Positions 1 through 64,000 of a stretch of DNA of 64,000 bases are shown here, in pieces; positions within the stretch are counted from its first letter, which is position 1, and every line of letters starts with the position of its first letter. The stretch comes from Alphaproteobacteria bacterium (GTDB lineage: Bacteria; Pseudomonadota; Alphaproteobacteria; Thalassobaculales; Thalassobaculaceae): the NCBI GenBank assembly GCA_024742275.1, contig JANSYS010000007.1, positions 1 through 64,000 of the forward strand. Reading direction: 5' to 3'. The notes under the pieces were generated by a model. That model had not been told where the DNA came from. It searched no databases and saw only the letters and a program-made list of their open reading frames with translations. The position numbers and the translations under genes were made by a program.

Positions 1-98
1 ACAACCGCCGCCTGCTGGAGCCCATCGGGAACATCCCGCCCGCCGAAGCCGAGGCCAACTTCTACGCCGCTCTGGACGCTGAACCCATGGCCGCGTAA
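1..98 (+). CDS. IS3-family transposase OrfB, C-terminal end (partial)
   Basis: Reading frame 3 from the window edge gives 31 residues, NRRLLEPIGNIPPAEAEANF and then YAALDAEPMAA, to a TAA stop. The N-P/I-G-N-I-P-P-x-E-x-E-x-x-F-Y pattern is the usual C-terminal tail of IS3-family OrfB (DDE integrase-core) transposases. Only the tail is in the window, so catalytic residues cannot be seen. An IS3-type terminal repeat follows the stop, so this is the 3' end of an element whose body lies to the left. Confidence 0.75.
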   Translation, partial: NRRLLEPIGNIPPAEAEANFYAALDAEPMAA

Positions 99-137
99 CT
101 AACCGAAATCAGCCTCCGGCAAACCCGGCGCGGTTCA
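1..137 (+). mobile_element. Right end of an IS3-family insertion sequence, inserted in an IS110 element
   Basis: After the transposase stop, bases 113-137 read outward-to-inward as TGAACCGCGCCGGGTTTGCC..., starting with the TGA typical of IS3-family inverted repeats. The outer end is at 137. The adjoining leftward IS110 transposase frame stops at a TGA formed by exactly these terminal bases (135-137), so the IS3 element has inserted into the IS110 gene. The left end and target duplication are outside the window. Confidence 0.65.
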
Positions 138-1028
138 GTTCAGGATCGTCAGCATCTTCCGCATGACTGCCACTCTCGCCACGAGCCGCGGCTTGCCCGC
201 TTCGATAAGTCGTTTGTGAAACCGCCGGATGACCGGGTTGTGCTGTGTGGCGACCACTGAGCACATGAACAAAACTGCCCGAACCTGAACCCGGCCGTAT
301 CCTGTCTTCTTGTATCGTGAGATTTTGCCGCTCTCTCGATCCCTGGGGGCTAGACCCAGAAGGCCTGAAATACGTTTGCTATTGTGGTGTCCGAGCTCTG
401 GAAGATGAGCGATCAGGGTATGTGCAGCGGTGTTGCCGAAGCCCGGCATTGATGTGACGATCTCTCGGAGGCGTCGCCATTCATCATGGTCGGATATCCT
501 GTTGTCGATCTCTCCATCAGTTAACGCTATCTCTGCCTCCAACCATCTAAGGTGGCGCTCGATTCCCTGCAAACAGAAGTCGCCTTGAAGCTGGGTACGC
601 CGAATGGCCTCTCTTCGGCGCTCGCCCACCAATTGCATGCGCCTGGTGACCAAGTCTCTTAGCTCGTATTCCGCCGCGGTTGTGGACCTCGAACTGGCTG
701 GACGGATTAGCGAGGCAAACCGCGCAATAAGCTGAGCGTCGAGAGCATCCGTCTTTGCCTCTCGGCCAATGACAGTCGCGAGTGCTCGGACCTTTCGGGG
801 ATCAACGAGGGCGGTTGGAATTTCATAGTCGGCCAGATGCTCGATCAGATCTCGACTCAATCGGCCTGTGTGCTCGAAGACGATAAGTTCAGGAGATACT
901 TTTCTTGCGAACCTGATGAATGTGGCGACGCCTGAAGGGCTGTTATCGAAGGTCCTGAGCTCATTTGCAGGCCAAACGCAAACGTCAAGGCGGGCTTTAG
1001 AGACATCGATGCCGATGTAGCTGCCCAT
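135..1028 (-). CDS. IS110-family transposase, truncated at the C terminus by an IS3 insertion
   Basis: This is a DEDD/serine-type recombinase of the IS110 family, about 297 residues from the ATG at 1028; a TTG 21 bases upstream is a weaker start. The N-terminal RuvC-like domain shows IGIDVSKARLD with the first Asp near residue 7, VFEHTG near 53 and AKTDALDAQLIARF near 95. The C-terminal Tnp_IS116/IS110/IS902 domain shows SMPGFGNTAA and GLAPRDRESGK (candidate catalytic Ser), then the conserved NP.I..FHKRL and AVMRKMLTILN. The last six residues run straight into the TGA at the tip of the IS3 terminal repeat, so the normal C-terminal extension is lost. It is probably inactive or impaired, but most of the protein remains. 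Confidence 0.85.
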   Translation of the reverse strand: MGSYIGIDVSKARLDVCVWPANELRTFDNSPSGVATFIRFARKVSPELIVFEHTGRLSRDLIEHLADYEIPTALVDPRKVRALATVIGREAKTDALDAQLIARFASLIRPASSRSTTAAEYELRDLVTRRMQLVGERRREAIRRTQLQGDFCLQGIERHLRWLEAEIALTDGEIDNRISDHDEWRRLREIVTSMPGFGNTAAHTLIAHLPELGHHNSKRISGLLGLAPRDRESGKISRYKKTGYGRVQVRAVLFMCSVVATQHNPVIRRFHKRLIEAGKPRLVARVAVMRKMLTILN

Positions 1029-1039
1029 GGGACCATACC

Positions 1040-1250
1040 TTGCAAGCAACAGGTCACTATCGGCGAGCGATGTCCCGGAGCCCCTCGGCTGCGTTCGGAC
1101 TTGTGGCCCCGACTTTTGCGCGGGGTCTCCGGGACAATAAAGCCGCCCTCTATTGACCTATCTGAGTATGGGTCTTTGGGGACCCGACTCCCTGGCGGTC
1201 TCTTGAAGGTGGCCTGTACGTTCTTCCCTCGTATGGGTCTTCAAGTCTAG
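1040..1250 (-). ncRNA. Candidate IS110 bridge-RNA region / 5' non-coding end
   Basis: The non-coding stretch upstream of the IS110 transposase is where IS110-group elements encode the bridge RNA that guides target and donor choice. The sequence has strong structure. Bases 1071-1084 (TGTCCCGGAGCCCC) pair with 1122-1136 (GGGGTCTCCGGGACA) with one bulge and a loop of about 37 bases. GGGTC/GACCC can pair at 1170-1185. An 11-base direct repeat GTATGGGTCTT occurs at 1166-1176 and 1231-1241. CTTGAAG (1202-1208) is inverted as CTTCAAG nearby. The element boundary is not defined, so the RNA ends are guesses. Confidence 0.3.
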
Positions 1251-1311
1251 TTGATAGCTGCGTCCAGGGCTCAATTCGGGATTTGCCAGGGCCCCGTCTA
1301 GTGCAGACGGG

Positions 1312-2274
1312 TCAGCGCTGCAGTAGCGGGATCAGACCCTCGAGCTCAGTCATCTTTTCGTTGGTCTCTCTCACAAGTCGGCGGATTTCTTCGAACAGGT
1401 CGCGAGCCTGAGCCGCTGGATCCTCGCTTGAAGATCCGATCTCTAGGTCAATGGCGATCGGGCAGTGGTCCGAGAGCTTGAAGCGGTCCTCGTCAGCTTC
1501 GGTTATATCAACTTGGCGGAAGCTGTCCGGGACCAACCAAGCGGCAGCTTGTTCGTCCAAAATGATGTGGTCGATATAGTCTGGGTAGCGTCCTCCCAGG
1601 CAGCCACTTCGAAGTCCCTGGGTCACCCGGGACAGGACCAAGCCAGCAGGATCACCGTCGTTCCAGTCCGGCATAATGACGTCGCCATCGGAATCAAAGC
1701 GCCAATTGAAATCGCCGAGCACAACGAAAGGCACAGTCTCGGTAGAGCGCTGATCGATCCAGGTCTCCACCACCGGGACTTGCTGCCTCAGGGTTCGACA
1801 ATGGCGGTTTCTATCCAGATCTCCTTGAAAGCAGCTGCTTTTCAGGTGAACCGATAAGAGGCGTAGCGCCTGTCCGCCAACTTCGATGGTGATATCGGTG
1901 CCGCGGCGAACAGACCCGTCGAGTTCAAGTGCGACGTAATCCAGATCCGACGTAACCGTGATGCCACGCCGTACCGCGAAGCCTGTTCGCTGAGGATGGC
2001 GTCGGTCGGAAAAGAAGAACGCATAGACTGATGGGTCAAACACCCTTGCAGCGGCTTCGGGGCCGTCGACCTCCTGGAGCGCGATGACGTCCGCGTCCAA
2101 CTCCGTTGCAAGTGCGGAAAGCGCCTCGTAGTCAACATCCTCGCGCGCCACGCTACCCGTGCCGTTCTCGGCTCTCAGGTGTTCGATGTTCCATGTCGCG
2201 ATCCGAACACGTTCGGCGCTGGCTGTCCCGATCAACAACACAGTAAACGCCAGAGCCGTCAGTATCGTACGCAT
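1312..2274 (-). CDS. Secreted endonuclease/exonuclease/phosphatase-family protein
   Basis: A 320-residue protein with an N-terminal Sec signal peptide (MRTILTALAFTVLLIGTASA) and the EEP (DNase I-like) fold. Motifs in order are RIATWNIEHLR near 25, ALQEVDG near 65 (metal-binding Glu), LLSVHLKSSC near 138, VVLGDFNWRF near 185 (the D-x-N pair) and LSDHCPIAIDL near 270 (catalytic Asp-His). All active-site elements are present, so a periplasmic or secreted metal-dependent phosphodiesterase or nuclease is likely; the substrate cannot be told. A short acidic/helical tail follows. It is a single gene beside a degenerate stretch. Confidence 0.8.
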   Translation of the reverse strand: MRTILTALAFTVLLIGTASAERVRIATWNIEHLRAENGTGSVAREDVDYEALSALATELDADVIALQEVDGPEAAARVFDPSVYAFFFSDRRHPQRTGFAVRRGITVTSDLDYVALELDGSVRRGTDITIEVGGQALRLLSVHLKSSCFQGDLDRNRHCRTLRQQVPVVETWIDQRSTETVPFVVLGDFNWRFDSDGDVIMPDWNDGDPAGLVLSRVTQGLRSGCLGGRYPDYIDHIILDEQAAAWLVPDSFRQVDITEADEDRFKLSDHCPIAIDLEIGSSSEDPAAQARDLFEEIRRLVRETNEKMTELEGLIPLLQR

Positions 2275-2435
2275 CGCGTATCCTCCTCCGGAATTCAGTC
2301 ACCGATGACCAATCAATCTACGATCGGGAAAAAATAGCACGTGAATGTTACAATTGGTTGTAAATTTATGATCAACGTTTGCTGCGGCCGTTGAGGTTAT
2401 GAGTGCTGATCGGCTTCGTTCCCTAGCAGCGTTTC

Positions 2436-2800
2436 TTGATGCAGAGCGAAGAATTTTCTTACCCTGTCGGCGACTCTCAGGTCTGTCTCGATGGATTCGC
2501 GTTGCTAGGACGGCTCAATGCCGAAATCCAACCGCCGCACCTGAACCCGGATACTAAAAGACGCGCTAGCTCGCACGACTGCCATGTCGTCATCGAGGAG
2601 AACTCGGGAAGTTTTTGAGTCCTGTTTCTATGCACGGTCGGAAGACGCTAGCAATGGGAGCGGGCTCGGCATGGTCATCTGCCGCGATCAGCGCACTCCA
2701 TGAAAGACGATACCCAGGTCAGATCGACGCTGGGCCGCGGGTCTTTGTTCAGATTTTCCGCGTTCGCCGATGGCCGCGCCGCCCTCAAAGCGGCCAGAGC
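2436..2800 (+). pseudogene. Remnant of a sensor histidine kinase ATP-binding domain
   Basis: Fragments of a HATPase_c domain lie in successive frames. VVIEENSG (from an ATG at 2436) resembles the D/G1 box. A second frame gives FESCFYARSEDASNGSGLGM followed by VICRD, matching the F box and G2 box (FEPFF...GSGLGLVICRE). A third frame from 2700 gives VRSTLGRGSLFRFSA, the usual end of the domain (V.S..GRGS.F.F). At least two frameshifts and a stop separate the pieces, and no upstream H box or transmembrane part is seen. I read it as decayed kinase DNA, perhaps left from an insertion. The overall order of boxes makes chance unlikely. Confidence 0.55.
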
Positions 2801-2877
2801 CGGATGCCGCCCGCTGAGACAACGGGACCGCTATCCGCGCACCCTGGCTCACCAAATCGAACTTTCAATCGAGTCGG

Positions 2878-3699
2878 CTAGTGCCATCCCCACCAATCTC
2901 GCACTGCGCCTCCCATCACCCGGGACAAGTCATCGCCACTGAGCCAAGGCATCTCCTCGGTGAACATGGTCACGCACTGCCGCCAGGTACATGGCATCTT
3001 GGAGATATCGGTGCCCCAGAACATCCGGTCGGGACCGAATGCGTCGAAGACCTGTCGGACATAGGAACTCATGATCGGGAAGGGATAGCTCTCGCTGGAG
3101 TATCCCGGAATACCGGTGGCCTTCACGGCGACGTTCGGCAGTCTGGCGAGCTTCAACAGGTCGGGCATATGCGTCATCGCTGCATCGTCCTTGAGTGACG
3201 TGTTGCCCCCTTTGCCGCCGAGATGATCGATGCTCAACCTCAGGCCAGGATGCACGGTGGCGATTTCTCCCAGGATTTCAAACGATCCCGTCGCCAGAGT
3301 GGTCACGGGAATGTCGAACCGCTCGGCCGCGTCCCAGAACCAACCCAGTCCACCATCGTGTAGGCGTCGGCGGTTCTCGCTGTCTAGAAACATGCATCGC
3401 AGGCCAAGCATGCCCGGTTGCTCGCGCCAACGTTCCATCGCGGCCGTACTTTCTTGCGGCTGCCCAAGATCAATGGATCCGATGATCGCAAAGCGGCCCG
3501 GATAGTCCTGAACCGCGTTTATTGCGAGCTCAGTTGAACCTGGATCCCAGGAAGGTGGGTGGATCACCGCGGCATCGACACCGGCTTCATCCATCATGGA
3601 AATTGCTTCGGCGGCGCTGAACGAGGTGACCTGCCAATGGGCCATATTGCTAGGTAGCCCGGTACTCCAGAGGTGTATCTGCGCGTCAACGATTTGCAT
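2878..3699 (-). CDS. Amidohydrolase-family (TIM-barrel) metal-dependent hydrolase
   Basis: A 273-residue Amidohydro_2 protein. It opens MQIVDAQIHLW (the metal-binding D-x-H motif appears as DAQIHLW), followed by VDAAVIHPPSW near 42, LGLRCMFLD near 98, LRLSIDHLGG near 154 (conserved His) and MFWGTDISKMP near 225 (catalytic Asp). The family includes 2-pyrone-4,6-dicarboxylate hydrolase and related lactonases/decarboxylases; the substrate is not predictable here. The start is supported by a GGGGGAG ribosome-binding site nine bases before the ATG at 3699. No co-directional partner is close. Confidence 0.8.
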   Translation of the reverse strand: MQIVDAQIHLWSTGLPSNMAHWQVTSFSAAEAISMMDEAGVDAAVIHPPSWDPGSTELAINAVQDYPGRFAIIGSIDLGQPQESTAAMERWREQPGMLGLRCMFLDSENRRRLHDGGLGWFWDAAERFDIPVTTLATGSFEILGEIATVHPGLRLSIDHLGGKGGNTSLKDDAAMTHMPDLLKLARLPNVAVKATGIPGYSSESYPFPIMSSYVRQVFDAFGPDRMFWGTDISKMPCTWRQCVTMFTEEMPWLSGDDLSRVMGGAVRDWWGWH

Positions 3700-4063
3700 T
3701 CCGGCTCCCCCTTCGTTCCCCTGTCTGCACTGATACTCAGGTCCTTCGCATCGCCAGTGAATGCCTCAGCGATTGGCGTTGCCCGGCCTTACGACCTAGT
3801 TGGATAGCGGCCGACCCGCATGGGGTTTCGCGATCTCCTAGCGATCATGATTGTGCCATGCAGGGACGCCCTGCAGGAGTAGTTGAACTCGCTCGGGAAA
3901 GGGATACTCTGCTCACGGAGCTTCGGCTCCCGCCGACCGCTCGAGCGCCTAGCGGTCGTTAAATATGAAGCACCCCTCGGGGTGTCAGGTCCGGGCAAGC
4001 GCCGTCTATCGAGGCCAGACCGTAGGGGTCGAATATCGGTTGCCAGGAACCGGCTGGCATTGA
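3700..4063. other. Non-coding stretch with three consecutive hairpins
   Basis: No credible gene is seen here. Three stem-loops follow each other: GGAGC-TTCG-GCTCC at 3917-3930, GACCGCT/AGCGGTC at 3935-3957 and CACCCC/GGGGTG at 3971-3984. The first has a stable TTCG tetraloop. None is followed by a clear T-run, so they are not convincing rho-independent terminators; an RNA or a decayed mobile-element end is possible. Confidence 0.4.
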
Positions 4064-5056
4064 TCAGGAGAGGGCTGACTCTGATCGGTCGGCTTCTCCG
4101 GTCCTGTCCGAGAACCGTGTGAGAGCCGTTAGCCGCACATAGTGGGGTTCAAACGGACCCGAATAGATCTCTGTCTGGAGGTAGTGCTTCTCGGTCTCCA
4201 GATCAGCCTCTAGAACATCTCGGTACCAAGCCTTTGGATCACCATCGCTCCCATCGTTCCAACGATATCCACGAGCCTTCAGGAGATCCTTCAGGTCGTA
4301 GGGGCTATTCAGCGCCCAGATCCTAACGCTCGGCTGTCTCGCCGCATCCAGGAGCATTCCGAGCGTCGGCTTGTCAGTCGCCGGGAATGGTCTGGCGAGG
4401 ATCTCGAGCAGCATCTCGCAATCCGCGATCGCCCGGTGGCCGTCGTGGAACAGGCCAAAGCACATGCCGAGATACTCAAGCTTGGCACTTCGGATCCCGG
4501 CATCACCCCATGGGACTTCGGATAGCGAGCAGCCCCATGCACGCTTGGCGAAGATCGGATGAAGCCGCTCAGCAAACCGCCTGTCGAAGGCCGCGTTGTG
4601 GGCAATAACTATGACAGCCGTTTCAGCCAATCGCTCGACCGTAGCCAAATCGATCGAGTGACCGGCAACCATTTCGTCGGTGATGCCGGTCAACTGCGTC
4701 ACTTCGGGAGGGATTGGTCGGCCAGGGTCGTTGAACGACTGGTACCGCTCTATGACTTGGCAAACCTGGTCGCGCTCGTCGTATTCGAACGCCAGCATCG
4801 CCAACTCGATGATCTGATCGATGCGCGGATCCAGGCCGGTCGTTTCCGTGTCCAGGATGATGCCAAATTTGGTTTCGCCGACTGGCGTGGCGAACTCGTC
4901 CCGACTGACAACTCGGCGCAGAACCCGATAATCCGGGCTGGTTTCTAAGGCCGCAGCTAAAGATTCGTAGTCAGTGGGATTGCTCATCTCCTGATGCCCC
5001 AGCGGCTCTCTGTTCGTCGAGGTGATAGGGCCATGGCCAGAATTGGTCCAGGTCAC
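4064..5056 (-). CDS. DnaQ-like (DEDD) 3'-5' exonuclease
   Basis: A 330-residue protein (GTG start at 5056) with the DEDDh exonuclease fold: ExoI FGIILDTETTGLDPRIDQII near 62 (D-x-E), ExoII IVIAHNAAFDRRF near 150 and ExoIII GHRAIADCEMLLEIL near 207 (His...Asp). It resembles the epsilon proofreading subunit but carries a C-terminal part (KARGYRWNDG..., KAWYRDV, EKHYLQTEIY) found in stand-alone accessory exonucleases. The GTG overlaps the stop of the upstream XRE gene (GTGA), suggesting translational coupling; an internal ATG at 4987 would remove 23 residues but its AGGAG abuts the start. Role unknown: DNA/RNA processing or defence is possible. Confidence 0.8.
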   Translation of the reverse strand: MTWTNSGHGPITSTNREPLGHQEMSNPTDYESLAAALETSPDYRVLRRVVSRDEFATPVGETKFGIILDTETTGLDPRIDQIIELAMLAFEYDERDQVCQVIERYQSFNDPGRPIPPEVTQLTGITDEMVAGHSIDLATVERLAETAVIVIAHNAAFDRRFAERLHPIFAKRAWGCSLSEVPWGDAGIRSAKLEYLGMCFGLFHDGHRAIADCEMLLEILARPFPATDKPTLGMLLDAARQPSVRIWALNSPYDLKDLLKARGYRWNDGSDGDPKAWYRDVLEADLETEKHYLQTEIYSGPFEPHYVRLTALTRFSDRTGEADRSESALS

Positions 5057-5316
5057 TCAGAAGCTTTAGCGGGGACCAAAAGATTTCTATCAGGGCGTAG
5101 ACGGATTCCTTCGCCCTCACCATCAATGGCGGGGAGGAATTTTATCCCGTTCTCTTGAAGAACCCGCACGACGGCGTCCTTACTGGCAGTTCGCGAGCTC
5201 TGGTTCGCTTCAATCCGCACAACGGTGTTCAGTCCGATTTTGGCGCGCGATGCCAACTCGGGTCGTGACCAACCAAGCGCACTGCGAGCCGCCCTAATGA
5301 TTTCACCACTCGGCAT
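5053..5316 (-). CDS. XRE-family helix-turn-helix regulator
   Basis: An 87-residue protein with a HTH_3 domain filling the first 60 residues: MPSGEIIRAARSALGWSRPE, LASRAKIGLNTVVRIEAN, then KDAVVRVLQENGIKFLP. The tail (FLPAIDGEGEGIRLRP) is typical of short phage- or plasmid-type XRE proteins that autoregulate. Its stop overlaps the start of the downstream exonuclease by four bases, so the two are one transcription and probably one translation unit. Inverted and direct repeats 55-100 bases upstream are likely operators. Confidence 0.85.
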   Translation of the reverse strand: MPSGEIIRAARSALGWSRPELASRAKIGLNTVVRIEANQSSRTASKDAVVRVLQENGIKFLPAIDGEGEGIRLRPDRNLLVPAKASE

Positions 5317-5370
5317 GGCGCATGCTCACGCCTCATGGATTCTCGGTCCATACACATGACGCCGAAATCC

Positions 5371-5416
5371 TTAAATTGGGTTGATAAAGCCCATTTATGG
5401 TGATAAAAAACCCAAT
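5371..5416. promoter_or_regulatory. Candidate operator of the XRE-exonuclease pair
   Basis: ATTGGGTT (5375-5382) and AACCCAAT (5409-5416) form a perfect 8-base inverted repeat spaced by 26 bases. Between and within them TGATAAA occurs twice as a direct repeat (5382-5388 and 5401-5407). The site is AT-rich and lies just upstream of the leftward XRE gene, where an autorepressor would bind. The rest of the gap (5317-5680) is AT-rich with only weak, conflicting short frames. Confidence 0.4.
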
Positions 5417-5680
5417 ACTAGTTAACGAACCGCCTTCTCTTCGCAGCGGTTTTCCTAGTGAAGGGGGCCAAGTTTCCCGATTCTCGATGCGAGCCGCGTT
5501 CAGGCGCATACAGATAATCAATGTCGTGAAGGCAAGGATAATGCTCAGTGCAAAGGAAAAAATCCTTCTCGCAACCACGATCAGATCTGACTGTATCCAA
5601 GTTGATACCACCCTCACAGAGGAGCGGTTGATATCGGCCAACCCTGCTCAACAAACTCATAATGAGCGGGAATTCTAGCC

Positions 5681-6049
5681 GTGCCCGTCACTGCAACGAC
5701 AGCACGCGAGCGCCGCGCTCTCACATTCCTTCGTCGGTGGTTCGCCCCGAAGGAAAAGCGCCACTTCGGCACGGCCAACACTGTTGCGGACCTGCCGCCG
5801 CCACTTCGGGATCGATGCCACATTCTCCGATCTCCGGCACCGGATCTCACGCACCTGCCACAACTGGCCGCTCAAGTGCTGGACGATCTCATGACTGAGC
5901 GCGGCCTCGATGCCAGCTGGGCGAGCCCATTGTCGGGCCAGGAGCTCGATGCGATCGCCCAGGTGTGGAAGGCCGGATCCGTATGGGTTCTCCGGCGCCT
6001 AGTGGAGGGAGGGATGAATGTGCGGGAGCGGCTACAGCCCTGCCATTGA
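5681..6049 (+). CDS. Small hypothetical protein upstream of an exonuclease gene
   Basis: A 122-residue frame with a GTG start (weak GCGGGA nine bases ahead). It is Arg/Leu-rich (RERRALTFLRRWFAPKEKRH; LPQLAAQVLDDLMTERGLDA) and predicted mostly helical, with no motif I recognise, no signal peptide and no membrane segment. Its end overlaps only the unsupported N-terminal extension of the next frame; the next gene probably starts 48 bases after its stop. Alternative frames on both strands exist, so this is a tentative gene. Confidence 0.4.
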   Translation: MPVTATTARERRALTFLRRWFAPKEKRHFGTANTVADLPPPLRDRCHILRSPAPDLTHLPQLAAQVLDDLMTERGLDASWASPLSGQELDAIAQVWKAGSVWVLRRLVEGGMNVRERLQPCH

Positions 6050-6096
6050 GATCGAACTGCACTACCGACGAACCCATTCCCGATAAGCAGGGGCCA

Positions 6097-6867
6097 ATGA
6101 TGCAGCAATCGAGATCAAACAGAGAGACGCCGAGGTCAGCACCTAAGGGCAGGCAGCCCAGCGAAGTCGTGAGAACGATGGTCACTGTCGTGATCGCCCG
6201 AGATCAGGATTCTCCCACCCATTTGCATCCCATGGTTGGTGAGACCGGTTACCTCGGCGCCATCGCTCTTGCCACAGCGAATCTCCGGTTGGGTCAAGGA
6301 GATGCGAAACTTGATTTCAGCGAAATCTTCGGATTGAGCGCTAACGGCTTCTTCGCGCCGCACGAGGAAGCCATTTCTCTCGACAGGGAAATCGACCTAC
6401 TGCGTGTCGTAACTCGTTGGTTTGAAGACCTACCGTCACCACTGCTCCTGACCTGGAAAGGCGCTGAGTTCGACATTCCGTTCCTGCAATTTCGAGCGTT
6501 GGCCGCTAACACGCCCGCGAAATGGTTGCTGACAGCGTCTCAGCCGGACACCGAAGACCTTTTCACCACGGGCCACGTGGACCTCTGTCGGTATCTCCGA
6601 TTTCAGACGCTCTCGATGTCACTCGACCAAGCCCTGTGTGAGATCGGGTTTCAGCGTGACCCAACGATCCGGGGCCTCGCACGCCTGGAACTGACGGCAT
6701 CCGGCCTGCTGCTGCTCGCTGCCAACGCGTTCAGCCTTCGCGGGGCAATCAGCGAGAACGTGTTCAACAACTTTGTCGACTCTTTTCAAGTGCGGGCTCG
6801 CCAGTTCTCGGTCACACGGAGCCACTTTGGCTTCTATGCCGCGGACGAAGCCGCGAAGAACGGGTAG
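6097..6867 (+). CDS. Predicted 3'-5' exonuclease related to PolB exonuclease domain (DNA_pol_B_exo2-like)
   Basis: A 256-residue protein from the ATG at 6097, chosen because AGGGG stands 4-5 bases before it; a longer frame to 5965 would overlap the previous gene. Motifs: VTVVIARDQDSPT (degenerate first box), LLTWKGAEFDIPFLQFRALA near 110 (ExoII with catalytic Asp), HVDLCRYLRF near 150, and SLDQALCEIGF near 165, the pattern of predicted PolB-type 3'-5' exonucleases (PF10108). The first metal-binding D-x-E is not evident, so activity is uncertain. It is a second exonuclease within 2 kb of the DnaQ-like one. Confidence 0.6.
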   Translation: MMQQSRSNRETPRSAPKGRQPSEVVRTMVTVVIARDQDSPTHLHPMVGETGYLGAIALATANLRLGQGDAKLDFSEIFGLSANGFFAPHEEAISLDREIDLLRVVTRWFEDLPSPLLLTWKGAEFDIPFLQFRALAANTPAKWLLTASQPDTEDLFTTGHVDLCRYLRFQTLSMSLDQALCEIGFQRDPTIRGLARLELTASGLLLLAANAFSLRGAISENVFNNFVDSFQVRARQFSVTRSHFGFYAADEAAKNG

Positions 6868-6978
6868 CAGCAATGACTTGGCATTCCACTTCCTCGCTGA
6901 CGCCGCCGCGGCACTCCGAGATCGAAAACATGGTCCTCGCCATTCGATGCACGCCGAAAATGACGGGAGGGCCTAGCA

Positions 6979-7287
6979 ATGAGCTCGATTAATCCAAACC
7001 GGTTTCGCACCGAGATCGACGTGTTCCAGCGACTGCGTGCCGACCTCAAATCCATCGCCGCAGGTAAGGGACCGACAGAGGCTGACCTGGGAGCCCCGCC
7101 CATTGTTGACTTCTATGAGGTAACGACGCGTTCGCTGCCCGCCATAGCCGGTCAGATTGAGGGCCAACCGTTTGGTCCCTCAGACAACAGCGAAGCGTCT
7201 CTGCTCATCCTGTACGCATCCAAGCTCGGTTGGGTGAGAACGCGCTCAGGGTATTTCCGGCTTGGAGTGCCAGCGGCCTCCATATGA
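6979..7287 (+). CDS. DUF6634-like small protein, copy 1
   Basis: A 102-residue protein with a GGGAGG ribosome-binding site eight bases before the ATG. It shares a clear scaffold with the next gene: F..LRADLKSIAAGKGPTEAD, LGAPPIVDFY, LPAIAGQIEG, LGWVRTRSGYFRLG versus DLKAIREGAGPTEAEL, APLIDQF, PCLTGYIHGHP, HGWVRTMSRYYRLG. This layout (helical start, G-P-T-E-A-x-L-x-A-P, G-W-x-R-T-x-S-x-Y-x-R-L-G end) is that of DUF6634, as I recall it, common on alphaproteobacterial plasmids and islands. Function unknown. This copy lacks the TSDLWV segment kept in copy 2. Confidence 0.7.
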   Translation: MSSINPNRFRTEIDVFQRLRADLKSIAAGKGPTEADLGAPPIVDFYEVTTRSLPAIAGQIEGQPFGPSDNSEASLLILYASKLGWVRTRSGYFRLGVPAASI

Positions 7288-7318
7288 ACCGGCTTCACTC
7301 AATCTGACGGAGCATCCG

Positions 7319-7675
7319 ATGATCTTCCTGACCGCCCAAGGCCTGTCGCCATACATCGAATTGTACATCGATCGCTGCGACCGGTTGCTGTCGGACCTCA
7401 AGGCAATCCGGGAGGGCGCCGGGCCCACCGAGGCTGAACTGGCGGCAGCACCTTTGATCGATCAATTCAGCAAGGTGTATATGCCGGTCCCTTGCTTAAC
7501 CGGGTACATCCATGGGCATCCCGGGATTGCTGATGGCCCGGGTCGGACGTCGGATCTGTGGGTGGTGGCGCCGGACCATGGTTGGGTTCGGACCATGTCC
7601 AGGTACTACCGGCTGGGTGAGCCGATGGATGAGAGCGCCCGGCCCGAAGAGCTCTTAGCACACAAGGTTCACTGA
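7319..7675 (+). CDS. DUF6634-like small protein, copy 2
   Basis: A 118-residue protein; the ATG at 7319 is preceded by GGAG with six bases spacing, so the longer frame from 7262 is rejected. It contains LLSDLKAIREGAGPTEAELA, APLIDQF, PVPCLTGYIHGHP, TSDLWVVAPDHGWVRTMSRYYRLGEP cut into the same order as copy 1. The two are diverged tandem duplicates. Downstream comes a zinc-ribbon protein; together they form an uncharacterised rightward cluster. No catalytic motif is visible; a protein- or nucleic-acid-binding role is only a guess. Confidence 0.75.
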   Translation: MIFLTAQGLSPYIELYIDRCDRLLSDLKAIREGAGPTEAELAAAPLIDQFSKVYMPVPCLTGYIHGHPGIADGPGRTSDLWVVAPDHGWVRTMSRYYRLGEPMDESARPEELLAHKVH

Positions 7676-7763
7676 CCTTTCGATTTCCAATCGGTACACG
7701 CGGCACAAACGGCACCGCCGCTCGCCAAGCCATTGTGGGCAGAAAAGACCGGACGAAGCATGG

Positions 7764-8351
7764 ATGTCGGAGCTTTTGCGAAATGCCGCTCGATGCCTGC
7801 TATGCAGCGACATCATCGATAGCAGGCATACGCACGACTACGTCTCCTGTACCTGCGGCAACATCGCCGTCGATGGCGGGCCGTCGTACATACGGCTTGC
7901 TGGCGTAGGGCTCGACGACGCTTCTTACGAGCCTCTCCACGTATATCTGGACGGCGAACTTACTGCAGGCAGTCAGTTCATCCCGTTCCTTGATGGCGCG
8001 GTTTGGTGGGGCTGCGGCGATGGCTTGGCAGTGAATCGCCTGTTTGCTGCCTTGATGGCCGGAACGGTCCCGGCGCCAGATCAGCTGAGTGTGGCCGGTC
8101 AGCGACGGCTTGGATACCTCGCTGAGATCGTGCTGACGATGTCGCCGGAGCGGGGTCCCGAGAGGAAACTTCTGGATCTCGTTGCGAATCTTCGAGAGCG
8201 GCTCCGGTCGGAACCGGTCGAGGGAGCGGCGATGGATCAGCTATGGCTGCCAAGCCATGTCGCGGGACCAGATGAGAAAGCGACAGAGTGGGGTTTAGCG
8301 ATCGGACTCAGTGAGCGGTTTCGTAGTGCGTTCAACAAGAGAATTGAATGA
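7764..8351 (+). CDS. Small zinc-ribbon-like protein (DUF7695-like N terminus)
   Basis: A 195-residue protein. The first 45 residues carry NAARCLLCSDIIDSRHTHDY then VSCTCGNIAVDGGPSYIR: two Cys pairs (C-x2-C and C-x-C) plus His residues, resembling DUF7695 zinc ribbons. The middle is a variable acidic/hydrophobic part, and the C-terminal half is helical (LLDLVANLRERLRSEPVEG). No known enzyme motif. Its last 57 bases overlap, tail to tail, the 3' end of the gene on the other strand. The ATG has no strong ribosome-binding site. Confidence 0.6.
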   Translation: MSELLRNAARCLLCSDIIDSRHTHDYVSCTCGNIAVDGGPSYIRLAGVGLDDASYEPLHVYLDGELTAGSQFIPFLDGAVWWGCGDGLAVNRLFAALMAGTVPAPDQLSVAGQRRLGYLAEIVLTMSPERGPERKLLDLVANLRERLRSEPVEGAAMDQLWLPSHVAGPDEKATEWGLAIGLSERFRSAFNKRIE

Positions 8352-8735
8352 TCGGGAGCAAGAAGGGTCGGCCTCTGCGCGCCGTTTGGCGATGAGCAGC
8401 AACCCGTTCATCGCTTTCCGGCGGATACGGCGACGCAAGGCTTCATCGTTGACGAAGAGGCCGCTCGCGATCCCCAGCGGTGAGCTAATCCGCAAGCGCG
8501 TCATGTTCTCTGATCGCTCAGTGATCTGGCGCCGAAGCTGAACCGGATCGAGATTGAGTAGACGGTCCCATTCGTCGAAGACGGCGTACTGGTGGCCCAT
8601 AGAGCGCCATTCGGAGAGGACCCGGCGTGCGCGGTCGATGAGATCAGGGTCAGTGGCAATCTGGCGGGCGATGATACGATGGGTAAGCAGCTTGGCGCGG
8701 TCGTTGATGGTCTCAGCATTTGGGGGCGGCGACAT
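8295..8735 (-). CDS. Hypothetical helical protein downstream of island dut
   Basis: A 146-residue protein from the ATG at 8735 (AAGG seven bases ahead); a start at 8801 would add 22 basic residues. It reads NDRAKLLTHRIIARQIATDP, ARRVLSEWRSMG, FDEWDRLLNLDPVQLRRQIT, MTRLRISSPLG, LRRRIRRKAMNG. This Arg-rich helical pattern recurs in small alphaproteobacterial proteins beside HTH genes, sometimes annotated as antitoxin-like, but I cannot name a family with confidence. It lies about 100 bases after dut on the same strand and may be co-transcribed with the gin-dut operon. Confidence 0.55.
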   Translation of the reverse strand: MSPPPNAETINDRAKLLTHRIIARQIATDPDLIDRARRVLSEWRSMGHQYAVFDEWDRLLNLDPVQLRRQITERSENMTRLRISSPLGIASGLFVNDEALRRRIRRKAMNGLLLIAKRRAEADPSCSRSFNSLVERTTKPLTESDR

Positions 8736-8842
8736 GACTGCACCTTGTTCAGATTTCCCCCGCGTTCTCATGGACCTGTTTAACTTCTTCGAGCTGTTCA
8801 AGATTCTCGGCTGCGGTTTTCCCCTCTGCTCTTCGGCATGAT

Positions 8843-9292
8843 CTAATCTGTTCCAGTCGAACCAAAGCCGCCAGCGCCGCGTTCGGTGTCGCTCAGCGTT
8901 TCAGTTTCGACGATCTCTGGTTTCAGGACGGGCGCGATGACGGCCTGGGCTATCCGGTCGCCGTGGCTGATGGTGAAGGCCTCCCGTCCGGCGTTGAGCA
9001 ACGCGACCTGGACCGGACCGCGATAATCCTCGTCCACGGTACCGGGGCTGTTTGGCACCAGGAGGCCGTGCTTTGTCGCGAGGCCGGACCGGGGCCGGAT
9101 CTGCATCTCCGTTCCTGAGGGAAGCTCAACGGAGAACCCGATCGGGATGAGCGCGATACGACCAGGCTCGATTGTCACTGCACCGTTCGGAATGCATGCT
9201 CGAAGGTCCATCCCCGCTGCCCCCGCGGTCGCGTAGGACGGTAGGGGCAGGTCGGCATTTTCCGGGAGACGCTTGAACTTCAACACATTCAT
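8843..9292 (-). CDS. dut: dUTP diphosphatase (complete), coupled to the gin operon
   Basis: A 149-residue trimeric dUTPase that hydrolyses dUTP to dUMP and PPi. All five motifs are present: AGMDLRA near 26, RPRSGLA near 66, NSPGTVDEDYRG near 81-92 (catalytic Asp), GDRIAQAVIAPV near 110 and RGAGGFGSTG near 137. Its ATG overlaps the stop of ginD (ATGA, 9289-9292). The resident chromosomal dut next to coaBC is truncated at codon 92, so this copy is probably the only functional dUTPase in the region. It may be an island gene or a hybrid whose 3' part (8843-9016) is the original host end. N-terminal halves of the two copies are clearly diverged. Confidence 0.93.
   Translation of the reverse strand: MNVLKFKRLPENADLPLPSYATAGAAGMDLRACIPNGAVTIEPGRIALIPIGFSVELPSGTEMQIRPRSGLATKHGLLVPNSPGTVDEDYRGPVQVALLNAGREAFTISHGDRIAQAVIAPVLKPEIVETETLSDTERGAGGFGSTGTD
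9017..9046 (-). repeat. Candidate left attachment repeat (dut codon-92 segment)
   Basis: This 30-base segment begins ACCGCGATAATC and matches bases 15527-15556 at 24 of 30 positions, with ACCGCGATA and GTCCACGGT identical. It encodes the GTVDEDYRG part of the intact dut and lies in the same orientation as the right copy. GInts are known to be flanked by imperfect direct repeats. The similarity also reflects dut homology, so att function is inference. Confidence 0.4.
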
Positions 9293-9777
9293 TTCTGCCT
9301 CTTCGACCCGAGGGATACAATTCTATCGCCGTTGTCGGACATCGCCTCGATCTGGGCTTCCAGGTCTGCTATGCGCTTCTCCTGGGCCGCCTTCGTAGCC
9401 CGCCAATGCAATGCTTCCGCCGCTACCTCGGCTAGTGCCTTCTCGTAGAAGCGGATCGTGTCACGGCGGGCCTCGGCTGCATCGGGTTTGGCGGTCGCAA
9501 ACCGCTCCTTCTGGACGTGAAGCCAGTCCTGGACGATCTCGCGTAAGTCCGCATGGCGCGAGTTGCGAAGATACGCGGTGCTCACACCCGCCCGCCGCTG
9601 AACTTCCTCGAGGGACAGTCTGCGGGGCTTGTCGGGATCGTCTGGGTCACAGTAGTACCCGCGTTCGACGATCTCCGCCTCGATCATGCGCAACGTCGCG
9701 ATGATCGAGTTGCGTGCCTTGTTACTGCGATCCTTGTGGTATTGGGCGAGCGCGTCACCGGCCTTCCGCTCGCTCAT
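9289..9777 (-). CDS. ginD: GinD-like small helix-turn-helix protein
   Basis: A 162-residue protein whose ATG at 9777 overlaps the stop of the upstream recombinase (ATGA) and has GGAG seven bases ahead, so the longer frame to 9981 is rejected. Residues 35-60 contain LSLEEVQRRAGVSTAYLRNS, a helix-turn-helix of the kind in TetR/Tn554-TnpC-type proteins. The C-terminal half is a long helix ending in a coiled coil (EKRIADLEAQIEAMSDN). In GInts the fourth small protein is needed for integration and excision. Its stop overlaps the dut start by four bases. Confidence 0.7.
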   Translation of the reverse strand: MSERKAGDALAQYHKDRSNKARNSIIATLRMIEAEIVERGYYCDPDDPDKPRRLSLEEVQRRAGVSTAYLRNSRHADLREIVQDWLHVQKERFATAKPDAAEARRDTIRFYEKALAEVAAEALHWRATKAAQEKRIADLEAQIEAMSDNGDRIVSLGSKRQK

Positions 9778-11792
9778 GTAATAGCTCCAATGTACGCGAT
9801 CAGCTTGTCTCGGACCTGCTGCGGCAGCGGATCGAAGTGCCGCGGGTCGCAGTCTTTGAGGGCTAACCGCAGGCGATTGTCGTTCGCAAACGCGTCGATG
9901 GTTTTCGGGAAGGGAGCAAGATTGGCGAGGATTTGGCTCTGGTAAAAGGGCCGGGCACCAGCGTAGAGGCGGTCGATGCAAAGCATTTTGATCGCCTGCT
10001 CGACGGCCCGTTTTCGGTCTTGCGCTGCGGCGGCCGTTTCCAGACGGAAAATACAGCTTGCCGAACAGGCACCCAGGTCGCGGTTGCCCGTCACCTTCGA
10101 GCAGAGACCTTTTTGCTTGCTATCCGAGGTGCAGAAAACGCCGTCGCGAACTTTCTCGACATACGGCAGGATCGTCCGGAAGACTTCCGGATTATCAGCG
10201 CTCACGCCGAGCCGATGGGTTTTTCGTAACAGTTCCGACTTAGCAGCCCGAAGGGTTTCGGCAGCCGGGCCGCCGCATTCCTCGCTTTTCGCGATAATCT
10301 GCTTGCGGCGAACATCCTGAACTTCGCGGCGGACCTTGTCTGCGTCCAGACGAAACTCCCGATCAGATAGCATGTAGCCAAGTGTGATATCGATATCCGA
10401 GTGCCCCAGCACTGTGTAGAGAACTTCGCTGGCTCCTTCGAGGGCGAGGCCCGCAAGCCTCGACATAGTTTTTCTAAATCGGTGTGAACTGACGGTGCCA
10501 TCGAGATCGCACAGCGGCGTGCCGTCGAGGGTGTGGACAGCAACTCCGAAGCGCGGGATGAGATATTCAAGCGCCACCACACCGGTTGTCGTTCTGTTTC
10601 CGGGCACCCAAAGAAATTTTCCCTTATGTCCAAAGACTTTGAGCATCCGTTGCTGCCGCCAAATGGCTTCCACCGCTTGGTGGGGCAACGGCCAATGCCT
10701 CGTCGACCCCTTGGGGTCCTCGGATTCCTTGAACGTTGATCCTATCAATCCCTCCATGCCGTCGAATTGTATGAGTGGGTCCCGGCTCAAGGTCTGCATT
10801 TCCGAGACGCGCCCGGCGGTTGCCGTGTTAAGGATGATCGCGTTGGCCGCCTGACACAGCGATAGAAGGGATTTAACGCCAGACAATGTTTGGAGCGGCC
10901 AAGAAGAGAAACGTTGAGTTAGCTTTCTCTCTCCATCCACTTCAAATTGATAAGGAAAAACTAGACCTGGATAAAGATATTCACCCGACCATTTAGCAAT
11001 ACATTGATTTCTATAAGGCCGAACAAATCTACCTATAGTTTTTCTGCCTTTCTCATCGACTTCAATTGCCGAAATCTCAGCATAGCAAGCTTCCAGATCC
11101 TGCTGGATTTGGGACATGAAAAACGCGGCACGAAGAATCTCTGTAAAGGCTTCATCCGAGAACGGTCGAATGGGTACGCCCTCGTATTTCCGCGGTTCTA
11201 TGTCACCCGCTGGCCAGTCGTCAAAGAGTCCAGCGTTGAACAAGCCATTAAGCCTTTGAATGCATGAACCGAAAAAAGTTGGATGGGCTTCCCGAAGTTG
11301 GTCGAACGCTTCTGCAGAAAGTGACGAGAAGATCGGCAACCCATCTGGGCAAGTCGAACTCTTAATCAGTGATCGACCCGTCAAGACTGACGCATCCCGC
11401 GCGGCTCTGATAAGCAGGTCAGTGTGCTGGACCCAAACCTTCGCTTGGGGTGGCTTCAACCTCCACCTCGTTCCCGGAACAGTCTGTGTAAAATCCAGGA
11501 ACGCAATTCGCTTGAGGCGCCGGATCAGGTTCTCCGCGCGCGAATCATCCCGCCGCCATTCGCTGGGCAAGGCCTTCTTGAAGTCAACGGTTCGACGATT
11601 AGCAACATGGTTCGCTTCACTCACCATGGATGTTGGAATTACCCACACGTCATCGGCGACGATACATCCCTCGAATACCTTAAAGTCTGCGAGTTCCCCC
11701 CACGGCGACGTCCAAATCGAATCGATCGACGATAGGTTGGCCGAAAGGGAGCCACGGTGTTCGGCAAGGGCTGACTGATTGGACGATGTCAT
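9774..11792 (-). CDS. ginC: GinC-like large tyrosine recombinase with Cys-rich tail
   Basis: A 672-residue site-specific recombinase. The catalytic domain shows NTATAGRVSEMQTL near 315 (Arg I), SSHRFRKTMSRLAG near 430 (H-x-x-R) and TVLGHSDIDITLGYMLSD near 455 (His and nucleophilic Tyr), so the active site looks complete. After it comes a 200-residue extension with a Cys cluster (FC...GLC...GAC..SC, spacing about 9, 10 and 3), a likely zinc site. The ATG at 11792 has GGGAAG nearby and follows ginB by 28 bases. Third recombinase of the operon; expected to act jointly with GinA, GinB and GinD at the att sites. Confidence 0.75.
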   Translation of the reverse strand: MTSSNQSALAEHRGSLSANLSSIDSIWTSPWGELADFKVFEGCIVADDVWVIPTSMVSEANHVANRRTVDFKKALPSEWRRDDSRAENLIRRLKRIAFLDFTQTVPGTRWRLKPPQAKVWVQHTDLLIRAARDASVLTGRSLIKSSTCPDGLPIFSSLSAEAFDQLREAHPTFFGSCIQRLNGLFNAGLFDDWPAGDIEPRKYEGVPIRPFSDEAFTEILRAAFFMSQIQQDLEACYAEISAIEVDEKGRKTIGRFVRPYRNQCIAKWSGEYLYPGLVFPYQFEVDGERKLTQRFSSWPLQTLSGVKSLLSLCQAANAIILNTATAGRVSEMQTLSRDPLIQFDGMEGLIGSTFKESEDPKGSTRHWPLPHQAVEAIWRQQRMLKVFGHKGKFLWVPGNRTTTGVVALEYLIPRFGVAVHTLDGTPLCDLDGTVSSHRFRKTMSRLAGLALEGASEVLYTVLGHSDIDITLGYMLSDREFRLDADKVRREVQDVRRKQIIAKSEECGGPAAETLRAAKSELLRKTHRLGVSADNPEVFRTILPYVEKVRDGVFCTSDSKQKGLCSKVTGNRDLGACSASCIFRLETAAAAQDRKRAVEQAIKMLCIDRLYAGARPFYQSQILANLAPFPKTIDAFANDNRLRLALKDCDPRHFDPLPQQVRDKLIAYIGAIT

Positions 11793-11820
11793 CTGATCTT
11801 CCCATCAGTTGTCTGCGTGA

Positions 11821-14070
11821 TCAGAGGAAAGACGGGTTAGCTGCGATTTCCATCTCAAGCGCGCCAAGCTGGACTGCGTCGAAGATCTGCGATTCGCCTG
11901 ATCGAAGCATTTCTCGATGGGATGTGACGGCATGATCGAACCACGTCGCCAGATATCCGGATGCCTGATCCCGGATGATCTCAATACCGCGGAGTTCAAG
12001 AGTAAGACTACTCGTCAAGAAACGCCCGATTGGGATCACACGGCGCAATTCTAGCAACTCGGCCAACCGAACTGCGAGGGGGCCCAACGCTTCCGGCGTG
12101 AGTATTGCTAAGGGACATAGTAGACACCGTTGGACGCCGCACAAGGTGTCCATCACATGGTTCGGGGCAACATCTTTCGGTGGGTTAAATGGATCTGTGC
12201 ACCCCATTCCGTACCGACTTCTGAAGACGGAAGCCACCCGGTTTGTTTCCAGTGTTTTGCGATCCTCACACGTAAAGCCGGTACGCGACGTTGCAAGCCG
12301 CAGCACCGTCGGATCGACGGCATGTCCGGCCTCTAGTTCCTCAAATAGGGCTTGGCTCATGCGCCTGAATTGTTTGAATCGTTCCGCGATTTGGCGCTTC
12401 TGCCGCAGATAGTGACGCGTGGTCGAGATCGAGTAATGATTCAACGCCTGCTGGACGGCGAAGATGTTGGCGCCACTGGATGCGTAGACGAAAGTCGCAA
12501 AGCCGTCGCGGATGTCGCCGGGCGAAAATGCGTCGATGGCGTTGATCAACGATACTCTTCCCAACTTCTCAGCCAAGTCCTTTGCCTGCGATTTCAAGTT
12601 CATGTCGAAAGCTACTGAGACAGCCTTCGAAACGCCCAACAGACCGACGGCCTCATGACCGACACCCTTGGGATTGAAATAGATCCATGGGCTCCGCAGC
12701 TTGCGTTCAATTGTCGCCACCTGTGAACGAATCTCTACAGTTTGCGACTCGGCAAGAAGCCCCGCCCGGAGTTCTCTTAGAATACCGCGAAGATAGCGGG
12801 TGCGTTCGATCTGTGTCTTGATGACAGAATACGGTTGATAGCGGGATTCTTTGAGGCTTAGCGCTGAATGCAGTCGCCCAGTCTTTGGACGTTGCGCGTT
12901 TATCTCAACTGAAAGCTCGTCCTCAACATCGTCATCCGCGTTTGATTTTCCTTCCCTAACCGAAAGGATCACCACCGTACCTCTCTTGTCTTGTCCATGA
13001 TTCAACTGACCTGTTCGATCGGAAAACCAATCGCTGCACTCTTGGAAATTATTATCGACCACATTGATCGCTCGTGCCGTGTCCATCCAACCAGTATGGA
13101 ATGAGACAAGCGCATATGCCGCCATGCAGTCAGAACTCGAAGGTGCGCTTAGACGATACAGTATATTGGCGGAGGCAGCTGGACAGCCCACGCTTTCAGC
13201 TCGTTTTTTGATATTGCCGAGTGTGTTATTAATTCGAGTAATGTCAGCGCGTTCGACGTCCGAGCCGTACAACAAACGATGCCGGATTCGGCTGCGGAAC
13301 ATCACTGCCAAATTTCGCCATTTGTACCAAGCCATGTTTCTGACGCTCCCACGTCGTCCACCAGGTCGTCCCCTACGACCGACTTGCCCTGTAGTTCGCG
13401 GATCGACGCCCACCTCAAAAGCTCGTTCGGCGCGATGCATTTGCTTCAGGCCCTCATCAAAGTTGCGCTTTGCTGCGTTGTAGACGAGCTTGAGAGCTTT
13501 TGGATCGACATCTTCGTGCACGAGCGGCGCTTTGTGGTATTCAATCGTCGGCCAAAGCAACCTGGCGTTGTCCCACTCGTCGGCACCAGGCTCGCTCTTG
13601 CAGACTTGCACTGCGATCTTGTTGATAAAATTTAGAGAATTATGTTTTGCTCTCAGATCGCGGCCAATTTGTGCCAGCAGGAACCGCTTGAAGCCCTCGC
13701 CATCGGCGACGGTGAGGTCGGCGCAGCTTTGGATGTTCCGCCCAAGGTTTCGCTTTACCTCATCCAAGTAGCGGAAAAACTTGGTAAAGTCTAGGAGCGC
13801 CCTTGCGACCGTAGCATGTGACTTGCCGTAAAGCGTGGAGCGGAGTTCCGGCGCAATCTCTCGGATCAGTTGCGGTCGCCCGGTGATGCCGAGTCCTGAG
13901 TCCCCATCTTTATAGCGCATCAGATCGATTTGTCTGTAGCCGTCCAGCTCATGCCAATGATCCCAGACAAGTGGGTTCATGGGCGGTTGCGCGACGGATA
14001 CGGCATGAGCCATCGGTGCCGTTTCGACTTCAAACCGCTCGTCGTCAAGCGCCTTCTTGACCCGGCTCAT
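11821..14070 (-). CDS. ginB: GinB-like large tyrosine recombinase, divergent active site
   Basis: A 749-residue protein starting at the ATG at 14070, which overlaps the ginA stop (ATGA) and has GGAG seven bases before it; the 24-residue longer frame is rejected. The C-terminal recombinase fold is recognisable from FATFVYASSGANIFAVQQAL then NHYSISTTRHYLRQ (His and Tyr kept). By eye, the first Arg (TGWMDTA) and the His of H-x-x-R (PGDIRDGF) are not canonical. A Cys cluster follows the Tyr (GC...LCGVQRCLLCPLA). A basic Arg/Gly-rich stretch lies near residue 265. It may be a partner subunit that depends on GinA/GinC for full catalysis. Confidence 0.75.
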   Translation of the reverse strand: MSRVKKALDDERFEVETAPMAHAVSVAQPPMNPLVWDHWHELDGYRQIDLMRYKDGDSGLGITGRPQLIREIAPELRSTLYGKSHATVARALLDFTKFFRYLDEVKRNLGRNIQSCADLTVADGEGFKRFLLAQIGRDLRAKHNSLNFINKIAVQVCKSEPGADEWDNARLLWPTIEYHKAPLVHEDVDPKALKLVYNAAKRNFDEGLKQMHRAERAFEVGVDPRTTGQVGRRGRPGGRRGSVRNMAWYKWRNLAVMFRSRIRHRLLYGSDVERADITRINNTLGNIKKRAESVGCPAASANILYRLSAPSSSDCMAAYALVSFHTGWMDTARAINVVDNNFQECSDWFSDRTGQLNHGQDKRGTVVILSVREGKSNADDDVEDELSVEINAQRPKTGRLHSALSLKESRYQPYSVIKTQIERTRYLRGILRELRAGLLAESQTVEIRSQVATIERKLRSPWIYFNPKGVGHEAVGLLGVSKAVSVAFDMNLKSQAKDLAEKLGRVSLINAIDAFSPGDIRDGFATFVYASSGANIFAVQQALNHYSISTTRHYLRQKRQIAERFKQFRRMSQALFEELEAGHAVDPTVLRLATSRTGFTCEDRKTLETNRVASVFRSRYGMGCTDPFNPPKDVAPNHVMDTLCGVQRCLLCPLAILTPEALGPLAVRLAELLELRRVIPIGRFLTSSLTLELRGIEIIRDQASGYLATWFDHAVTSHREMLRSGESQIFDAVQLGALEMEIAANPSFL

Positions 14071-15425
14071 TTGGCATCTCCATCGAGAAATGCTGACCAG
14101 TTGCGAGTATGGATATTTCGGCCGACCTGTCCTTGTAGCCATCGGAGATAGCGTTCGGTTGTTTCCGATGACACGTGCCCCATGGTCGGACGTATAAACT
14201 GGTCGATCAGATCGCGGCCCATCGTGTCGATCAGCGAGAACGACGGCATGTGGTCATCCACATTGACGATGCGGTAATCGTCCGCAATCTGCGCCAATTC
14301 GGCGTGAAGCCGCTCAAGAAGCTCGTAGCATGCCCAAGCATGGCGACCCAGATGAGGTGACCAACCTGGAAAAGGGATCAACTCAGCGCGATTTTTCGCA
14401 CGTCGCAGTGTCCAGATTTCATGCAACCGGTTGTATGAATAGTGCGCTCCACTTTCAGGAGAGATGAAGAGTTGCTTCGGGGATGGCAACCCCGTGTTCT
14501 TAAGCTTGAAAGTCCTGATGGCGCGCTCGCGTTCCCTATATCGGTAGTCATTCAGAAGGAATAGGAAGTCTCGACTGATTGAGATCTTGCGCTTATTTCC
14601 AGACTTGTCAGGGTCGCCAATTCGGCGCCCACCTTTAGTGCCATAGCAGATTTCAACGTCGACGGTGAACGCGTCGGGCTTCACTTGTCGGTAGTCGTGC
14701 GGATTCGGGATCTGGCCCGCATGCAGCATCAAAAGCTCTTCCGCACGAAGACCAGTCTCGATGATCGTACGGCACATCAGATAGTTGGTAACGGCGTGGT
14801 CGCCACTATGCTGCGCCAGAATTCCGTCGAGCCAGTTCTCAATCTCCCGGCGCGTCGGGAGTTGCAGATCATCGGGATTTTCCCGCACCCGGCCAACCCG
14901 GCGAGATGTTATCCGAGATCTCTTGCCAGCTTTGGCCTGCAGGCGACCCAGAAGGTGGCTTGGAACCCCGTCCTGGGCGACTTCAAACCGATCCCGAAGG
15001 TCGTAATGCGCAGCGAAGGTCAAAAAGTCTCCAACCGTTAACATTCGTCGGTTGATGGTCGAGGCAGATAGAGGCCGCCTCTCCGACGAGTAGCTCCCTG
15101 TCTGCATCGATAATTGATATGTTTCAAGAAGTTGGTCGTATCGAACCTTTCTCCAATCGAGATGAAAACGCTCGCAGTAGGTGAAGAAATTTTCCAGATC
15201 GCGGCCGTACGATTTCATAGAGGTTTCAGCCGGACGTTTAGCCCGAGAGTGTTCACTCCGAGCTCCTAGCCCCGCCGCCCACCGTCCCATACCGCGCGCA
15301 ATTAAATAGTCGACTGCTTCATCGAGCAGCTTCCACTTCGCCGACCACAGGCTCGGGATGTGGGCAAGCTCGGGGATTCCTAGCTCATCGCATCTCGCCC
15401 GATCGGGCATGATCATGAACGTCAT
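14067..15425 (-). CDS. ginA: GinA-like tyrosine recombinase
   Basis: About 452 residues from the ATG at 15425; a TTG at 15458 would add 11 residues. It has an N-terminal SAM-like core-binding domain (LENFFTYCERFHLDW) and a catalytic domain with IIETGLRAEELLML (Arg I), WSPHLGRHAWACYEL (H-x-x-R) and PTMGHVSSETTERYLRWLQ (His, Tyr), all canonical. It is the promoter-proximal gene of the operon, starting about 70-100 bases inside the junction with the broken dut. Its stop is coupled to ginB by ATGA. As first gene and nearest to the end it fits GinA. Confidence 0.78.
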   Translation of the reverse strand: MTFMIMPDRARCDELGIPELAHIPSLWSAKWKLLDEAVDYLIARGMGRWAAGLGARSEHSRAKRPAETSMKSYGRDLENFFTYCERFHLDWRKVRYDQLLETYQLSMQTGSYSSERRPLSASTINRRMLTVGDFLTFAAHYDLRDRFEVAQDGVPSHLLGRLQAKAGKRSRITSRRVGRVRENPDDLQLPTRREIENWLDGILAQHSGDHAVTNYLMCRTIIETGLRAEELLMLHAGQIPNPHDYRQVKPDAFTVDVEICYGTKGGRRIGDPDKSGNKRKISISRDFLFLLNDYRYRERERAIRTFKLKNTGLPSPKQLFISPESGAHYSYNRLHEIWTLRRAKNRAELIPFPGWSPHLGRHAWACYELLERLHAELAQIADDYRIVNVDDHMPSFSLIDTMGRDLIDQFIRPTMGHVSSETTERYLRWLQGQVGRNIHTRNWSAFLDGDAK

Positions 15426-15469
15426 CAAGCAGCCAGCAGTCGATTTCGCCAAAAACAACTACCTATGTA

Positions 15470-15802
15470 TCATATTTTGTCAGCAGGCGCTCGCTTATGA
15501 AGCGGGTTATTGTTGGCACCAAAGGAACCGCGATAGTCGCTGTCCACGGTGCCCGGAGCGTTGACGCAGGCGATACCGGAGCGGAAGGCGAGCCCCGAAC
15601 GGGCCCGCACTTGAGCCTCGTAGCCGGACGGCAAAGCGATCGACAGGCCAGTCGGAATCGCGTGACGCTGCAACGGGTCGAGGGTGATCGGCGCGTCGAT
15701 CGCGGCCCGCAGGTCCATACCCGCGGCGCCATCGGTCTCGTAGGCTGGCAGCGGCAGATCGGCGGCGTTCGCCAGCCGAGTGACCCGCACCGGAACCGTC
15801 AT
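15470..15802 (-). pseudogene. dut: Resident dut gene truncated at codon 92 by the island
   Basis: The gene starts with an ATG overlapping the coaBC stop (ATGA, 15799-15802), the common coaBC-dut arrangement. It encodes normal dUTPase motifs AGMDLRA, RARSGLA and [12 protein letters not shown] up to Gly92 (base 15527), then 18 unrelated residues to a TGA. The motifs needed to complete the active site (GxRIAQ and the C-terminal RGxGGFGSTG arm) are missing, so the product cannot be a working dUTPase. Right border of the gin element. Confidence 0.88.
15527..15556 (-). repeat. Candidate right attachment repeat (dut codon-92 segment)
   Basis: This begins ACCGCGATAGTC and is 24/30 identical to 9017-9046 in the same orientation. 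Homology of this gene to dUTPase stops exactly at its left edge. The A-C-C at 15527-15529 is the complement of the Gly92 codon in this copy, as 9017-9019 is in the other. Just inside the element, CGCTT-ATG-AAGCG (15489-15502 region) is a small inverted repeat that could be a recombinase arm site. Confidence 0.45.
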
Positions 15803-17001
15803 GAAAAATGCTCCGCGATTCGGGCGGCGAGGCGTTTTCCGACTTCCGCCTTCGACATGGGCGGCCAATCCTCGGCGCCGTCCGCGGTGATCAGATGAAT
15901 TGTGTTGCTGTCGCCGCCGAAGGTGCCGGTGGCAGGCGACACATCGTTCGCCAGAATCCAGTCGCACCCCTTGCGAGCCCGTTTGGCGGTGGCGTGTTCC
16001 ACCACCGTCTCGGTCTCGGCGGCAAAGCCGACGACCAGGGCCGGGCGCTTCTCGCTCTTCTGCGCCAGGGTTTTCAGGATGTCCGGATTCTCGGTCATCT
16101 GCAGGATCGGAATACCGCCGTTCTCCTTCTTCAGCTTCTGGTCGGCCTCGGCGGCGACCCGCCAGTCGGCGACGGCGGCGGCACAGACCACGATATCGGC
16201 GGGCAACGCCGCCTCGCAGGCTGCCAGCATCTGCCGTGCGTTCTCGATCGGAACGGTCTTCACTCCGACCGGATCGGGTTCGCGGGTCGGACCGGCAACC
16301 AGCGTAACCTCGGCGCCCAGAGCCCGAAGCGCGGCGGCGATGGCGTGTCCCTGCTTGCCCGACGACCGGTTGGCGATATAGCGCACCGGGTCGATCGGCT
16401 CGTGGGTCGGGCCGCTGGTGACGATGGCCCGCCTGCCGGCGAGCGGCCCGCTGCTCTCGGCGAAATAGGTTTCCGCAGCGGCGACGATCTCCAACGGCTC
16501 GGCCATGCGCCCGAAGCCGAATTCGCCGCAGGCCATGTTGCCCTCATTCGGCCCGACAACGCGCACACCGCGTCCGGTCAGCGTCTCCAGGTTCGCCTTG
16601 GTGGCCGGATGCTCCCACATGCGGACGTTCATCGCCGGCGCGATCATCACGTCGGTATCGGTGGCCAACAGCAGGGTGGAGGCGAGGTCGCCGCAAAGCC
16701 CGTTCGCCATCTTCGCCATCAGATCGGCGGTGGCGGGGGCCACGACGATCAGGTCGGCGGAGCGCGAGAGCTGGATATGCCCCATCTCCGCCTCATCGGT
16801 GAGGTCGAAAAGGTCTGTATAGACCTTGTCTTCGGTCAGGGCCGACAACGAGAGCGGGGTGACGAACTGCTCGCCCGCCTTGGTCAGAACTCCGCGAACC
16901 GCCGCGCCACGCTCGCGCAAGCGGCGCGTCAGGTCGAGCGCCTTGTAGGCGGCGATACCGCCGCCGACGATCAGGAGGATGCGTCTGTTGCTCAGCGTCA
17001 T
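15799..17001 (-). CDS. coaBC: Bifunctional phosphopantothenoylcysteine decarboxylase / phosphopantothenate-cysteine ligase
   Basis: A 400-residue enzyme for two coenzyme A steps. The N-terminal CoaC flavoprotein domain has [20 protein letters not shown], then a conserved His-type region ([19 protein letters not shown]), [13 protein letters not shown] (substrate-binding PAMN..MW) and [13 protein letters not shown] (catalytic Cys in ACGE.G.GRM). The CoaB half has [18 protein letters not shown] followed by RSSGKQGHA, and [20 protein letters not shown] (K-x-K-K). Cytosolic housekeeping enzyme; coupled to the truncated dut. Confidence 0.95.
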
Positions 17002-17134
17002 GGGGCGGAAGGTAGCGCGAAGCGGAACGGCGGGCGAGAGGGTTCCGAGAAGAGACGATATCGACGATCACCCCGGAGCCGTACGACTCCCCGGCAACGG
17101 CGATGGGTCTCGCCCCGGTCCTGGCCGGGCCTGC

Positions 17135-17746
17135 TCAGAGGTGGCCGAGTTGGGCGCGGCGGAAGGCGATCCGTCGGTCGGCTGCATTGAAGTTGCGCGA
17201 GCTCTGCTTCGGCGGTTTGGCGTCGCTGATCTTCAGATAGACGAAAGTCGGACCGTCGGACCGGCGAAGCTCCCTGCGTCCCGCCTCTATCTGGTCCGGT
17301 GCGGTCACGGTCATCACGTTCCGGATTCCGAGCCCCTTCGCGGTCAGCGCCAGGTCCGTACCCATGGAGGTATGGGTGATCTGGTTGCCGGTCTCGCCAT
17401 ATCGCTCGTTGTCGACGCAGAGGATCGACATGTTGGTCACGCCCGATCCCATGACGGTCGCCAGGGCACCCACATTCATCAACAGTTCGCCGTCGCCGCA
17501 CATCACCAGGACGCGCTTGTCCGGTCGCGCCAGCGCGAGGCCCAGGCCCATGGAGACCGACGCGCCCATGGCGCCACCGAGCAGAAAGCAGTTATCGGCG
17601 TCGGGCTCTATCGCGTACATGTCCTGCGCCGTGCCCGCGAGCCCGGAAACGATCAGGAAGTCGCGGTGATTTCCGATGATCGCCGGCACCGCCTGGGCGC
17701 GGTCCATCCGTTGGTTCGAACCGGTGATCTTGATCTCTTCGGCCAT
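17135..17746 (-). CDS. TPP-dependent decarboxylase, beta (C-terminal) subunit
   Basis: A 203-residue protein with the TPP-binding C-terminal domain of two-subunit decarboxylases (sulfopyruvate decarboxylase ComE / phosphonopyruvate decarboxylase type). Motifs: GGAMGASVSMGLGLALARPD near 60, VLVMCGDGELLMNVG near 80 (G-D-G of the TPP/Mg site) and VDNERYGETGNQ near 110 (completing the ~30-residue TPP motif). It lies 12 bases after the alpha subunit. Expected to form an alpha-beta complex decarboxylating a 2-oxo acid; the substrate is unknown. Confidence 0.78.
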   Translation of the reverse strand: MAEEIKITGSNQRMDRAQAVPAIIGNHRDFLIVSGLAGTAQDMYAIEPDADNCFLLGGAMGASVSMGLGLALARPDKRVLVMCGDGELLMNVGALATVMGSGVTNMSILCVDNERYGETGNQITHTSMGTDLALTAKGLGIRNVMTVTAPDQIEAGRRELRRSDGPTFVYLKISDAKPPKQSSRNFNAADRRIAFRRAQLGHL

Positions 17747-17758
17747 ATCCGGCTCCCC

Positions 17759-18274
17759 TCAGAACGCCTTGGCGCCGATGAACTTCTGGGTCAGCAGCAG
17801 CGCCACCGCCTGCTCCGACTTGAAGGCCATACCCATGGCGGCGACGGTCGCATCCTTCAACTCATCCTCGCGCTCGACTTCGATCACATGCACCCCGATC
17901 GCCTCGAGGCAGGGCTTGACAGCTTTGCCCATGGGAACCTGCCAGGGGTTCTGCTCCCCGTATGTACCGCGCATGGTGATGATCGCGAGGAACGGAAATC
18001 GGCCGTTGGCCTGCAGGGAGAGCATGTTGATGCAGTTCCCCGTACCGCTCGACTGCATCAACAGCACCGCCCTCTTGCCACCAAGATCCGCCCCGGCGGT
18101 CAGCGCGACGCCCTCCTCCTCGGTCGTCAACGGGATAGAGTGGACGCGGTCGTCCTCCAGCGACTTCTGTATCATCACCTTGTGGCCGCCATCGGGCACG
18201 TAGGCGAAGATCGACACACCGCCCTCGACCAGCGTGTCGTAGAGCTCGGCGCCCCATACCGATTGGTCCGACAT
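17759..18274 (-). CDS. TPP-dependent decarboxylase, alpha (N-terminal) subunit
   Basis: A 171-residue protein equal to the PYR domain of TPP enzymes (ComD-like): VSIFAYVPDGGHKVMIQ near 21, IPLTTEEEGVALTAGADLGG near 47 (the activating Glu), LMQSSGTGNCINMLSL near 72, and TMRGTYGEQNPWQVPMGKAV near 100. Sulfo-/phosphonopyruvate decarboxylases have the same split and motif order. It is followed at 12 bases by the beta subunit and preceded by a GntR-type palindrome. Confidence 0.78.
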   Translation of the reverse strand: MSDQSVWGAELYDTLVEGGVSIFAYVPDGGHKVMIQKSLEDDRVHSIPLTTEEEGVALTAGADLGGKRAVLLMQSSGTGNCINMLSLQANGRFPFLAIITMRGTYGEQNPWQVPMGKAVKPCLEAIGVHVIEVEREDELKDATVAAMGMAFKSEQAVALLLTQKFIGAKAF

Positions 18275-18337
18275 CTCCGTGCGTTTCCTGTTTTCTTGAT
18301 TCAGCAGCCATCCACGCTAGCACGCGGATTTCCCAGA

Positions 18338-18347
18338 TTGTATGCAA
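18338..18347. promoter_or_regulatory. Candidate GntR-type operator upstream of the TPP decarboxylase genes
   Basis: TTGTATGCAA is a near-perfect palindrome, close to the TTGTATACAA sites bound by FCD-type GntR regulators of carboxylic-acid catabolism. It lies 64 bases before the alpha-subunit start, in the gap after the PEP-mutase-like gene. A perfect TTGTATACAA occurs at 54976-54985. The cognate regulator is not in this window. Confidence 0.35.
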
Positions 18348-18359
18348 TAATTGAGTGAG

Positions 18360-19226
18360 TCAGCCGCCGAACCGATCGTCGAGTTCCTGGTGTGACGGCA
18401 GATCGACAAGCGCGCAATATTCCGCATAGGAATGGCGCCGTCCCGCGTCGGCGGGCGAGCCATCACGCTTCAGCGCCGCCATGGCGTCGGCAACGGCCCG
18501 CGTCGCGGAGAACAGGGCGGTCACCGCGTAGAGAACAACCGAAAATCCCATCGCCTGAAGATCGGCGGCGGTCAGTTTGACCGTTTCGTTTCCGTCGACG
18601 ATGGAAACCACTTTCGGTCCCTCGACACCCGCCGCGACCGCCTCCACTTCGGCGATGGTCTTGATACCGTCGACGAAAACCAGATCGACCCCAGCCTGCC
18701 GGTACAGCGCGGCGCGGCGGATCGCCTCGTCAGGCCCAAGCGTGCCGATCGCGTCTGTCCGGCCGATGATCAGCAGATCGTCGTCCCCGCGCGCCGCGAC
18801 GGCGCAGGCGAGACGCCGCGCGTTCTCCTCAGCATCGATCAGCCGGATACCGGCGAGTTGGCCGCAGCGTTTCGGCGCCACCTGATCCTCCAGATGGATC
18901 GCCGCGACCCCGGCCTGGACGTATTCGCGGACCGTGCGGTGAATGTTCGACGGTCCGCCATAGCCGGTGTCGGCGTCGGCAATGACCGGGATACCCGTGG
19001 CGCGGACCATGTTGCGGGCGTGCTCGGTCATCTCGGTCTGGCTCAGCAGGCCTATATCCGGCGTGCCGAGCCGGCTGGCCGTCGCCCCCAATCCCGTCAT
19101 GTAGACCGCCGGGAAACCCGACTGTTCCACAATCCGGGCGGAGATGCTGTCGGGCGCACCAGGGGCCATCACGATCTCGCCGGACGCGATCAGGGCGCGC
19201 AGACGGGCGGCGGGAGAAGCGGTCAT
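18360..19226 (-). CDS. Isocitrate lyase / PEP mutase family enzyme
   Basis: A 288-residue TIM-barrel lyase. MAPGAPDSISARIVEQSGF near 20, YMTGLGATASRLG near 42, VIADADTGYGG near 81 (Mg-binding D-x-D), IHLEDQVAPKRCGQLAG near 114 (catalytic-loop K-R-C-G) and IIGRTDAIGTLGPDEAIRRA follow the PEP-mutase/2-methylisocitrate lyase/oxaloacetate decarboxylase pattern. The R-C-G-Q instead of K-C-G-H leaves the exact reaction open. Its ATG overlaps the CoA-ligase stop (ATGA). Confidence 0.82.
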   Translation of the reverse strand: MTASPAARLRALIASGEIVMAPGAPDSISARIVEQSGFPAVYMTGLGATASRLGTPDIGLLSQTEMTEHARNMVRATGIPVIADADTGYGGPSNIHRTVREYVQAGVAAIHLEDQVAPKRCGQLAGIRLIDAEENARRLACAVAARGDDDLLIIGRTDAIGTLGPDEAIRRAALYRQAGVDLVFVDGIKTIAEVEAVAAGVEGPKVVSIVDGNETVKLTAADLQAMGFSVVLYAVTALFSATRAVADAMAALKRDGSPADAGRRHSYAEYCALVDLPSHQELDDRFGG

Positions 19227-20866
19227 CGGTCGGACTCCGTCAATCGGGCGCGCAGCGCCGGTTTCTGCAACTTACCATTGGCGTTGCGAGGCAGCGGATC
19301 GGAGGTCAGGACCACGGTCTCGGGTACCTTGTAGTCCGCCATGCGCTCGGCGCAGAACGCCCGCACCGACGCCTCGTCGAGGGCCGATCCCTCCACCGGC
19401 CGAACGACGGCGTGGACGCGTTCGCCCAGAACCGGATCCGGTCGGCCGACCACTGCCGCCTCGACGATCGCCGGGTGGTGGTTCAGCACGTTCTCCACCT
19501 CCGCGCTGAAGACTTTGAAGCCGGCGCGGTTGATCATGTCCTTGAGCCGATCGAACACCTTAACGAAACCGTCGGCGTCGACCGTGCCGATATCGCCGGA
19601 GCGCCAGGCGCCATCGACAAAAGCCTCGCGATCGGCCTCCGGACGGTTCCAGTAACCGGGCACCACCATCGGACCCGAAATCCAGAGTTCTCCAGTCTCT
19701 CCTGGTTGGAGAAGCGCACCGTCCTCGCTGCGGATCTCGACCCGGCCGCAGGGCACGACCTGGCCCACGCTGTCCGGGTGGGACGGGTTCAGTCCGGGCG
19801 GCATGATCGTTGTCGGAGACGTCGTCTCGGTCGAGCCGTAAGCGTTCACCAGCACGAGGTCGGGCAGCATGCGGGCGAGCGTCGCGATGGTCGCCTCCGG
19901 CATGGGCGCCCCCCCGAAGCAGCCGATCCGCCAGGCGGACAGGTCATAGGCCGCCAGATCGGGCTGCATGGTGGCGAGCGTATATAGCGCCGGAACCATG
20001 ATCGTGTAGCTAATCCGCTCCCGAGCGGCCGTCTCCAGCAGATCCGGAACCCTGTAACCCGATCGCATGGCGACCAGCGCCCCGCCGGCGATCAGTGCGG
20101 AGTAGAAGATCCCGACCAAACCGCTCACATGGCTCAGCGGAATCGCCGCAAGCGCCCGCTCCTCCTCCGTGAAGGACAGACAGCGGGAAAAGGCGAGCGA
20201 CGATTGGACAATGCCGAAATGGGTCAGCATCGCCCCCTTCGGCCGTCCGGTGGTGCCGGAGGTGTAGAGAATGACGGCGACGTCTTCCTCTCCGATCTCG
20301 GCCCCTCCGTACATCGGATCGCAGCCCAGCAGGTCGTCGAGCGTCGTCGCCCCCGCCACGACACCGCCGACGGCGATCCGCCGCCGAAGGCCCGGGATGG
20401 CGTCGGAGGGGGGGACGTTCTCAGCCAGCGCGGCTTCATGGATGAGCACGGCGGCGCCGCAGTCGTTCAGCAGGAATTCCAGCTCGGCGCGGCGCTGGCG
20501 GATACCGATGGGCACGCAGATCGCACCGAGCCTGTTGCATGCCAGAAGCGCGGCGACGAACTCCCAACCGTTGTCGAGCAAGAGCGCCACACGGTCGCCG
20601 GAACCGACACCAAACGCGGAAAGCCCGCCTGCGATCCGGGCGCTCCGACCGTCCAACTCACCGAAGGACAGGCGCAGATCGTCAGAGACGACCGCGTCGC
20701 GCTCGGAGAACTGGGCGGCAAGGTCGCGGAACATAGCCGCCAGATTAGCCGGTCGGTCGGCATAACAGCGGACCCGGCGTCCGTCGTAGTGGGTTTCGAC
20801 GGCGGTTTCGCCGACGCAGCCTGACCAGAATCGGTCCTGCAGCGTGTCGTCTACGGCGCCGGCCAA
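19223..20866 (-). CDS. AMP-forming acyl-CoA synthetase (CoA ligase)
   Basis: A 547-residue ANL-superfamily enzyme from a TTG at 20866 with GGAGAGGG just before it; the much longer open frame to 21304 runs through the dehydrogenase gene and is not coding. Motifs: [20 protein letters not shown] near 190 (P-loop), [12 protein letters not shown] near 335, [20 protein letters not shown] near 415 and [14 protein letters not shown] near 530 (catalytic Lys). It activates a carboxylic acid as the acyl-CoA; the neighbouring dehydrogenase suggests the next step. It overlaps the dehydrogenase end by 16 bases. Confidence 0.85.
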
Positions 20867-22137
20867 GGGCCCTCTCCCGGCTCGGCGAGGCGGGGGCCAA
20901 CATCTCTCGATCCTCGATCCAGGTTGCCCTCCTCCCGATGCTTCCGCAGTTCCAAACGGCCGATCTGGTTGCGATGGACCTCGTCCGGCCCGTCGGCAAG
21001 CCGCAGCAGCCGGGCGGTAGCGTAAGCCGAGGCCAGGCCGTAGTCGTTGCTGGTCCCGGCACCGCCGAATACCTGAATTGCCCAGTCGATCACCTGACAG
21101 GCCATGTTCGGGACGGCGACCTTGATCATGGCGATCTCCGCCCGCGCCTCCTTGTTCCCGACCGTGTCCATCATCCAGGCGGCCTTCAGGGTCAGCAGGC
21201 GGGCCTGCTCGATCAGGATGCGGGCCTCCGCGATCCGCTCCAGCGTGACGGTCTGCTGCGATACCGGGGTGCCGAAGGTCACCCGCTGTTCGGCCCGGCG
21301 GCACATCTTCTCCAGCGTCCGTTCCGCCAGTCCGATCAACCGCATGCAGTGATGGATCCTGCCCGGACCGAGGCGTCCCTGGGCGATCTCGAAGCCGCGC
21401 CCCTCTCCCAGAAGCATGTTGGAGGCGGGCACCCGAACGTCCTTGAAGTCGACCTCGGACGCGCGGTCGGGCACTGCATAGAATCCGAAGACCGGAATTG
21501 GCCGGATCACCGTAACGCCAGGCGTGTCCTTGGGCACCAGGATCATCGACTGCTGCCGGTGCCGATCAGGATTGTCCGGGTCCGACTTGCCCATGAAGAT
21601 GATGATCTTGCAGCGCGGGTCGGTGGCGCCGGTCGTGTACCACTTGCGCCCGTTGATGACGTAGTCGTCGCCGTCGCGGCGGATCGAGCTTTCGATGTTC
21701 GTGGCATCGGAGGAAGCAACAGCCGGTTCGGTCATGGCGAAGGACGAACGGATCTCCCCGGCGAGCAGCGGCTCAAGCCATCGCTTCTTCTGCTCCTCGG
21801 TCCCGTAGCGGACGAGCACCTCCATGTTGCCGGTATCCGGAGCCGAGCAGTTAAACACCTCCGGGGCCAGAGGCGATCGTCCCATCACCTCGCAGAGCGG
21901 CGCGTAATCCGTGTTGGACAGGCCGGCGCCGAGATCGCTGTCCGGCAGGAACAGGTTCCAGAGTCCCGCCGCCTTCGCCTTCGGCTTCAGCTCCTCGACC
22001 ACCGGCTGGACCTTCCAGGGTCCGAGCTCTGCGGTCTCCGCGAAGTAGCGGTCTTCGTTGGGATAGACGTACTCCGCCATGAAGGCTTCGATCCGCGCGC
22101 GCAGATCGAGCACGGCTTGTGCGTGCTGAAACTCCAT
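20851..22137 (-). CDS. Acyl-CoA dehydrogenase
   Basis: A 428-residue FAD enzyme; the ATG at 22137 has GGGGAGGA in front and replaces a 16-residue longer frame. It has the ACAD order: N-terminal helices, [20 protein letters not shown] near 150 (FAD-binding T-E-P), [18 protein letters not shown], the mid domain [19 protein letters not shown], then [20 protein letters not shown] and [18 protein letters not shown] near 375. It resembles the ACAD10/11-type subgroup. First gene of the leftward cluster with CoA ligase, lyase and decarboxylase. Confidence 0.88.
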
Positions 22138-22287
22138 GATTCCTCCCCTTTGTTTTCCCGCGAGCGTGCCACGCGGGATGGGCATGGAGAAGCCATGGAA
22201 ATCAGGGTGGGGCGGTCCGACTTGCGGGGTTCCCGAGAGAGCGATAAGCGTCGACCACCCAAGCCAGAGTTCTTAGGGGAACCAACC

Positions 22288-22626
22288 ATGCCCGAAGGTT
22301 TCGCCGGTACACCGGAACCGCCGTATTACGCGGTGATCTTCACCTCGACCCAGACTGAAGACCGACAAGGCTACGACGCCATGGCCGAGACGATGGTCGA
22401 ACTCGCTCACGCCCAGCCCGGCTGTCTCGGCTCGGAGAGCGCCCGTACGCCGGACGGGATTGGCATCACGGTGTCCTACTTCACCGACGAGGAGTCGATC
22501 CGAGCATGGAAGGCGCATGCCAATCATATCGGCGCCCAGAGACTCGGCAGGGAGCGTTGGTACACGCACTACGAAGTCCGGGTAGCGAGGGTCGAACGCG
22601 CCTATTCCGGTCCGCAGGGGCGTTAG
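22288..22626 (+). CDS. Antibiotic biosynthesis monooxygenase (ABM)-domain protein
   Basis: A 112-residue protein with AGGGGA seven bases before the ATG. YYAVIFTSTQTEDRQGYDAM, MVELAHAQPGCLGSESARTP, GITVSYFTDEESIRAWKAHA, HIGAQRLGRERWYTHYEVRV is the complete ABM ferredoxin-like fold (YgiN/HmoA-like), including the common Tyr-...-H-Y-E-V ending. Such small dimers act as cofactor-free oxygenases or heme-handling proteins; the actual substrate is unknown. Convergent with serA 18 bases away. Confidence 0.8.
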   Translation: MPEGFAGTPEPPYYAVIFTSTQTEDRQGYDAMAETMVELAHAQPGCLGSESARTPDGIGITVSYFTDEESIRAWKAHANHIGAQRLGRERWYTHYEVRVARVERAYSGPQGR

Positions 22627-22651
22627 GTCTCAGGCCTGACTGCCTCAGACC
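22626..22651. terminator. Weak bidirectional hairpin between ABM gene and serA
   Basis: GGTCTCAGGC (22626-22635) pairs with GCCTCAGACC (22642-22651) with one mismatch and a six-base loop, spanning both convergent stop codons. There is no T-run, so it is at best a weak terminator. Confidence 0.3.
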
Positions 22652-23889
22652 CGGTTCAGCAGACGCGCGCGGATGGTGCCCGGAAGTTCTCGGATTTGCT
22701 CCAGGATCTCGACGCCGTTCGCGACCTCACCACCGACGTCAAGCACCACATATCCGATCTGCCCATCGGTCTGGTAGTGCTGAGCGACGATGTTCAGACC
22801 CTGGCGGGCAATCAGATCGTTGAGGCGGCCGAGTTCGCCCGGTTCGTTACGCTGAACCTGGATGAAACGGGTGACCAGGGTTCCTTTCGGAAGCTGCACT
22901 TCCGGGAAGTTCACCGCACCCATGGTCGAACCGACGTCGGAATACTCGACGAACTTGCGCGCCACCTCGTCGCCGATACGTTCCTGCGCCTCTTCGGTGG
23001 AGCCTCCGACATGCGGCGTGAGGATTACGTTGTCGAGACCGCGCAGGGGGCTTTCGAAGGCGTCCTTGTTCGATTTCGGCTCGGTCGGGAAGACGTCGAC
23101 GGCGGCACCGGAGAGGTGACCGTCCTTCAACGCCCCAGCCAGCGCATCGATGTCGACCAGGCTTCCCCGTGCGTTGTTGATGAGGAAGGCCCCTTTCTTC
23201 ATCGCGCGGATTTGCCCGGCGCCGAACAGTCCCTTGGTTTCCGGCGTCTCCGGCAGATGCAGGGAGACCACATCCGATTGCGCGAGCAGCGCGCTCAGAT
23301 CGGCGGTCGGCTCGACGTTGCCGTGGCTGAGCTTGTCCGTGCGGTCGAAATAGATCACCCGCATGCCCATCGATTCGGCCAAGGCGGCGAGTTGGGTGCC
23401 GATATTGCCGTATCCGACGATGCCGAGCGTCTTGCCGCGCACCTCCCTGGAACCCGCCGCGGTCTTCGCCCAACGCCCGTCATGGGCGGCCATCGACTTC
23501 TGGAACGCGCCGCGCATCAGCATGACGATCTCAGCGATGGTCAGCTCGGCCACGGAGCGCGTGTTCGAGAACGGCGCGTTGAAGACGGGAATGCCGAGAG
23601 CCGCCGCCGCGGGCAGGTCGACCTGGTTGGTGCCGACAGAGAAGCAGCCGACCGCGACCAGCGTGTTGGCGGATTTCAGAACCTCGGCGCTGAGCTGCGA
23701 GCGCGAGCGGATGCCCAGCATGTGGACTCCCTGCAGTGCCTCGATCAGCGAGGCCTGGTCCATGGCGCCGGACATCTCCTGCAGGTTCGTGTAGCCGGCG
23801 TTTAGCAGCACGTCCTTGGCCGTCGGGGAGATCCCCTCGAGCAGCAGGATCCGGATCTGGTTCTTCGGGCGGGACAGTCCCTTTGCCAT
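22645..23889 (-). CDS. serA: D-3-phosphoglycerate dehydrogenase
   Basis: A 414-residue enzyme making 3-phosphohydroxypyruvate, first step of serine synthesis. It shows substrate-domain FSVGTNQVDLPAAAALGIPV and FNAPFSNTRSVAELTIAEIV, the NAD motif LGIVGYGNIGTQLAALAES near 160, the Arg motif NNARGSLVDIDAL near 237, and the His of LTPHVGGSTEEAQERI near 290. The C-terminal about 75 residues are an ACT domain, so serine feedback is possible as in E. coli SerA. Length matches the E. coli type. Housekeeping gene. Confidence 0.93.
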   Translation of the reverse strand: MAKGLSRPKNQIRILLLEGISPTAKDVLLNAGYTNLQEMSGAMDQASLIEALQGVHMLGIRSRSQLSAEVLKSANTLVAVGCFSVGTNQVDLPAAAALGIPVFNAPFSNTRSVAELTIAEIVMLMRGAFQKSMAAHDGRWAKTAAGSREVRGKTLGIVGYGNIGTQLAALAESMGMRVIYFDRTDKLSHGNVEPTADLSALLAQSDVVSLHLPETPETKGLFGAGQIRAMKKGAFLINNARGSLVDIDALAGALKDGHLSGAAVDVFPTEPKSNKDAFESPLRGLDNVILTPHVGGSTEEAQERIGDEVARKFVEYSDVGSTMGAVNFPEVQLPKGTLVTRFIQVQRNEPGELGRLNDLIARQGLNIVAQHYQTDGQIGYVVLDVGGEVANGVEILEQIRELPGTIRARLLNRV

Positions 23890-23957
23890 CTGGCTGGGTC
23901 CGTTGCGGTTTCAGGTTGCGGCGCGTTCTAACCCATATGCTGCGCCGCACCAAGACG

Positions 23958-25265
23958 TCACGCCGGGCGAAGTCGCATTCCGGATCCATCGTGGTCGGTC
24001 GCCTGCGGAGCGCTGTCGCCGCCCTGGCGACCCAGCATGAACAGCAGAAAGCCGGCGATCGCAATGTGGAGCACATTCCAGGCGACACCGTTCAGGAACG
24101 CCGCCGTGTAGCTCAGCGTGAGATCGAAGATCGCACCCGACATCCAGCCTCCGACGCCCATGCCGATAAGCGTCGCCGACAGTACCATACCGACCCGGAC
24201 CCCCGCCTGTGAGGCCGGGAAGAACTGGCGCACGATCAGCGCATAGGTCGGCACGATCCCGCCTTGCGACAGGCCGAACAGAGCCGAAACGACATAGAGC
24301 GGCACGAGCCCGTCGAACGGCAGGAACAGAAGCAGTGCCAGCATCTGGAGCGTGGAACTGAGCAGCAGGGTCGGTAGCGCCCCGATCCGATCGGCCAGGG
24401 CGCCGCAGACCAGACGGCTGACGATGCCGGTCGCCAGCATCAGCGACAGCATTTCCGCGCCGCGCTGGCTGTCGTACCCGAGCTCCAGGCAATAGGCCAC
24501 GATATGCACCTGGGGCATGGCCATGGCGATGCAGCAGGCCAGGCCCGCGACAATCAGGAGCGCCTGCAGCACAGGGCCGGGCAGCGGCGCCCGGCCGTTC
24601 CGTCCCCGCGCCGCGGCCGGGGCCGGCGCATGACCGATCGGCGAGCGCCGACGCAGGGTCATCGCCATCGGCACCACGGTGACGACGCAGAAAATCCCTA
24701 TGATCTGGTGCGTCTCGCGCCAACCGACGTCTTGAATCAGATAGTCGATGATCGGCGGCCAGACCGTCCCGGCGAGGTAATTGCCGCTGGCGGCGATGGC
24801 AACGGCGATGCCCCGCCGGCGGACGAACCAGTGGGAGATGTCGGCCAGCAGCGGGCCGAACGTCACCGCCCCGCCCAACATGCCGATCAGCAACGCGTGA
24901 CCCGCCGAGAACATCCAGATGGTCGGGGCGATACTCGTCACGCCGTACCCGGCGCCGAGCGCGACGCCGCCCAGGCACAGCGCCGGAACGATCCCGACGC
25001 GGTCGGCCAGCTTTCCCATAAGCACAGTGCCGATGGCGACGCCGATCAGGGTGAACGTGTAGGGCAAGGACGCGTCGGCCCGGCTGACGCCGAAATCCGC
25101 CTCGACCGCCGGCAGGACGACCACCACCGACCATAGGCCGGCGCCGCCGATCATGCTGATCAGCAGGCACATGGCGAGCCGGCCCCAGGCGTAGGGGCCG
25201 TCTATATCTCCCGGCGCGTCGGTGTCGTATCCCGGACCCGGCGCGCCGACCGCGGGCCGTGTCAT
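23958..25265 (-). CDS. MFS transporter
   Basis: A 435-residue 12-TM carrier. The ATG at 25265 overlaps the stop of the isomerase gene (ATGA); the longer frame to 25940 is a shadow of that gene. TM1 LAMCLLISMIGGAGLWSVVV, the loop 2-3 motif GKLADRVGIVPALCLGG (G-x-L-A-D-R-x-G) and paired TM blocks FGPLLADISHWFVRRRGIAV and GALADRIGALPTLLLSS mark the Major Facilitator Superfamily, resembling monocarboxylate/oxalate-formate porters. Coupled to an isomerase and a GMC oxidoreductase, it probably imports their substrate. Confidence 0.85.
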   Translation of the reverse strand: MTRPAVGAPGPGYDTDAPGDIDGPYAWGRLAMCLLISMIGGAGLWSVVVVLPAVEADFGVSRADASLPYTFTLIGVAIGTVLMGKLADRVGIVPALCLGGVALGAGYGVTSIAPTIWMFSAGHALLIGMLGGAVTFGPLLADISHWFVRRRGIAVAIAASGNYLAGTVWPPIIDYLIQDVGWRETHQIIGIFCVVTVVPMAMTLRRRSPIGHAPAPAAARGRNGRAPLPGPVLQALLIVAGLACCIAMAMPQVHIVAYCLELGYDSQRGAEMLSLMLATGIVSRLVCGALADRIGALPTLLLSSTLQMLALLLFLPFDGLVPLYVVSALFGLSQGGIVPTYALIVRQFFPASQAGVRVGMVLSATLIGMGVGGWMSGAIFDLTLSYTAAFLNGVAWNVLHIAIAGFLLFMLGRQGGDSAPQATDHDGSGMRLRPA

Positions 25266-25882
25266 CCCGCCGCCTTGGCGAGTGCCCGTTCGACGTAGTC
25301 CAGGCGGTCCTGACCGTAGAAATTCTCGTCGTCCACGAAGTAGGTCGGCGCGCCGATCACGCCGCGAATGATCGCCTCCCCGCAGTTGCGTTCGAGTTCG
25401 GCCTGAACCGCATCGGTCATGGCCTCCTCGATCAATGACCTCGGATCGCCGTATCCGGCCTTTGCGACCAGATCGGCCACCACATCCTCGTTGGCGATGT
25501 CGCGGTCGTAGCGCCACAGCGCTTCGAGCACGAGCATGCTGAGGGTGTTCACGTCCCCGGCCTCTCCCCGCCCGACGGCCCGCTGTCCGGCTATCACGAT
25601 CCCGCTCGGCAACTCGACCGGCCCCATGTGGTGGATCGGTTCGCGCAGGACTTCGACGCCGTGGGCGGCGGCGCAGCGCAGGGCGTCGACCATCGCGTAG
25701 TGCCGCAGCATCGTCGGCCGCTCTCCGAATTGGAGGCCGCCGATCGCCGGCATGGTCTTCGACAGCAGGATCGGCCGGTGGACGATCGTCCGGCCGTACT
25801 TCGCCGCCAGGGCGTTCAGCCGCGCCGCGCCGATATAGGTGAAATTCGAGCGGGTGGAGTAGTAGTAGTCGATGGTCTTCAT
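25262..25882 (-). CDS. 2-hydroxychromene-2-carboxylate isomerase-like, DsbA-family protein
   Basis: A 206-residue thioredoxin-fold (DsbA/GST-kappa) protein. YYYSTRSNFTYIGAARLNAL corresponds to the Y-D-x-x-S-P-Y-s-Y-L start of HCCA isomerases, GVIGAPTYFVDDENFYGQDR near 175 is the conserved G-x-P-T-x-F-V-D/N-x-x-x-F-x-G-x-D/N-R end. The family uses glutathione to isomerise aromatic-breakdown intermediates. ATGA overlaps join it to the GMC gene upstream (25879-25882) and the MFS gene downstream, a tight three-gene operon. Confidence 0.82.
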   Translation of the reverse strand: MKTIDYYYSTRSNFTYIGAARLNALAAKYGRTIVHRPILLSKTMPAIGGLQFGERPTMLRHYAMVDALRCAAAHGVEVLREPIHHMGPVELPSGIVIAGQRAVGRGEAGDVNTLSMLVLEALWRYDRDIANEDVVADLVAKAGYGDPRSLIEEAMTDAVQAELERNCGEAIIRGVIGAPTYFVDDENFYGQDRLDYVERALAKAAG

Positions 25883-27537
25883 GCTGCGTTGCTCCCGGCC
25901 TCGTCGGACAGTCTGACCGGTTCCGGCGCTGCCACGCCACGGATCATGTCGGAGGCTTTTTCGGCGATCATCATGGTCGAGGCGTTCAGATTGGCGGACG
26001 GCATGGTTGGCATCACCGAGGCATCCACGACCCGAAGGCCTTCCAACCCGTGCAGGCGCAGACTGTCGTCGACCACCGCCAGCCTATCGTCGCGCGGCCC
26101 CATCCGGCAGGTGCCCATCGGATGGAAGGTCGTCGTCCCCCGATGCCGCGCAGACTCCAGAAGCTCTTCTTCGGTCGCCACGCTCGGACCCGGATATGTC
26201 TCCCCGGCGTTATAGGGCTCCATCGCCTTGGAGGCCATGATCTGACGCGCCAGCTTCATCGCCGCCAGCAGAACACGGCGGTCCTCCTCGTGGTCGAGAT
26301 AGTTCGGCTGGATCACCGGGGCCTCGAAGGGATCGGCGTTGCGCAGGCGGACATAGCCCTGGCTTTCCGGACGCTGCTGCCAGGACGCGATGGTCATGCC
26401 CGGCTCACGCTCCAGCGCTGACTGAACGCCCTCGGCATAAGAGGCCGGCGTGAAGGTGAACTGGATGTCACCGAATTGTAGTGCCGGATCGGACCGCCAG
26501 AACCCGTAGACCAGGGTCGGGCTGATCGCCAGGATTCCCTTTCGGGTGGTCAGGTACTTCATCACCTCGCCCGCCAATTTCAAACCGCGCGCACGTTCGT
26601 TGATGCTGTCCGTATTCCTGACCCGGTAGGCGAAGCGCGGGGCGTAATGGTCCCGGAGGTTCTCGCCCACGCCGGGCAGGGCGTGCTTCACTTCTATCCC
26701 GTGCTGGCCGAGATGCTCCGGCGCGCCGATGCCGGACAGTTGCAGCAGTTGCGGAGAATTGTAGGTGCCGCCGGAAAGGATCACCTCCCGGTTCGCCGAC
26801 ACCTCCATCGGTATGCCGTGGCGGCCGCCCTTGTTGTAGCGAACGCCAGTCACCCGCTTGCCCTCCAGCGCCAGTTCCGTCGCGTGAGCATGGGTGATGA
26901 CGGTCAGGTTCGGTCGCTTCATCGCCGGATGGAGGTAGCCGCGCGCGGCGCTGAGCCGCCGGCCGTCCTTGATCGTGCGCTGGGCGTAGTTCACACCCTC
27001 CTGCTTCTCGCCGTTGTAGTCTGGATTTCTCGGAATACCCTGCTCGACGCAGCTCTGGATGAACGCCTCGGTGAGCGGATGCGACCAGTCGATATCGGTG
27101 ACGGTCATGTTGCCGTCGCGGCCGCGGAAGGTCTCGTCCGCCGCGCCCTGACGACTCTCGCAGCGCTTGAAGTAGGGCAACACGTCGGCATAGCCCCAGC
27201 CCCGATTGCCCATCTGCGACCAGGTGTTGAAGTCCAGCCGCTGGCCGCGGTTGTAGATGTGACCGTTGATCGAACTGGACCCGCCCAGCGTCTTGCCGCG
27301 CGGCGCCTTGATCCGGCGGCCCGCGGTCCAGTGACTGGGTTCCTGGTCGTACAGCCAGTTCACCGACGGATCGAGGATCGTCTTCATGAAGCCGGCAGGA
27401 ATATGGATGAAAGGATGCCAGTCGCTCGGACCAGCTTCCAGAACGCAGACGGAGGTTCCTGGATCCTCGCTCAGACGATTGGCGAGCACCGAACCGGCGG
27501 AGCCGGCGCCCACGATGACGTAATCGAAGCTGTGCAT
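25879..27537 (-). CDS. GMC-family FAD oxidoreductase (choline dehydrogenase-like)
   Basis: A 552-residue flavoprotein from the ATG at 27537 (MHSFDYVIVGAGSAGSVLAN); the N-terminal extension to 27576 is not needed. Motifs: VIVGAGSAGSVLANRLSED (FAD Rossmann), RGKTLGGSSSINGHIYNRGQ near 90 (GMC signature 1), ANREVILSGGTYNSPQLLQL near 265 (signature 2), and HPMGTCRMG with LRVVDASVMPTMPSANLNAS near 510 (catalytic His, Asn). It oxidises an alcohol to an aldehyde or ketone. First gene of the operon with the isomerase and MFS carrier. Confidence 0.9.
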   Translation of the reverse strand: MHSFDYVIVGAGSAGSVLANRLSEDPGTSVCVLEAGPSDWHPFIHIPAGFMKTILDPSVNWLYDQEPSHWTAGRRIKAPRGKTLGGSSSINGHIYNRGQRLDFNTWSQMGNRGWGYADVLPYFKRCESRQGAADETFRGRDGNMTVTDIDWSHPLTEAFIQSCVEQGIPRNPDYNGEKQEGVNYAQRTIKDGRRLSAARGYLHPAMKRPNLTVITHAHATELALEGKRVTGVRYNKGGRHGIPMEVSANREVILSGGTYNSPQLLQLSGIGAPEHLGQHGIEVKHALPGVGENLRDHYAPRFAYRVRNTDSINERARGLKLAGEVMKYLTTRKGILAISPTLVYGFWRSDPALQFGDIQFTFTPASYAEGVQSALEREPGMTIASWQQRPESQGYVRLRNADPFEAPVIQPNYLDHEEDRRVLLAAMKLARQIMASKAMEPYNAGETYPGPSVATEEELLESARHRGTTTFHPMGTCRMGPRDDRLAVVDDSLRLHGLEGLRVVDASVMPTMPSANLNASTMMIAEKASDMIRGVAAPEPVRLSDEAGSNAA

Positions 27538-27726
27538 GGGGTACGATCCGGATCTTGGCAACAGGTCCCGAAACATCGGGTGACTTCAGTCGTAGCACAG
27601 AGAACGGGGGACAAGGGAGAGAGAAGCGGGCGATTTTCACTGTGCCGCGACGGCACGAATGCTTGTGCAACCGCGAAGAAAATTGTGCAACCGCGAGAAG
27701 ATCCGAATCCGGGACGCAAGAACGGC

Positions 27727-28371
27727 CTAGTCGGTTCGTTCCGGCCACGCGCAGAGATCGCGCAGCAAGCAGGAGGCGCATCGCGGAGCCCGCGACCGGC
27801 ACGTCTGCTTGCCGAAATCCAGCAGCCAGAGATGCCCGTCGAGCTTCGCCCAGGCGGGCGCGCGTGCGTCGAGCGATCGGGCGGTCTCTGCCTCCGTCTT
27901 GCCCCGCGCCAGGCCGAGCCGGTTGCAGACGCGGTGAACGTGGGTATCCACGGCGATCGCGGGCTCGCCGAAGGTAAAGAGCAGCATGATGTCGGCGCAT
28001 TTCCGGCCGATGCCCGGCAGCGCCATAAGTCCCTCACGGGTGCGCGGCACCACACCGCCGGCGACCTCGACGAGATGGGCGCAGAGCCGACGCAGGTTCC
28101 GGGTCTTGGTGTTGTAGAGACCGCAGGGTTTGATCGCCGCCGCGATGTCCGCATCGTCCAGTGCCAGAATACCTTGAGGTGTGTCGGCAATCGCGAAAAG
28201 CGCATCACGCGCCTTTGCGGTGTTCGCGTCCCGGCTCTGGGCCGACAGGAGGCAGGACACCAGCGCCTTGAACGGTTCCGGGTCCTCCTTGACATGGGGC
28301 TCGCGCGGCCCCGGCGGCGCCCGCTCCGCCAATCGGCGGAACACGGTTTCGACATCTTTCTCGCTCAGCAT
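27727..28371 (-). CDS. nth: Endonuclease III
   Basis: A 214-residue base-excision-repair glycosylase/AP lyase for oxidised pyrimidines. It has LVSCLLSAQSRDANTAKARD near 38, the helix-hairpin-helix LMALPGIGRKCADIMLL near 115 (catalytic Lys in GRK), AVDTHVHRVCNRLGLARG near 137 (catalytic Asp) and the [4Fe-4S] loop with four Cys (C-x6-C-x2-C-x5-C, CRSRAPRCASCLLRDLC). All catalytic residues are present. Single gene, divergent from the HAD gene by 47 bases. Confidence 0.93.
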   Translation of the reverse strand: MLSEKDVETVFRRLAERAPPGPREPHVKEDPEPFKALVSCLLSAQSRDANTAKARDALFAIADTPQGILALDDADIAAAIKPCGLYNTKTRNLRRLCAHLVEVAGGVVPRTREGLMALPGIGRKCADIMLLFTFGEPAIAVDTHVHRVCNRLGLARGKTEAETARSLDARAPAWAKLDGHLWLLDFGKQTCRSRAPRCASCLLRDLCAWPERTD

Positions 28372-28418
28372 GATCCCGATACGCTTCCGCTTCCCTTCCG
28401 GATCGCCCAGGAGTTCCC

Positions 28419-29114
28419 GTGACCGTCACCGTCAATGCCGGCGCCATCAATCCCGGCGCCATCATCTTCGACTGCGACGGGGTGCTGGTCGATTCCGAGG
28501 CCATCGTGATGCGTATCGAGCAGGCAGCGATCGCCGAGGCCGGACTGAGCTATTCGCCGCAGGACTACGCCACCCGATTCACCGGCCTGTCCTATGACGA
28601 TTTCTTCGCCATCCTGGACGCGGAACACCGCGCCCGCTTCGGCAGGCCGCTGGCGCGTAGCCTGTACGAGCGGATCAAGGACGACAGTGTCGCCGCCATG
28701 GAGCGCGAGTTGGAGGCCGTTCCGGGCATCGCCGACCTGGTGGAGATCGTCACGGTGCCGACCGCCGTGGCCTCCTCTTCCTTTCCGGAGTCGCTGGTCA
28801 TGAAGCTGACCAAGACCGGGCTGCATGATCGCTTCGCCCCGCACATCTACTCCACCAAGCTGGTGGCGAACGGCAAGCCGGCGCCCGACATCTTCCTCTA
28901 CGCCGCCGAGCGCCTCGGCGTCGCACCCTCCGCCTGCGCCGTGATCGAGGACAGCGTCAACGGTGTCCGCGCGGCCGTCGCCGCCGGGATGACCGCCTGG
29001 GGCTTCACGGGCGCCGGGCACGCCGATCCGGGGCTGGCCGACCGCCTCGCCGCCGCCGGGGCCGAGTCCGTGTTTGACAGCCATGCGGCGATTGCGCTCC
29101 GCTTGAGCGGATAA
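28419..29114 (+). CDS. HAD-superfamily phosphatase/phosphoglucomutase-like
   Basis: A 231-residue class IA HAD protein: AIIFDCDGVLVDSEAI near 14 (D-x-D nucleophile), the helical cap, VASSSFPESLVMKLTKTGL near 117 (motif II Ser), KLVANGKPAPDIFLYAAERL near 147 (motif III Lys) and CAVIEDSVNGVRAAVAAGM near 172 (motif IV E-D). The D-x-D-G-V-L-V-D-S-E start is typical of beta-phosphoglucomutase and phosphoglycolate/2-deoxyglucose-6-P phosphatases. Precise substrate unknown. Upstream of the Baeyer-Villiger monooxygenase by 28 bases. Confidence 0.85.
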   Translation: MTVTVNAGAINPGAIIFDCDGVLVDSEAIVMRIEQAAIAEAGLSYSPQDYATRFTGLSYDDFFAILDAEHRARFGRPLARSLYERIKDDSVAAMERELEAVPGIADLVEIVTVPTAVASSSFPESLVMKLTKTGLHDRFAPHIYSTKLVANGKPAPDIFLYAAERLGVAPSACAVIEDSVNGVRAAVAAGMTAWGFTGAGHADPGLADRLAAAGAESVFDSHAAIALRLSG

Positions 29115-29142
29115 CAAGAAGAACCGAGATCGGGAGGAGTTC

Positions 29143-30744
29143 ATGGCCGCGGAACAGGTCGACATCGCCATCGTCGGCGCCGGGTTCGCCGGCATGTACA
29201 TGCTGCATCGGGCACGGGGCATGGGTTTGCGGGCGGTCGTCTTTGAGACCGGCGACGGGGTCGGCGGCACCTGGTACTGGAACCGCTACCCGGGCGCGCG
29301 CTGCGACGTCGAGAGCATGGAGTACTCCTACCAGTTCGACGACGACCTGCAGCAGGAATGGTCCTGGTCCGAGCGCTACGCCGCCCAGCCGGAGATCCTG
29401 CGCTACGCCAACCACGTGGCCGACCGCTTCGACCTGAAGCGCGACATCCGGTTCGAGACCAAGGTGACGTCCGCCCATTTCGACGATGCGGACGGGCTTT
29501 GGCATGTGGCGACCGAAGGTAGGAATGGTGCGGTCGACACCGTCGCCGCGACCCATCTGGTGATGGCGACCGGGTGCCTCTCCTCCGCCAACGTGCCGCA
29601 TTTCGAGGGGATCGAGGACTTCGAGGGTGACTGGTACCACACCGGGCGCTGGCCGAAGGAAGGCGTCGACTTCACCGGCAAGCGGGTCGCGGTGATCGGC
29701 ACCGGCTCGTCCGCCATCCAATCGATCCCGGTGATCGCCCGCCAGGCCGAGCACCTGACCGTGTTCCAGCGCACCCCGAACTACGCCGTCCCCGCCCACA
29801 ACCATCCGGTCGACCCGGAGCGCGAGACCTGGTTCAAGGCGAATTACAAGGAGCTCCGCGAAAAGGCGAAGCAGGGCCGCTCGGGTCAGCTGTACTCTGT
29901 GCGCGACCTGAAATGGGGCAGCGAGCCGCTCGAGACGGCGAAGGCCGAATTCGCACGCCGCTGGGACCTCGGCGGCTTCTCCTATCTCGGCGCCTATGTG
30001 GACCTGCTGGTGAACAAGGAAGGCAACGACGTCGCCGCCGAGTTCGTGCGCGAGAAGATCCGCGAGACCGTGAAGGATCCGGAGACGGCCGAGCTGCTCT
30101 GCCCGACCAGCGTGATCGGCTGCAAGCGGCTCTGCGTCGATATCGGCTATTTCGAGACCTATAACCGGGACAACGTCTCACTGGTCGACATATCGAAGGC
30201 ACCGATCGAGCGGCTGACCAAGAAAGGCCTGATCACCGGCGGCAAGGAATACACCTTCGACGCCATCGTCTTCGCCACCGGCTTCGACGCCATGACCGGC
30301 TCGCTGAACCGGATCGACATCCGCGGCCGAAACGGGTTGCCGCTGGTGGAGAAGTGGGAGGCGGGGCCGCGCACCTATCTCGGCCTGACGACGGTGGGTT
30401 TCCCCAACCTGTTCCTGATCACCGGGCCGGGCAGCCCGTCGGTGCTGACCAACATGCTGCCGACCATCGAGCAGCATGTGGACTATGTCAGCGACATCAT
30501 CGAGCACCTGCGCGCCCACGGCCAAAAGACCATCGAGCCTGAACAGGAGGCCGAGGACGCCTGGGTCGACCACGTGAACGCGATCGCCGGCGGCACGCTC
30601 TATCCGAGCTGCAATTCCTGGTACCTGGGCGCCAACGTGCCCGGCAAGCCGCGGGTGTTCATGCCCTATCCGGGCTTCCCGGCCTATGTGAAGAAATGCC
30701 AGGAGATCGCCGCCAACGGGTACGAAGGGTTCCGGCTGGGGTAG
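29143..30744 (+). CDS. Baeyer-Villiger-type flavin monooxygenase
   Basis: A 533-residue class B monooxygenase with GGGAGG shortly before the ATG. IAIVGAGFAGMYMLHRARG (FAD), VGGTWYWNRYPGARCDVES near 43, FEGDWYHTGRWP near 162 matching the BVMO fingerprint F-x-G-x-x-x-H-x-x-x-W-P, VAVIGTGSSAIQSIPVIA (NADPH Rossmann) and DAIVFATGFDAMTGSLNRID near 368. The R-Y-P-G-A-R-C-D-V-E-S motif is typical of cyclohexanone-monooxygenase relatives. It inserts oxygen next to a ketone to give an ester or lactone, compatible with nearby hydrolases. Confidence 0.9.
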   Translation: MAAEQVDIAIVGAGFAGMYMLHRARGMGLRAVVFETGDGVGGTWYWNRYPGARCDVESMEYSYQFDDDLQQEWSWSERYAAQPEILRYANHVADRFDLKRDIRFETKVTSAHFDDADGLWHVATEGRNGAVDTVAATHLVMATGCLSSANVPHFEGIEDFEGDWYHTGRWPKEGVDFTGKRVAVIGTGSSAIQSIPVIARQAEHLTVFQRTPNYAVPAHNHPVDPERETWFKANYKELREKAKQGRSGQLYSVRDLKWGSEPLETAKAEFARRWDLGGFSYLGAYVDLLVNKEGNDVAAEFVREKIRETVKDPETAELLCPTSVIGCKRLCVDIGYFETYNRDNVSLVDISKAPIERLTKKGLITGGKEYTFDAIVFATGFDAMTGSLNRIDIRGRNGLPLVEKWEAGPRTYLGLTTVGFPNLFLITGPGSPSVLTNMLPTIEQHVDYVSDIIEHLRAHGQKTIEPEQEAEDAWVDHVNAIAGGTLYPSCNSWYLGANVPGKPRVFMPYPGFPAYVKKCQEIAANGYEGFRLG

Positions 30745-30757
30745 CCCGCTCTCTTCA

Positions 30758-30780
30758 CTCCCCGGAATAAATCCGGGGAG
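30758..30780. terminator. Hairpin after the monooxygenase gene
   Basis: CTCCCCGGA-ATAAA-TCCGGGGAG is a perfect 9-bp stem with a five-base loop, 14 bases after the stop, in a convergent gap. It lacks a long T-run but its position and stability suit a bidirectional terminator. Confidence 0.55.
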
Positions 30781-30876
30781 CGGTTTGAAGGAGGGGAGTG
30801 CGTCGAGAGAGGCAAATGTAGAGACAGGGGAATGTGGCCTGTCGCCGCTCGCCGCCGCACCCTCTCCCAGCCCACA

Positions 30877-31929
30877 TCAGATCGTCGTTACCCGCTCCGG
30901 TGCGGCCGGCAATTCGCCGCGTTCGACGGCGTGGACCGCCTTGACCAACCCCCGGTTCGCCGGGGCATCGATGCCGATCTCCGCGCCCTTCTCGGCGATG
31001 AAGCCGTTGATGTAGTCGATCTCCGTGCGTCGTCCCTTGGCGATATCCTGGGCCATGGACGGGCGGCTCTCCTCGCTGCGGCCCTCGCAGGCGGCGAGCA
31101 TCTCGGTCTCGATCGCCTCGCGCTGCCTGACGTCGCCCTTCCAGGCGGCGATCCACTCGTCGCCGGTGAACTTGCCGATCTTCTCCAGATCATAGCCCAG
31201 CGCCTTGCCGATGGCCGCCGCCTCGCCGCAGATGCGGATCTGCAGCCAGCGCACGTCCGGATCTCGAGCGCATCCGTTGTTGGCCAGTCCGCTGGCGGCA
31301 CTCACCCCGTTCTGGTGGGCGTTGGCGCAGAGCTTCGACCAGCGCTCGCCCCACAGGTTGGTCGTGGTCTTGGCACTGTCGATGCCGGCCAGCATGCCGC
31401 AGATGCGCTCCACCCGCTCGGTGACCCGGCCATGGATCTCGCCGACACGGAACACGGTGTGACTGTTGCCGCCCAGCGGCACGCCGCGCTTGACCTCGCC
31501 CGGTCCGGTCATCTCGACGGCGATCTTCGCGGCGATGGTGCCGATCACCCGACCCCAGCCGACCACCTTGGCGATGGTCTCCTCGTTGATGCAGTTCTGC
31601 AGCGAGACGACGTAGCCGTTCGGCGACAGGTAGTCCTGGATCATCATCGTGGCCCAGGCAGTATCGAACGACTTGGTGCAGACGAAGGCGATATCGATAG
31701 CTCCGGTCTTCTTCAGCGCCTGGACGTCGGTCAGATGGATCGCCTTGGCCGGGGTATTGAAACACTCAGCCTCGGTCAGGCCGTAGAGGTTCAGCCCACC
31801 TGCATTGATGGCGTTCACATTCTCCGGCCACGGGTCGATCAAGGTGACATCCTCGCCGGCGCGGGAGAAATAGCCGCCGACATAGGCACCCACGGCACCG
31901 GCACCGACGATCGCGATCCGCTCATTCAT
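30877..31929 (-). CDS. 2-dehydropantoate 2-reductase-family (PanE/ApbA-like) oxidoreductase
   Basis: A 350-residue NADP-binding protein: RIAIVGAGAVGAYVGGYFSR at the N terminus, DIAFVCTKSFDTAWATMMI near 80, VVSLQNCINEETIAKVVGWG near 106, and the C-terminal ApbA_C domain with WGERWSKLCANAHQNGVSAA near 195 (catalytic Lys-Asn) and GRRTEIDYINGFIAEKGAEI near 300. The family reduces ketopantoate, but its neighbour here is a TauD dioxygenase and it is longer than typical PanE, so a different 2-oxo or hydroxy acid is possible. The dioxygenase gene lies 22 bases upstream, so the pair is probably one operon. Confidence 0.8.
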   Translation of the reverse strand: MNERIAIVGAGAVGAYVGGYFSRAGEDVTLIDPWPENVNAINAGGLNLYGLTEAECFNTPAKAIHLTDVQALKKTGAIDIAFVCTKSFDTAWATMMIQDYLSPNGYVVSLQNCINEETIAKVVGWGRVIGTIAAKIAVEMTGPGEVKRGVPLGGNSHTVFRVGEIHGRVTERVERICGMLAGIDSAKTTTNLWGERWSKLCANAHQNGVSAASGLANNGCARDPDVRWLQIRICGEAAAIGKALGYDLEKIGKFTGDEWIAAWKGDVRQREAIETEMLAACEGRSEESRPSMAQDIAKGRRTEIDYINGFIAEKGAEIGIDAPANRGLVKAVHAVERGELPAAPERVTTI

Positions 31930-31951
31930 CGTGTTCTTCCTCGTCCTCTTG

Positions 31952-32809
31952 TCAGTACGGCCGGTCGCCGCCGCCGATGGTCAGGCGATGCATCACGCGG
32001 CGCTCGCCGGGATAGTCGTTCAGTGCCATGTGCTGGGTGCAGCGGTTGTCCCAGATCACCAGGGTTCCCTTCCGGTAGGAGGCGCGGGCGGTGAAGTCGA
32101 GCGTGCCGGCATGCTCCTTGAGGAAGGCGACCAACGCGTCGCTCTCCTTCTCCGCGAGTTCCTTGATCCGATACAGGTGGCTGCCGCTGACGTAGAGGGC
32201 CTTGCGGCCGGTTTCCGCGTGGGTGCGGACCAGCGGGTGCTCGCTTTCCATCTTCGGCGCGTTCTCGACGTTGGTGGTATTGAAGCGGGTGCTGTTCATC
32301 AACGCCGCCCTGCCGCCGCGCCGGCCCTTCAAGTCGCCGCTATAGACGCCGGTCAGGCCATCGACGAAGGCCTGCATGGTCGGGCTCAGGGTCTCGTAGG
32401 CGCGGTAGAGGTTGGCCAGCACCGTGTCCCCCCCACGCGACGGAACCTCGTGCGCGTAGAGCATGGTCGCGATCGGCGGCCGCTCGTCGAACGACATGTC
32501 GGTATGCCAGGCGCCGCCGAAATTCTTTTCCTCGTCGGGCTCCTTTCGGATCTCGAAGACCTCGGGATGGTCCTCCAGGCCCTTGACGAAGGGGTAGGGC
32601 ACCAGCGGCCCGAAGCGCCGGGCGAAGGCCTTGTTCTGCTCGATCGTGAGGTCCTGGTCGTGGAACACGAGAAGCTGGTTCTCGAGAAAGGCCCGGTGGA
32701 TCTCCGAGAAGGTCTCGTTGCCGAGCTCCTTCGACAGGTCGACACCGGAAATCTCAGCGCCCAGTGTTCCGCCGATGGGCTTTACGGTTATGGTCTCGTA
32801 CCGCTGCAT
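31952..32809 (-). CDS. TauD/TfdA-family Fe(II)/2-oxoglutarate dioxygenase (1)
   Basis: A 285-residue enzyme; the ATG at 32809 has GGAGGAAAG before it, so a 16-residue longer frame is rejected. ITVKPIGGTLGAEISGVDLS opens the fold, GGAWHTDMSFDERPP near 97 gives the H-x-D, and DNRCTQHMALNDYPGERRVM then HRLTI gives the distal His and the 2-oxoglutarate-binding Arg. All metal and cosubstrate residues are present. The substrate (taurine, 2,4-D, other sulfonates or carboxylates) is not predictable. Followed at 22 bases by the PanE-like gene. Confidence 0.87.
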   Translation of the reverse strand: MQRYETITVKPIGGTLGAEISGVDLSKELGNETFSEIHRAFLENQLLVFHDQDLTIEQNKAFARRFGPLVPYPFVKGLEDHPEVFEIRKEPDEEKNFGGAWHTDMSFDERPPIATMLYAHEVPSRGGDTVLANLYRAYETLSPTMQAFVDGLTGVYSGDLKGRRGGRAALMNSTRFNTTNVENAPKMESEHPLVRTHAETGRKALYVSGSHLYRIKELAEKESDALVAFLKEHAGTLDFTARASYRKGTLVIWDNRCTQHMALNDYPGERRVMHRLTIGGGDRPY

Positions 32810-32911
32810 CGCCTTTCCTCCCGATTGGACCGTCTGATCGCTGCGGTCCTTGACCACTATGTCACCATGGGCCGGCGCCCGCCGTCACCCCACCAAATTC
32901 GCGGAGCCCCT

Positions 32912-33811
32912 TTGTCCGACTCGTCCCTTCGACCGCCCGCCAACGCTTATCTTCTGCTGGTGATGGCCACGCTATGCTGGGGCGCCAACGCGGTCGCCGC
33001 CAGGATGTCCGTGGGCGAGTTGTCGCCCATGCTGCTCACGCTCCTGCGCTGGGCCGGCGTCTTCCTTCTGCTGGTGATCTTCGCCCGCGGCCGGGTCGTC
33101 TCCGAATGGCCGATTTTGAAGCAGCACTGGGTGAAGGTCTTCGCCATGGGCGCGCTCGGCTTCAGCGGGTTCAACACGCTGATGTACGTGGCCGCCCAAC
33201 ACACCCAGGCCGTCAACATCGGAATCCTGCAGGGCGCGATCCCGATCTTCGTCCTGCTGGGCGCGTTCGCCGCCTACCGGACGCCGGTGCGCGGCGTGCA
33301 GACCATCGGTGTCGCCATCACCATGATCGGCGTCGCGCTCGTGGCGTCGAAGGGCGATATCGGACGGCTGGCGACGCTCGAACTCAATCGCGGCGACGTG
33401 CTGATCATCGCCGCCTGCCTCCTGTATGCCGGATACACGGTGTCGCTGCGCCAACGACCACCGCTCTCGGGCATGGCAATGTTCGCCGGTCTCGCGACCG
33501 CCGCCTTTCTGACCTCCCTCCCGATCGCGGGCTACGAATACCTCGCGGGCGACTTTCAGGCGCCGACCGCGAAAGGCTGGGCGATCGTCGCATTCGTCGT
33601 CGTCTTCCCATCCTTCCTGGCGCAGATATCCTTCCTGCTCGCCGTCGATCAGGTCGGACCGGGCCGGGCCGGAGTCTTCGTGAACCTCGTCCCGATCTTC
33701 GCAGCCGTTCTCAGCGTTGGCATTCTGGGCGAAGCTTTCCACCTGTACCACGCCCTCGCTCTCGCTCTGGTGCTGGGCGGCATCGCCATCGCCGAACGGT
33801 TCAAGCGCTGA
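32912..33811 (+). CDS. EamA/DMT-family membrane exporter
   Basis: A 299-residue protein from a TTG at 32912 with GGAG five bases ahead (an ATG at 32867 is the alternative). It has ten predicted TM segments in two EamA repeats: LLLVMATLCWGANAVAARMS ... LLTLLRWAGVFLLLVIFARG ... VNIGILQGAIPIFVLLGAFA, then DVLIIAACLLYAGYTVSLRQ ... PSFLAQISFLLAVDQVGPGR ... VNLVPIFAAVLSVGILGE. Such drug/metabolite transporters export amino acids or metabolites; no specificity can be inferred. The epoxide hydrolase gene begins 11 bases later, so they may be one transcript. Confidence 0.85.
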   Translation: MSDSSLRPPANAYLLLVMATLCWGANAVAARMSVGELSPMLLTLLRWAGVFLLLVIFARGRVVSEWPILKQHWVKVFAMGALGFSGFNTLMYVAAQHTQAVNIGILQGAIPIFVLLGAFAAYRTPVRGVQTIGVAITMIGVALVASKGDIGRLATLELNRGDVLIIAACLLYAGYTVSLRQRPPLSGMAMFAGLATAAFLTSLPIAGYEYLAGDFQAPTAKGWAIVAFVVVFPSFLAQISFLLAVDQVGPGRAGVFVNLVPIFAAVLSVGILGEAFHLYHALALALVLGGIAIAERFKR

Positions 33812-33822
33812 CGGAGGAGCCG

Positions 33823-34974
33823 ATGTCCCCCACACCGATCCCCTTTACCCTCGACATTCCGCAGGCCGAACTCGACGACCTGAGGGACCGTCTCGCCCGC
33901 ACGCGGTTTCCCGACCGCACGCCTGGGGAGGCCTGGGCCTTCGGGACGGATCCGGACTACCTGCGCGAGTTGGTGACCTATTGGCGCGACGGCTTCGACT
34001 GGCGCCGGGAGGAGGCCGCTCTCAACGCATTCCCGCAGTTCCGTGTCGAGATCGACGGCATTCCGCTGCACTACCTGCACGTGCCGGGCGCAGGGCCGGA
34101 GCCGATCCCGCTGCTGCTGCTGCATGGATGGCCCGGATCGGTTCTGGAGTTTCTGGACATCATTCCGCTGCTGACGGACCCGGCTGCCCATGGTGCCCCC
34201 GACGCGCCGAGCTTCACGGTGATCGCCCCGTCGCTGCCCGGCTTCACGCTGTCGTTCAGGCCGGACCAGAAGCGGTTCTCCTGCGAGGACATGGCCGCCA
34301 CCTTGTCCCGGTTGATGGCAGACGTGCTCGGGATCGACCGGTACATGGTCCAGGGCGGCGACTGGGGTGCTTTCGTCGGGTCGCGCATCGCCTTCGACCA
34401 TCCGGATCGGGTGCGGGCGCTGCATCTCAACTTTCTGCCGCTGCGCCGCGACGCGGCGGTGGCCGAGAACCCGAGCCCCGAAGAGACCGCCTATCTGGAG
34501 GAACTCGCCACGTTTCTGAAGGAAGAGACCGGCTATCAGGCGATCCAGGGCACACGACCCCAGACCCTGGCCTCCGCCCTGGTGGACTCACCGGCCGGGC
34601 TCGCCGCCTGGATCGCCGAGAAGTTCCACGTCTGGACCGACAACGATGGCCGGATCGAGACGGCGGTCAGCCGCGACCGCATGCTGGCCGACATATCGCT
34701 GTACTGGTTCACCGGCGCGGTCGGGTCGTCCTTCTGGCCCTACTACGCCAGGGCGCACAGCCCCTGGCCAATTCCCCTCGGCGGCAAGATCACCGTACCC
34801 ATGGGATATCTACAATCTCCGCGAGAAATTCTACGGCCACCGAGATCCGCCGCCGCCCGGGTCTACTCCGATATTCGACGGTGGAACACACTGAGGAAGG
34901 GCGGACATTTCGCGGCCCTCGAAAACCCCCAAGCCTTGGCCAAGGAGATCCGCGAACTGGCCGCCGATCTATGA
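33823..34974 (+). CDS. Epoxide hydrolase (alpha/beta fold)
   Basis: A 383-residue enzyme with GGAGGAG before the ATG. It has the epoxide-hydrolase N-terminal domain (DIPQAELDDLRDRLARTRFP, YWRDGFDWR..E), HGWPGS oxyanion loop at 101-106, nucleophile Asp180 in VQGGDWGAF and the catalytic His in LRKGGHFAALENP near 365. This is the microsomal-type (EPHX1-like) subfamily. Between residues 320 and 345 the sequence (MGYLQSPREILRPPRS) keeps the family pattern P-K-E-I-x-R-P-P-R-S. It opens epoxides to diols, probably in xenobiotic or terpenoid breakdown. Confidence 0.9.
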   Translation: MSPTPIPFTLDIPQAELDDLRDRLARTRFPDRTPGEAWAFGTDPDYLRELVTYWRDGFDWRREEAALNAFPQFRVEIDGIPLHYLHVPGAGPEPIPLLLLHGWPGSVLEFLDIIPLLTDPAAHGAPDAPSFTVIAPSLPGFTLSFRPDQKRFSCEDMAATLSRLMADVLGIDRYMVQGGDWGAFVGSRIAFDHPDRVRALHLNFLPLRRDAAVAENPSPEETAYLEELATFLKEETGYQAIQGTRPQTLASALVDSPAGLAAWIAEKFHVWTDNDGRIETAVSRDRMLADISLYWFTGAVGSSFWPYYARAHSPWPIPLGGKITVPMGYLQSPREILRPPRSAAARVYSDIRRWNTLRKGGHFAALENPQALAKEIRELAADL

Positions 34975-35061
34975 TCGCCCTGGATCAACCACGCAAAACA
35001 ACTATTGATTGTTTTCGAATACCCCGTTATCCTGCCGATCAGATCATGGGAGGCAGACAGA

Positions 35062-37167
35062 ATGAGCGACACGGGATCCAACAGCCCCAGCGGCATGAAG
35101 CGACGTGACTTCCTGGCGGGCGCGGGGGCGATGGCCTTGTCGCTGCCGACCTTCGCCAGGGCGGCGATCGCCCAGGGGACCGGGCCGGGCATTGCGCCGG
35201 AGGGCGCCAAGATCGCCCGCCTCGGCATCTACCCGGCGATCGGGATCTGCCGGGTCGGCGGTAGCAGCCAATGGTTCTACGCGCCGGAGGTCCCCGGCCT
35301 GCCGCCGGAGCCGGCCGACGGGTCCTTCAAGGATGGAACGGAGAAGATCAAAAAGCAGGTGCAGCGCTTCCGCGTCTATGCCTTCGACCGGGAAGGCAGG
35401 GTGATCCGCGAGATCACCGCCGCCGATGCCCAGATTCAGTGGACGGTCCATGTCGCCAACACCAAGGCGGCCTGGTACGGATTCAACAACCCGATGGACA
35501 ACGGCGATCTTGCGCCGGGCATTCCGGGTCAACGGCGCAACCAGTATTTTGTCGGTGCGCAGAAGCGCCTGGACAATCTGGTGATCGACGGTGGCGCGAA
35601 GACGATTTCCGGCACCGACACCAATCGCGACGGCACGAACCCGGATTTTGCCATGGGCGGCACGTTCTGGGGCAGCGAGGCCGTGGGTCTCGGCCAGCTC
35701 CGCACCGACTCGGCCGGGCATCTGCTCGTCGTCCCACCGGACGGGATGTCGAACAGCCCGACCGGGGCGGCCATCACCAGCTTCGCCGACAACGACGGGT
35801 GGCACGACGACTGGTGCGACGGGCCGGTCACGGCAACGGTGACCCTGAAGGACGGCAGTCTGGCCGACGCCGACCTCGACACCAACGCGGACCCGGCCTG
35901 GGTTGCCTGCGTCGGCCCCAACTTCGCCCCGGAGATCGCCCCGGTCTCGACCATGTACGACGTGATCTACGACATGAACGTGCGCCTGAACTGGCAAAGC
36001 GCGCCGGAGCGGCCGTCCTTCACGAAGGACATCTATCCGACGCTGCAGCGCCTCGGTCAGATGCAGTGGCTGACGGATGCGGCGAACCTGCGGGAAGCCT
36101 GGATGGGTCAGTACTTCGACTTTGCCGACCCGGCGTTGATCGAGCGGCTGGCGAGGCAGGAGAACGCGGAACTGCGGCAACAGGCGTTCGACCAGATCCG
36201 CCCCCCCTTCCAATTCTCCGGCAACACCGAGGCGGACTACTTCACCGAGCAGCAGCTCAAGGTGCCGTACATGCTGGGCGACGGCATCAACTACGACGGC
36301 AGTCCCTATCAGTGGTTCCAGATGGCCCACCTGCAATACCGGTTCCTGATGGACTGGAAGGACGGCAACTACGTCGACGACTGGAAACCGGACGAGGAGG
36401 GCATCACCAGCTTCGACCAGATTCCGCTGGACCAGCAGCCCTTCGCGCTTACGGAGGCCGCGCTCATGCCGCTCAGCGGCGGCGCCTTCCATCCGGGCGT
36501 GGAACTCACCTACTACCTGCGCCACAAGGCGATGTACGCCCGTGCCAATCCGCAGCCGGACAGGCCGCTGCCGGAGCCGTTCCGGATCGCTCTCGGCGAT
36601 CGGCCGACGCTGCTCCAGGATGTGGGCCGTCTCCTGACTCCGGAACTGACGCTGGTCGGCCGCCCCGCCGAGGGAATCGCCCCGGCCGTCGGCCCCGCCA
36701 TGCCCGGCGATCTGACCCGGTGGATGGGCCTGCCCTGGCAATGCGATGCTTTCAGTTGCCAGCAGGTCCTCATGCAGAGCGACTTCCCGACGGCGGTCTG
36801 GTGGCCTGCACTGCTGCCGATCGATGTTCTCCCGGTCGATTTCCTCGAGAATCAGGTGATCAAGGGCGAGACACGGGACGGCCAGAGGCTGAGCCGGGAG
36901 GAGAGGATCAAGTTCTTCAACCAGCGCGCCGACTGGAAACGCGGCGTTGCCGGCATCGGCTACCACGCCAATGCCAGCTACTGGGACGGGATCACAAACA
37001 TGATCCAGCTCTGGGAACGGATGGGCTTCGTGGTCAAGCGCGAAGTGCCTGAGCAGGTTGCGGCCGATCTCGACATTCCGCGCGAGGTTTATGCCGAGGT
37101 CGGACGCGGAGACACCATGGAGTTCCGCTTCAAGTGGACGCCGTCGGACGGACAACTGCCGAATTGA
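35062..37167 (+). CDS. LodA/GoxA-like CTQ-dependent quinoprotein amino-acid oxidase
   Basis: A 701-residue protein with GGGAGG eight bases before the ATG. A twin-arginine signal (MKRRDFLAGAGAMALSLPTF at residue 12) indicates Tat export. The body matches LodA-like oxidases: LGIYPAIGICRVGGSSQWFY near 54, RFRVYAFDREGRVIREIT, VHVANTKAAWYGFNN, and the cofactor region LPWQCDAFSC (Cys566) with PTAVWWPALLP (Trp580/581), the probable cysteine-tryptophylquinone pair. It is paired with a LodB-like flavoprotein needed for CTQ formation. It should oxidise an amino acid or amine, releasing H2O2; the substrate is unknown. The extra Cys561 in PWQC is unusual. Confidence 0.82.
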   Translation: MSDTGSNSPSGMKRRDFLAGAGAMALSLPTFARAAIAQGTGPGIAPEGAKIARLGIYPAIGICRVGGSSQWFYAPEVPGLPPEPADGSFKDGTEKIKKQVQRFRVYAFDREGRVIREITAADAQIQWTVHVANTKAAWYGFNNPMDNGDLAPGIPGQRRNQYFVGAQKRLDNLVIDGGAKTISGTDTNRDGTNPDFAMGGTFWGSEAVGLGQLRTDSAGHLLVVPPDGMSNSPTGAAITSFADNDGWHDDWCDGPVTATVTLKDGSLADADLDTNADPAWVACVGPNFAPEIAPVSTMYDVIYDMNVRLNWQSAPERPSFTKDIYPTLQRLGQMQWLTDAANLREAWMGQYFDFADPALIERLARQENAELRQQAFDQIRPPFQFSGNTEADYFTEQQLKVPYMLGDGINYDGSPYQWFQMAHLQYRFLMDWKDGNYVDDWKPDEEGITSFDQIPLDQQPFALTEAALMPLSGGAFHPGVELTYYLRHKAMYARANPQPDRPLPEPFRIALGDRPTLLQDVGRLLTPELTLVGRPAEGIAPAVGPAMPGDLTRWMGLPWQCDAFSCQQVLMQSDFPTAVWWPALLPIDVLPVDFLENQVIKGETRDGQRLSREERIKFFNQRADWKRGVAGIGYHANASYWDGITNMIQLWERMGFVVKREVPEQVAADLDIPREVYAEVGRGDTMEFRFKWTPSDGQLPN

Positions 37168-37174
37168 GGGCCGC

Positions 37175-38305
37175 GTGATCCGCACGGTCGCCGTCATTGG
37201 CGCGGGCGTCGCTGGACCGGCCGCGGTGCTCTCCCTCGCCGCCGCCGGACTGAAGGTGCGCTGGTTCGCGCCGCCGCCCGCGCCGACCCACGATCCGGTG
37301 GGCGAGACCCTGTCGCCCGCCGCCAATCCCATGTTGGCGGAACTCGGTCTGGCGGACGCGATCACCGCCGCCGGCCATCGACCGTCGCACACCACTCTCT
37401 CGTCATGGGGAAGCCCTCAGCTGCTGGACCGAAACGCGATCCTGCATCTCGAAGGACCGGGGCTTGTGCTCGACCGCCGCCGGTTCGAGGCGGATCTACG
37501 CCGGGCGGCCGAGAAGGTCGCAGAACGGGTGGTCGACGCCAGGCTCGCCGAAGCGCATCCCGCCCAGGGAGCATGGCATCTGTCGGCCGCGACCGGCGAA
37601 ACCCTGGACGCCGACGCTTTGATCGATGCCTCCGGCCGCGGCACCGCGATCGCCCGCCGCCACGGGGAAAGAAACCGCGCCGACCGACTGATGGCGGTCC
37701 ACGCCTTCCTCGACCAGCGCGATGCCGACGTGGAGCCGACCCCGGCGGTGTTGATCGAAGCGGTCGAGACCGGCTGGTGGTACGCCGCCCTGCGGCCGGA
37801 CGGCAGCCTGTCGGTCGCCTATTTCACGGATCCGGACCTGCTGGTGGAGACGCCGACCCGAGACGTCGGAGTCTGGAAGGCGTTGATCGACGGCACGCGC
37901 TATGTCGGACGCTGGATCGACGACGCCGGCTTCGATCCCGATACAGCGCCGACGCTGTCGAGCGCCGGGACCACCTGGCTCGCCCCGCCGGCGGGCCGGG
38001 TCGAGGGCGCACCCTGGATGGCGGTCGGCGACAGCGCCGCGGCCTTCGACCCGCTGTCGTCCCACGGCATGACCACGGCCCTTTGGGCCGGGGCGCGCGC
38101 GGGGCCCGTCCTGTCGGCCGCGCTCGACGGCGACGACGATGCCCTCGACGCCTATGCCCGGTCGGTCTCCGACGGCGTCCAGGCCTTCCTCGACCAGCGG
38201 CGGCGCATGTACGCGATGGAGCGGCGCTTCGCCGGCGCACCCTTCTGGCGGCGCCGCCACAACGTCACGCCACCGGACCTCGCGGAGCGGGCTCAGGACA
38301 AGTAG
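37175..38305 (+). CDS. LodB-like FAD-dependent maturation oxidoreductase
   Basis: A 376-residue protein from a GTG (GAGGG five bases ahead), seven bases after lodA-like. VAVIGAGVAGPAAVLSLAAA is the FAD Rossmann motif; GETLSPAANPMLAELGL, GPGLVLDRRRFEADLRRAA, ADALIDASGRGTAIARRHG and WMAVGDSAAAFDPLSSHGM (the G-D-A-A-x-x-x-D-P motif) follow the tryptophan-halogenase/LodB pattern. In known lod operons this protein is required to build the CTQ cofactor in the cytoplasm, consistent with folding before Tat export of the partner. Confidence 0.82.
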   Translation: MIRTVAVIGAGVAGPAAVLSLAAAGLKVRWFAPPPAPTHDPVGETLSPAANPMLAELGLADAITAAGHRPSHTTLSSWGSPQLLDRNAILHLEGPGLVLDRRRFEADLRRAAEKVAERVVDARLAEAHPAQGAWHLSAATGETLDADALIDASGRGTAIARRHGERNRADRLMAVHAFLDQRDADVEPTPAVLIEAVETGWWYAALRPDGSLSVAYFTDPDLLVETPTRDVGVWKALIDGTRYVGRWIDDAGFDPDTAPTLSSAGTTWLAPPAGRVEGAPWMAVGDSAAAFDPLSSHGMTTALWAGARAGPVLSAALDGDDDALDAYARSVSDGVQAFLDQRRRMYAMERRFAGAPFWRRRHNVTPPDLAERAQDK

Positions 38306-38704
38306 CTAGCGGAACAGGAAGCGCTTGTGGGCATCGGCCATGTTTCGGGCGCGGACCAGGAACTCGGCGGCCGCGCGCGGATCGACCGTGTCGGTCAGGG
38401 TCTCCTCGAACAGCGCCAGCCAGCGGTCGAAATGGGACGCGTTCAGCTCCCCGATCCCGGCATGGACGCGCATGGGCATGCCGTCGTACCGCCCCGTAAG
38501 GTTCAGGACCGACGACCAGAACGCCTTCAGCCGCTCGAAATGGGCCGGCCAGTCGTCGACGTGCCGCATGAACACCGGTCCGAGGACATCGTCCTCGCGA
38601 GCGCGGCTGTAGAAAGTCTCCACCACGAGGGCGATGTCGTCCTCGCTGACCCGGGCGAAAGGCGGATCCAACGGAGAGGCCGGCGGCGTCGACTCGGTCG
38701 TCAT
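38306..38704 (-). CDS. Group III truncated hemoglobin
   Basis: A 132-residue globin: LVVETFYSRAREDDVLGPVF near 27, DDWPAHFERLKAFWSSVLNL near 50, GRYDGMPMRVHAGIGELNAS near 71 (proximal His region) and HFDRWLALFEETLTDTVDP near 91 (the S-H-F-D-R-W-L motif of trHb III). It binds heme and O2/NO. Its stop codon touches the LodB-like stop with no base between them, so transcripts of the two converge. Possible link: coping with H2O2/O2 demand next door, but this is speculation. Confidence 0.85.
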   Translation of the reverse strand: MTTESTPPASPLDPPFARVSEDDIALVVETFYSRAREDDVLGPVFMRHVDDWPAHFERLKAFWSSVLNLTGRYDGMPMRVHAGIGELNASHFDRWLALFEETLTDTVDPRAAAEFLVRARNMADAHKRFLFR

Positions 38705-38747
38705 GGCGTCACGCTATCACGCGATCCGGGCGCGCGGACACCGAAGA

Positions 38748-39446
38748 CTATTTCCCTCCCAGGGCCTTGTGCGCCCGGGACTTGAACTCCCGGCGGTAGA
38801 GGATCGCCACGACCCACAGGGAGGCCGCGATCAGAGCGACCGGGTGCAGGAACCAGGCGGAGGCGGCCAGACCGAAATAATAGGCGTGCATGCCGCCGTT
38901 GTAGTGCCGGGCCGCCAGCGTGGCGAGCCGAGCCACCACGCGCGCGCGCTCCTCCGCGACCGCCGGATCGTCGGACGCGCCCGGCTGCGGCACCGATCCG
39001 AGCACGACGGCGGCGTTGTTGTGCAGCCGCAGCGACCAGGCGAGCCGGAAAAAGGCGTTGATGAACACCACAATCAACGCGCCCACCATCACGCCGAACC
39101 GATCCCGCGTGGTCTCGAGCAGATAGTCGAAACCGTTCAGCACCGCGACCGCATGCTCGGTGCCGCCGATCATCGCCGCGAGCCCCCCGATGACGAAGAT
39201 CGAGGTCGAGGCCAGAAAAGCGGAATTGCCGGCCAGCGAGCGCAGGATCTGGATATCGATGATCCGGTTGTCGCGGTGGATCGCCGCCGCCGTCCATTCG
39301 CCGCGCCATCCCTGCATCAGGCCGGACAGGTTGTCGCCCCGCTCCGCCGCCCGCTCGCCGAACAGCTCGTATCCGAGCCACGCCGAGAGGAAGACGACCA
39401 GGGCCAGCACGTCCAGCGGGGATAGGATCTGCATCACCGTCGTCAT
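38748..39446 (-). CDS. DUF599-family inner-membrane protein
   Basis: A 232-residue protein; the ATG at 39446 has GGAGGG nearby (longer frame to 39509 rejected). Four TM segments: LDVLALVVFLSAWLGYELF, LASTSIFVIGGLAAMIGGTE, GVMVGALIVVFINAFFRLAW and FLHPVALIAASLWVVAILYR. HRDNRIIDIQILRSLAGNSA and HNNAAVVLGSVPQ, ARHYNGGMHAYYFGLAASAW are the conserved DUF599 signatures. Function unknown. It is 43 bases upstream of the hemoglobin gene on the same strand. Confidence 0.82.
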   Translation of the reverse strand: MTTVMQILSPLDVLALVVFLSAWLGYELFGERAAERGDNLSGLMQGWRGEWTAAAIHRDNRIIDIQILRSLAGNSAFLASTSIFVIGGLAAMIGGTEHAVAVLNGFDYLLETTRDRFGVMVGALIVVFINAFFRLAWSLRLHNNAAVVLGSVPQPGASDDPAVAEERARVVARLATLAARHYNGGMHAYYFGLAASAWFLHPVALIAASLWVVAILYRREFKSRAHKALGGK

Positions 39447-39585
39447 CTGCCCTCCGGGCATCTTTGCGGGCGTCGGCACGCCTCGCCGAACCGATCTGCA
39501 CGATTTCACCCTGTGCGTCCGGACGCAAGGCGCCTACCGTTGACGCGGAAACGGCTCCGCCAAGGAGCCCTAACGGGAGGACGCC

Positions 39586-40362
39586 ATGGGGTCGCTGGAC
39601 GGGAAAATCGCCGTCGTCACCGGCGCCGGGAAGAACATAGGCCGCGAGATCGCCCTCACCCTCGCCCGCGACGGGGCGGCGGTCGTGGTCAACGGCCGGG
39701 GCGACCAGAGCGCGGTGGATGCCGTCGCCGGGGAAATCAGGGATTTCGGCGGCCGCGCCTTCGGACACTTGGCGGATGTTTCCGACGAAGCGGCGGTCGC
39801 GGCGATGGTCGGGCGGACCGTCGAGACGTTCGGCGGCATCGACATCGTCGTCAGCAATGCCGGCCTGCGCCGCCAGACGCCGTTCCTGGAGATGGGATTC
39901 GCGGAATGGCGGGAGATCCTGTCGGTCGCCCTCGACGGCGCCTTCATCCTGACCCGCGCCTGCGTCCCGCACATGATCGCCCGCAGCGGGCAGGGCGGGC
40001 AGCAGGGTGGAGCGGGCGGCGCCATCGTCGGCCTGTCCGGCGTGTCGACCCATGTGGGCACGCCCGAGCGCTGCCACGTGTCCGCCTCGAAATCCGGGCT
40101 GGAGGGACTGATGCGGGCGCTGGCGGTCGAACTCGGCCCGCACGGCATCACCGCGAACTGCGTCGCGCCCGGCGCGATCGACACGGTGCGCGGCGCCGCC
40201 GCCGGCCAGCTGCCGAGCACCCTGCGCGCCGCCGGCGTCCCGGCCGGGCGCAAGGGCACGGTCGGGGAGATCGCCGCCATGGTCCACCATCTGGTCGGAC
40301 CGCAGGGCCGGTTCATCACCGGCCAGACCATCCACGTGAACGGAGGAGCCTTCCTGACATGA
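39586..40362 (+). CDS. SDR-family oxidoreductase lacking the canonical catalytic Tyr
   Basis: A 258-residue classical SDR: AVVTGAGKNIGREIALTLAR (cofactor motif T-G-x-x-x-G-x-G), VVSNAGLRRQTP near 88, GLSGVSTHVGTPERCHVSAS then KSGLEGL near 145-170, and NCVAPGAIDTVRG. In the Y-x-x-x-K motif the Tyr position is Val, preceded by His (C-H-V-S-A-S-K). A subgroup of SDRs with A-H-V-x-x-x-K exists, so it may be an active variant or a binding protein. A TauD dioxygenase starts within its stop codon (ATGA). Confidence 0.85.
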   Translation: MGSLDGKIAVVTGAGKNIGREIALTLARDGAAVVVNGRGDQSAVDAVAGEIRDFGGRAFGHLADVSDEAAVAAMVGRTVETFGGIDIVVSNAGLRRQTPFLEMGFAEWREILSVALDGAFILTRACVPHMIARSGQGGQQGGAGGAIVGLSGVSTHVGTPERCHVSASKSGLEGLMRALAVELGPHGITANCVAPGAIDTVRGAAAGQLPSTLRAAGVPAGRKGTVGEIAAMVHHLVGPQGRFITGQTIHVNGGAFLT

Positions 40363-41186
40363 GCAACCTGCCCTTCGCGCACGAGCCGCTCTCGCCGCAT
40401 ATCGGCCTGGAGATCACCGGCCTCGACCTCAACGCGCTGGACGACGACACCACCGCCGCCCTGCGGCAGGCGTTCAACGACCGCCACGTCCTGGTGTTCA
40501 GAGACCAGGACATGACCCCGGCGCAGCAGGTCCGTTTCGCCGAGCGCATCGGCGAACCCGACATCTACCCGCTGCTCGGCGGCATCGACGGGTTCCCGAT
40601 GATCACGCCCATCGTCAAGGAACCGCACGAGACCAACAATTTCGGCGGCCTCTGGCACAGCGACACGACCTACATGGAGACGCCGCCGATGGCGACCATG
40701 CTGCTGGCCCGCGAGATCCCGCCGGTCGGCGGCGACACCCTGTTCGCCAGCCAGGTGGCCGCCTACGAGGCCCTGTCCGACGGCATGAAGGCGATGCTGG
40801 CGCCGCTCAGGACGATCAACAGCTCGGCCAAGGCCAACGCCACCAAGACCCGCGAGGACCGGGTGAAGGGCGACGACGCGAAGAAGGAGTTCACCTCCTG
40901 CCACCCGCTCGTCCGCACCCATCCCGAGACCGGCCGCAAGGCGCTCTACACCAATGTCGGCCACACGGTGCGGCTCGACGGCTTCAGCGAGGAGGAGAGC
41001 GCGCCGCTGCTCGCCTACCTGCACGCCCACCAGACCCGCGAGGAATTCCAGTGCCGGGTGCGCTGGCGCGAGGGCACGCTGGTGATGTGGGACAACCGGG
41101 CGGCCATGCACTATCCGGTGAACGACTACCACGGCCACCGCCGCGAGATGCACCGGATCACCCTGAAGGGCAACCGGGTGGCGTAG
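40359..41186 (+). CDS. TauD/TfdA-family Fe(II)/2-oxoglutarate dioxygenase (2)
   Basis: A 275-residue enzyme whose ATG overlaps the SDR stop. HEPLSPHIGLEITGLDLNAL, RHVLVFRDQDMTPAQQVRF, GGLWHSDTTYMETPP near 88 (H-x-D), HPLVRTHPETGRKALYTN, and DNRAAMHYPVNDYHGHRREM then HRITL near 245 (distal His, Arg) form the complete active site. It is clearly paralogous to the dioxygenase at 31952-32809 but not a recent duplicate. The pairing with an SDR suggests hydroxylation followed by, or preceded by, redox change of the same substrate. Confidence 0.87.
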   Translation: MSNLPFAHEPLSPHIGLEITGLDLNALDDDTTAALRQAFNDRHVLVFRDQDMTPAQQVRFAERIGEPDIYPLLGGIDGFPMITPIVKEPHETNNFGGLWHSDTTYMETPPMATMLLAREIPPVGGDTLFASQVAAYEALSDGMKAMLAPLRTINSSAKANATKTREDRVKGDDAKKEFTSCHPLVRTHPETGRKALYTNVGHTVRLDGFSEEESAPLLAYLHAHQTREEFQCRVRWREGTLVMWDNRAAMHYPVNDYHGHRREMHRITLKGNRVA

Positions 41187-41318
41187 GCGGAAGACCGGCA
41201 GGCAGGCCCGTTAGACAGGACAGGCTCCGCACCGGATGCAGGGAAGTTGCTGGGTTTTTGATAGCGCAGATTGCCGTCATCCGACAGATTATCGGGGCCC
41301 TGACGCGGCTGGAGAGTT

Positions 41319-42482
41319 ATGGGAACGTTGATGGTTTTCCTTCACGGCTTAGGCCAAGTGCTCTGGCGCTCGGCGGTTCACAGAACAAGAAAAATGGCTC
41401 TGTGCGCTGCCCTTTTGGGTGTGGCCGTGTTGGGAGGGTGCGTATTTGGCGCGCCATATGCCAAGAGCTATAAATCTAGCTGGCAACTCCTACAAAGCGC
41501 CATCTCTCCCGACGGGGGAGAGGTTTTGATCGTCTATATCGACCGGCAGCGGCGCCAAGGTCACCGGGTATACATTCTCGACATTGCATCCGGCAGCCAG
41601 CGGCGCGTGCCCTTGCCAGCCCATATCAGCTGGTCAAACCCAAGTTTCCACCCTCTCGATCCGGATCGGGTTCTCCTCACGGCGAGATGTACAGAGCGGA
41701 GTGTTTGCCCTGACAGTGATATTGGCGTTCGTTTGTATGACGTCCGACTATCTACTGCCGAAGCGCGCCCATTGACCCCCGCGTTCGAACGAGGGAAGTG
41801 GGAGCTCGCGGTCGGCGCCTCGACCTACAACGCAGATGCGACGAAGATCGCATCCCTTTCCTATGACATTCTGGAAAGCCCCTTTCCCGAAGATCAGATT
41901 CGTGTCTCCCCGGACACAACGGCTATGGGGGTCTCGGTCATCGATACCTCGACAGGTCGCTTGGAAAGAGTTCTACCGACTGAATCGGTTCCCCTCAGCT
42001 TTGGCATCTTATCTGCACCAGAATTCATCAATGATGATGTTTTGCTTCTTCTTGGTGGAGCCGAGAAGAATGAGACGACTGGCGAGCGCCATATAGATGG
42101 TCATGAATACCCTTGGGTCTTCGATATCAACGGTGGTCAAATTTCCAAAATTCCAATCGAAAGTGGAAGTGTTCGCCGTGTCACAGGGAGCTTATACTTA
42201 ATATCCGATGAAAAGTTTTTATTTTTGACCCATCAAAAAAATAAAGATCCGCGAAAAAATGAAAGTTATATTTACGAAATTTTCATATCAGATGGTCTGA
42301 GTGCAGAGCAAATAACAGACCTTGACCTCCCTCTGTCTAATTTGAGTTATTCAGAAGGTTCTAGTGTTGCTGCGATGCAGGTTCTGAATTCAGGGAACGA
42401 TTATTATGAACAGAGAATAGTTCTTGTGAACGTCCGGACTGGCGATGTCAGGTCACTGAAGTTGCCAGGAACGTTCGAGTGA
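41319..42482 (+). CDS. Putative lipoprotein with a beta-propeller-like body
   Basis: A 387-residue protein; GGAGAG stands just before the ATG at 41319, with an alternative ATG at 41394. The region MALCAALLGVAVLGGC has a lipobox (L-G-G-C), so it is likely an outer- or inner-membrane lipoprotein after signal-peptidase II cleavage. The rest shows repeated strand-rich units (SPDGGEVLIVYIDRQ, SWSNPSFHPLDPDRVLL, VSVIDTSTGRLERVLP, PWVFDINGGQISKIPI, IVLVNVRTGDVRSLKL) like TolB-type propellers. Its 3' half (about 42,180-42,480) is distinctly AT-rich, unlike all neighbours, suggesting horizontal transfer. No specific family recognised. Confidence 0.7.
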   Translation: MGTLMVFLHGLGQVLWRSAVHRTRKMALCAALLGVAVLGGCVFGAPYAKSYKSSWQLLQSAISPDGGEVLIVYIDRQRRQGHRVYILDIASGSQRRVPLPAHISWSNPSFHPLDPDRVLLTARCTERSVCPDSDIGVRLYDVRLSTAEARPLTPAFERGKWELAVGASTYNADATKIASLSYDILESPFPEDQIRVSPDTTAMGVSVIDTSTGRLERVLPTESVPLSFGILSAPEFINDDVLLLLGGAEKNETTGERHIDGHEYPWVFDINGGQISKIPIESGSVRRVTGSLYLISDEKFLFLTHQKNKDPRKNESYIYEIFISDGLSAEQITDLDLPLSNLSYSEGSSVAAMQVLNSGNDYYEQRIVLVNVRTGDVRSLKLPGTFE

Positions 42483-42549
42483 TTTTCTCAGGGTTACGAT
42501 CACATGGCTACCGGCGACGAAGCCAAGCGGATCACCCGACCCGTCGCCC

Positions 42550-44070
42550 CTACCCGTACACCGCCAGCGCGACCTGCTGGCTGACGCCCTTCAGGTCCAC
42601 CGCGCCGCGGTCGGCGAACAGGGCGTAGGTGGGCAGGTCGCGGTCGAACAGCATGGTGGAGAAGCAGGCCTCGTTATCGCCGGCCTTGGCGGAGATGCGG
42701 GCGGCGAGCTGCACCGTGGAGCCGAAGAAGTCGTCCTCCTTGTGGATCGCCTCGCCGAAATGCCCGCCGCAGCGGATCTTGTAGGACGGCACCTCCGGCC
42801 GGTTGGCCAGCCCCTTCATCATGTCGATCACCGCCACCGCGCAGGCGACCATCCGCTCCTTGTTGGCGAAGCTGAGCATGAGGCCGTCGCCCAGATGCTT
42901 CACCTTGCGCCCGCCGAAGCGCCGGCACATGTCGAGGACCACCTCCTCGTGGTGATCGATCACCGACTGGGCCGCCGCGTCGCCGATCTCGCTGGTCAGC
43001 CGCGTGCTGTCGACGATGTCGGTGAAGAGGATTCCGACCTGGACCTTGCCGCCGAGCCCGACCTTGAGAGCGTCGGAAATGCCGAACGCCTCCTCGAAGG
43101 TGCGCTTCAGCGCGTCCAGGTCCGCGTTCTGATAGTGGCGGAAGCACTTGGAGCCGACGCGGATCGCCTGGGGCGCATCGTCCTCGGTCAGGTAGCGCTC
43201 CATCGTCTCCACGAAATGGCCGATGGCGTCGTGGCTCTGGATGAAGAAACGCAGCACCTGGCCGACCACCGACCGCCCGCGCTCGGAGAAGATGTTGATG
43301 TCGTGCTCGATCGAGAACAGGACCCCGATGGCGAACAGACTGATCCGGCGCGAGAAGTCGAGGTCGCGGCGGGCGGCCTCCAGGACGCCGCCGTCGTTCA
43401 GCGCATCGAAGAAGCTGCGAAACTGCCGGTAGGTGGTGTCGGCGACCACGAGGTCTTCCTGAGCGACCTCCAGCTCGTCTTCGAAGACCGGTACCTGCCC
43501 GCGCATCCGCGTCGGGCCGGCGACCGGCGGCGGGACAAGGCGCTCCGGCCCGTCGCTGCCGTCGGGCTGACGCGTGCGGGTCGGCACGAAGAGAAAGGAC
43601 AGCAGCTCGGAGAGCGACCCGCCGAAACCGAGCCGGCGACCGGCGGCAGCACTCGCCGCCTTCGAGCGCTCGGTCTGGCCGGCGGATTTAGCCTGGCCGC
43701 CGGATGGGCCCTTCGCCGCAGGGCGTGCGGATTTCTTGCGGGTCGCCGGGCTGCCGGAACCGGCGGTCTGGGCGCGGGCGCCGTCCTGGCGCGCGTTCCT
43801 CTGGCCCCGGCCTGCCCGGGGCGATGCCGGCGCCGCAGGCGCGGTGGCCGCCTTGTCCTCGAACCGCTTGAAGACCAGCGTCCGGCGCTTGAAGAGGCCG
43901 TCCTCCCCCAGCGTCTCCTCGACCAGCTTCAGGCCGCTGCCCGGCGGATCCCTCTCCAGGCGCTGGATCTCGGAGCGGGCCTGACCGAGGTCGCTCGGAT
44001 CGAAGGACAGCAGCGTGCGCCAGCCGCCCTCCGACTGAACCTCGATCTCATAGGCCACGACCTGAGCCAT
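42550..44070 (-). CDS. Class III adenylate/guanylate cyclase-domain protein
   Basis: A 506-residue cytosolic protein. Residues 1-70 form a small conserved domain (YEIEVQSEGGWRTLLSFDPS); 75-150 is a disordered Ala/Lys/Arg/Gly linker; 200-330 is a helical region with TTYRQFRSFFDALNDGGVLE and FSIEHDINIFSERGRSVVGQ. The cyclase catalytic domain (about 345-500) has VGILFTDIVDSTRLTSEIGD (metal Asp), KHLGDGLMLSF (second Asp) and HFGEAIHKEDDFFGSTVQLA then ARISAKA (transition-state Asn replaced by Gln-Leu-Ala-Ala-Arg pattern with Arg kept). Probably makes cAMP in response to an internal signal. Confidence 0.85.
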   Translation of the reverse strand: MAQVVAYEIEVQSEGGWRTLLSFDPSDLGQARSEIQRLERDPPGSGLKLVEETLGEDGLFKRRTLVFKRFEDKAATAPAAPASPRAGRGQRNARQDGARAQTAGSGSPATRKKSARPAAKGPSGGQAKSAGQTERSKAASAAAGRRLGFGGSLSELLSFLFVPTRTRQPDGSDGPERLVPPPVAGPTRMRGQVPVFEDELEVAQEDLVVADTTYRQFRSFFDALNDGGVLEAARRDLDFSRRISLFAIGVLFSIEHDINIFSERGRSVVGQVLRFFIQSHDAIGHFVETMERYLTEDDAPQAIRVGSKCFRHYQNADLDALKRTFEEAFGISDALKVGLGGKVQVGILFTDIVDSTRLTSEIGDAAAQSVIDHHEEVVLDMCRRFGGRKVKHLGDGLMLSFANKERMVACAVAVIDMMKGLANRPEVPSYKIRCGGHFGEAIHKEDDFFGSTVQLAARISAKAGDNEACFSTMLFDRDLPTYALFADRGAVDLKGVSQQVALAVYG

Positions 44071-44150
44071 GCCGGCTTTCCCCCACCCGGAAAGGTCCCG
44101 CGGACCGTCCCCGATTCAGTACCGCGAACCGGCCGGGAACGCCAGTTGGC

Positions 44151-45038
44151 TCACTCCTTCTGGAACGACACCGACGCCCACTCCTCCCAGAGGGTGGCGA
44201 GAGCGGCATAATCCATGTCGCCCATACCCTTGGCCTCGGCGATCTCGTAGGGCGTGTGGGAGGCGAGCGTGGCGAACAGCGGCACGCCGAGATTCTGCGC
44301 GGTCTCCAGCGCCAGGACCGAATCCTTCCGAGCGTTCGAGACCGACATGCCGCCCGCGTAGTCGCCGTCCGCCATGCGCTCCTGGACCCGATGGACCAGC
44401 GGGCGCAGCAACCCCTCGTCCCGGTTCAGGATGTCGACCATCGTCTGCACCGGCACGCCGAGTTTGGTCGACATGGCGAACGCCTCGATCAGCACGACCA
44501 TGACGGCATGCATCACCCCGTTGTTGACCACCTTCGTTCCCATGCCGGCGCCGATCGGGCCGAGTTCGAAGATCCGCTCGGCCAGCAGGTCGAGCACCGG
44601 GCGGGCGAGGGCAATCTCCTCCGGCGAGCCGCCGAGGAAGAAGGTGATCCGGGCCGCCGCCATGCTGGCCACGCCGCCGGCGATGGCGGCATCGACGAAC
44701 CCGACGCCGTCGGCCCGGCAGCGCGCGTGACAGGCGATGGCCGTGGCGGGAGTGACGGTGCTGGTCTCGATGATGACGGCGGGCCGATGTCCGGCGCCGA
44801 GGATCTCCTCGACCACGGCGATGGACGCCTCCGGTTTCGGCAGGGACAGAATGATCCGGCCGCATCGGGCGGCCACGTCTGCGGCGCTCGCGGCCAGGAC
44901 GACGCCCATCCCGTCGGCCGTCTGGCGGCGCTGATCGCTGAGGTCGAAGCCGACCACGGTCTGGCCCTTGTCCAGCAGCGCCTTGCAGACCGACGCCCCG
45001 GCGTTGCCGAGACCGACGATGCCGATCGGAGTGCTCAT
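44151..45038 (-). CDS. 3-hydroxyisobutyrate dehydrogenase-like NAD(P) oxidoreductase
   Basis: A 295-residue beta-hydroxyacid dehydrogenase: GIVGLGNAGASVCKALLDKG (Rossmann), IETSTVTPATAIACHARCRA near 90, FVDAAIAGGVASMAAARITF near 114 (substrate D-A-x-x-x-G-G), and GAGMGTKVVNNGVMHAVMVV near 164 (catalytic Lys and Asn). It oxidises a 3-hydroxy acid or reduces a tartronate-type semialdehyde. It is followed upstream (same strand) by a class II aldolase gene 37 bases away, an arrangement common in sugar-acid catabolism. Confidence 0.87.
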   Translation of the reverse strand: MSTPIGIVGLGNAGASVCKALLDKGQTVVGFDLSDQRRQTADGMGVVLAASAADVAARCGRIILSLPKPEASIAVVEEILGAGHRPAVIIETSTVTPATAIACHARCRADGVGFVDAAIAGGVASMAAARITFFLGGSPEEIALARPVLDLLAERIFELGPIGAGMGTKVVNNGVMHAVMVVLIEAFAMSTKLGVPVQTMVDILNRDEGLLRPLVHRVQERMADGDYAGGMSVSNARKDSVLALETAQNLGVPLFATLASHTPYEIAEAKGMGDMDYAALATLWEEWASVSFQKE

Positions 45039-45075
45039 TCTTCCATTCCCCTCAGGTGTCGCTCGGAAAGCGGGT

Positions 45076-45849
45076 TCAGTTGCGGTAGTCGCCTTGGCCC
45101 ATACGCTCGAGCTTACGCTTCCAGGCCGCGAGTTCGAGTGTGCCGATGCCGGCGAGACGCGCGCCTTCGGGCTTCTGGGCGCGGGTGTGGTCGACGATCT
45201 CCGGCGGGATCGGAAGAAGCTCCGCCTGACCGCCTGCCTGCGCCAGGACCTGCACCCGGCAGGCGCGCTCCAGGTTGTACATATGGAAGAACGCCTCGGC
45301 GACGGTCTCGCCGACGGTCAGCGTGCCGTGGTTGCGCAGAATCAGCGCCTTGCAGTCGCCGATGTCGGCGACGAGTCGCGGCTTCTCGGCATCGTCCAAC
45401 GCGAGGCCCTCGTAGTCGTGGTAGGCCACGCCACCCGGCAGGAACATCGCGAACTGCGAGGCGTCGATCAGCCCCTGGCGCTGGCAGGAAACCGCGACAC
45501 CGCTGTCCGTGTGCAGGTGGATCACGCAATGCGCGCCCGGCACCGCCTCGTGAACCGCGCCGTGGATGATGAACCCCGCGTAGTTGATCGGGTACTCGCT
45601 CTCCTCGACGATGTTTCCCTGGAGGTCGATCTTCACCAGGTTGGAGGCGGTCACCTCCTCGTACATCAGACCGAACGGATTGATCAGGAAGTGGTTTTCC
45701 TCGCCCGGCACCCTGGCGGAAATGTGAGTGTAGATCAGGTCGTCCATCTGACGGGCGGCGAAGATCCGGTAGACGGCGGCGAGATCCTCGCGCACCTGCT
45801 GTTCTTCGACCGATCGGCGGGCGGCAGTCTGCATCGAGGTGACGGTCAC
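45076..45849 (-). CDS. Class II aldolase/adducin-family protein
   Basis: A 257-residue protein: IFAARQMDDLIYTHISARVP near 29, HFLINPFGLMYEEVTASNLV near 53, IHGAVHEAVPGAHCVIHLHT near 89 (zinc-binding H-x-H) and LILRNHGTLTVGETVAEAFF near 148 (third His). Zinc ligands are in place, so aldolase or decarboxylase activity on a phosphorylated or free sugar acid or keto acid is possible; many members of this subgroup are catabolic decarboxylases. Neighbours are a beta-hydroxyacid dehydrogenase (downstream) and a VOC protein (12 bases upstream). Confidence 0.87.
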   Translation of the reverse strand: MTVTSMQTAARRSVEEQQVREDLAAVYRIFAARQMDDLIYTHISARVPGEENHFLINPFGLMYEEVTASNLVKIDLQGNIVEESEYPINYAGFIIHGAVHEAVPGAHCVIHLHTDSGVAVSCQRQGLIDASQFAMFLPGGVAYHDYEGLALDDAEKPRLVADIGDCKALILRNHGTLTVGETVAEAFFHMYNLERACRVQVLAQAGGQAELLPIPPEIVDHTRAQKPEGARLAGIGTLELAAWKRKLERMGQGDYRN

Positions 45850-45861
45850 GGTCGGCCTCCT

Positions 45862-46272
45862 TCAGGTTCCTGTGAACTCGGTAATGTCGGCGCTTTCCTC
45901 CGGCGGGAAATCGATATGGATGTGGTTGCCGTCGGCGTCGAAAATGTTCACCTGGGTATGTCCGAACCCGTCGCCCGGCAGGACGCCGCACTGGTAGGGC
46001 ACGTTCTCGGCGCGGAGATGGGCCAGGAAGTCCCCGAGACCGGTGGCCCGCAGGGCGAAGTGCTCGAGCTGCTGGTCGCCGCGGTAGTCGGCGGTCGCGC
46101 CGGTCCCGACGATGTGGACCACCGCGTCCGGGCCGGAATACATCCAGGCGCCGTCGAACCCGAAATCCGGGCGTTTGCCTTTCTCCAGGCCGAGCACGCG
46201 TTCGTAGAAGGCGACCAGACGCGGCACGTCCGTCGTGCGGAGATTGACATGATCGAGCCGACCGATTGGCAT
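45862..46272 (-). CDS. VOC-family (glyoxalase/dioxygenase-like) protein
   Basis: A 136-residue protein with one vicinal-oxygen-chelate unit pair: RLDHVNLRTTDVPRLVAFYE (metal His), DAVVHIVGTG, QLEHFALRATGLGDFLAHLR (second His region), and VNIFDADGNHIHIDFPPEES (metal-binding Glu/His end). It could be an isomerase, lyase or dioxygenase; the catalytic class is not decidable. It belongs to the leftward VOC/aldolase/dehydrogenase set. Confidence 0.83.
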   Translation of the reverse strand: MPIGRLDHVNLRTTDVPRLVAFYERVLGLEKGKRPDFGFDGAWMYSGPDAVVHIVGTGATADYRGDQQLEHFALRATGLGDFLAHLRAENVPYQCGVLPGDGFGHTQVNIFDADGNHIHIDFPPEESADITEFTGT

Positions 46273-46328
46273 GGCGTCCTCCCGTGTTCGTTTTTCCGCA
46301 GCATAGACCCAGGCACCGACGCGACGCC

Positions 46329-47510
46329 ATGACCGACCGCCTCTCCAACGCCGACCTGCGCCGCCTGTTCATCCACCAGCACGCGCTGTCCGGATCGCCC
46401 GGCGGCCCGCTGACCCGCGACGGCCTGGACGATCTGATCGGTCGGCTCGGGTTCGTTCAGGTCGACACCATTTCCACGCTGGAACAGGCGCATCACCATA
46501 TCCTGTTCACCCGGGCCAACGGTTACCGGAAGTCGCTGCTGAAGCACCTGCTGGAGAAGCGGCGCTCGCTGTTCGAGCACTGGACGCACGACGCCTCGAT
46601 CATCCCGACCCGCTTCTATCCGTATTGGAAGCCGCGTTTCCGGCGCTACAAGGCGCGAATGGACGCCGCCCCCCATTGGGATCAGCGCTTTGCCGGACGG
46701 CGCGACGCGGTGCTGGAGGAGATGCGCCGGCGGGTCGAGACGGAAGGTGCGACCACTTCGCGCGACGTCACGCCCGACGATACCGAGGAGCGCGGCGCCT
46801 GGTGGGGCTGGACCCCGTCGAAGACCGCACTCGAATACCTGTGGCGCTCCGGCGAACTGGCGGTCGCCGGGCGGCGGGGCTTCGCCAAGGTCTACGACCT
46901 GTCCCACCGGGTGATCCCGGCGGAGCACCACGACCCGGAGCCCGACCATGCGGCCTTCGTCGACTGGTGCGGACGCGAGGCAATCGCGCGGCTGGCGGTC
47001 GCCACCCATGGCGAGATCGCCCGGTTCTTCGACTCGATCTCCCCGGCGGAGGCGCAGGCCTGGTGCGAGAACGCCGGCGGGAACACCCTGCGCCGGATCG
47101 AGATCGAACAGGCCGACGGGTCGGTCCGCGACGTCTGGGCCCGGCCGGACGTGCTGGCACTGGCGAAGGACGCGCCGGAGCCGCCGGCCCGCGTGCGCTT
47201 CCTCTCCCCCTTCGATCCGATGATCCGCGAGCGCGAGCGCACCCAGAGGCTTTTCGGTTTCGACTACCGCTTCGAGGCGTTCGTGCCGGCGGCAAAGCGG
47301 GTCTACGGCTACTACGTCCTGCCGATGCTGGAACGGGACCGGCTGATCGGCCGCATCGAGCTAAAGACCCACCGCGACCGCGGCGACCTGGAAGTGCGCG
47401 GCCTGTGGATGGAGCCGGGCGTACGGGCGTCGAAGGCGCGCGACGCGAAGATCGACGCCGAGATCGAGCGCTGGCGGGCATACACGGGCATGGAGCGGGT
47501 GGTTCGGTGA
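46329..47510 (+). CDS. YcaQ-like (winged-helix) DNA glycosylase family protein
   Basis: A 393-residue protein starting MTDRLSNADLRRLFIHQHAL (the longer frame to 46266 overlaps the divergent VOC gene). It carries LGFVQVDTISTLEQAHHHIL near 40, the Q-x-D catalytic motif of YcaQ/AlkX interstrand-crosslink glycosylases, then LEKRRSLFEHWTHDASIIPT near 78, AWWGWTPSKTALEYLWRSGE near 157 (winged helix) and LSPFDPMIRERERTQRLFGF near 297. Family members unhook alkylation crosslinks. Single gene; no clear ribosome-binding site. Confidence 0.85.
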   Translation: MTDRLSNADLRRLFIHQHALSGSPGGPLTRDGLDDLIGRLGFVQVDTISTLEQAHHHILFTRANGYRKSLLKHLLEKRRSLFEHWTHDASIIPTRFYPYWKPRFRRYKARMDAAPHWDQRFAGRRDAVLEEMRRRVETEGATTSRDVTPDDTEERGAWWGWTPSKTALEYLWRSGELAVAGRRGFAKVYDLSHRVIPAEHHDPEPDHAAFVDWCGREAIARLAVATHGEIARFFDSISPAEAQAWCENAGGNTLRRIEIEQADGSVRDVWARPDVLALAKDAPEPPARVRFLSPFDPMIRERERTQRLFGFDYRFEAFVPAAKRVYGYYVLPMLERDRLIGRIELKTHRDRGDLEVRGLWMEPGVRASKARDAKIDAEIERWRAYTGMERVVR

Positions 47511-47631
47511 GGACTGCGAGAGACGGAAAACATCCTTCGATGAAGATCGGTCTCATTGTCGAACCAAACCCGTCCAGAACGCTCTTCGGCCCTGCCCCAA
47601 AGACCGAGTCAATCGCCCTCTAGCCGGCTCC

Positions 47632-48597
47632 TCAGCCCACCATATCCCGTCGCACCACGCCGGTGAGACACCCGATCGCGCCCGCCGCCTTGACCAGTTC
47701 CGAGCCGTCGACCGTCACGCACTCGATCCCGGCCTTTTCGTAGACCCTCTGGACGCTATCGTAGCCGCCGAGCATCAGAACTTTCCGAGGAGCGAGGGTG
47801 ACGATGTTCAGCGCCCGGTTCAGGGTTCCGTCGCTCTCCCCGTCCGGCAGCCACAGGATCTCGTAGCCGCGCTCCTCCAGCGCCCGCACGGCGGAGAACG
47901 GCGTGCGCCGGGGCCAGCAGATCGCCAGGTCCCGGTCGACGATCCGCAGCATGCCCATGAAGTGCATGGTGCCGAACGGCATGTCGACGGCCAGGGTCTC
48001 GACGCCGATCTCCTCCATCGACGCCGCGATCTGCGCGGCCGCGTCCTCGTTGGTGCGCAGCCCCAGCCCGACCATCACCGTCTCCGGGTCCAGCCACATC
48101 AGGTCGGCGCCCTCGAACACCGCGTTGCCGGTCAGCGTGCGCAGGATCGGCACCCCGGCATCGGCGAGGCGGCGGGCGACCCAGCGCTCCTCCCCGGCCC
48201 GCACGGTCGAGGCCGGCCGCGCCAGGATCGCCCCCTCGGGCGACATCACGAACAGGTCGGCGCAGAACATCTGGTTCGGGGTCGGCTGGCCGGCCGGGTC
48301 GACATACTGCACGTCGACGCCGTTGGCGCGGTAGGCCTCGGCCATGGCGTCGTGCTGGGCACCGGCCAGACCCAGGTCGAGCGGTTCCAGCATCTGCACC
48401 GAGTTCGGGTCCTCAAGCGCGGCCGCCAGCTCGCCGCCGGGCCGGTGCAGCAGCACCGAACGCAGCGGCGCGTACTCGCTGTCGATGCCGCTGGCGGTCC
48501 AGAGATCGCCGATCTCCTGGCGGTGAGTGCGCGTGCGGCCCTGCCAGCCGGGACCGCCATAGGCCGCCGAGTTAAACGTGTTGCCGGTCTTGTCCAT
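47632..48597 (-). CDS. DDAH/arginine-deiminase-like amidinotransferase-fold hydrolase
   Basis: A 321-residue protein; the ATG at 48597 is preceded by GGGAGGGGAG. The fold shows YAPLRSVLLHRPGGELAAAL near 38, FCADLFVMSPEGAILARPAS near 110, FEGADLMWLDPETVMVGLGL near 160, GTMHFMGMLRIVDRDLAICW near 210 (catalytic His) and GAIGCLTGVVRRD at the C terminus (nucleophilic Cys). It should hydrolyse a guanidino compound such as dimethylarginine or arginine, yielding citrulline. Isolated gene. Confidence 0.83.
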   Translation of the reverse strand: MDKTGNTFNSAAYGGPGWQGRTRTHRQEIGDLWTASGIDSEYAPLRSVLLHRPGGELAAALEDPNSVQMLEPLDLGLAGAQHDAMAEAYRANGVDVQYVDPAGQPTPNQMFCADLFVMSPEGAILARPASTVRAGEERWVARRLADAGVPILRTLTGNAVFEGADLMWLDPETVMVGLGLRTNEDAAAQIAASMEEIGVETLAVDMPFGTMHFMGMLRIVDRDLAICWPRRTPFSAVRALEERGYEILWLPDGESDGTLNRALNIVTLAPRKVLMLGGYDSVQRVYEKAGIECVTVDGSELVKAAGAIGCLTGVVRRDMVG

Positions 48598-48737
48598 GCT
48601 CCCCTCCCGCATCGCTTTGGACCGGGAGGATTGTCGGGCACTCCCGGAATGTCAAAGGCGGGGGGCTCCAGCGCCCGATTTAACGCCGGCACCGACCGGA
48701 AACGGTTGATTGTCCGCACCCGACGACAGCCGTCCGA

Positions 48738-49262
48738 TCAGTCCCCGTCCACGGCGTGCATGCCAACCAGAACGCCTCCGACGCGCCCCGATTCCAGCAT
48801 CAGAGGCAGGTCAAGACGCTCGAAAGCGACGCGCCGTCCCTGGAGCACCCTGCAATAGCGGGACGCCAACGGCATAGCCGCCCGGGTCACCGCATCGCAG
48901 TTCGCCTGAAACATGCGCCGGTATTCCGGATCCGGCAATGCGCTCAACGGCTGACCGGTGATGTCGAGCGACGACAGTTCGACGATCTTCCTGCCGACCG
49001 TGCGGAACACGCACTCCCCGCCCGGCACCGGACGTTCCAGCAGGATCATCCAGTCTGCGAGTTCCGGCACCGACGCGAAGTCGATAGTCGAGAACTCCGG
49101 GCACCGCCGAAACTGACGAACGTCGTTCCAGAAATCGAGGACGTCGCGCATTTTCGCGCTTCGCAGCCAGGATAGAACCCCCGCCGTACTGAAATCCGGC
49201 GCGTACTCGACCGAACTGGTATCGAGATCCGGATGCCGGTCAGCGGGGTCGGGAAGGACCAT
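48738..49262 (-). CDS. PAS_5-type PAS-domain protein
   Basis: A 174-residue protein. RDVLDFWNDVRQFRRCPEFS near 38, VPELADWMILLERPVPGGEC, VFRTVGRKIVELSSLDITGQ near 84 and MPLASRYCRVLQGRRVAFER LDLPLMLESGRVGG follow the PF07310 PAS_5 layout, typical of alphaproteobacteria, where it usually stands alone with no output domain. It may bind a small ligand and act through a partner. Single gene on the minus strand. Confidence 0.75.
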   Translation of the reverse strand: MVLPDPADRHPDLDTSSVEYAPDFSTAGVLSWLRSAKMRDVLDFWNDVRQFRRCPEFSTIDFASVPELADWMILLERPVPGGECVFRTVGRKIVELSSLDITGQPLSALPDPEYRRMFQANCDAVTRAAMPLASRYCRVLQGRRVAFERLDLPLMLESGRVGGVLVGMHAVDGD

Positions 49263-49316
49263 GGAAGGTTCCGTTGGGGAGAGCGACTGTCGATCGTAAG
49301 ACAGAAATCCCCACCG

Positions 49317-50498
49317 TCAATGCGACTTTGTGAGTTTTCTCACAGTATCGAGGATTTCGGTCGTGTGTTCGCCGAGCTCCGGAGGCGGCTGCCGCAGTGC
49401 CGCGGGGGTCTCAGTCAGTTTCACCGGAAACCCGGTCATCCTGATCGGGGTGCGCCCCGGCCGCTGTGACTGGATGACCATCTCCTGGGCGAGGACCTGC
49501 GGGTCGGTGAACACCTCGTCCAGCCCCATCACTCGGCCGGCTGGGCAGCCCGCCTTGTTGATCGCCTCGATCCAGTGCTCGACCGGTCGCTCCCTCGTGA
49601 CCGCGTTGATCCGCGCATTGAGCCCCTCGCGGTTTGCCATACGGTCGGCGTTGGTGGCGAACTCGGGTTTCTGAAGCAGATCGCCGAGGCTCAGCACGTT
49701 CAGGAACCGCTCGACGAATGTGTCGTTCGAGGGCGCCACCGCGATCTCTCCGTCGGACGCCTGAAACAGGCCGTAGGGGGCGACGATCGGATGGTTGTTG
49801 CCGGTGCGGCTGGGATTTCGGCCCGTGGCGAAATACTCCGCGGACAGATAGGCCATCATCGACATCAGCCCACCGGTCAGACTGCTCTCCACCCGTTGGC
49901 CGCGCCCGGTACGGTGCCGCGCCTCCAGCGCCGAGACCACGCCGAAAGCGCAGTAAAGGCCGGCGATCAGATCGGAAACCGGCGGGGCGGCCCGGCGGGG
50001 CGGACCGTCCGGGTCTCCGTTCACCGCCATGAACCCGCTCATCGCCTGGGCGATGAAGTCGAAGGCGGGCCGATCGACATACGGACCGGTGGAGCCGTAG
50101 CCGTTGACGCTTGCGCAGATCAGGCGGGAATTGATCTCGCTCAGTCGTTCCGGTGAGAAGCCCATCTTCGCGAACACGCCGGGTCGATAATTCTCGACGA
50201 CGATATCGGCGGTCTCCAGTAGCCGGACGAGGTCCGCTTTTCCTTCGTCGGTGTAGAGATCAAGAACCACCGACTTCTTGTTGCGATTGAACTGGGCGAA
50301 GTACCAACTGTAGCCGTCCACCATCGCGCCCTGGGCGCGCACGGGATCGCCAGCAGGCGGCTCGATCTTGATCACCTCCGCGCCCATATCCGCCAGCATC
50401 TGGGTGCAGAAGGGTCCCGCCAGAATCCGCGTCAGGTCAACGACGCGGATACCGTCGAGCGCCCCGGCCGGGGCGCCCGCACCGTCACTGTACGACAC
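49317..50498 (-). CDS. CaiB/BaiF-family (class III) CoA-transferase (1)
   Basis: A 393-residue enzyme: LDGIRVVDLTRILAGPFCTQ near 14, MLADMGAEVIKIEPPAGDPV near 34, WYFAQFNRNKKSVVLDLYTD near 66, ENYRPGVFAKMGFSPERLS near 103, VDRPAFDFIAQAMSGFMAVN near 141 (catalytic Asp) and GQRVESSLTGGLMSMMAYLS near 198. It transfers CoA between acids without free intermediates. Six bases after its upstream neighbour HMG-CoA lyase, so the two are one operon, suggesting handling of a branched acyl-CoA. Confidence 0.9.
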   Translation of the reverse strand: MSYSDGAGAPAGALDGIRVVDLTRILAGPFCTQMLADMGAEVIKIEPPAGDPVRAQGAMVDGYSWYFAQFNRNKKSVVLDLYTDEGKADLVRLLETADIVVENYRPGVFAKMGFSPERLSEINSRLICASVNGYGSTGPYVDRPAFDFIAQAMSGFMAVNGDPDGPPRRAAPPVSDLIAGLYCAFGVVSALEARHRTGRGQRVESSLTGGLMSMMAYLSAEYFATGRNPSRTGNNHPIVAPYGLFQASDGEIAVAPSNDTFVERFLNVLSLGDLLQKPEFATNADRMANREGLNARINAVTRERPVEHWIEAINKAGCPAGRVMGLDEVFTDPQVLAQEMVIQSQRPGRTPIRMTGFPVKLTETPAALRQPPPELGEHTTEILDTVRKLTKSH

Positions 50499-50504
50499 GA
50501 GCGA

Positions 50505-51443
50505 CTAACCTTCGGCAGTGCGGACGGCGTCCATCGCGTGCAGGTCGAGGCGCTGTCCCGCCTTCATCACCTGTCCCGGCAGGTCGTGGCCGACCACCTT
50601 CTCCACATCGCAGGCGATCGCCATCAGCTTGCGCAGGTCGATCCCCGTCTCGATGCCCATCTCGTGCAGCAGATAGAGCAGGTCCTCGGTACAGATGTTG
50701 CCAGTCGCTCCCGGCGCGAAAGGGCAGCCACCGGTGCCGCCGAACGAGCTTTCGTACTTGTCGATACCCTCGTCCAAGCCGGTCATGACATTGGCGAGAC
50801 CGATACCGCGCGTGTTGTGGAAGTGTAGCCCCATGGTCAGTTTCGGTGCCGCCTCCCGCACCGCCGCCACACCGGCGCGTACAGTCGGCGGCGTCGCCAT
50901 CCCGGTCGTATCCCCAAAGGTCATGCCGACGAAGCCCATCTCCTGGAACCGCTTCGCGATCATCGCCAGCTGGCTTGGCGGAACATTGCCTTCGAAGGGG
51001 CAGCCGAAAGCGGTCGCGATGGCGCCGTGAACGGGAATCTTGGCGTCGTCGGCGATCTTCGCCACATCCTCGAAACCCTTCAACGACTCTTCCACACTGC
51101 GGTTGACGTTCTTCCTGTTGTGGCTTTCCGAGGCCGAGACGAAAACCACCATCTCGTCGACCTCGCATTCGGCGGCGCGAATGGCGCCGCGGGCGTTCGG
51201 CACCAGGGCGGCGATAATGGCGCCTTTGCTTCGGTCGATCCCGGCCATCACTTCGGCAGCATCGGCAAGCTGCGGCACCGCTTTCGGGGAAACGAAAGAG
51301 GTCGCCTCGATCCGCGGCACGCCGGCATCGATCAGCCGGTTGATCAGAGCGATCTTCTCGGCGGCGGGGATCATCCGCCGCTCCGCCTGCAAGCCGTCAC
51401 GGGGGCCGACTTCGGTCACCTCAACCTTGCGCACCTTGGTCAT
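50505..51443 (-). CDS. mvaB: Hydroxymethylglutaryl-CoA lyase-like
   Basis: A 312-residue enzyme; the ATG at 51443 has GGAGGAAA ahead and replaces a longer frame. VEVTEVGPRDGLQAERRMIP at the start (metal/substrate D-G-L-Q), RIEATSFVSPKAVPQLADAA near 42, LHFHNTRGIGLANVMTGLDE near 195 (H-x-H-x-T) and FGGTGGCPFAPGATGNICTE near 225 (signature with catalytic Cys). It cleaves HMG-CoA or a close analogue to acetyl-CoA and a ketone-type acid, as in leucine or terpenoid breakdown. Coupled to a CoA-transferase. Confidence 0.9.
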   Translation of the reverse strand: MTKVRKVEVTEVGPRDGLQAERRMIPAAEKIALINRLIDAGVPRIEATSFVSPKAVPQLADAAEVMAGIDRSKGAIIAALVPNARGAIRAAECEVDEMVVFVSASESHNRKNVNRSVEESLKGFEDVAKIADDAKIPVHGAIATAFGCPFEGNVPPSQLAMIAKRFQEMGFVGMTFGDTTGMATPPTVRAGVAAVREAAPKLTMGLHFHNTRGIGLANVMTGLDEGIDKYESSFGGTGGCPFAPGATGNICTEDLLYLLHEMGIETGIDLRKLMAIACDVEKVVGHDLPGQVMKAGQRLDLHAMDAVRTAEG

Positions 51444-51460
51444 CTCGTTTCCTCCGTTTG

Positions 51461-52447
51461 TCAGTATGTCCAGTGGGGCGGCCTCGCGCCGGCCACCGGG
51501 GAGCGGAACGTCGCCAGCGCCGAGCCGGCGAGCGATCCGCAATAAACCGTCTTCAGGTCAGCTCCGCCGAACGTGATGCTGGCGATGTTCTTCAGCGGCC
51601 GCGTCGCGCCGATCATCAGATCCTCGCGGCTGTACCCGCCATCGCGCCAGCGTTTCATGGAGGCGGCGATCTCTTCCGGATCACAGTCCTCCAAAACCAC
51701 ATGCTGACGGGTGTCGGGACCGACGCGAACGATCCGGTTGCTCATCACGCTGGCGCACCAGACGCCGCCCTCTTCGTCGAAGTCGAAGCCGTCGGGAATC
51801 ACGCCGTCGATATAGTCGACCACTGTCTGTCTCGAACCCAGGGCACCGCCCTTCACCTCGAAACGCGACAACCGGCGGGCCATCGTCTCGTTCACGTACA
51901 GCCAGCGCCCGGACGGATCGACCTTCACCTCGTTGGTGTAGCCCAGCCCATCGGCCACGATCCGTGCGGTCTCCGGCCGGTCCACCCCATCCATGAGAAT
52001 CACGAAACCGTCTGCCACGCCACGATGCATCGCTCGGTCGCGCGGCACCCGCCACGTGCTGACAGAGATCCAGACTCGCCCCTGCTCGTCGAGATGCACG
52101 AAATTGACCGGCGGAACGTCATAGCCCCCTACCTTCAAGAGAAGGGGCGAGCAGTCGCCTTCGGTGCCGAGCCGCCACGCACCGCCGCTGTCGCCCAGAT
52201 TGGCGATCAGGAACGAACCGTCCGAAGCCATCGACCAACCGTTCGGCATGAAATCGGCGGGAGCGCCGGCACCGGCGAGAACCGGGTGTGGTGTGCCGTC
52301 AGCAGCGAGCCGCGCCACCCCGCCGCCGCCGGACGGCAGGGCATGGCTGACCCAAATCGCGCCGGCTTCAGTGCAGGCGACGCATTCCGGGCGGCTCAGG
52401 CCGGTGCCGAAAAACGCTATGGCGTCGGGGGCGATGTTGAAATCCAT
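51461..52447 (-). CDS. SMP-30/gluconolactonase-family protein
   Basis: A 328-residue beta-propeller: RPECVACTEAGAIWVSHALP near 19 (E as Ca ligand), FMPNGWSMASDGSFLIANLG near 67, VNFVHLDEQGRVWISVSTWR near 113, LGYTNEVKVDPSGRWLYVNE near 166 (N ligand) and IPDGFDFDEEGGVWCASVMS near 212 (D ligand: P-D-G). Metal residues of SMP-30/LRE lactonases are retained. It may open a lactone formed in the pathway. It is upstream of the HMG-CoA lyase gene by 17 bases, so probably co-transcribed. Confidence 0.85.
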   Translation of the reverse strand: MDFNIAPDAIAFFGTGLSRPECVACTEAGAIWVSHALPSGGGGVARLAADGTPHPVLAGAGAPADFMPNGWSMASDGSFLIANLGDSGGAWRLGTEGDCSPLLLKVGGYDVPPVNFVHLDEQGRVWISVSTWRVPRDRAMHRGVADGFVILMDGVDRPETARIVADGLGYTNEVKVDPSGRWLYVNETMARRLSRFEVKGGALGSRQTVVDYIDGVIPDGFDFDEEGGVWCASVMSNRIVRVGPDTRQHVVLEDCDPEEIAASMKRWRDGGYSREDLMIGATRPLKNIASITFGGADLKTVYCGSLAGSALATFRSPVAGARPPHWTY

Positions 52448-52605
52448 GACGCCGGACTGTAGCGCCGCACCCGCCGGGCGAAAAGACGGCCATCTTCGCT
52501 GGCCCCTAGTCCGCGGAGATGGCGGAGCGGTGTCTGGCCACGGTGTCTTGTTACCTGGGGATACCCTGTCATGATGCCGAACCTTCCGAAACCGAGGATG
52601 CGCGC

Positions 52606-53364
52606 ATGGATCTTCTGCTCTCCGACAAGACCGCCTTCATATCCGGTGCCTCCGCCGGTATCGGACGATCGGCCGCGTTGCTGCTGGCGAAAGAGGGCTC
52701 GAAGGTCATCGTCACCGGTCGGCGGGCCGACGCGCTCGAGGCTCTTGTCGACGAAATCGCCGCCACAGGCGCGCCGGAACCTGTTGCCATCGTCGGTGAT
52801 CTGGACGACGAGGACGCCTGCGCCAGCGTGACGTCCAAGGCACTGGAAGCCGCCGGAGGAAAAATCGACATCCTCCTCAACAACGCCGGCGCTTCAGCGC
52901 CGATGTCGGACCCCTGGGACGAGGCGCACTGGATCAGGGCGCATCAATTGAACTTCGCCGCCGCGCGTCAGGTATCCGCGGCGATCGTTCCAGGCATGAA
53001 GGAACGCAGCTGGGGCCGGATCGTCAACGTCACGGGTGCGATGGTCGGGCCGTCGATGAATGCTGCGGCGCCGGCGAAGGCAGCACTGCAATCTTGGTCG
53101 CGCACGCTGTCTATCGAGTTGGCGCCGTTCGGCATCACGGTCAATACGATCGCGCCCGGCCGAATCAACACCGAACAGATCCGAAACAAGCTCCATCCCA
53201 GCGACGAGAGCCGGCAGGCCTTCATCGACCGGTTCATCCCCGCAGGCTATTTCGGCGAGCCGGAAGATCTCGCCATCCTAATGGTGTTCCTGGCGTCGCC
53301 GCTCGCCCGCTACATCAGCGGCGCGGCGATCCCGGTCGATGGCGCCATGCTGCGGATCGGTTGA
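52606..53364 (+). CDS. SDR-family protein with degenerate catalytic triad
   Basis: A 252-residue SDR from the ATG at 52606 (MDLLLSDKTAFISGASAGIG; longer frame rejected). The cofactor motif (S-G-A-S-A-G-I-G-R) and NNAGASAPMSDPWDE are normal. The catalytic region reads NVTGAMVGPSMNAAAPAKAA: the Ser is Thr/Gly-like and the Tyr of Y-x-x-x-K is Ala. VNTIAPGRINTEQIRNKL and ISGAAIPVDGAMLRIG finish the fold. It may be an atypical SDR or a non-redox relative. Single gene, opposite the SMP-30 gene. Confidence 0.83.
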   Translation: MDLLLSDKTAFISGASAGIGRSAALLLAKEGSKVIVTGRRADALEALVDEIAATGAPEPVAIVGDLDDEDACASVTSKALEAAGGKIDILLNNAGASAPMSDPWDEAHWIRAHQLNFAAARQVSAAIVPGMKERSWGRIVNVTGAMVGPSMNAAAPAKAALQSWSRTLSIELAPFGITVNTIAPGRINTEQIRNKLHPSDESRQAFIDRFIPAGYFGEPEDLAILMVFLASPLARYISGAAIPVDGAMLRIG

Positions 53365-53381
53365 CCGGATCCGGGAAAGTC

Positions 53382-54302
53382 TCAAGCGTCCGGAAGCGGA
53401 ATGAACTCCTCAGAGTCACCGGGAACGACGTCGAATTTCCCAGCCTTCCAGTCGGCCTTGGCCGCTTCGATCCGGTCCTTAGAGGAGTGGACGAAGTTCC
53501 ACCAGATGTAGCGCGGGCCGTCCATCGGCTCGCCGCCGAGCACCTGGATCCGCGCCCGGCTGGCCGCCTCGACGGTCACCGGATCGCCCGGATGCAGAAC
53601 CAGGAGCTGGCCGCACTCGAACCGGTCGCCGGCGACGATGATCGTGCCCTCGGAGACGTAGATCGCCCGCTCCTCGTGCTCCGCCGGGATCGGCAACTTG
53701 GCGCCGGTCTCCAACGCCACGTCGGCGTAGATCATCTCCGAGAAGGTGGTGACGGGCGACGTCGCGCCCCACAGGGAGCCGGCGATCACCCGCACGGCCT
53801 TGCCCTCCGCCTCGAGGGTCGGCAAGGCCTCCTGGGTGCGATGCTCGAACGCGGGCATGGTTTCCTCGCTCGCCTTGGGCAGCGCGATCCAGGACTGGAT
53901 GCCAAACAAATGCGGCCCCATCGCCTTGACCGCATCATCCATGCGCTCGGAATGCACGATGCCCTTGCCGGCGGTCATCAGGTTCACTTCGCCCGGCCGG
54001 ATCGGCTGTGCCGTTCCGAGACTGTCGCGGTGGTACATCTCGCCGTCGAACAGATAGGTCAGGGTCGCGAGACCGATATGCGGATGCGGGCGAACGTTGA
54101 TCCCCTCACCGACCGGGAAGGCCGCGGGGCCCATCTGGTCCCAGAAGATGAAGGGGCCGATCATCTGCCGCTTGGCCGATGGCAGCGCGCGGCGCACCTC
54201 GAATCCGCCGATGTCGCGGGCGCGGGGGACGATGGTCAGGTCTACCGCGTCCGGGTTCTCTTCGCCGTAGTTGTCAGGGTCGAGTTCCTGCAGGGTGCTC
54301 AT
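53382..54302 (-). CDS. Pirin-family protein
   Basis: A 306-residue bicupin. GPFIFWDQMGPAAFPVGEGI near 48, NVRPHPHIGLATLTYLFDGE near 68 (H-x-H-x-G...E metal ligands), MYHRDSLGTAQPIRPGEVNL, MTAGKGIVHSERMDDAVKAM (third and fourth ligands), GIQSWIALPKASEETMPAFE, and the C-terminal cupin YIWWNFVHSSKDRI. Some pirins have quercetinase activity; others act as regulators. ATG at 54302 chosen over an upstream one because AGAGGG lies five bases before it. Confidence 0.9.
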   Translation of the reverse strand: MSTLQELDPDNYGEENPDAVDLTIVPRARDIGGFEVRRALPSAKRQMIGPFIFWDQMGPAAFPVGEGINVRPHPHIGLATLTYLFDGEMYHRDSLGTAQPIRPGEVNLMTAGKGIVHSERMDDAVKAMGPHLFGIQSWIALPKASEETMPAFEHRTQEALPTLEAEGKAVRVIAGSLWGATSPVTTFSEMIYADVALETGAKLPIPAEHEERAIYVSEGTIIVAGDRFECGQLLVLHPGDPVTVEAASRARIQVLGGEPMDGPRYIWWNFVHSSKDRIEAAKADWKAGKFDVVPGDSEEFIPLPDA

Positions 54303-54361
54303 GGCGTCCCTCTCCTGTTGCATTGAGAGTACGCCAAATCTAACCCGATCGGGCGCGAAGG

Positions 54362-54793
54362 CTATCCGACCCGGCGGCGCACCACCGTCACGCCGACACT
54401 CTCGGCGTCGTGGAACACATCGAGCTTCGAGATCGTAACCTCGGCTCGCATCGCCCTTTCGTCGGCGAGACAAATCTCGGCCACACGGTCGGCCAGGGTC
54501 TCCACCAGCTTCACATGACCACCGCCGGCGAGCGCGCGGACCGCCTTGACGATCCGTTCGTAGCAATAGACTCGGGCGTAGTCCTCGCGAAAACCGTCGT
54601 CTGGGCGCACCACGTCGACCGCGATATCGACCCGCACCCGCTGGCGAACACCCTGCTCGTGGGCGTGGATGCCGATTTGGAAATCCACTACGAGGCTGTT
54701 GATCCGCACGGTGTACAGGGCGTCCACCACCTCTGTCGCGTCCACCGCGCGCGGTTCATCGATCGTGAAGCTCATCGGTCCCTCGGGCGCCAT
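54362..54793 (-). CDS. folB: Dihydroneopterin aldolase
   Basis: A 143-residue (137 from an internal ATG) folate-pathway enzyme. RINSLVVDFQIGIHAHEQGV near 30 (the conserved G-I-x-x-H-E), RQRVRVDIAVDV, YCYERIVKAVRALAGGGHVK near 77, LVETLADRVAEICLADERAM (catalytic Glu region L-V-E-x-L-A) and AEVTISKLDVF (Lys). It cleaves 7,8-dihydroneopterin to 6-hydroxymethyl-dihydropterin and glycolaldehyde. Housekeeping. Confidence 0.87.
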   Translation of the reverse strand: MAPEGPMSFTIDEPRAVDATEVVDALYTVRINSLVVDFQIGIHAHEQGVRQRVRVDIAVDVVRPDDGFREDYARVYCYERIVKAVRALAGGGHVKLVETLADRVAEICLADERAMRAEVTISKLDVFHDAESVGVTVVRRRVG

Positions 54794-54975
54794 GGTCCCA
54801 TCTCAGCCAGTTGTCGCCCCCGCGAAATCGGGGCTGCGTGTCGTCGAGCGCTGCGCACCCTAGACGCAGGATGGTGCGTTTGTCGTCCCAAACCCGCCAT
54901 TCAAAGGGCGAAACCCGTCTCGCATCCTTCCTATCTTGGCGAGGCGCCCAGTCGAGGCTACGGTCAGCGCCAATC

Positions 54976-54985
54976 TTGTATACAA
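54976..54985. promoter_or_regulatory. Candidate GntR-type operator before the CMD gene
   Basis: TTGTATACAA is a perfect 10-base palindrome, 16 bases before the start of the CMD gene, overlapping the expected transcription start. It resembles operators of FCD-type GntR repressors. A near-identical TTGTATGCAA lies at 18338-18347 before another catabolic set. Confidence 0.45.
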
Positions 54986-55000
54986 ACGGGAGGAAATTCC

Positions 55001-55384
55001 ATGAGCGACAAGGCGATGTTCGAGGCGGGGCTGAAGAACCGTCGCGAGGTCCTGGGCGCCGAGTATGTCGACAAGTCGATCGCGTCCGCGGACGACTTCA
55101 ACATGCCGATGCAGGAACTGGTGACCGAGTACTGCTGGGGCGAGGTCTGGGGCCGTCCCGGCCTGACCCGACAGCAGCGGTCCATGCTGAACCTCGGCAT
55201 GCTGGTGGCGCTCGGCCGCAGCCACGAGCTGCGCCTTCACATCCGCGGCGCTATCAACAACGGCCTCACCAAGGACGATATCAGAGAGGTCTTCCTGCAG
55301 ACCGCGATCTATTGCGGCGTGCCGGCGGCAATCGACGCCTTCCGCAACGCCCGCGAAGTCTTCAAGGAAATGGGGATCGACTGA
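55001..55384 (+). CDS. Carboxymuconolactone decarboxylase-family protein
   Basis: A 127-residue protein with GGGAGGAAA before the ATG. RREVLGAEYVDKSIASADDF, EYCWGEVWGRPGLTRQQRSM near 43, LNLGMLVALGRSHELRLHIR near 63 (H-E-x-x-x-H) and NGLTKDDIREVFLQTAIYCG near 86, VPAAIDAFRNAREVF form the complete CMD fold of the PcaC type (E-V-W-x-R-P-G-L and H-x-x-x-A-x-x-x-G). It probably decarboxylates a ring-cleavage lactone. Head of a rightward four-gene set. Confidence 0.88.
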   Translation: MSDKAMFEAGLKNRREVLGAEYVDKSIASADDFNMPMQELVTEYCWGEVWGRPGLTRQQRSMLNLGMLVALGRSHELRLHIRGAINNGLTKDDIREVFLQTAIYCGVPAAIDAFRNAREVFKEMGID

Positions 55385-55434
55385 TCGCCATCAGTCCTTC
55401 GATCTGAACGCCTAAGAGCAACGGAGAAACAGAC

Positions 55435-56346
55435 ATGTCCGACATCACCGTCGGGTGGATCGGCATCGGCAATATGGGGTGGCCGATGGCCCGAAACGCG
55501 AAGCAGGCCGGCGTCGACATCGCCGTCTTCGATCTGGATCAGGAAAAGCTCGGCCGGTTCGCCGACGAGTTCGACGCCAAGCGGGCCCCAAGCCTCTCCG
55601 CCCTTTCCGAGATGTCGGACGTCATCGTCACGATCGTTCCGGACGGCAAGGTCGTTCGCAAGATCTGCTTCGGCGACGGCGACAACCTCGCAGCCGGCTT
55701 CGCCGAGGGGAAAATCCTCGTCGACATGAGCTCTTCGGCGCCGATGGGCACGCGGGCGCTCGGCGACGAACTGCATGCCAAAGGCGTGACCCTAATCGAC
55801 GCTCCGGTCTCCGGCGGTGTGGCCGGGGCCGACAAGGCGACCCTATCGATCATGGTCGGCTGCTCCGACGAAGCGGCTCTGGCCAAGGTGATGCCGACCT
55901 TCGAGGCGACGGGCAAGAACATCTTCCGCTGCGGATCGCTCGGATCCGGCCATGCGATGAAATGTCTCAACAACTATCTTTCCGCCGTCGGTCTGACGGC
56001 CGCGAACGAGGCGCTGCTGATCGGTCAGAAGTTCGGGCTTGATCCGTCAACGATGGTCGACATCATAAACGTCTCAACCGGACGCAATTCCTCCACCGAA
56101 CGCAAGTACCACCAATCGGTGCTGCCGCGGACCTACAACTCTGGCTTCGCCACCGCGTTGATGGCCAAGGATGTGGGTATCGCAGCCGGGCTCGCCGGAG
56201 ACCAGGACATGTTCGCGCCGCTGCTGCACGAGCTGAACGAGATCTGGACCAAGTACAACGAGGTCATGCCCGAGACCAACCACGAGGCGACGATCGAGTA
56301 TCTGGAAAAGATGAACGCGACCCGGCTCAAGGGTCCGAAGGCATAG
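55435..56346 (+). CDS. Beta-hydroxyacid dehydrogenase (3-hydroxyisobutyrate dehydrogenase-like)
   Basis: A 303-residue NAD(P) enzyme. VGWIGIGNMGWPMARNAKQA (Rossmann), ILVDMSSSAPMGTRALGDEL near 95, LIDAPVSGGVAGADKATLSI near 120 (D-A-P-V-S-G-G), GSGHAMKCLNNYLSAVGLTA near 173 (catalytic Lys-Asn). Canonical motif set, unlike the next-but-one gene. It is 51 bases after the CMD gene in the same direction and precedes a CoA-transferase gene. Confidence 0.9.
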   Translation: MSDITVGWIGIGNMGWPMARNAKQAGVDIAVFDLDQEKLGRFADEFDAKRAPSLSALSEMSDVIVTIVPDGKVVRKICFGDGDNLAAGFAEGKILVDMSSSAPMGTRALGDELHAKGVTLIDAPVSGGVAGADKATLSIMVGCSDEAALAKVMPTFEATGKNIFRCGSLGSGHAMKCLNNYLSAVGLTAANEALLIGQKFGLDPSTMVDIINVSTGRNSSTERKYHQSVLPRTYNSGFATALMAKDVGIAAGLAGDQDMFAPLLHELNEIWTKYNEVMPETNHEATIEYLEKMNATRLKGPKA

Positions 56347-56419
56347 CACTCGGACCCCACGGAGGCACCGTCCGACAAGAAGGCGGGCCGCTGGGGATTG
56401 AAACGGGGAGGAGAAGGCC

Positions 56420-57643
56420 ATGGCGGAGCAGCCGCTTGAGGGCGTCCGTATCCTGGCGGTCGAGCAATACGGCGCCGGCCCGTTCGGAACCATGTATCTC
56501 GCGAACCAGGGGGCGGAGGTCATCAAGATCGAGAATCCGGGCGACGGCGGCGACATGGCGCGCGCCGTCGGCCCCTATTTCTTCGACGACGACGGCAAGC
56601 AGAGCCAGTTCTTCCACTCGTTCAACCTGAACAAACGCAGCGTCGCCCTCGATCTGCGCACCGAGGCCGGGCGTCGGATCTTCCGCGAACTCGCCGCCAC
56701 CGCCGACGCCGTCACCAACAACCTGCGCGGCGACGTGCCGGAGAAGCTCGGGCTCGACTACGCCAGCCTGAAGGACGTGAATCCGGCCGTCGTCTGCGCC
56801 CACCTGTCGGCCTACGGACGCGATGGCTCGCGGAAGACCTGGCCCGGCTACGACTACCTGATGCAGGCCGAAGCCGGCTGGTTCTCGGTGACCGGCGAGC
56901 CGGGATCGCCGCCGAGCCGCTTCGGTCTGTCGGTGGTCGATCTGATGACCGGCGTGACCATGGCCTTCGGCGTCACCTCCGCGATCCTCCAGGCCCGCGC
57001 CACCGGCGAGGGTCACGACGTGGATGTCAGCCTGTTCGACCTGGCGCTTCACACGGTGACCTATCTCTCGACCTGGTACATCAACGCCGGCCACGTGCAG
57101 GACCGCCTGCCACGTTCGGCCCACCCGTCCCTGACCCCGTGCCAGACCTACAAGACCCAGGACGGCTGGATCTATCTGATGTGTAACAAGGAGAAATTCT
57201 GGCCGGCGCTTTGCCGGGAGATCGGTCGACCGGAGCTGGCGGCCGATCCCCGTTTTGCCACCTTCAAAGCCCGGCTGGCCGAACGCCCGGCGATCCAGGA
57301 AATCCTGGACGAGGCCCTGAGCGCCAAGACTACGGCGGAATGGATGGCAGCGTTTGGTGGCTCCGTTCCCGCATCGCCGATCCTCGACATCGCCGACGCC
57401 ATGGACAACCCGTTCGTCGCCGAGCGCGACGGCATCCATCATTTCCCGCCGCCGCCGAACGGGCCGGCACTCGGGCTCGAGGAGGCTTTTCGCATGGTCG
57501 CCCATCCGATCCGCAATGCCGGCTCCGCCCCGCCGAAACGCCCAGGGCCAGAACTCGGCGGCGATACCGACGCACTGCTCGGCGAATTAGGCTACGACGA
57601 GGATCAGATAGCGGCGCTCCGACAATCGGGAGCGGTCGGATGA
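56420..57643 (+). CDS. CaiB/BaiF-family (class III) CoA-transferase (2)
   Basis: A 407-residue enzyme with GGGAGGAGA before the ATG. EGVRILAVEQYGAGPFGTMY near 9, LANQGAEVIKIENPGDGGDM near 29, FFHSFNLNKRSVALDLRTEA near 67, NNLRGDVPEKLGLDYASLKD, WPGYDYLMQAEAGWFSVTGE near 141 (catalytic Asp) and EGHDVDVSLFDLALHTVTYL near 195. Paralogous to the transferase at 49317-50498 but only distantly. Its stop overlaps the next start (ATGA), so it is coupled with a DUF1932 dehydrogenase. Confidence 0.9.
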   Translation: MAEQPLEGVRILAVEQYGAGPFGTMYLANQGAEVIKIENPGDGGDMARAVGPYFFDDDGKQSQFFHSFNLNKRSVALDLRTEAGRRIFRELAATADAVTNNLRGDVPEKLGLDYASLKDVNPAVVCAHLSAYGRDGSRKTWPGYDYLMQAEAGWFSVTGEPGSPPSRFGLSVVDLMTGVTMAFGVTSAILQARATGEGHDVDVSLFDLALHTVTYLSTWYINAGHVQDRLPRSAHPSLTPCQTYKTQDGWIYLMCNKEKFWPALCREIGRPELAADPRFATFKARLAERPAIQEILDEALSAKTTAEWMAAFGGSVPASPILDIADAMDNPFVAERDGIHHFPPPPNGPALGLEEAFRMVAHPIRNAGSAPPKRPGPELGGDTDALLGELGYDEDQIAALRQSGAVG

Positions 57644-58557
57644 GCGCCAAGGGATCGATCCGACTGGCCTTCATTGGCTTCGGCGAGGCCGGCCCGGAAC
57701 TCGCCAGGGGCCTACTCGGTGCCGGGGCAAAATCCGTCGGCGCCTACGACATCCTGGCGGCCGATCCGGCCACCCGCGACGCCTGGGTCGCCAAGACCGA
57801 GAGCGTCGGCGCCAGGGCTTGCGACACCCCGGCCGAGGCCGTGGCCGAGGCCGACCTGATCCTGTCCACCGTGACCTCCGAGCGCGCTCTGGAAGCGGCG
57901 GAGAGCGCGGCGCCCCATCTGCGCCAGGGCCAGCTCTATCTCGACCTCAACTCCTGCTCGCCGGGCAAGAAGGTGAAGGCGGCGAAGGCGGTCGAGGACG
58001 GGTCGGCCGTGCGGTACGTGGATGTGGCGGTGATGGACACGGTGCCGGGACGCGGCCACACGGTGCCGATGCTTCTGGCTGGCGCGGCGGCGGAGGCGGC
58101 GGCCGAGACCCTGCGCGGCTTCGGTATGACCGTCGAGGCGGTCGGCGACACGGTCGGTCAGGCCTCGACCATCAAGATGGCCCGCTCGGTCTTCATGAAG
58201 GGCATCGAGGCGATCCTGTGCGAGAGCCTGGTCGCCGCCGACCGCGCCGGCGTGGCCGACCGGGTCCTATCGTCGATCCAGGCGACCTTCCCCGACACCG
58301 ACTGGCGGGCGCTGGCGACCTACCACATGGGCCGCATGGCAGTTCACGGGAGGCGCCGGGCGATCGAGATGGACAGCGTCGCCGACACCTTGCGAGACCT
58401 CGGGTTGGAGCCCTCGACGGCGCTCGGCACCCGCGACCGGCAGATGTGGGTCGCCGATCTCGGCCTGCGCGACCGCTTCATCGGCGGCGGCCCGGAAACG
58501 CTGGAGGAATTCCTCAGGGCCGTGGCGGAGAAGAGCGGAAACCCCGCTTCCCACTAG
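57640..58557 (+). CDS. NAD(P)-dependent oxidoreductase with DUF1932 C-terminal domain
   Basis: A 305-residue protein: LAFIGFGEAGPELARGLLGA (Rossmann), DLILSTVTSERALEAAESAA near 72, LYLDLNSCSPGKKVKAAKAV near 98, VDVAVMDTVPGRGHTVPMLL near 126, and VGQASTIKMARSVFMKGIEA near 172 (Lys), followed by the helical DUF1932 domain. It resembles phosphogluconate-type dehydrogenases of unknown substrate. Last gene of the set beginning with CMD; starts inside the CoA-transferase stop. Confidence 0.87.
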   Translation: MSAKGSIRLAFIGFGEAGPELARGLLGAGAKSVGAYDILAADPATRDAWVAKTESVGARACDTPAEAVAEADLILSTVTSERALEAAESAAPHLRQGQLYLDLNSCSPGKKVKAAKAVEDGSAVRYVDVAVMDTVPGRGHTVPMLLAGAAAEAAAETLRGFGMTVEAVGDTVGQASTIKMARSVFMKGIEAILCESLVAADRAGVADRVLSSIQATFPDTDWRALATYHMGRMAVHGRRRAIEMDSVADTLRDLGLEPSTALGTRDRQMWVADLGLRDRFIGGGPETLEEFLRAVAEKSGNPASH

Positions 58558-58620
58558 ACAAGAAATCTCTTGGCATTACATGGTGACGGGCGGCCGGGAC
58601 GACGCGGAACGCACGCCCAG

Positions 58621-58680
58621 ACATCGCGTGTTTGGACATCGCATATCTGGACACCGCGTACCGAAACACCGCGCACCGGC
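58621..58680 (+). repeat. Four tandem imperfect 15-bp repeats upstream of sodB
   Basis: Exactly 60 bases divide into ACATCGCGTGTTTGG, ACATCGCATATCTGG, ACACCGCGTACCGAA and ACACCGCGCACCGGC, sharing the core ACAYCGCR. The block ends 50 bases before the sodB start. The 15-base period is not a multiple of the helical repeat, though close to 1.5 turns. It may be a regulator array or a simple expansion. Confidence 0.7.
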
Positions 58681-58682
58681 CC

Positions 58683-58702
58683 CCGTGGAGATCCCTCCAC
58701 GG
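58683..58702 (+). promoter_or_regulatory. 5'-leader hairpin of sodB
   Basis: CCGTGGAG-ATCC-CTCCACGG is a perfect 8-bp stem with a four-base loop directly after the repeats and 15-20 bases before the ribosome-binding site (GAGAGGAGAG). If transcribed, it could stabilise or regulate the mRNA leader. Confidence 0.45.
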
Positions 58703-58730
58703 CGACGAGTTTCACGAGAGGAGAGCCGCA

Positions 58731-59339
58731 ATGGCCTTTGAACTTCCCGATCTTCCGTACGCCCATGACGCCCTGGCCCCGGTGATGTCCAAGGAGACCC
58801 TGGAGTATCATCACGACAAGCACCACAACGCCTATGTCGTGAACGGCAACAATCTGCTGAAGGACAGTGGCCTGGAAGGCAAGTCGCTGGAGGAGATCGT
58901 CAAGGCCTCCTACAACGGCGGCCAGGGCGGCGGACTGTTCAACAACGCCTCCCAGCACTGGAACCATGTCGAGTTCTGGAAGTGGATGAAGCCGAATGGC
59001 GGCGGCGCCATTCCGGGCGAGCTGGAGAAGAAGATCGTCGAGGACTTCGGCAGTGTCGACGCCATGAAAGAGGCTTTCGTTCAGGCCGGCGTGACCCAGT
59101 TCGGATCCGGCTGGTGCTGGCTGATCCTGGGCAATGACGGCAAGCTCGCCGTCACCAAGACGGCGAACGGCGTCAACCCGCTGGCCACCGGCGAAGGCAC
59201 CGCCCTTCTCGGCTGCGACGTGTGGGAGCACTCCTACTACATCGACTACCGCAACGCCCGCCCGGACTACGTCAAAGCGTTCGTCAACGATCTGGTCAAC
59301 TGGGAGCGCGTGGCCGAGATCTTCGGCGACGCCTCGTAG
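58731..59339 (+). CDS. sodB: Iron superoxide dismutase
   Basis: A 202-residue Fe/Mn-type SOD with GAGAGGAGAG before the ATG. LEYHHDKHHNAYVVNGNNLL near 23 (first two His), NNASQHWNHVEFWKWMKPNG near 67 (third His), and LGCDVWEHSYYIDYRNARPD near 160 (Asp and His ligands). FGSGWCWLI and Gln/Gly positions (G-G-L-F-N-N-A-S-Q-H-W) favour the iron form. It dismutates superoxide in the cytosol. An in-frame extension to 58632 through the repeats exists but lacks a ribosome-binding site. Confidence 0.93.
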   Translation: MAFELPDLPYAHDALAPVMSKETLEYHHDKHHNAYVVNGNNLLKDSGLEGKSLEEIVKASYNGGQGGGLFNNASQHWNHVEFWKWMKPNGGGAIPGELEKKIVEDFGSVDAMKEAFVQAGVTQFGSGWCWLILGNDGKLAVTKTANGVNPLATGEGTALLGCDVWEHSYYIDYRNARPDYVKAFVNDLVNWERVAEIFGDAS

Positions 59340-59425
59340 AAGCGAACGCCGGGCACGCGTCTGAGATATGGAATAGTCTTCGGCGCTCGGCCGACTACAA
59401 CTGAATGCAATTCAACCCCGGTACC

Positions 59426-59458
59426 GGCGCCGCAAGTCTTCTTGCGGCGCCGCTTTTA
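59426..59458 (+). terminator. Rho-independent terminator of sodB
   Basis: GGCGCCGCAAG (59426-59436) pairs perfectly with CTTGCGGCGCC (59441-59451) around TCTT, followed by GCTTTTAT. An 11-bp GC-rich stem plus T-run, 86 bases after the stop. The rest of 59459-59625 is AT-rich and may hold the promoter of the next gene; ATTAC/GTAAT (59494-59512) is a small inverted repeat. Confidence 0.88.
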
Positions 59459-59625
59459 TCTCAACCACCCGAGAAACTGTCTTTAACTACAATATTACGT
59501 CTAGTATGTAATAAATCTTTTCAACTTATAGAAGATGTGGCCAATATCACGTCAAACGACCTTGTGAGTTTTTGGGGTGCCATGCGACAGTTTGCTCGAA
59601 GCAATCTGCTCAGGGGCGAGTGGAC

Positions 59626-61068
59626 ATGGAGGATGACGAAGAGAGCGTTGTGAAACCCGGGTTCTGGCTGAACCAGCTAGGCCGCCAGCAACGCCATTCC
59701 GATGGCACTGGCGGCGAGGCGCCGATGCTCGCCATCATGTTGCACGATCTCGGCTGGATCGATGTCGGTATTTCCGAGACTTCCTTCGTCGTCCGGTTGA
59801 ACCCGGGAACGGTCAAAGCCGAGATCGCGGCCAGTCTCCCTGAAGCACTGGAGAGTCGGACGCCGAACCATCGCATCGAACTCGTTCTCATCGACCCGGA
59901 TGCTCGGCCGGTCATCATTGATTTTGCCGACGCCCAGAGCGCGTGCGCCCATCTCCAGACTCTGCTTCACAACCGGCGCTTGGCCGATCAGGCCGGCGAT
60001 GAAGACCCGGACCATGCCGGCGGCGGCTCCATATGGGGCGCCGACGCCTTTCCGATGCCGGCTCCGAGCGATCTGGCGGATGCGAGGCACTACACGTCCG
60101 TCTTACCGCTACAGCGGGAAGGCGAGTACGGGTGCCACGTCGACGAAGAACGTTTCATGCGCGGCCTTGCGATGACCGAGTGGCTTGCGCCGCTCAACAC
60201 GGCCGGGTCCCTCCAGGATCGCCGCTTGGTCGATTCCACCCCTGAGATGGTCAGCTTCGCCCTACGCTCCCTCGGCTGGATCGCCGTCAAACGGAGTTGG
60301 AAGCTGCACGGCCAGTCGTTTCGGCAAACCGTGCCGGAGATAGTCGCTCTAGATCCTGCCGCCGTCGGGCGACAGCCGATGAGTCAGCTTATCGCGCTCT
60401 GTGCGGAATGGGCGCAGTTACCCGGCACCGTCACCTTCGCATGGTGGGATGGGGTGGTCTGGATCCGCGAGCGTGGCAGGCCATCCGACCTCGCCGATCG
60501 GCTGCGCGGCCTCTGCCGGATCGCAGCAAACGACGAGCCGATGTCGCTGGTCGACAGCGTCGAAGTCCCCATCGCTCAGTTTCTCTCCTCCAGCGGAGGA
60601 CCGAGCGCAGACCATCCATTTGCCGCAGTGTTCAGGCGCTGGCTAGATGACACCGCAAAGGGCGCCGAGGGGGACGGCATCTTGCGCGACCTGGAACGGT
60701 TGGGCCTCTTCCAGCGGCGCACCAAGTTGCTCGTCGTCGACGAGAACGACGACCTGCGGATCGCGCGCTACGCCGCCGGTCGGGTTCGACTCTGGAACGA
60801 ACGAACAGAGCGCGCCATGGAAGGGAGCAGACTTGTCGACATCCCCGACCGTGGTCTTGGTCTTCGTGTCCAGCGTGACCTGCGGTCCGTGCAGCGTCGC
60901 GGCGAACCTGTCCTGCACCACTGCACCGGCATCGTGTTTGCCAGCGAGAGCCTGCAGATGGCGCAATGGTCACGCCTTACCGTTCCGATACCCCACACGA
61001 CCGATAGAGGCCGATCCATGAAGGCTCTGCTGTCGACGTGTGACCTGGAGCTGTCGACGACGATCTGA
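59626..61068 (+). CDS. Uncharacterised protein with PAS-like C terminus
   Basis: A 480-residue protein from the ATG at 59626 (AGGGG nine bases ahead). I do not recognise the whole. It appears to hold three similar blocks of about 120 residues, each with a W-L/W-I-D/V...S..., LD.P.A pattern (MLAIMLHDLGWIDVGISETS, MVSFALRSLGWIAVKRSWKL). The last 120 residues (DLRIARYAAGRVRLWNERTE, GLGLRVQRDLRSVQRRGEPV, LHHCTGIVFASESLQMAQWS RLTVPI-type end) look like a PAS_5 domain. No TM segments or enzyme motif. Possibly a sensor near the polysaccharide genes. Confidence 0.6.
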   Translation: MEDDEESVVKPGFWLNQLGRQQRHSDGTGGEAPMLAIMLHDLGWIDVGISETSFVVRLNPGTVKAEIAASLPEALESRTPNHRIELVLIDPDARPVIIDFADAQSACAHLQTLLHNRRLADQAGDEDPDHAGGGSIWGADAFPMPAPSDLADARHYTSVLPLQREGEYGCHVDEERFMRGLAMTEWLAPLNTAGSLQDRRLVDSTPEMVSFALRSLGWIAVKRSWKLHGQSFRQTVPEIVALDPAAVGRQPMSQLIALCAEWAQLPGTVTFAWWDGVVWIRERGRPSDLADRLRGLCRIAANDEPMSLVDSVEVPIAQFLSSSGGPSADHPFAAVFRRWLDDTAKGAEGDGILRDLERLGLFQRRTKLLVVDENDDLRIARYAAGRVRLWNERTERAMEGSRLVDIPDRGLGLRVQRDLRSVQRRGEPVLHHCTGIVFASESLQMAQWSRLTVPIPHTTDRGRSMKALLSTCDLELSTTI

Positions 61069-61110
61069 ACCCGGACGAAGCCGCGACCACGTTCCGGTCT
61101 GGTACGCCGA

Positions 61111-61914
61111 TCAGCCGTCCACGTTGCCGGACACCTTCCCAGAACCAAGATTCAGTGCGGCCAAACGACAAGGAGAGGGCTGGACCACGAACCGGGCGAC
61201 ATCGGAAACGACCGCCTGCCGTGTTCGACCGAGGAGCCACATGCGGCTTCGTTCCGGCTTACGCGGCCGGAGCCATCGAACGCCGGAAAAGGCGCGGTCG
61301 AAACGATACTTCGAGGCGTTCTTGGCGTAGACCTCGTCCTCTACGATCGCGACGACGGGCGCCGAATCCCAGCGCGCCAGAGCAAGCGCGCAGCCGGCCG
61401 TCGTCAAAATCTCGGCCAGCGCAGTCCGCCCTCGCCAAGTCGGATCGATCCAGAGTCCTCCGATATAGGTACATCGATGCCGGATCGTGTTGGCATAGGC
61501 GTCCGCTTCGTCGCCAAGAACGAAACGCTCCCCGCTCGCCATGTCCTGCGCCGGCGCGGCGTAGAAGAAGGACAGCGTCGAAAGCCAGTCGCCAAGCGTG
61601 TTTTTGCCGAGATCGAATAGTCGTATTGCGATGGTCGCCACCCGCTCACCCGCCGCACTCTGAAGGTTCATCCACAAGGCCGCGTCTCGAGGAAAAAAGC
61701 TGGCATCCGGGTTCAGAACGTTCGGGAAGAATTTTCCGGTTGCCGCACATACTCGGCCAAAAGCGGCCATGTCGTGGTCAACAGCTATTTCCAGACCCGC
61801 CTCACGCAGCCGGGCGGTCAGGAGGATAAAGTATTCTCCGAAGAGTTCCTTCTCGGGCGCCACGATGCGCCCAACGCGGTTCAGAATCCGGCTCTGATAC
61901 TGAATCGCACTCAT
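61111..61914 (-). CDS. Uncharacterised protein, possibly GNAT-fold
   Basis: A 267-residue protein. GKFFPNVLNPDASFFPRDAA near 60, RVATIAIRLFDLGKNTLGDW near 91, TYIGGLWIDPTWRGRTALAE near 149 and LALARWDSAPVVAIVEDEVY near 180 suggest an acetyltransferase-like fold: a strand, then W-I-D/x-P-x-x-R-G-x (a R-G-x-G-x-A relative), then a helix. No exact acetyl-CoA loop, so function is uncertain. It converges with the previous gene and diverges from gmhB across an operator-like region. Confidence 0.55.
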   Translation of the reverse strand: MSAIQYQSRILNRVGRIVAPEKELFGEYFILLTARLREAGLEIAVDHDMAAFGRVCAATGKFFPNVLNPDASFFPRDAALWMNLQSAAGERVATIAIRLFDLGKNTLGDWLSTLSFFYAAPAQDMASGERFVLGDEADAYANTIRHRCTYIGGLWIDPTWRGRTALAEILTTAGCALALARWDSAPVVAIVEDEVYAKNASKYRFDRAFSGVRWLRPRKPERSRMWLLGRTRQAVVSDVARFVVQPSPCRLAALNLGSGKVSGNVDG

Positions 61915-61930
61915 TCTCGCCCCACTCCGA

Positions 61931-61957
61931 TTGTACGAGTACGATTGTATTTGTACA
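61931..61957. promoter_or_regulatory. Operator-like repeats between two divergent genes
   Basis: TTGTAC occurs at 61931-61936 and 61951-61956 with TTGTAT at 61945-61950, and GTACGAGTAC (61933-61942) is a near-palindrome. The cluster is just upstream of the leftward hypothetical gene and within 140 bases of gmhB, so it could control either. Confidence 0.35.
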
Positions 61958-62070
61958 CCTTTTGCGTGTAGATTTCATCCCTCTCCGGGCAACCCATTGG
62001 GCGATCGCGAGTCGCATAGGCTCTGCGGAGGGCCTATAGAGGCAACGTCGCAACGAATCGGACTTCCCCG

Positions 62071-62631
62071 ATGCAGGACCACCCCCATTCCGATGTCTTG
62101 TCTCCGACCGAATCAGTCCCGGCGCCAGCAGCGTTTCTCGACCGAGACGGGGTTCTGAATAAGGATATCGGTTACGCCCATCGTGCAGATCAGATCGACT
62201 GGGTCGAAGGTGCCGCCGAAGCCGTCCGGCGTCTCAATGCGACAGGTTTCCGGGTCTTCGTCGTCACCAACCAGTCCGGAATCGCCCGCGGTCTCTATTC
62301 CAGCGAGGCCGTCGACTCCCTGCACTGGTGGATGGCCGAGATCCTCCGTCGACGAGGCGCGCGGATCGACGACTGGAGATACTGCCCCTACCACCCCGAC
62401 CATCAGGCCGAACGGTTCGCCGACAAGGCGTCCTGGCGCAAACCCGCACCGGGCATGCTTCTGGACCTCATGCGGCACTGGCCGGTCGATCGCGACCGCT
62501 CGTTCCTGATTGGCGACCGGTCGTCGGACATCGAGGCGGCCCAGGCGGCGGGAATTGCCGGTCACCTGTTCGCCGGCGGGAACCTCGAAGCGTTTGTCGC
62601 GGCCATTCTGGACGATCGGGAGGCGGACTGA
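62071..62631 (+). CDS. gmhB: D-glycero-D-manno-heptose 1,7-bisphosphate 7-phosphatase (GmhB-like)
   Basis: A 186-residue HAD IIIA phosphatase: AFLDRDGVLNKDIGYAHRAD near 21 (D-x-D), FVVTNQSGIARGLYS near 63 (motif II), YCPYHP near 107, SWRKPAPGMLLDL (motif III Lys) and FLIGDRSSDIEAAQAAGI near 148 (motif IV). It dephosphorylates a sugar bisphosphate in heptose synthesis for LPS or S-layer glycan. E. coli-type GmhB binds zinc by C-x-H...C-x-C; here only the first Cys/His are seen (S-W-R-K-P-A-P replaces C-x-C-R-K-P), so the zinc loop is reduced. manC follows at eight bases. Confidence 0.82.
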   Translation: MQDHPHSDVLSPTESVPAPAAFLDRDGVLNKDIGYAHRADQIDWVEGAAEAVRRLNATGFRVFVVTNQSGIARGLYSSEAVDSLHWWMAEILRRRGARIDDWRYCPYHPDHQAERFADKASWRKPAPGMLLDLMRHWPVDRDRSFLIGDRSSDIEAAQAAGIAGHLFAGGNLEAFVAAILDDREAD

Positions 62632-62638
62632 TCCTGTG

Positions 62639-64000
62639 ATGAAGATTCATCCCGTCCTGCTGTCGGGCGGCGCCGGAACCAGGCTCTGGCCGCTTTCGCG
62701 TACGGCCTACCCGAAGCAGTTTCTCTGTCTTCTAGGCGAGCGCTCGCTGTTGCAAACATCGGTGCTGCGGGTCTCCGATCCGGCGCTGTTCGCACCGCCC
62801 GTCGTGGTCACGAACGCCGACCACCGGTTCATCGTCGCCGAACAGCTCCGCACCGCCGGAATTGAACCCGCGGCGATTCTTCTGGAATCGGAAGGTCGCA
62901 ATTCCGCTCCAGCCGCAATGGCGGCGGCGCTTTGGCTTCAGGCAGCGGATCCCGACGCGGTGCTTCTACTGCTGGCCGCGGACCACGTGATGACCCGTCC
63001 CGACGCCTTCCTGGAAGCCGTCACTGCAGCGACATCGGCCGCCCAGGCCGGACGGATCGTCACCTTCGGCATCGCGCCGGACCGGCCGGACACGTCCTAC
63101 GGCTATATTCTGGCGGGCCCGCCGGACGCCGCCGGCGTCGCGCCGGTCGAGCGGTTCGTCGAGAAACCGAACGCCGAGGCGGCAAGCAACTATCTCCGGG
63201 ACGGCCGCTATCTTTGGAACTCGGGCAATTTTCTCGCCACCGCCGCAACGCTGTGCCGGGAAGCGGAACGTCATGTCCCGGATCTCCTATCCGCCTGCCG
63301 GTCCGCATTGACCGATGCGCGTGTCGATCTCGACTTCCTTCGCCTGGATCCGCCGTCCTTCGGCAGCGCGCCGTCCGTTTCGATCGACTACGCGATCATG
63401 GAGCGCACCGACTCCGCATCCGTCATCGCCTGCGACCCGGGCTGGAGCGATATCGGCTCCTTCGATGCCCTGGCCGATGCGCTCGGCCGGGATGTCGAGG
63501 GAAACGCGACATCCGGACCGGGTCTCCATGTCGGCAGCCGCAGCACGTCGGCGATTTCCACAGGCCCGTTGATCGCGACCCTCGGCCTGGAAAAGGTGGT
63601 CGTCGTCGCAACACCCGATGCCGTTCTCGTGGCCGCAGCCGATCGGATCCAGGATGTTCGTGCCGTCGTCGCGCAGTTAAGGGAAGGCGGACACGACGAG
63701 GCCGACGGCCACGCCGACGTTCATCGACCCTGGGGTTCCTACCGCAATCTCGATATCGGCGACGGGTTCCTGGTGAAACAGATCCGCATCAAACCGGGCG
63801 GACGCCTGTCGCTCCAGACCCACGCGCACAGGGCGGAGCACTGGGTCGTGATCGAGGGGCGCGCCAGGGTCACACTTGGCCCCGATGCCGACGAACTCAC
63901 GGTCGTCGATCTGTCGGAGCATCAATCGATCGATATCCCGAGGGGCTGGGTGCATCGGCTGGAGAACGTCACAGATACCCCGGCGGCGATCATCGAAGTG
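62639..64000 (+). CDS. manC: Mannose-1-phosphate guanylyltransferase / mannose-6-phosphate isomerase (partial, runs off the right edge)
   Basis: 454 codons are visible, with no stop. MKIHPVLLSGGAGTRLWPLS starts the nucleotidyltransferase domain (G-G-x-G-T-R-L-W-P-x-S), then PKQFL, ILLESEGRNSAPAAMAAALW near 81, LLLLAADHVM near 105, GRYLWNSGNFLATAAT near 182 and DYAIMER (pyrophosphorylase active-site region). The C-terminal cupin begins at VHRPWGSYRNLDIGDGF near 360 with QTHAHRAEHWVVIEGRARVT (metal His/Glu of type II mannose-phosphate isomerase). It makes GDP-mannose for surface polysaccharide. GTG-ATG: either of two adjacent codons may be the start. Confidence 0.9.
   Translation, partial: MKIHPVLLSGGAGTRLWPLSRTAYPKQFLCLLGERSLLQTSVLRVSDPALFAPPVVVTNADHRFIVAEQLRTAGIEPAAILLESEGRNSAPAAMAAALWLQAADPDAVLLLLAADHVMTRPDAFLEAVTAATSAAQAGRIVTFGIAPDRPDTSYGYILAGPPDAAGVAPVERFVEKPNAEAASNYLRDGRYLWNSGNFLATAATLCREAERHVPDLLSACRSALTDARVDLDFLRLDPPSFGSAPSVSIDYAIMERTDSASVIACDPGWSDIGSFDALADALGRDVEGNATSGPGLHVGSRSTSAISTGPLIATLGLEKVVVVATPDAVLVAAADRIQDVRAVVAQLREGGHDEADGHADVHRPWGSYRNLDIGDGFLVKQIRIKPGGRLSLQTHAHRAEHWVVIEGRARVTLGPDADELTVVDLSEHQSIDIPRGWVHRLENVTDTPAAIIEV

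Follow-up and report, generated by a model that had tools for sequence, protein, structure and literature searches.

The common view of integrating elements is that they leave intact, or restore, the gene that they enter, mostly at the end of that gene. The locus described here raises the question of how a cell can survive with an island lodged in the middle of dut, the gene for dUTPase, a DNA-protecting enzyme that bacteria need wholly or almost wholly; the abstract of PMC10815766 describes a full dut knock-out as lethal. The window, by which we mean the whole stretch of 64,000 nucleotides that was analysed, opens a contig (C28) of an alphaproteobacterial draft genome. On its minus strand coaBC is followed by a 5' part of dut, ginA, ginB, ginC, ginD and a complete dut, in that order (Table 1). 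The initial annotation had noticed the second, complete dut and offered two origins for it: a full cargo gene of the island, or a hybrid formed at codon 92 between a dut 5' half on the island and the 3' half of the host, with a mild preference for the hybrid. Our analysis supports the first origin, and the 3' half found on another contig, C13, contradicts the second.

Table 1. Features of the dut locus and the adjoining island in the window.
Feature	Coordinates	Strand	Remarks
Further island DNA (putative)	1..8842		Assigned to the island by its position between the contig end and the cargo dut
Complete cargo dut, intact	8843..9292	-	149 aa; Pfam dUTPase 5.8e-31; motifs I-V
ginD	9289..9777	-	Stop overlaps dut start (ATGA); start overlaps ginC stop (ATGA)
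ginC	9774..11792	-	Large integrase-like protein, no Pfam match
ginB	11821..14142	-	Start uncertain; Phage_integrase match 24.2 bits, below the Pfam cut-off of 27.1
ginA	14067..15458	-	Longest frame; likely ATG start at 15425
Gin-side junction in native dut codon 92	15520..15530		Match to same-genus dut ends at about 15527
Native dut 5' remnant	about 15527-15802	-	Motifs I-III; reads on into the island to a stop; directly behind coaBC
coaBC	15799..17001	-	Native upstream neighbour of dut; overlaps the dut start as ATGA

Alignment to the genes of close relatives shows the host dut to be cut at codon 92, with one piece at each end of the island. The 5' remnant matches residues 5-93 of the complete dut in a search of the window's own assembly, and it is 79% identical to the dut of the same-genus genome G026 up to the bases GACTATCGCGGT, where the match ends. 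The absence of any other dut 3' fragment to the left, which the initial annotation had reported, holds for the window but not for the genome: the 3' half lies outside the window on contig C13, from about 4877 (match 4876-5043, residues 92-147). There it has the island's AT-rich far end on one side and, on the other, the gene that natively follows dut, a ThiF-family gene at 5101-5853 that we term moeB, beyond which a further gene reads, by inspection rather than by search, as an FAD oxidoreductase. On the island side it is preceded by the AT-rich stretch, a RES/Xre pair and an AbiEii/AbiEi-like pair. From the bases GCGAAAT onwards this 3' remnant has 84% DNA identity to the dut of two same-genus genomes, G025 and G027, and 78% to that of G026. 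At the protein level, identity of the native pieces to same-genus dut reaches 85% for the 5' piece and 91% for the 3' piece. The two halves abut at codon 92 with zero codons missing, and the break separates motifs I-III from motifs IV-V. Because each piece has motifs missing, both are probably inactive.

The uninterrupted arrangement is preserved in relatives, where an unbroken, single-copy dut follows coaBC in all three same-genus genomes compared. In G026, dut has as its neighbours coaBC (91% amino acid identity) and moeB (91% over the 202 aa that precede the contig end), and it shows the ATGA overlap of coaBC and dut as well; in our genome coaBC and moeB stand on opposite sides of the island. 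In G025 and G027 coaBC is 89 and 88% identical and dut is unbroken, and no moeB match occurs within the 12-13 kb stretch fetched. Two family members (G028 and G029) have coaBC, dut and moeB. Among 46 other dut loci, comprising 17 of the genus and family and the 29 best matches of a class sample, the fetched stretch holds coaBC at 42, moeB at 23 and both at 22.

The complete dut encodes an otherwise ordinary member of the homotrimeric dUTPases (Pfam PF00692). All five motifs, including the C-terminal motif V, are found in its product, using patterns that we take to be those of the family, and it matches solved dUTPases over its full length (best 8y1q, 2.4e-48, and 3mbq, 1.5e-45). The gene begins inside the ginD stop codon, just as the initial annotation had stated, and its start is preceded by AGAGG, a probable ribosome site. 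Scans of the ginD-dut junction (8600-9500) found no promoter-like and no terminator-like site, as expected for a gene within an operon. It is also the sole complete dUTPase gene found in the assembly. A search with the complete dut returned three dut places, and the Pfam dUTPase model, positive in 11 of 14 control genomes, returned the same three and no others; a model of the dimeric dUTPase gave no match in the assembly, with a weak control (one of 14 genomes, under the cut-off there). Within the limits of sequence evidence, these data support an island that supplies dUTPase from a second, ginD-coupled dut, and the cell probably keeps its dUTPase thanks to this spare copy.

The genes between the two copies form a complete ginABCD operon in the order and direction of a GInt; three of the products are tyrosine-recombinase-like and the fourth is a small protein. 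GinA, GinB, GinC and GinD are 38, 33, 32 and 34% identical to the proteins of an operon on a Microvirga plasmid and align more weakly with those of two further genomes. In four-row alignments, R238, H369, R372, H428 and Y437 of GinA and R328, H437, R440, H464 and Y473 of GinC are invariant, and by our own assignment these residues fit the catalytic set R, H, R, H, Y. Pfam matches are weak: PF00589 falls under the cut-off for GinA and GinB, PF02899 is just over it for GinA, and GinC and GinD have none. As in a GInt, the operon lies at the island end beside the target, with the likely ginA start just inside the junction; the cargo starts at the ginD stop codon; and the far end is AT-rich (C13:4731-4876, GC 0.418 vs 0.65 for host DNA, with 26 of 4805 host windows as low). 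GInts excise as circles, a step that requires all four gin genes, and each of their ends carries an imperfect direct repeat of 10-17 bases. No clear direct repeats were found at the two junctions here, and the best end match, an unproven one of 12 in 14 bases, lies inside both element ends. In front of ginA, at 15300-15900, no sigma-70-like promoter turned up in a scan of the minus strand. Taken as a whole, the locus is very probably the product of a GInt-type island that integrated at codon 92 of the host's single dut and carries a full dut as cargo. The Microvirga plasmid operon (L038 5807-13563) adjoins genes annotated as Kiwa KwaB-like and as a DNA methyltransferase.

The identity of cargo and target could be fortuitous. 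An element may carry dut for some other reason, such as nucleotide metabolism, as many phages do, and may have landed in dut by chance; the gene is indeed common on phages, with matches in 2311 of 50,697 phage records. Target replacement was likewise seen in none of six other GInts. In a limited control, in which the 2.3-2.5 kb beside ginA stood in for the true target and was compared with 4.9-8.4 kb behind ginD, these six gave no homologous pair at E 0.001; the corresponding comparison of the present element yields one (55% over 89 aa). We nevertheless judge a coincidence to be unlikely, given that the cargo dut lies right behind ginD with overlapping codons, and that the gene hit by the island is the same one of which the island holds the genome's only complete copy.

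An island that ends on two contigs also calls for a close look at the assembly, a draft of 88 contigs with an estimated contamination of 2.46 and a single case. Bases 1-136 of the window, and bases 1-139 of the stretch of C13 that holds the far end (L004), are the end of a multi-copy IS, which is IS3-like by our own reading. Six right ends and five left ends of it were found in the assembly, and several contig breaks are accordingly due to this IS. A join of C28:1 and C13:1 by a single IS copy was considered and rejected: once the boundary of the IS had been set from an alignment of its 11 copies, the adjoining bases differ (AAC vs ATC), and the one 4-base match between the two flanks is displaced by 6 bases from that boundary. 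The two contig ends are thus not paired by a target duplication, and a gap between the contigs remains. The 15.5 kb and 4.9 kb on the two contigs therefore set a lower bound of about 20.4 kb on the size of the island, which may hold additional unplaced sequence. The two gene pairs near its far end (L004 643-4173 on C13), AbiEii with a DUF6088/AbiEi-like gene and an Xre-like gene with RES, look like toxin-antitoxin pairs, and such addiction-type content speaks for the proposed island. Elsewhere in the window, at 4064-5316, a small gene for what looks by eye like a helix-turn-helix protein is overlapped at its end by a gene for an exonuclease of the RNase_T type (Pfam 2.3e-17).

The fragmentation and estimated contamination of the assembly, and the repeated, unjoinable IS at the ends of both contigs, would also suit an artefact in which C13 or C28 was misassembled or came from another strain, the strain's own dut being normal. 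We consider this very improbable, since the two native pieces fit together at a single codon and each resembles dut of the same genus, an unbroken native dut is absent from the assembly, and the window's contig by itself already combines the cargo gene with a broken native 5' half.

Least tenable is the hybrid origin, in which the element would have brought nothing but the gin genes together with the 5' half of a dut, and recombined at codon 92 with the host 3' half, for the native 3' half is found on C13 beside moeB. The identity of 24 bases in 30 at codon 92, to which the initial annotation had pointed, is reproduced (9017 vs 15527, plus strand) and fits a hybrid, but it amounts to the ordinary homology of motif III. 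Other stretches of the two dut genes also reach 24 in 30. When the same 30 bases were compared among 47 other dut genes (two of 49 gave no window), 425 of 1081 pairs, some of them between close relatives, had at least 24 identical bases, with a mean of 23.0, and the cargo dut reached at least 24 with 7 of the 47. A recombination site is unneeded to explain a match of this ordinary level in a conserved motif, and we rejected it as such. The 3' half of the complete gene has 50-55% protein identity to the three same-genus dut genes (51-52% for the 5' half) vs up to 91% for the piece on C13, and both its halves are 62% identical to the best whole-length match in the class (L063); no switch of identity at codon 92 is visible in these comparisons. 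Separate trees of the two halves, as the initial annotation had proposed, decide for neither origin. They were built from 89 and 55 columns, too few to decide, and forcing the cargo dut into the genus group was not rejected (p-AU 0.437 and 0.68), the forced tree of the 3' half even outscoring a quick free tree; by themselves they do not exclude a hybrid. The case for a full cargo gene is made by the existence of the third fragment, on C13, and not by the trees. It supports a complete dut that is, to judge from these comparisons, wholly island-borne.

For this island-borne gene we propose the following course. The island's own recombinases would have directed integration into codon 92 of dut, mid-frame and between motifs III and IV, leaving the native gene in two pieces, one per island end. 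A divergent, complete dut would have arrived as the first cargo gene, tied to the gin operon by the ATGA stop-start overlap. Since coaBC, the native dut and the gin operon all point the same way, transcription of the cargo dut together with gin is probable, be it from a gin promoter, as part of the coaBC-dut operon, or both, and its translation would be coupled to that of ginD. Because dUTPase is essential or nearly so, a cell would be expected to survive integration at this site only if the element carries dut. If the island excised precisely, the native gene would be whole again; loss of the cargo dut in any other way would be expected to harm the cell. The island may thus represent a target-replacing type, in which a recombinase operon has acquired, in full, the essential gene that serves as its attachment site, integrates mid-frame and takes over the enzyme, with island and cell depending on each other until precise excision. 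We favour this broader interpretation, with some reserve.

Elements that enter coding sequences and rebuild them are known; SXT in prfC and e14 in icd do so by supplying one end of the target at the junction. Like these, the present island enters a conserved protein-coding gene and host function is probably kept. Unlike them, it supplies a separate, distant whole gene, 6.2 kb inside, and both native halves are incomplete. GInts, as described in the sections of Bardaji et al. (2017; PMC5385486) covered here, target gene ends, intergenic regions, or the 5' end of a gene with an outward promoter, and complete inactivation of the target is thought unlikely. The present element shares with those descriptions the ginABCD order at one end by the target, insertion in a conserved gene, cargo that starts from the ginD stop and an AT-rich other end, but it cuts the frame mid-gene and its cargo holds a full copy of the target; these sections of PMC5385486 make no mention of a replacement copy. 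Several cooperating tyrosine recombinases and a specific target site are also features of SE elements (strand-biased circularizing integrative elements; PMC10214605) and of Tn554-type elements. In the covered part of PMC10214605, SE proteins cluster apart from GInt proteins, and the word dut is absent from the main text. Neither the portions of the GInt literature covered nor the six other GInts offered another instance of an interrupted core gene with a complete, coupled substitute, and our example is one case.

Searches for ginD followed by dut in other genomes, a check that the initial annotation had suggested, returned no second instance among the matches that were followed. With GinB as query there was none in 35 genomes of the order besides our own. 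In the class, GinB gave weak, short matches only, in 14 of 384 other genomes, and the GinC profile weak matches in 2 of 384. In the phylum, the GinC profile matched 4 of 397 others, two strongly and two weakly, and neither strong match has dut behind ginD. A genome_contigs scan with GinA returned six loci, each matching all four gin genes, none of which adds a new alphaproteobacterial case to that of Microvirga; scans of viral_contigs gave no match. Starting from dut, no gin gene lies near any of the 46 other loci within the fetched stretch, and none of five picked class genomes with more than one dut match shows, by coordinates only, a split gene plus a full one. One genome (G009) has a second dut piece that starts at the edge of a contig and shares 97% identity with the first. 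A class relative (G168, C76:26937-27349; L123, L126) has a complete dut and a second copy in two overlapping pieces that look frameshifted. Searches of the open-licence PMC literature, judged by title and the start of the abstract, gave nothing relevant on dut as a target or on whole-gene replacement, and a literature search on coding targets rebuilt from one end gave no paper on that subject.

If our interpretation is correct, the island would embody an alternative solution to the problem faced by integrating elements: an essential gene is broken mid-frame, and a full substitute is provided within the recombinase operon. Such a solution would open a wider range of sites to islands of this kind. 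It would also define a signature for searches, namely a core gene split across the ends of an island together with a distant full copy behind integrase genes. For the host, it would mean that a single step can exchange a core enzyme for its foreign counterpart.
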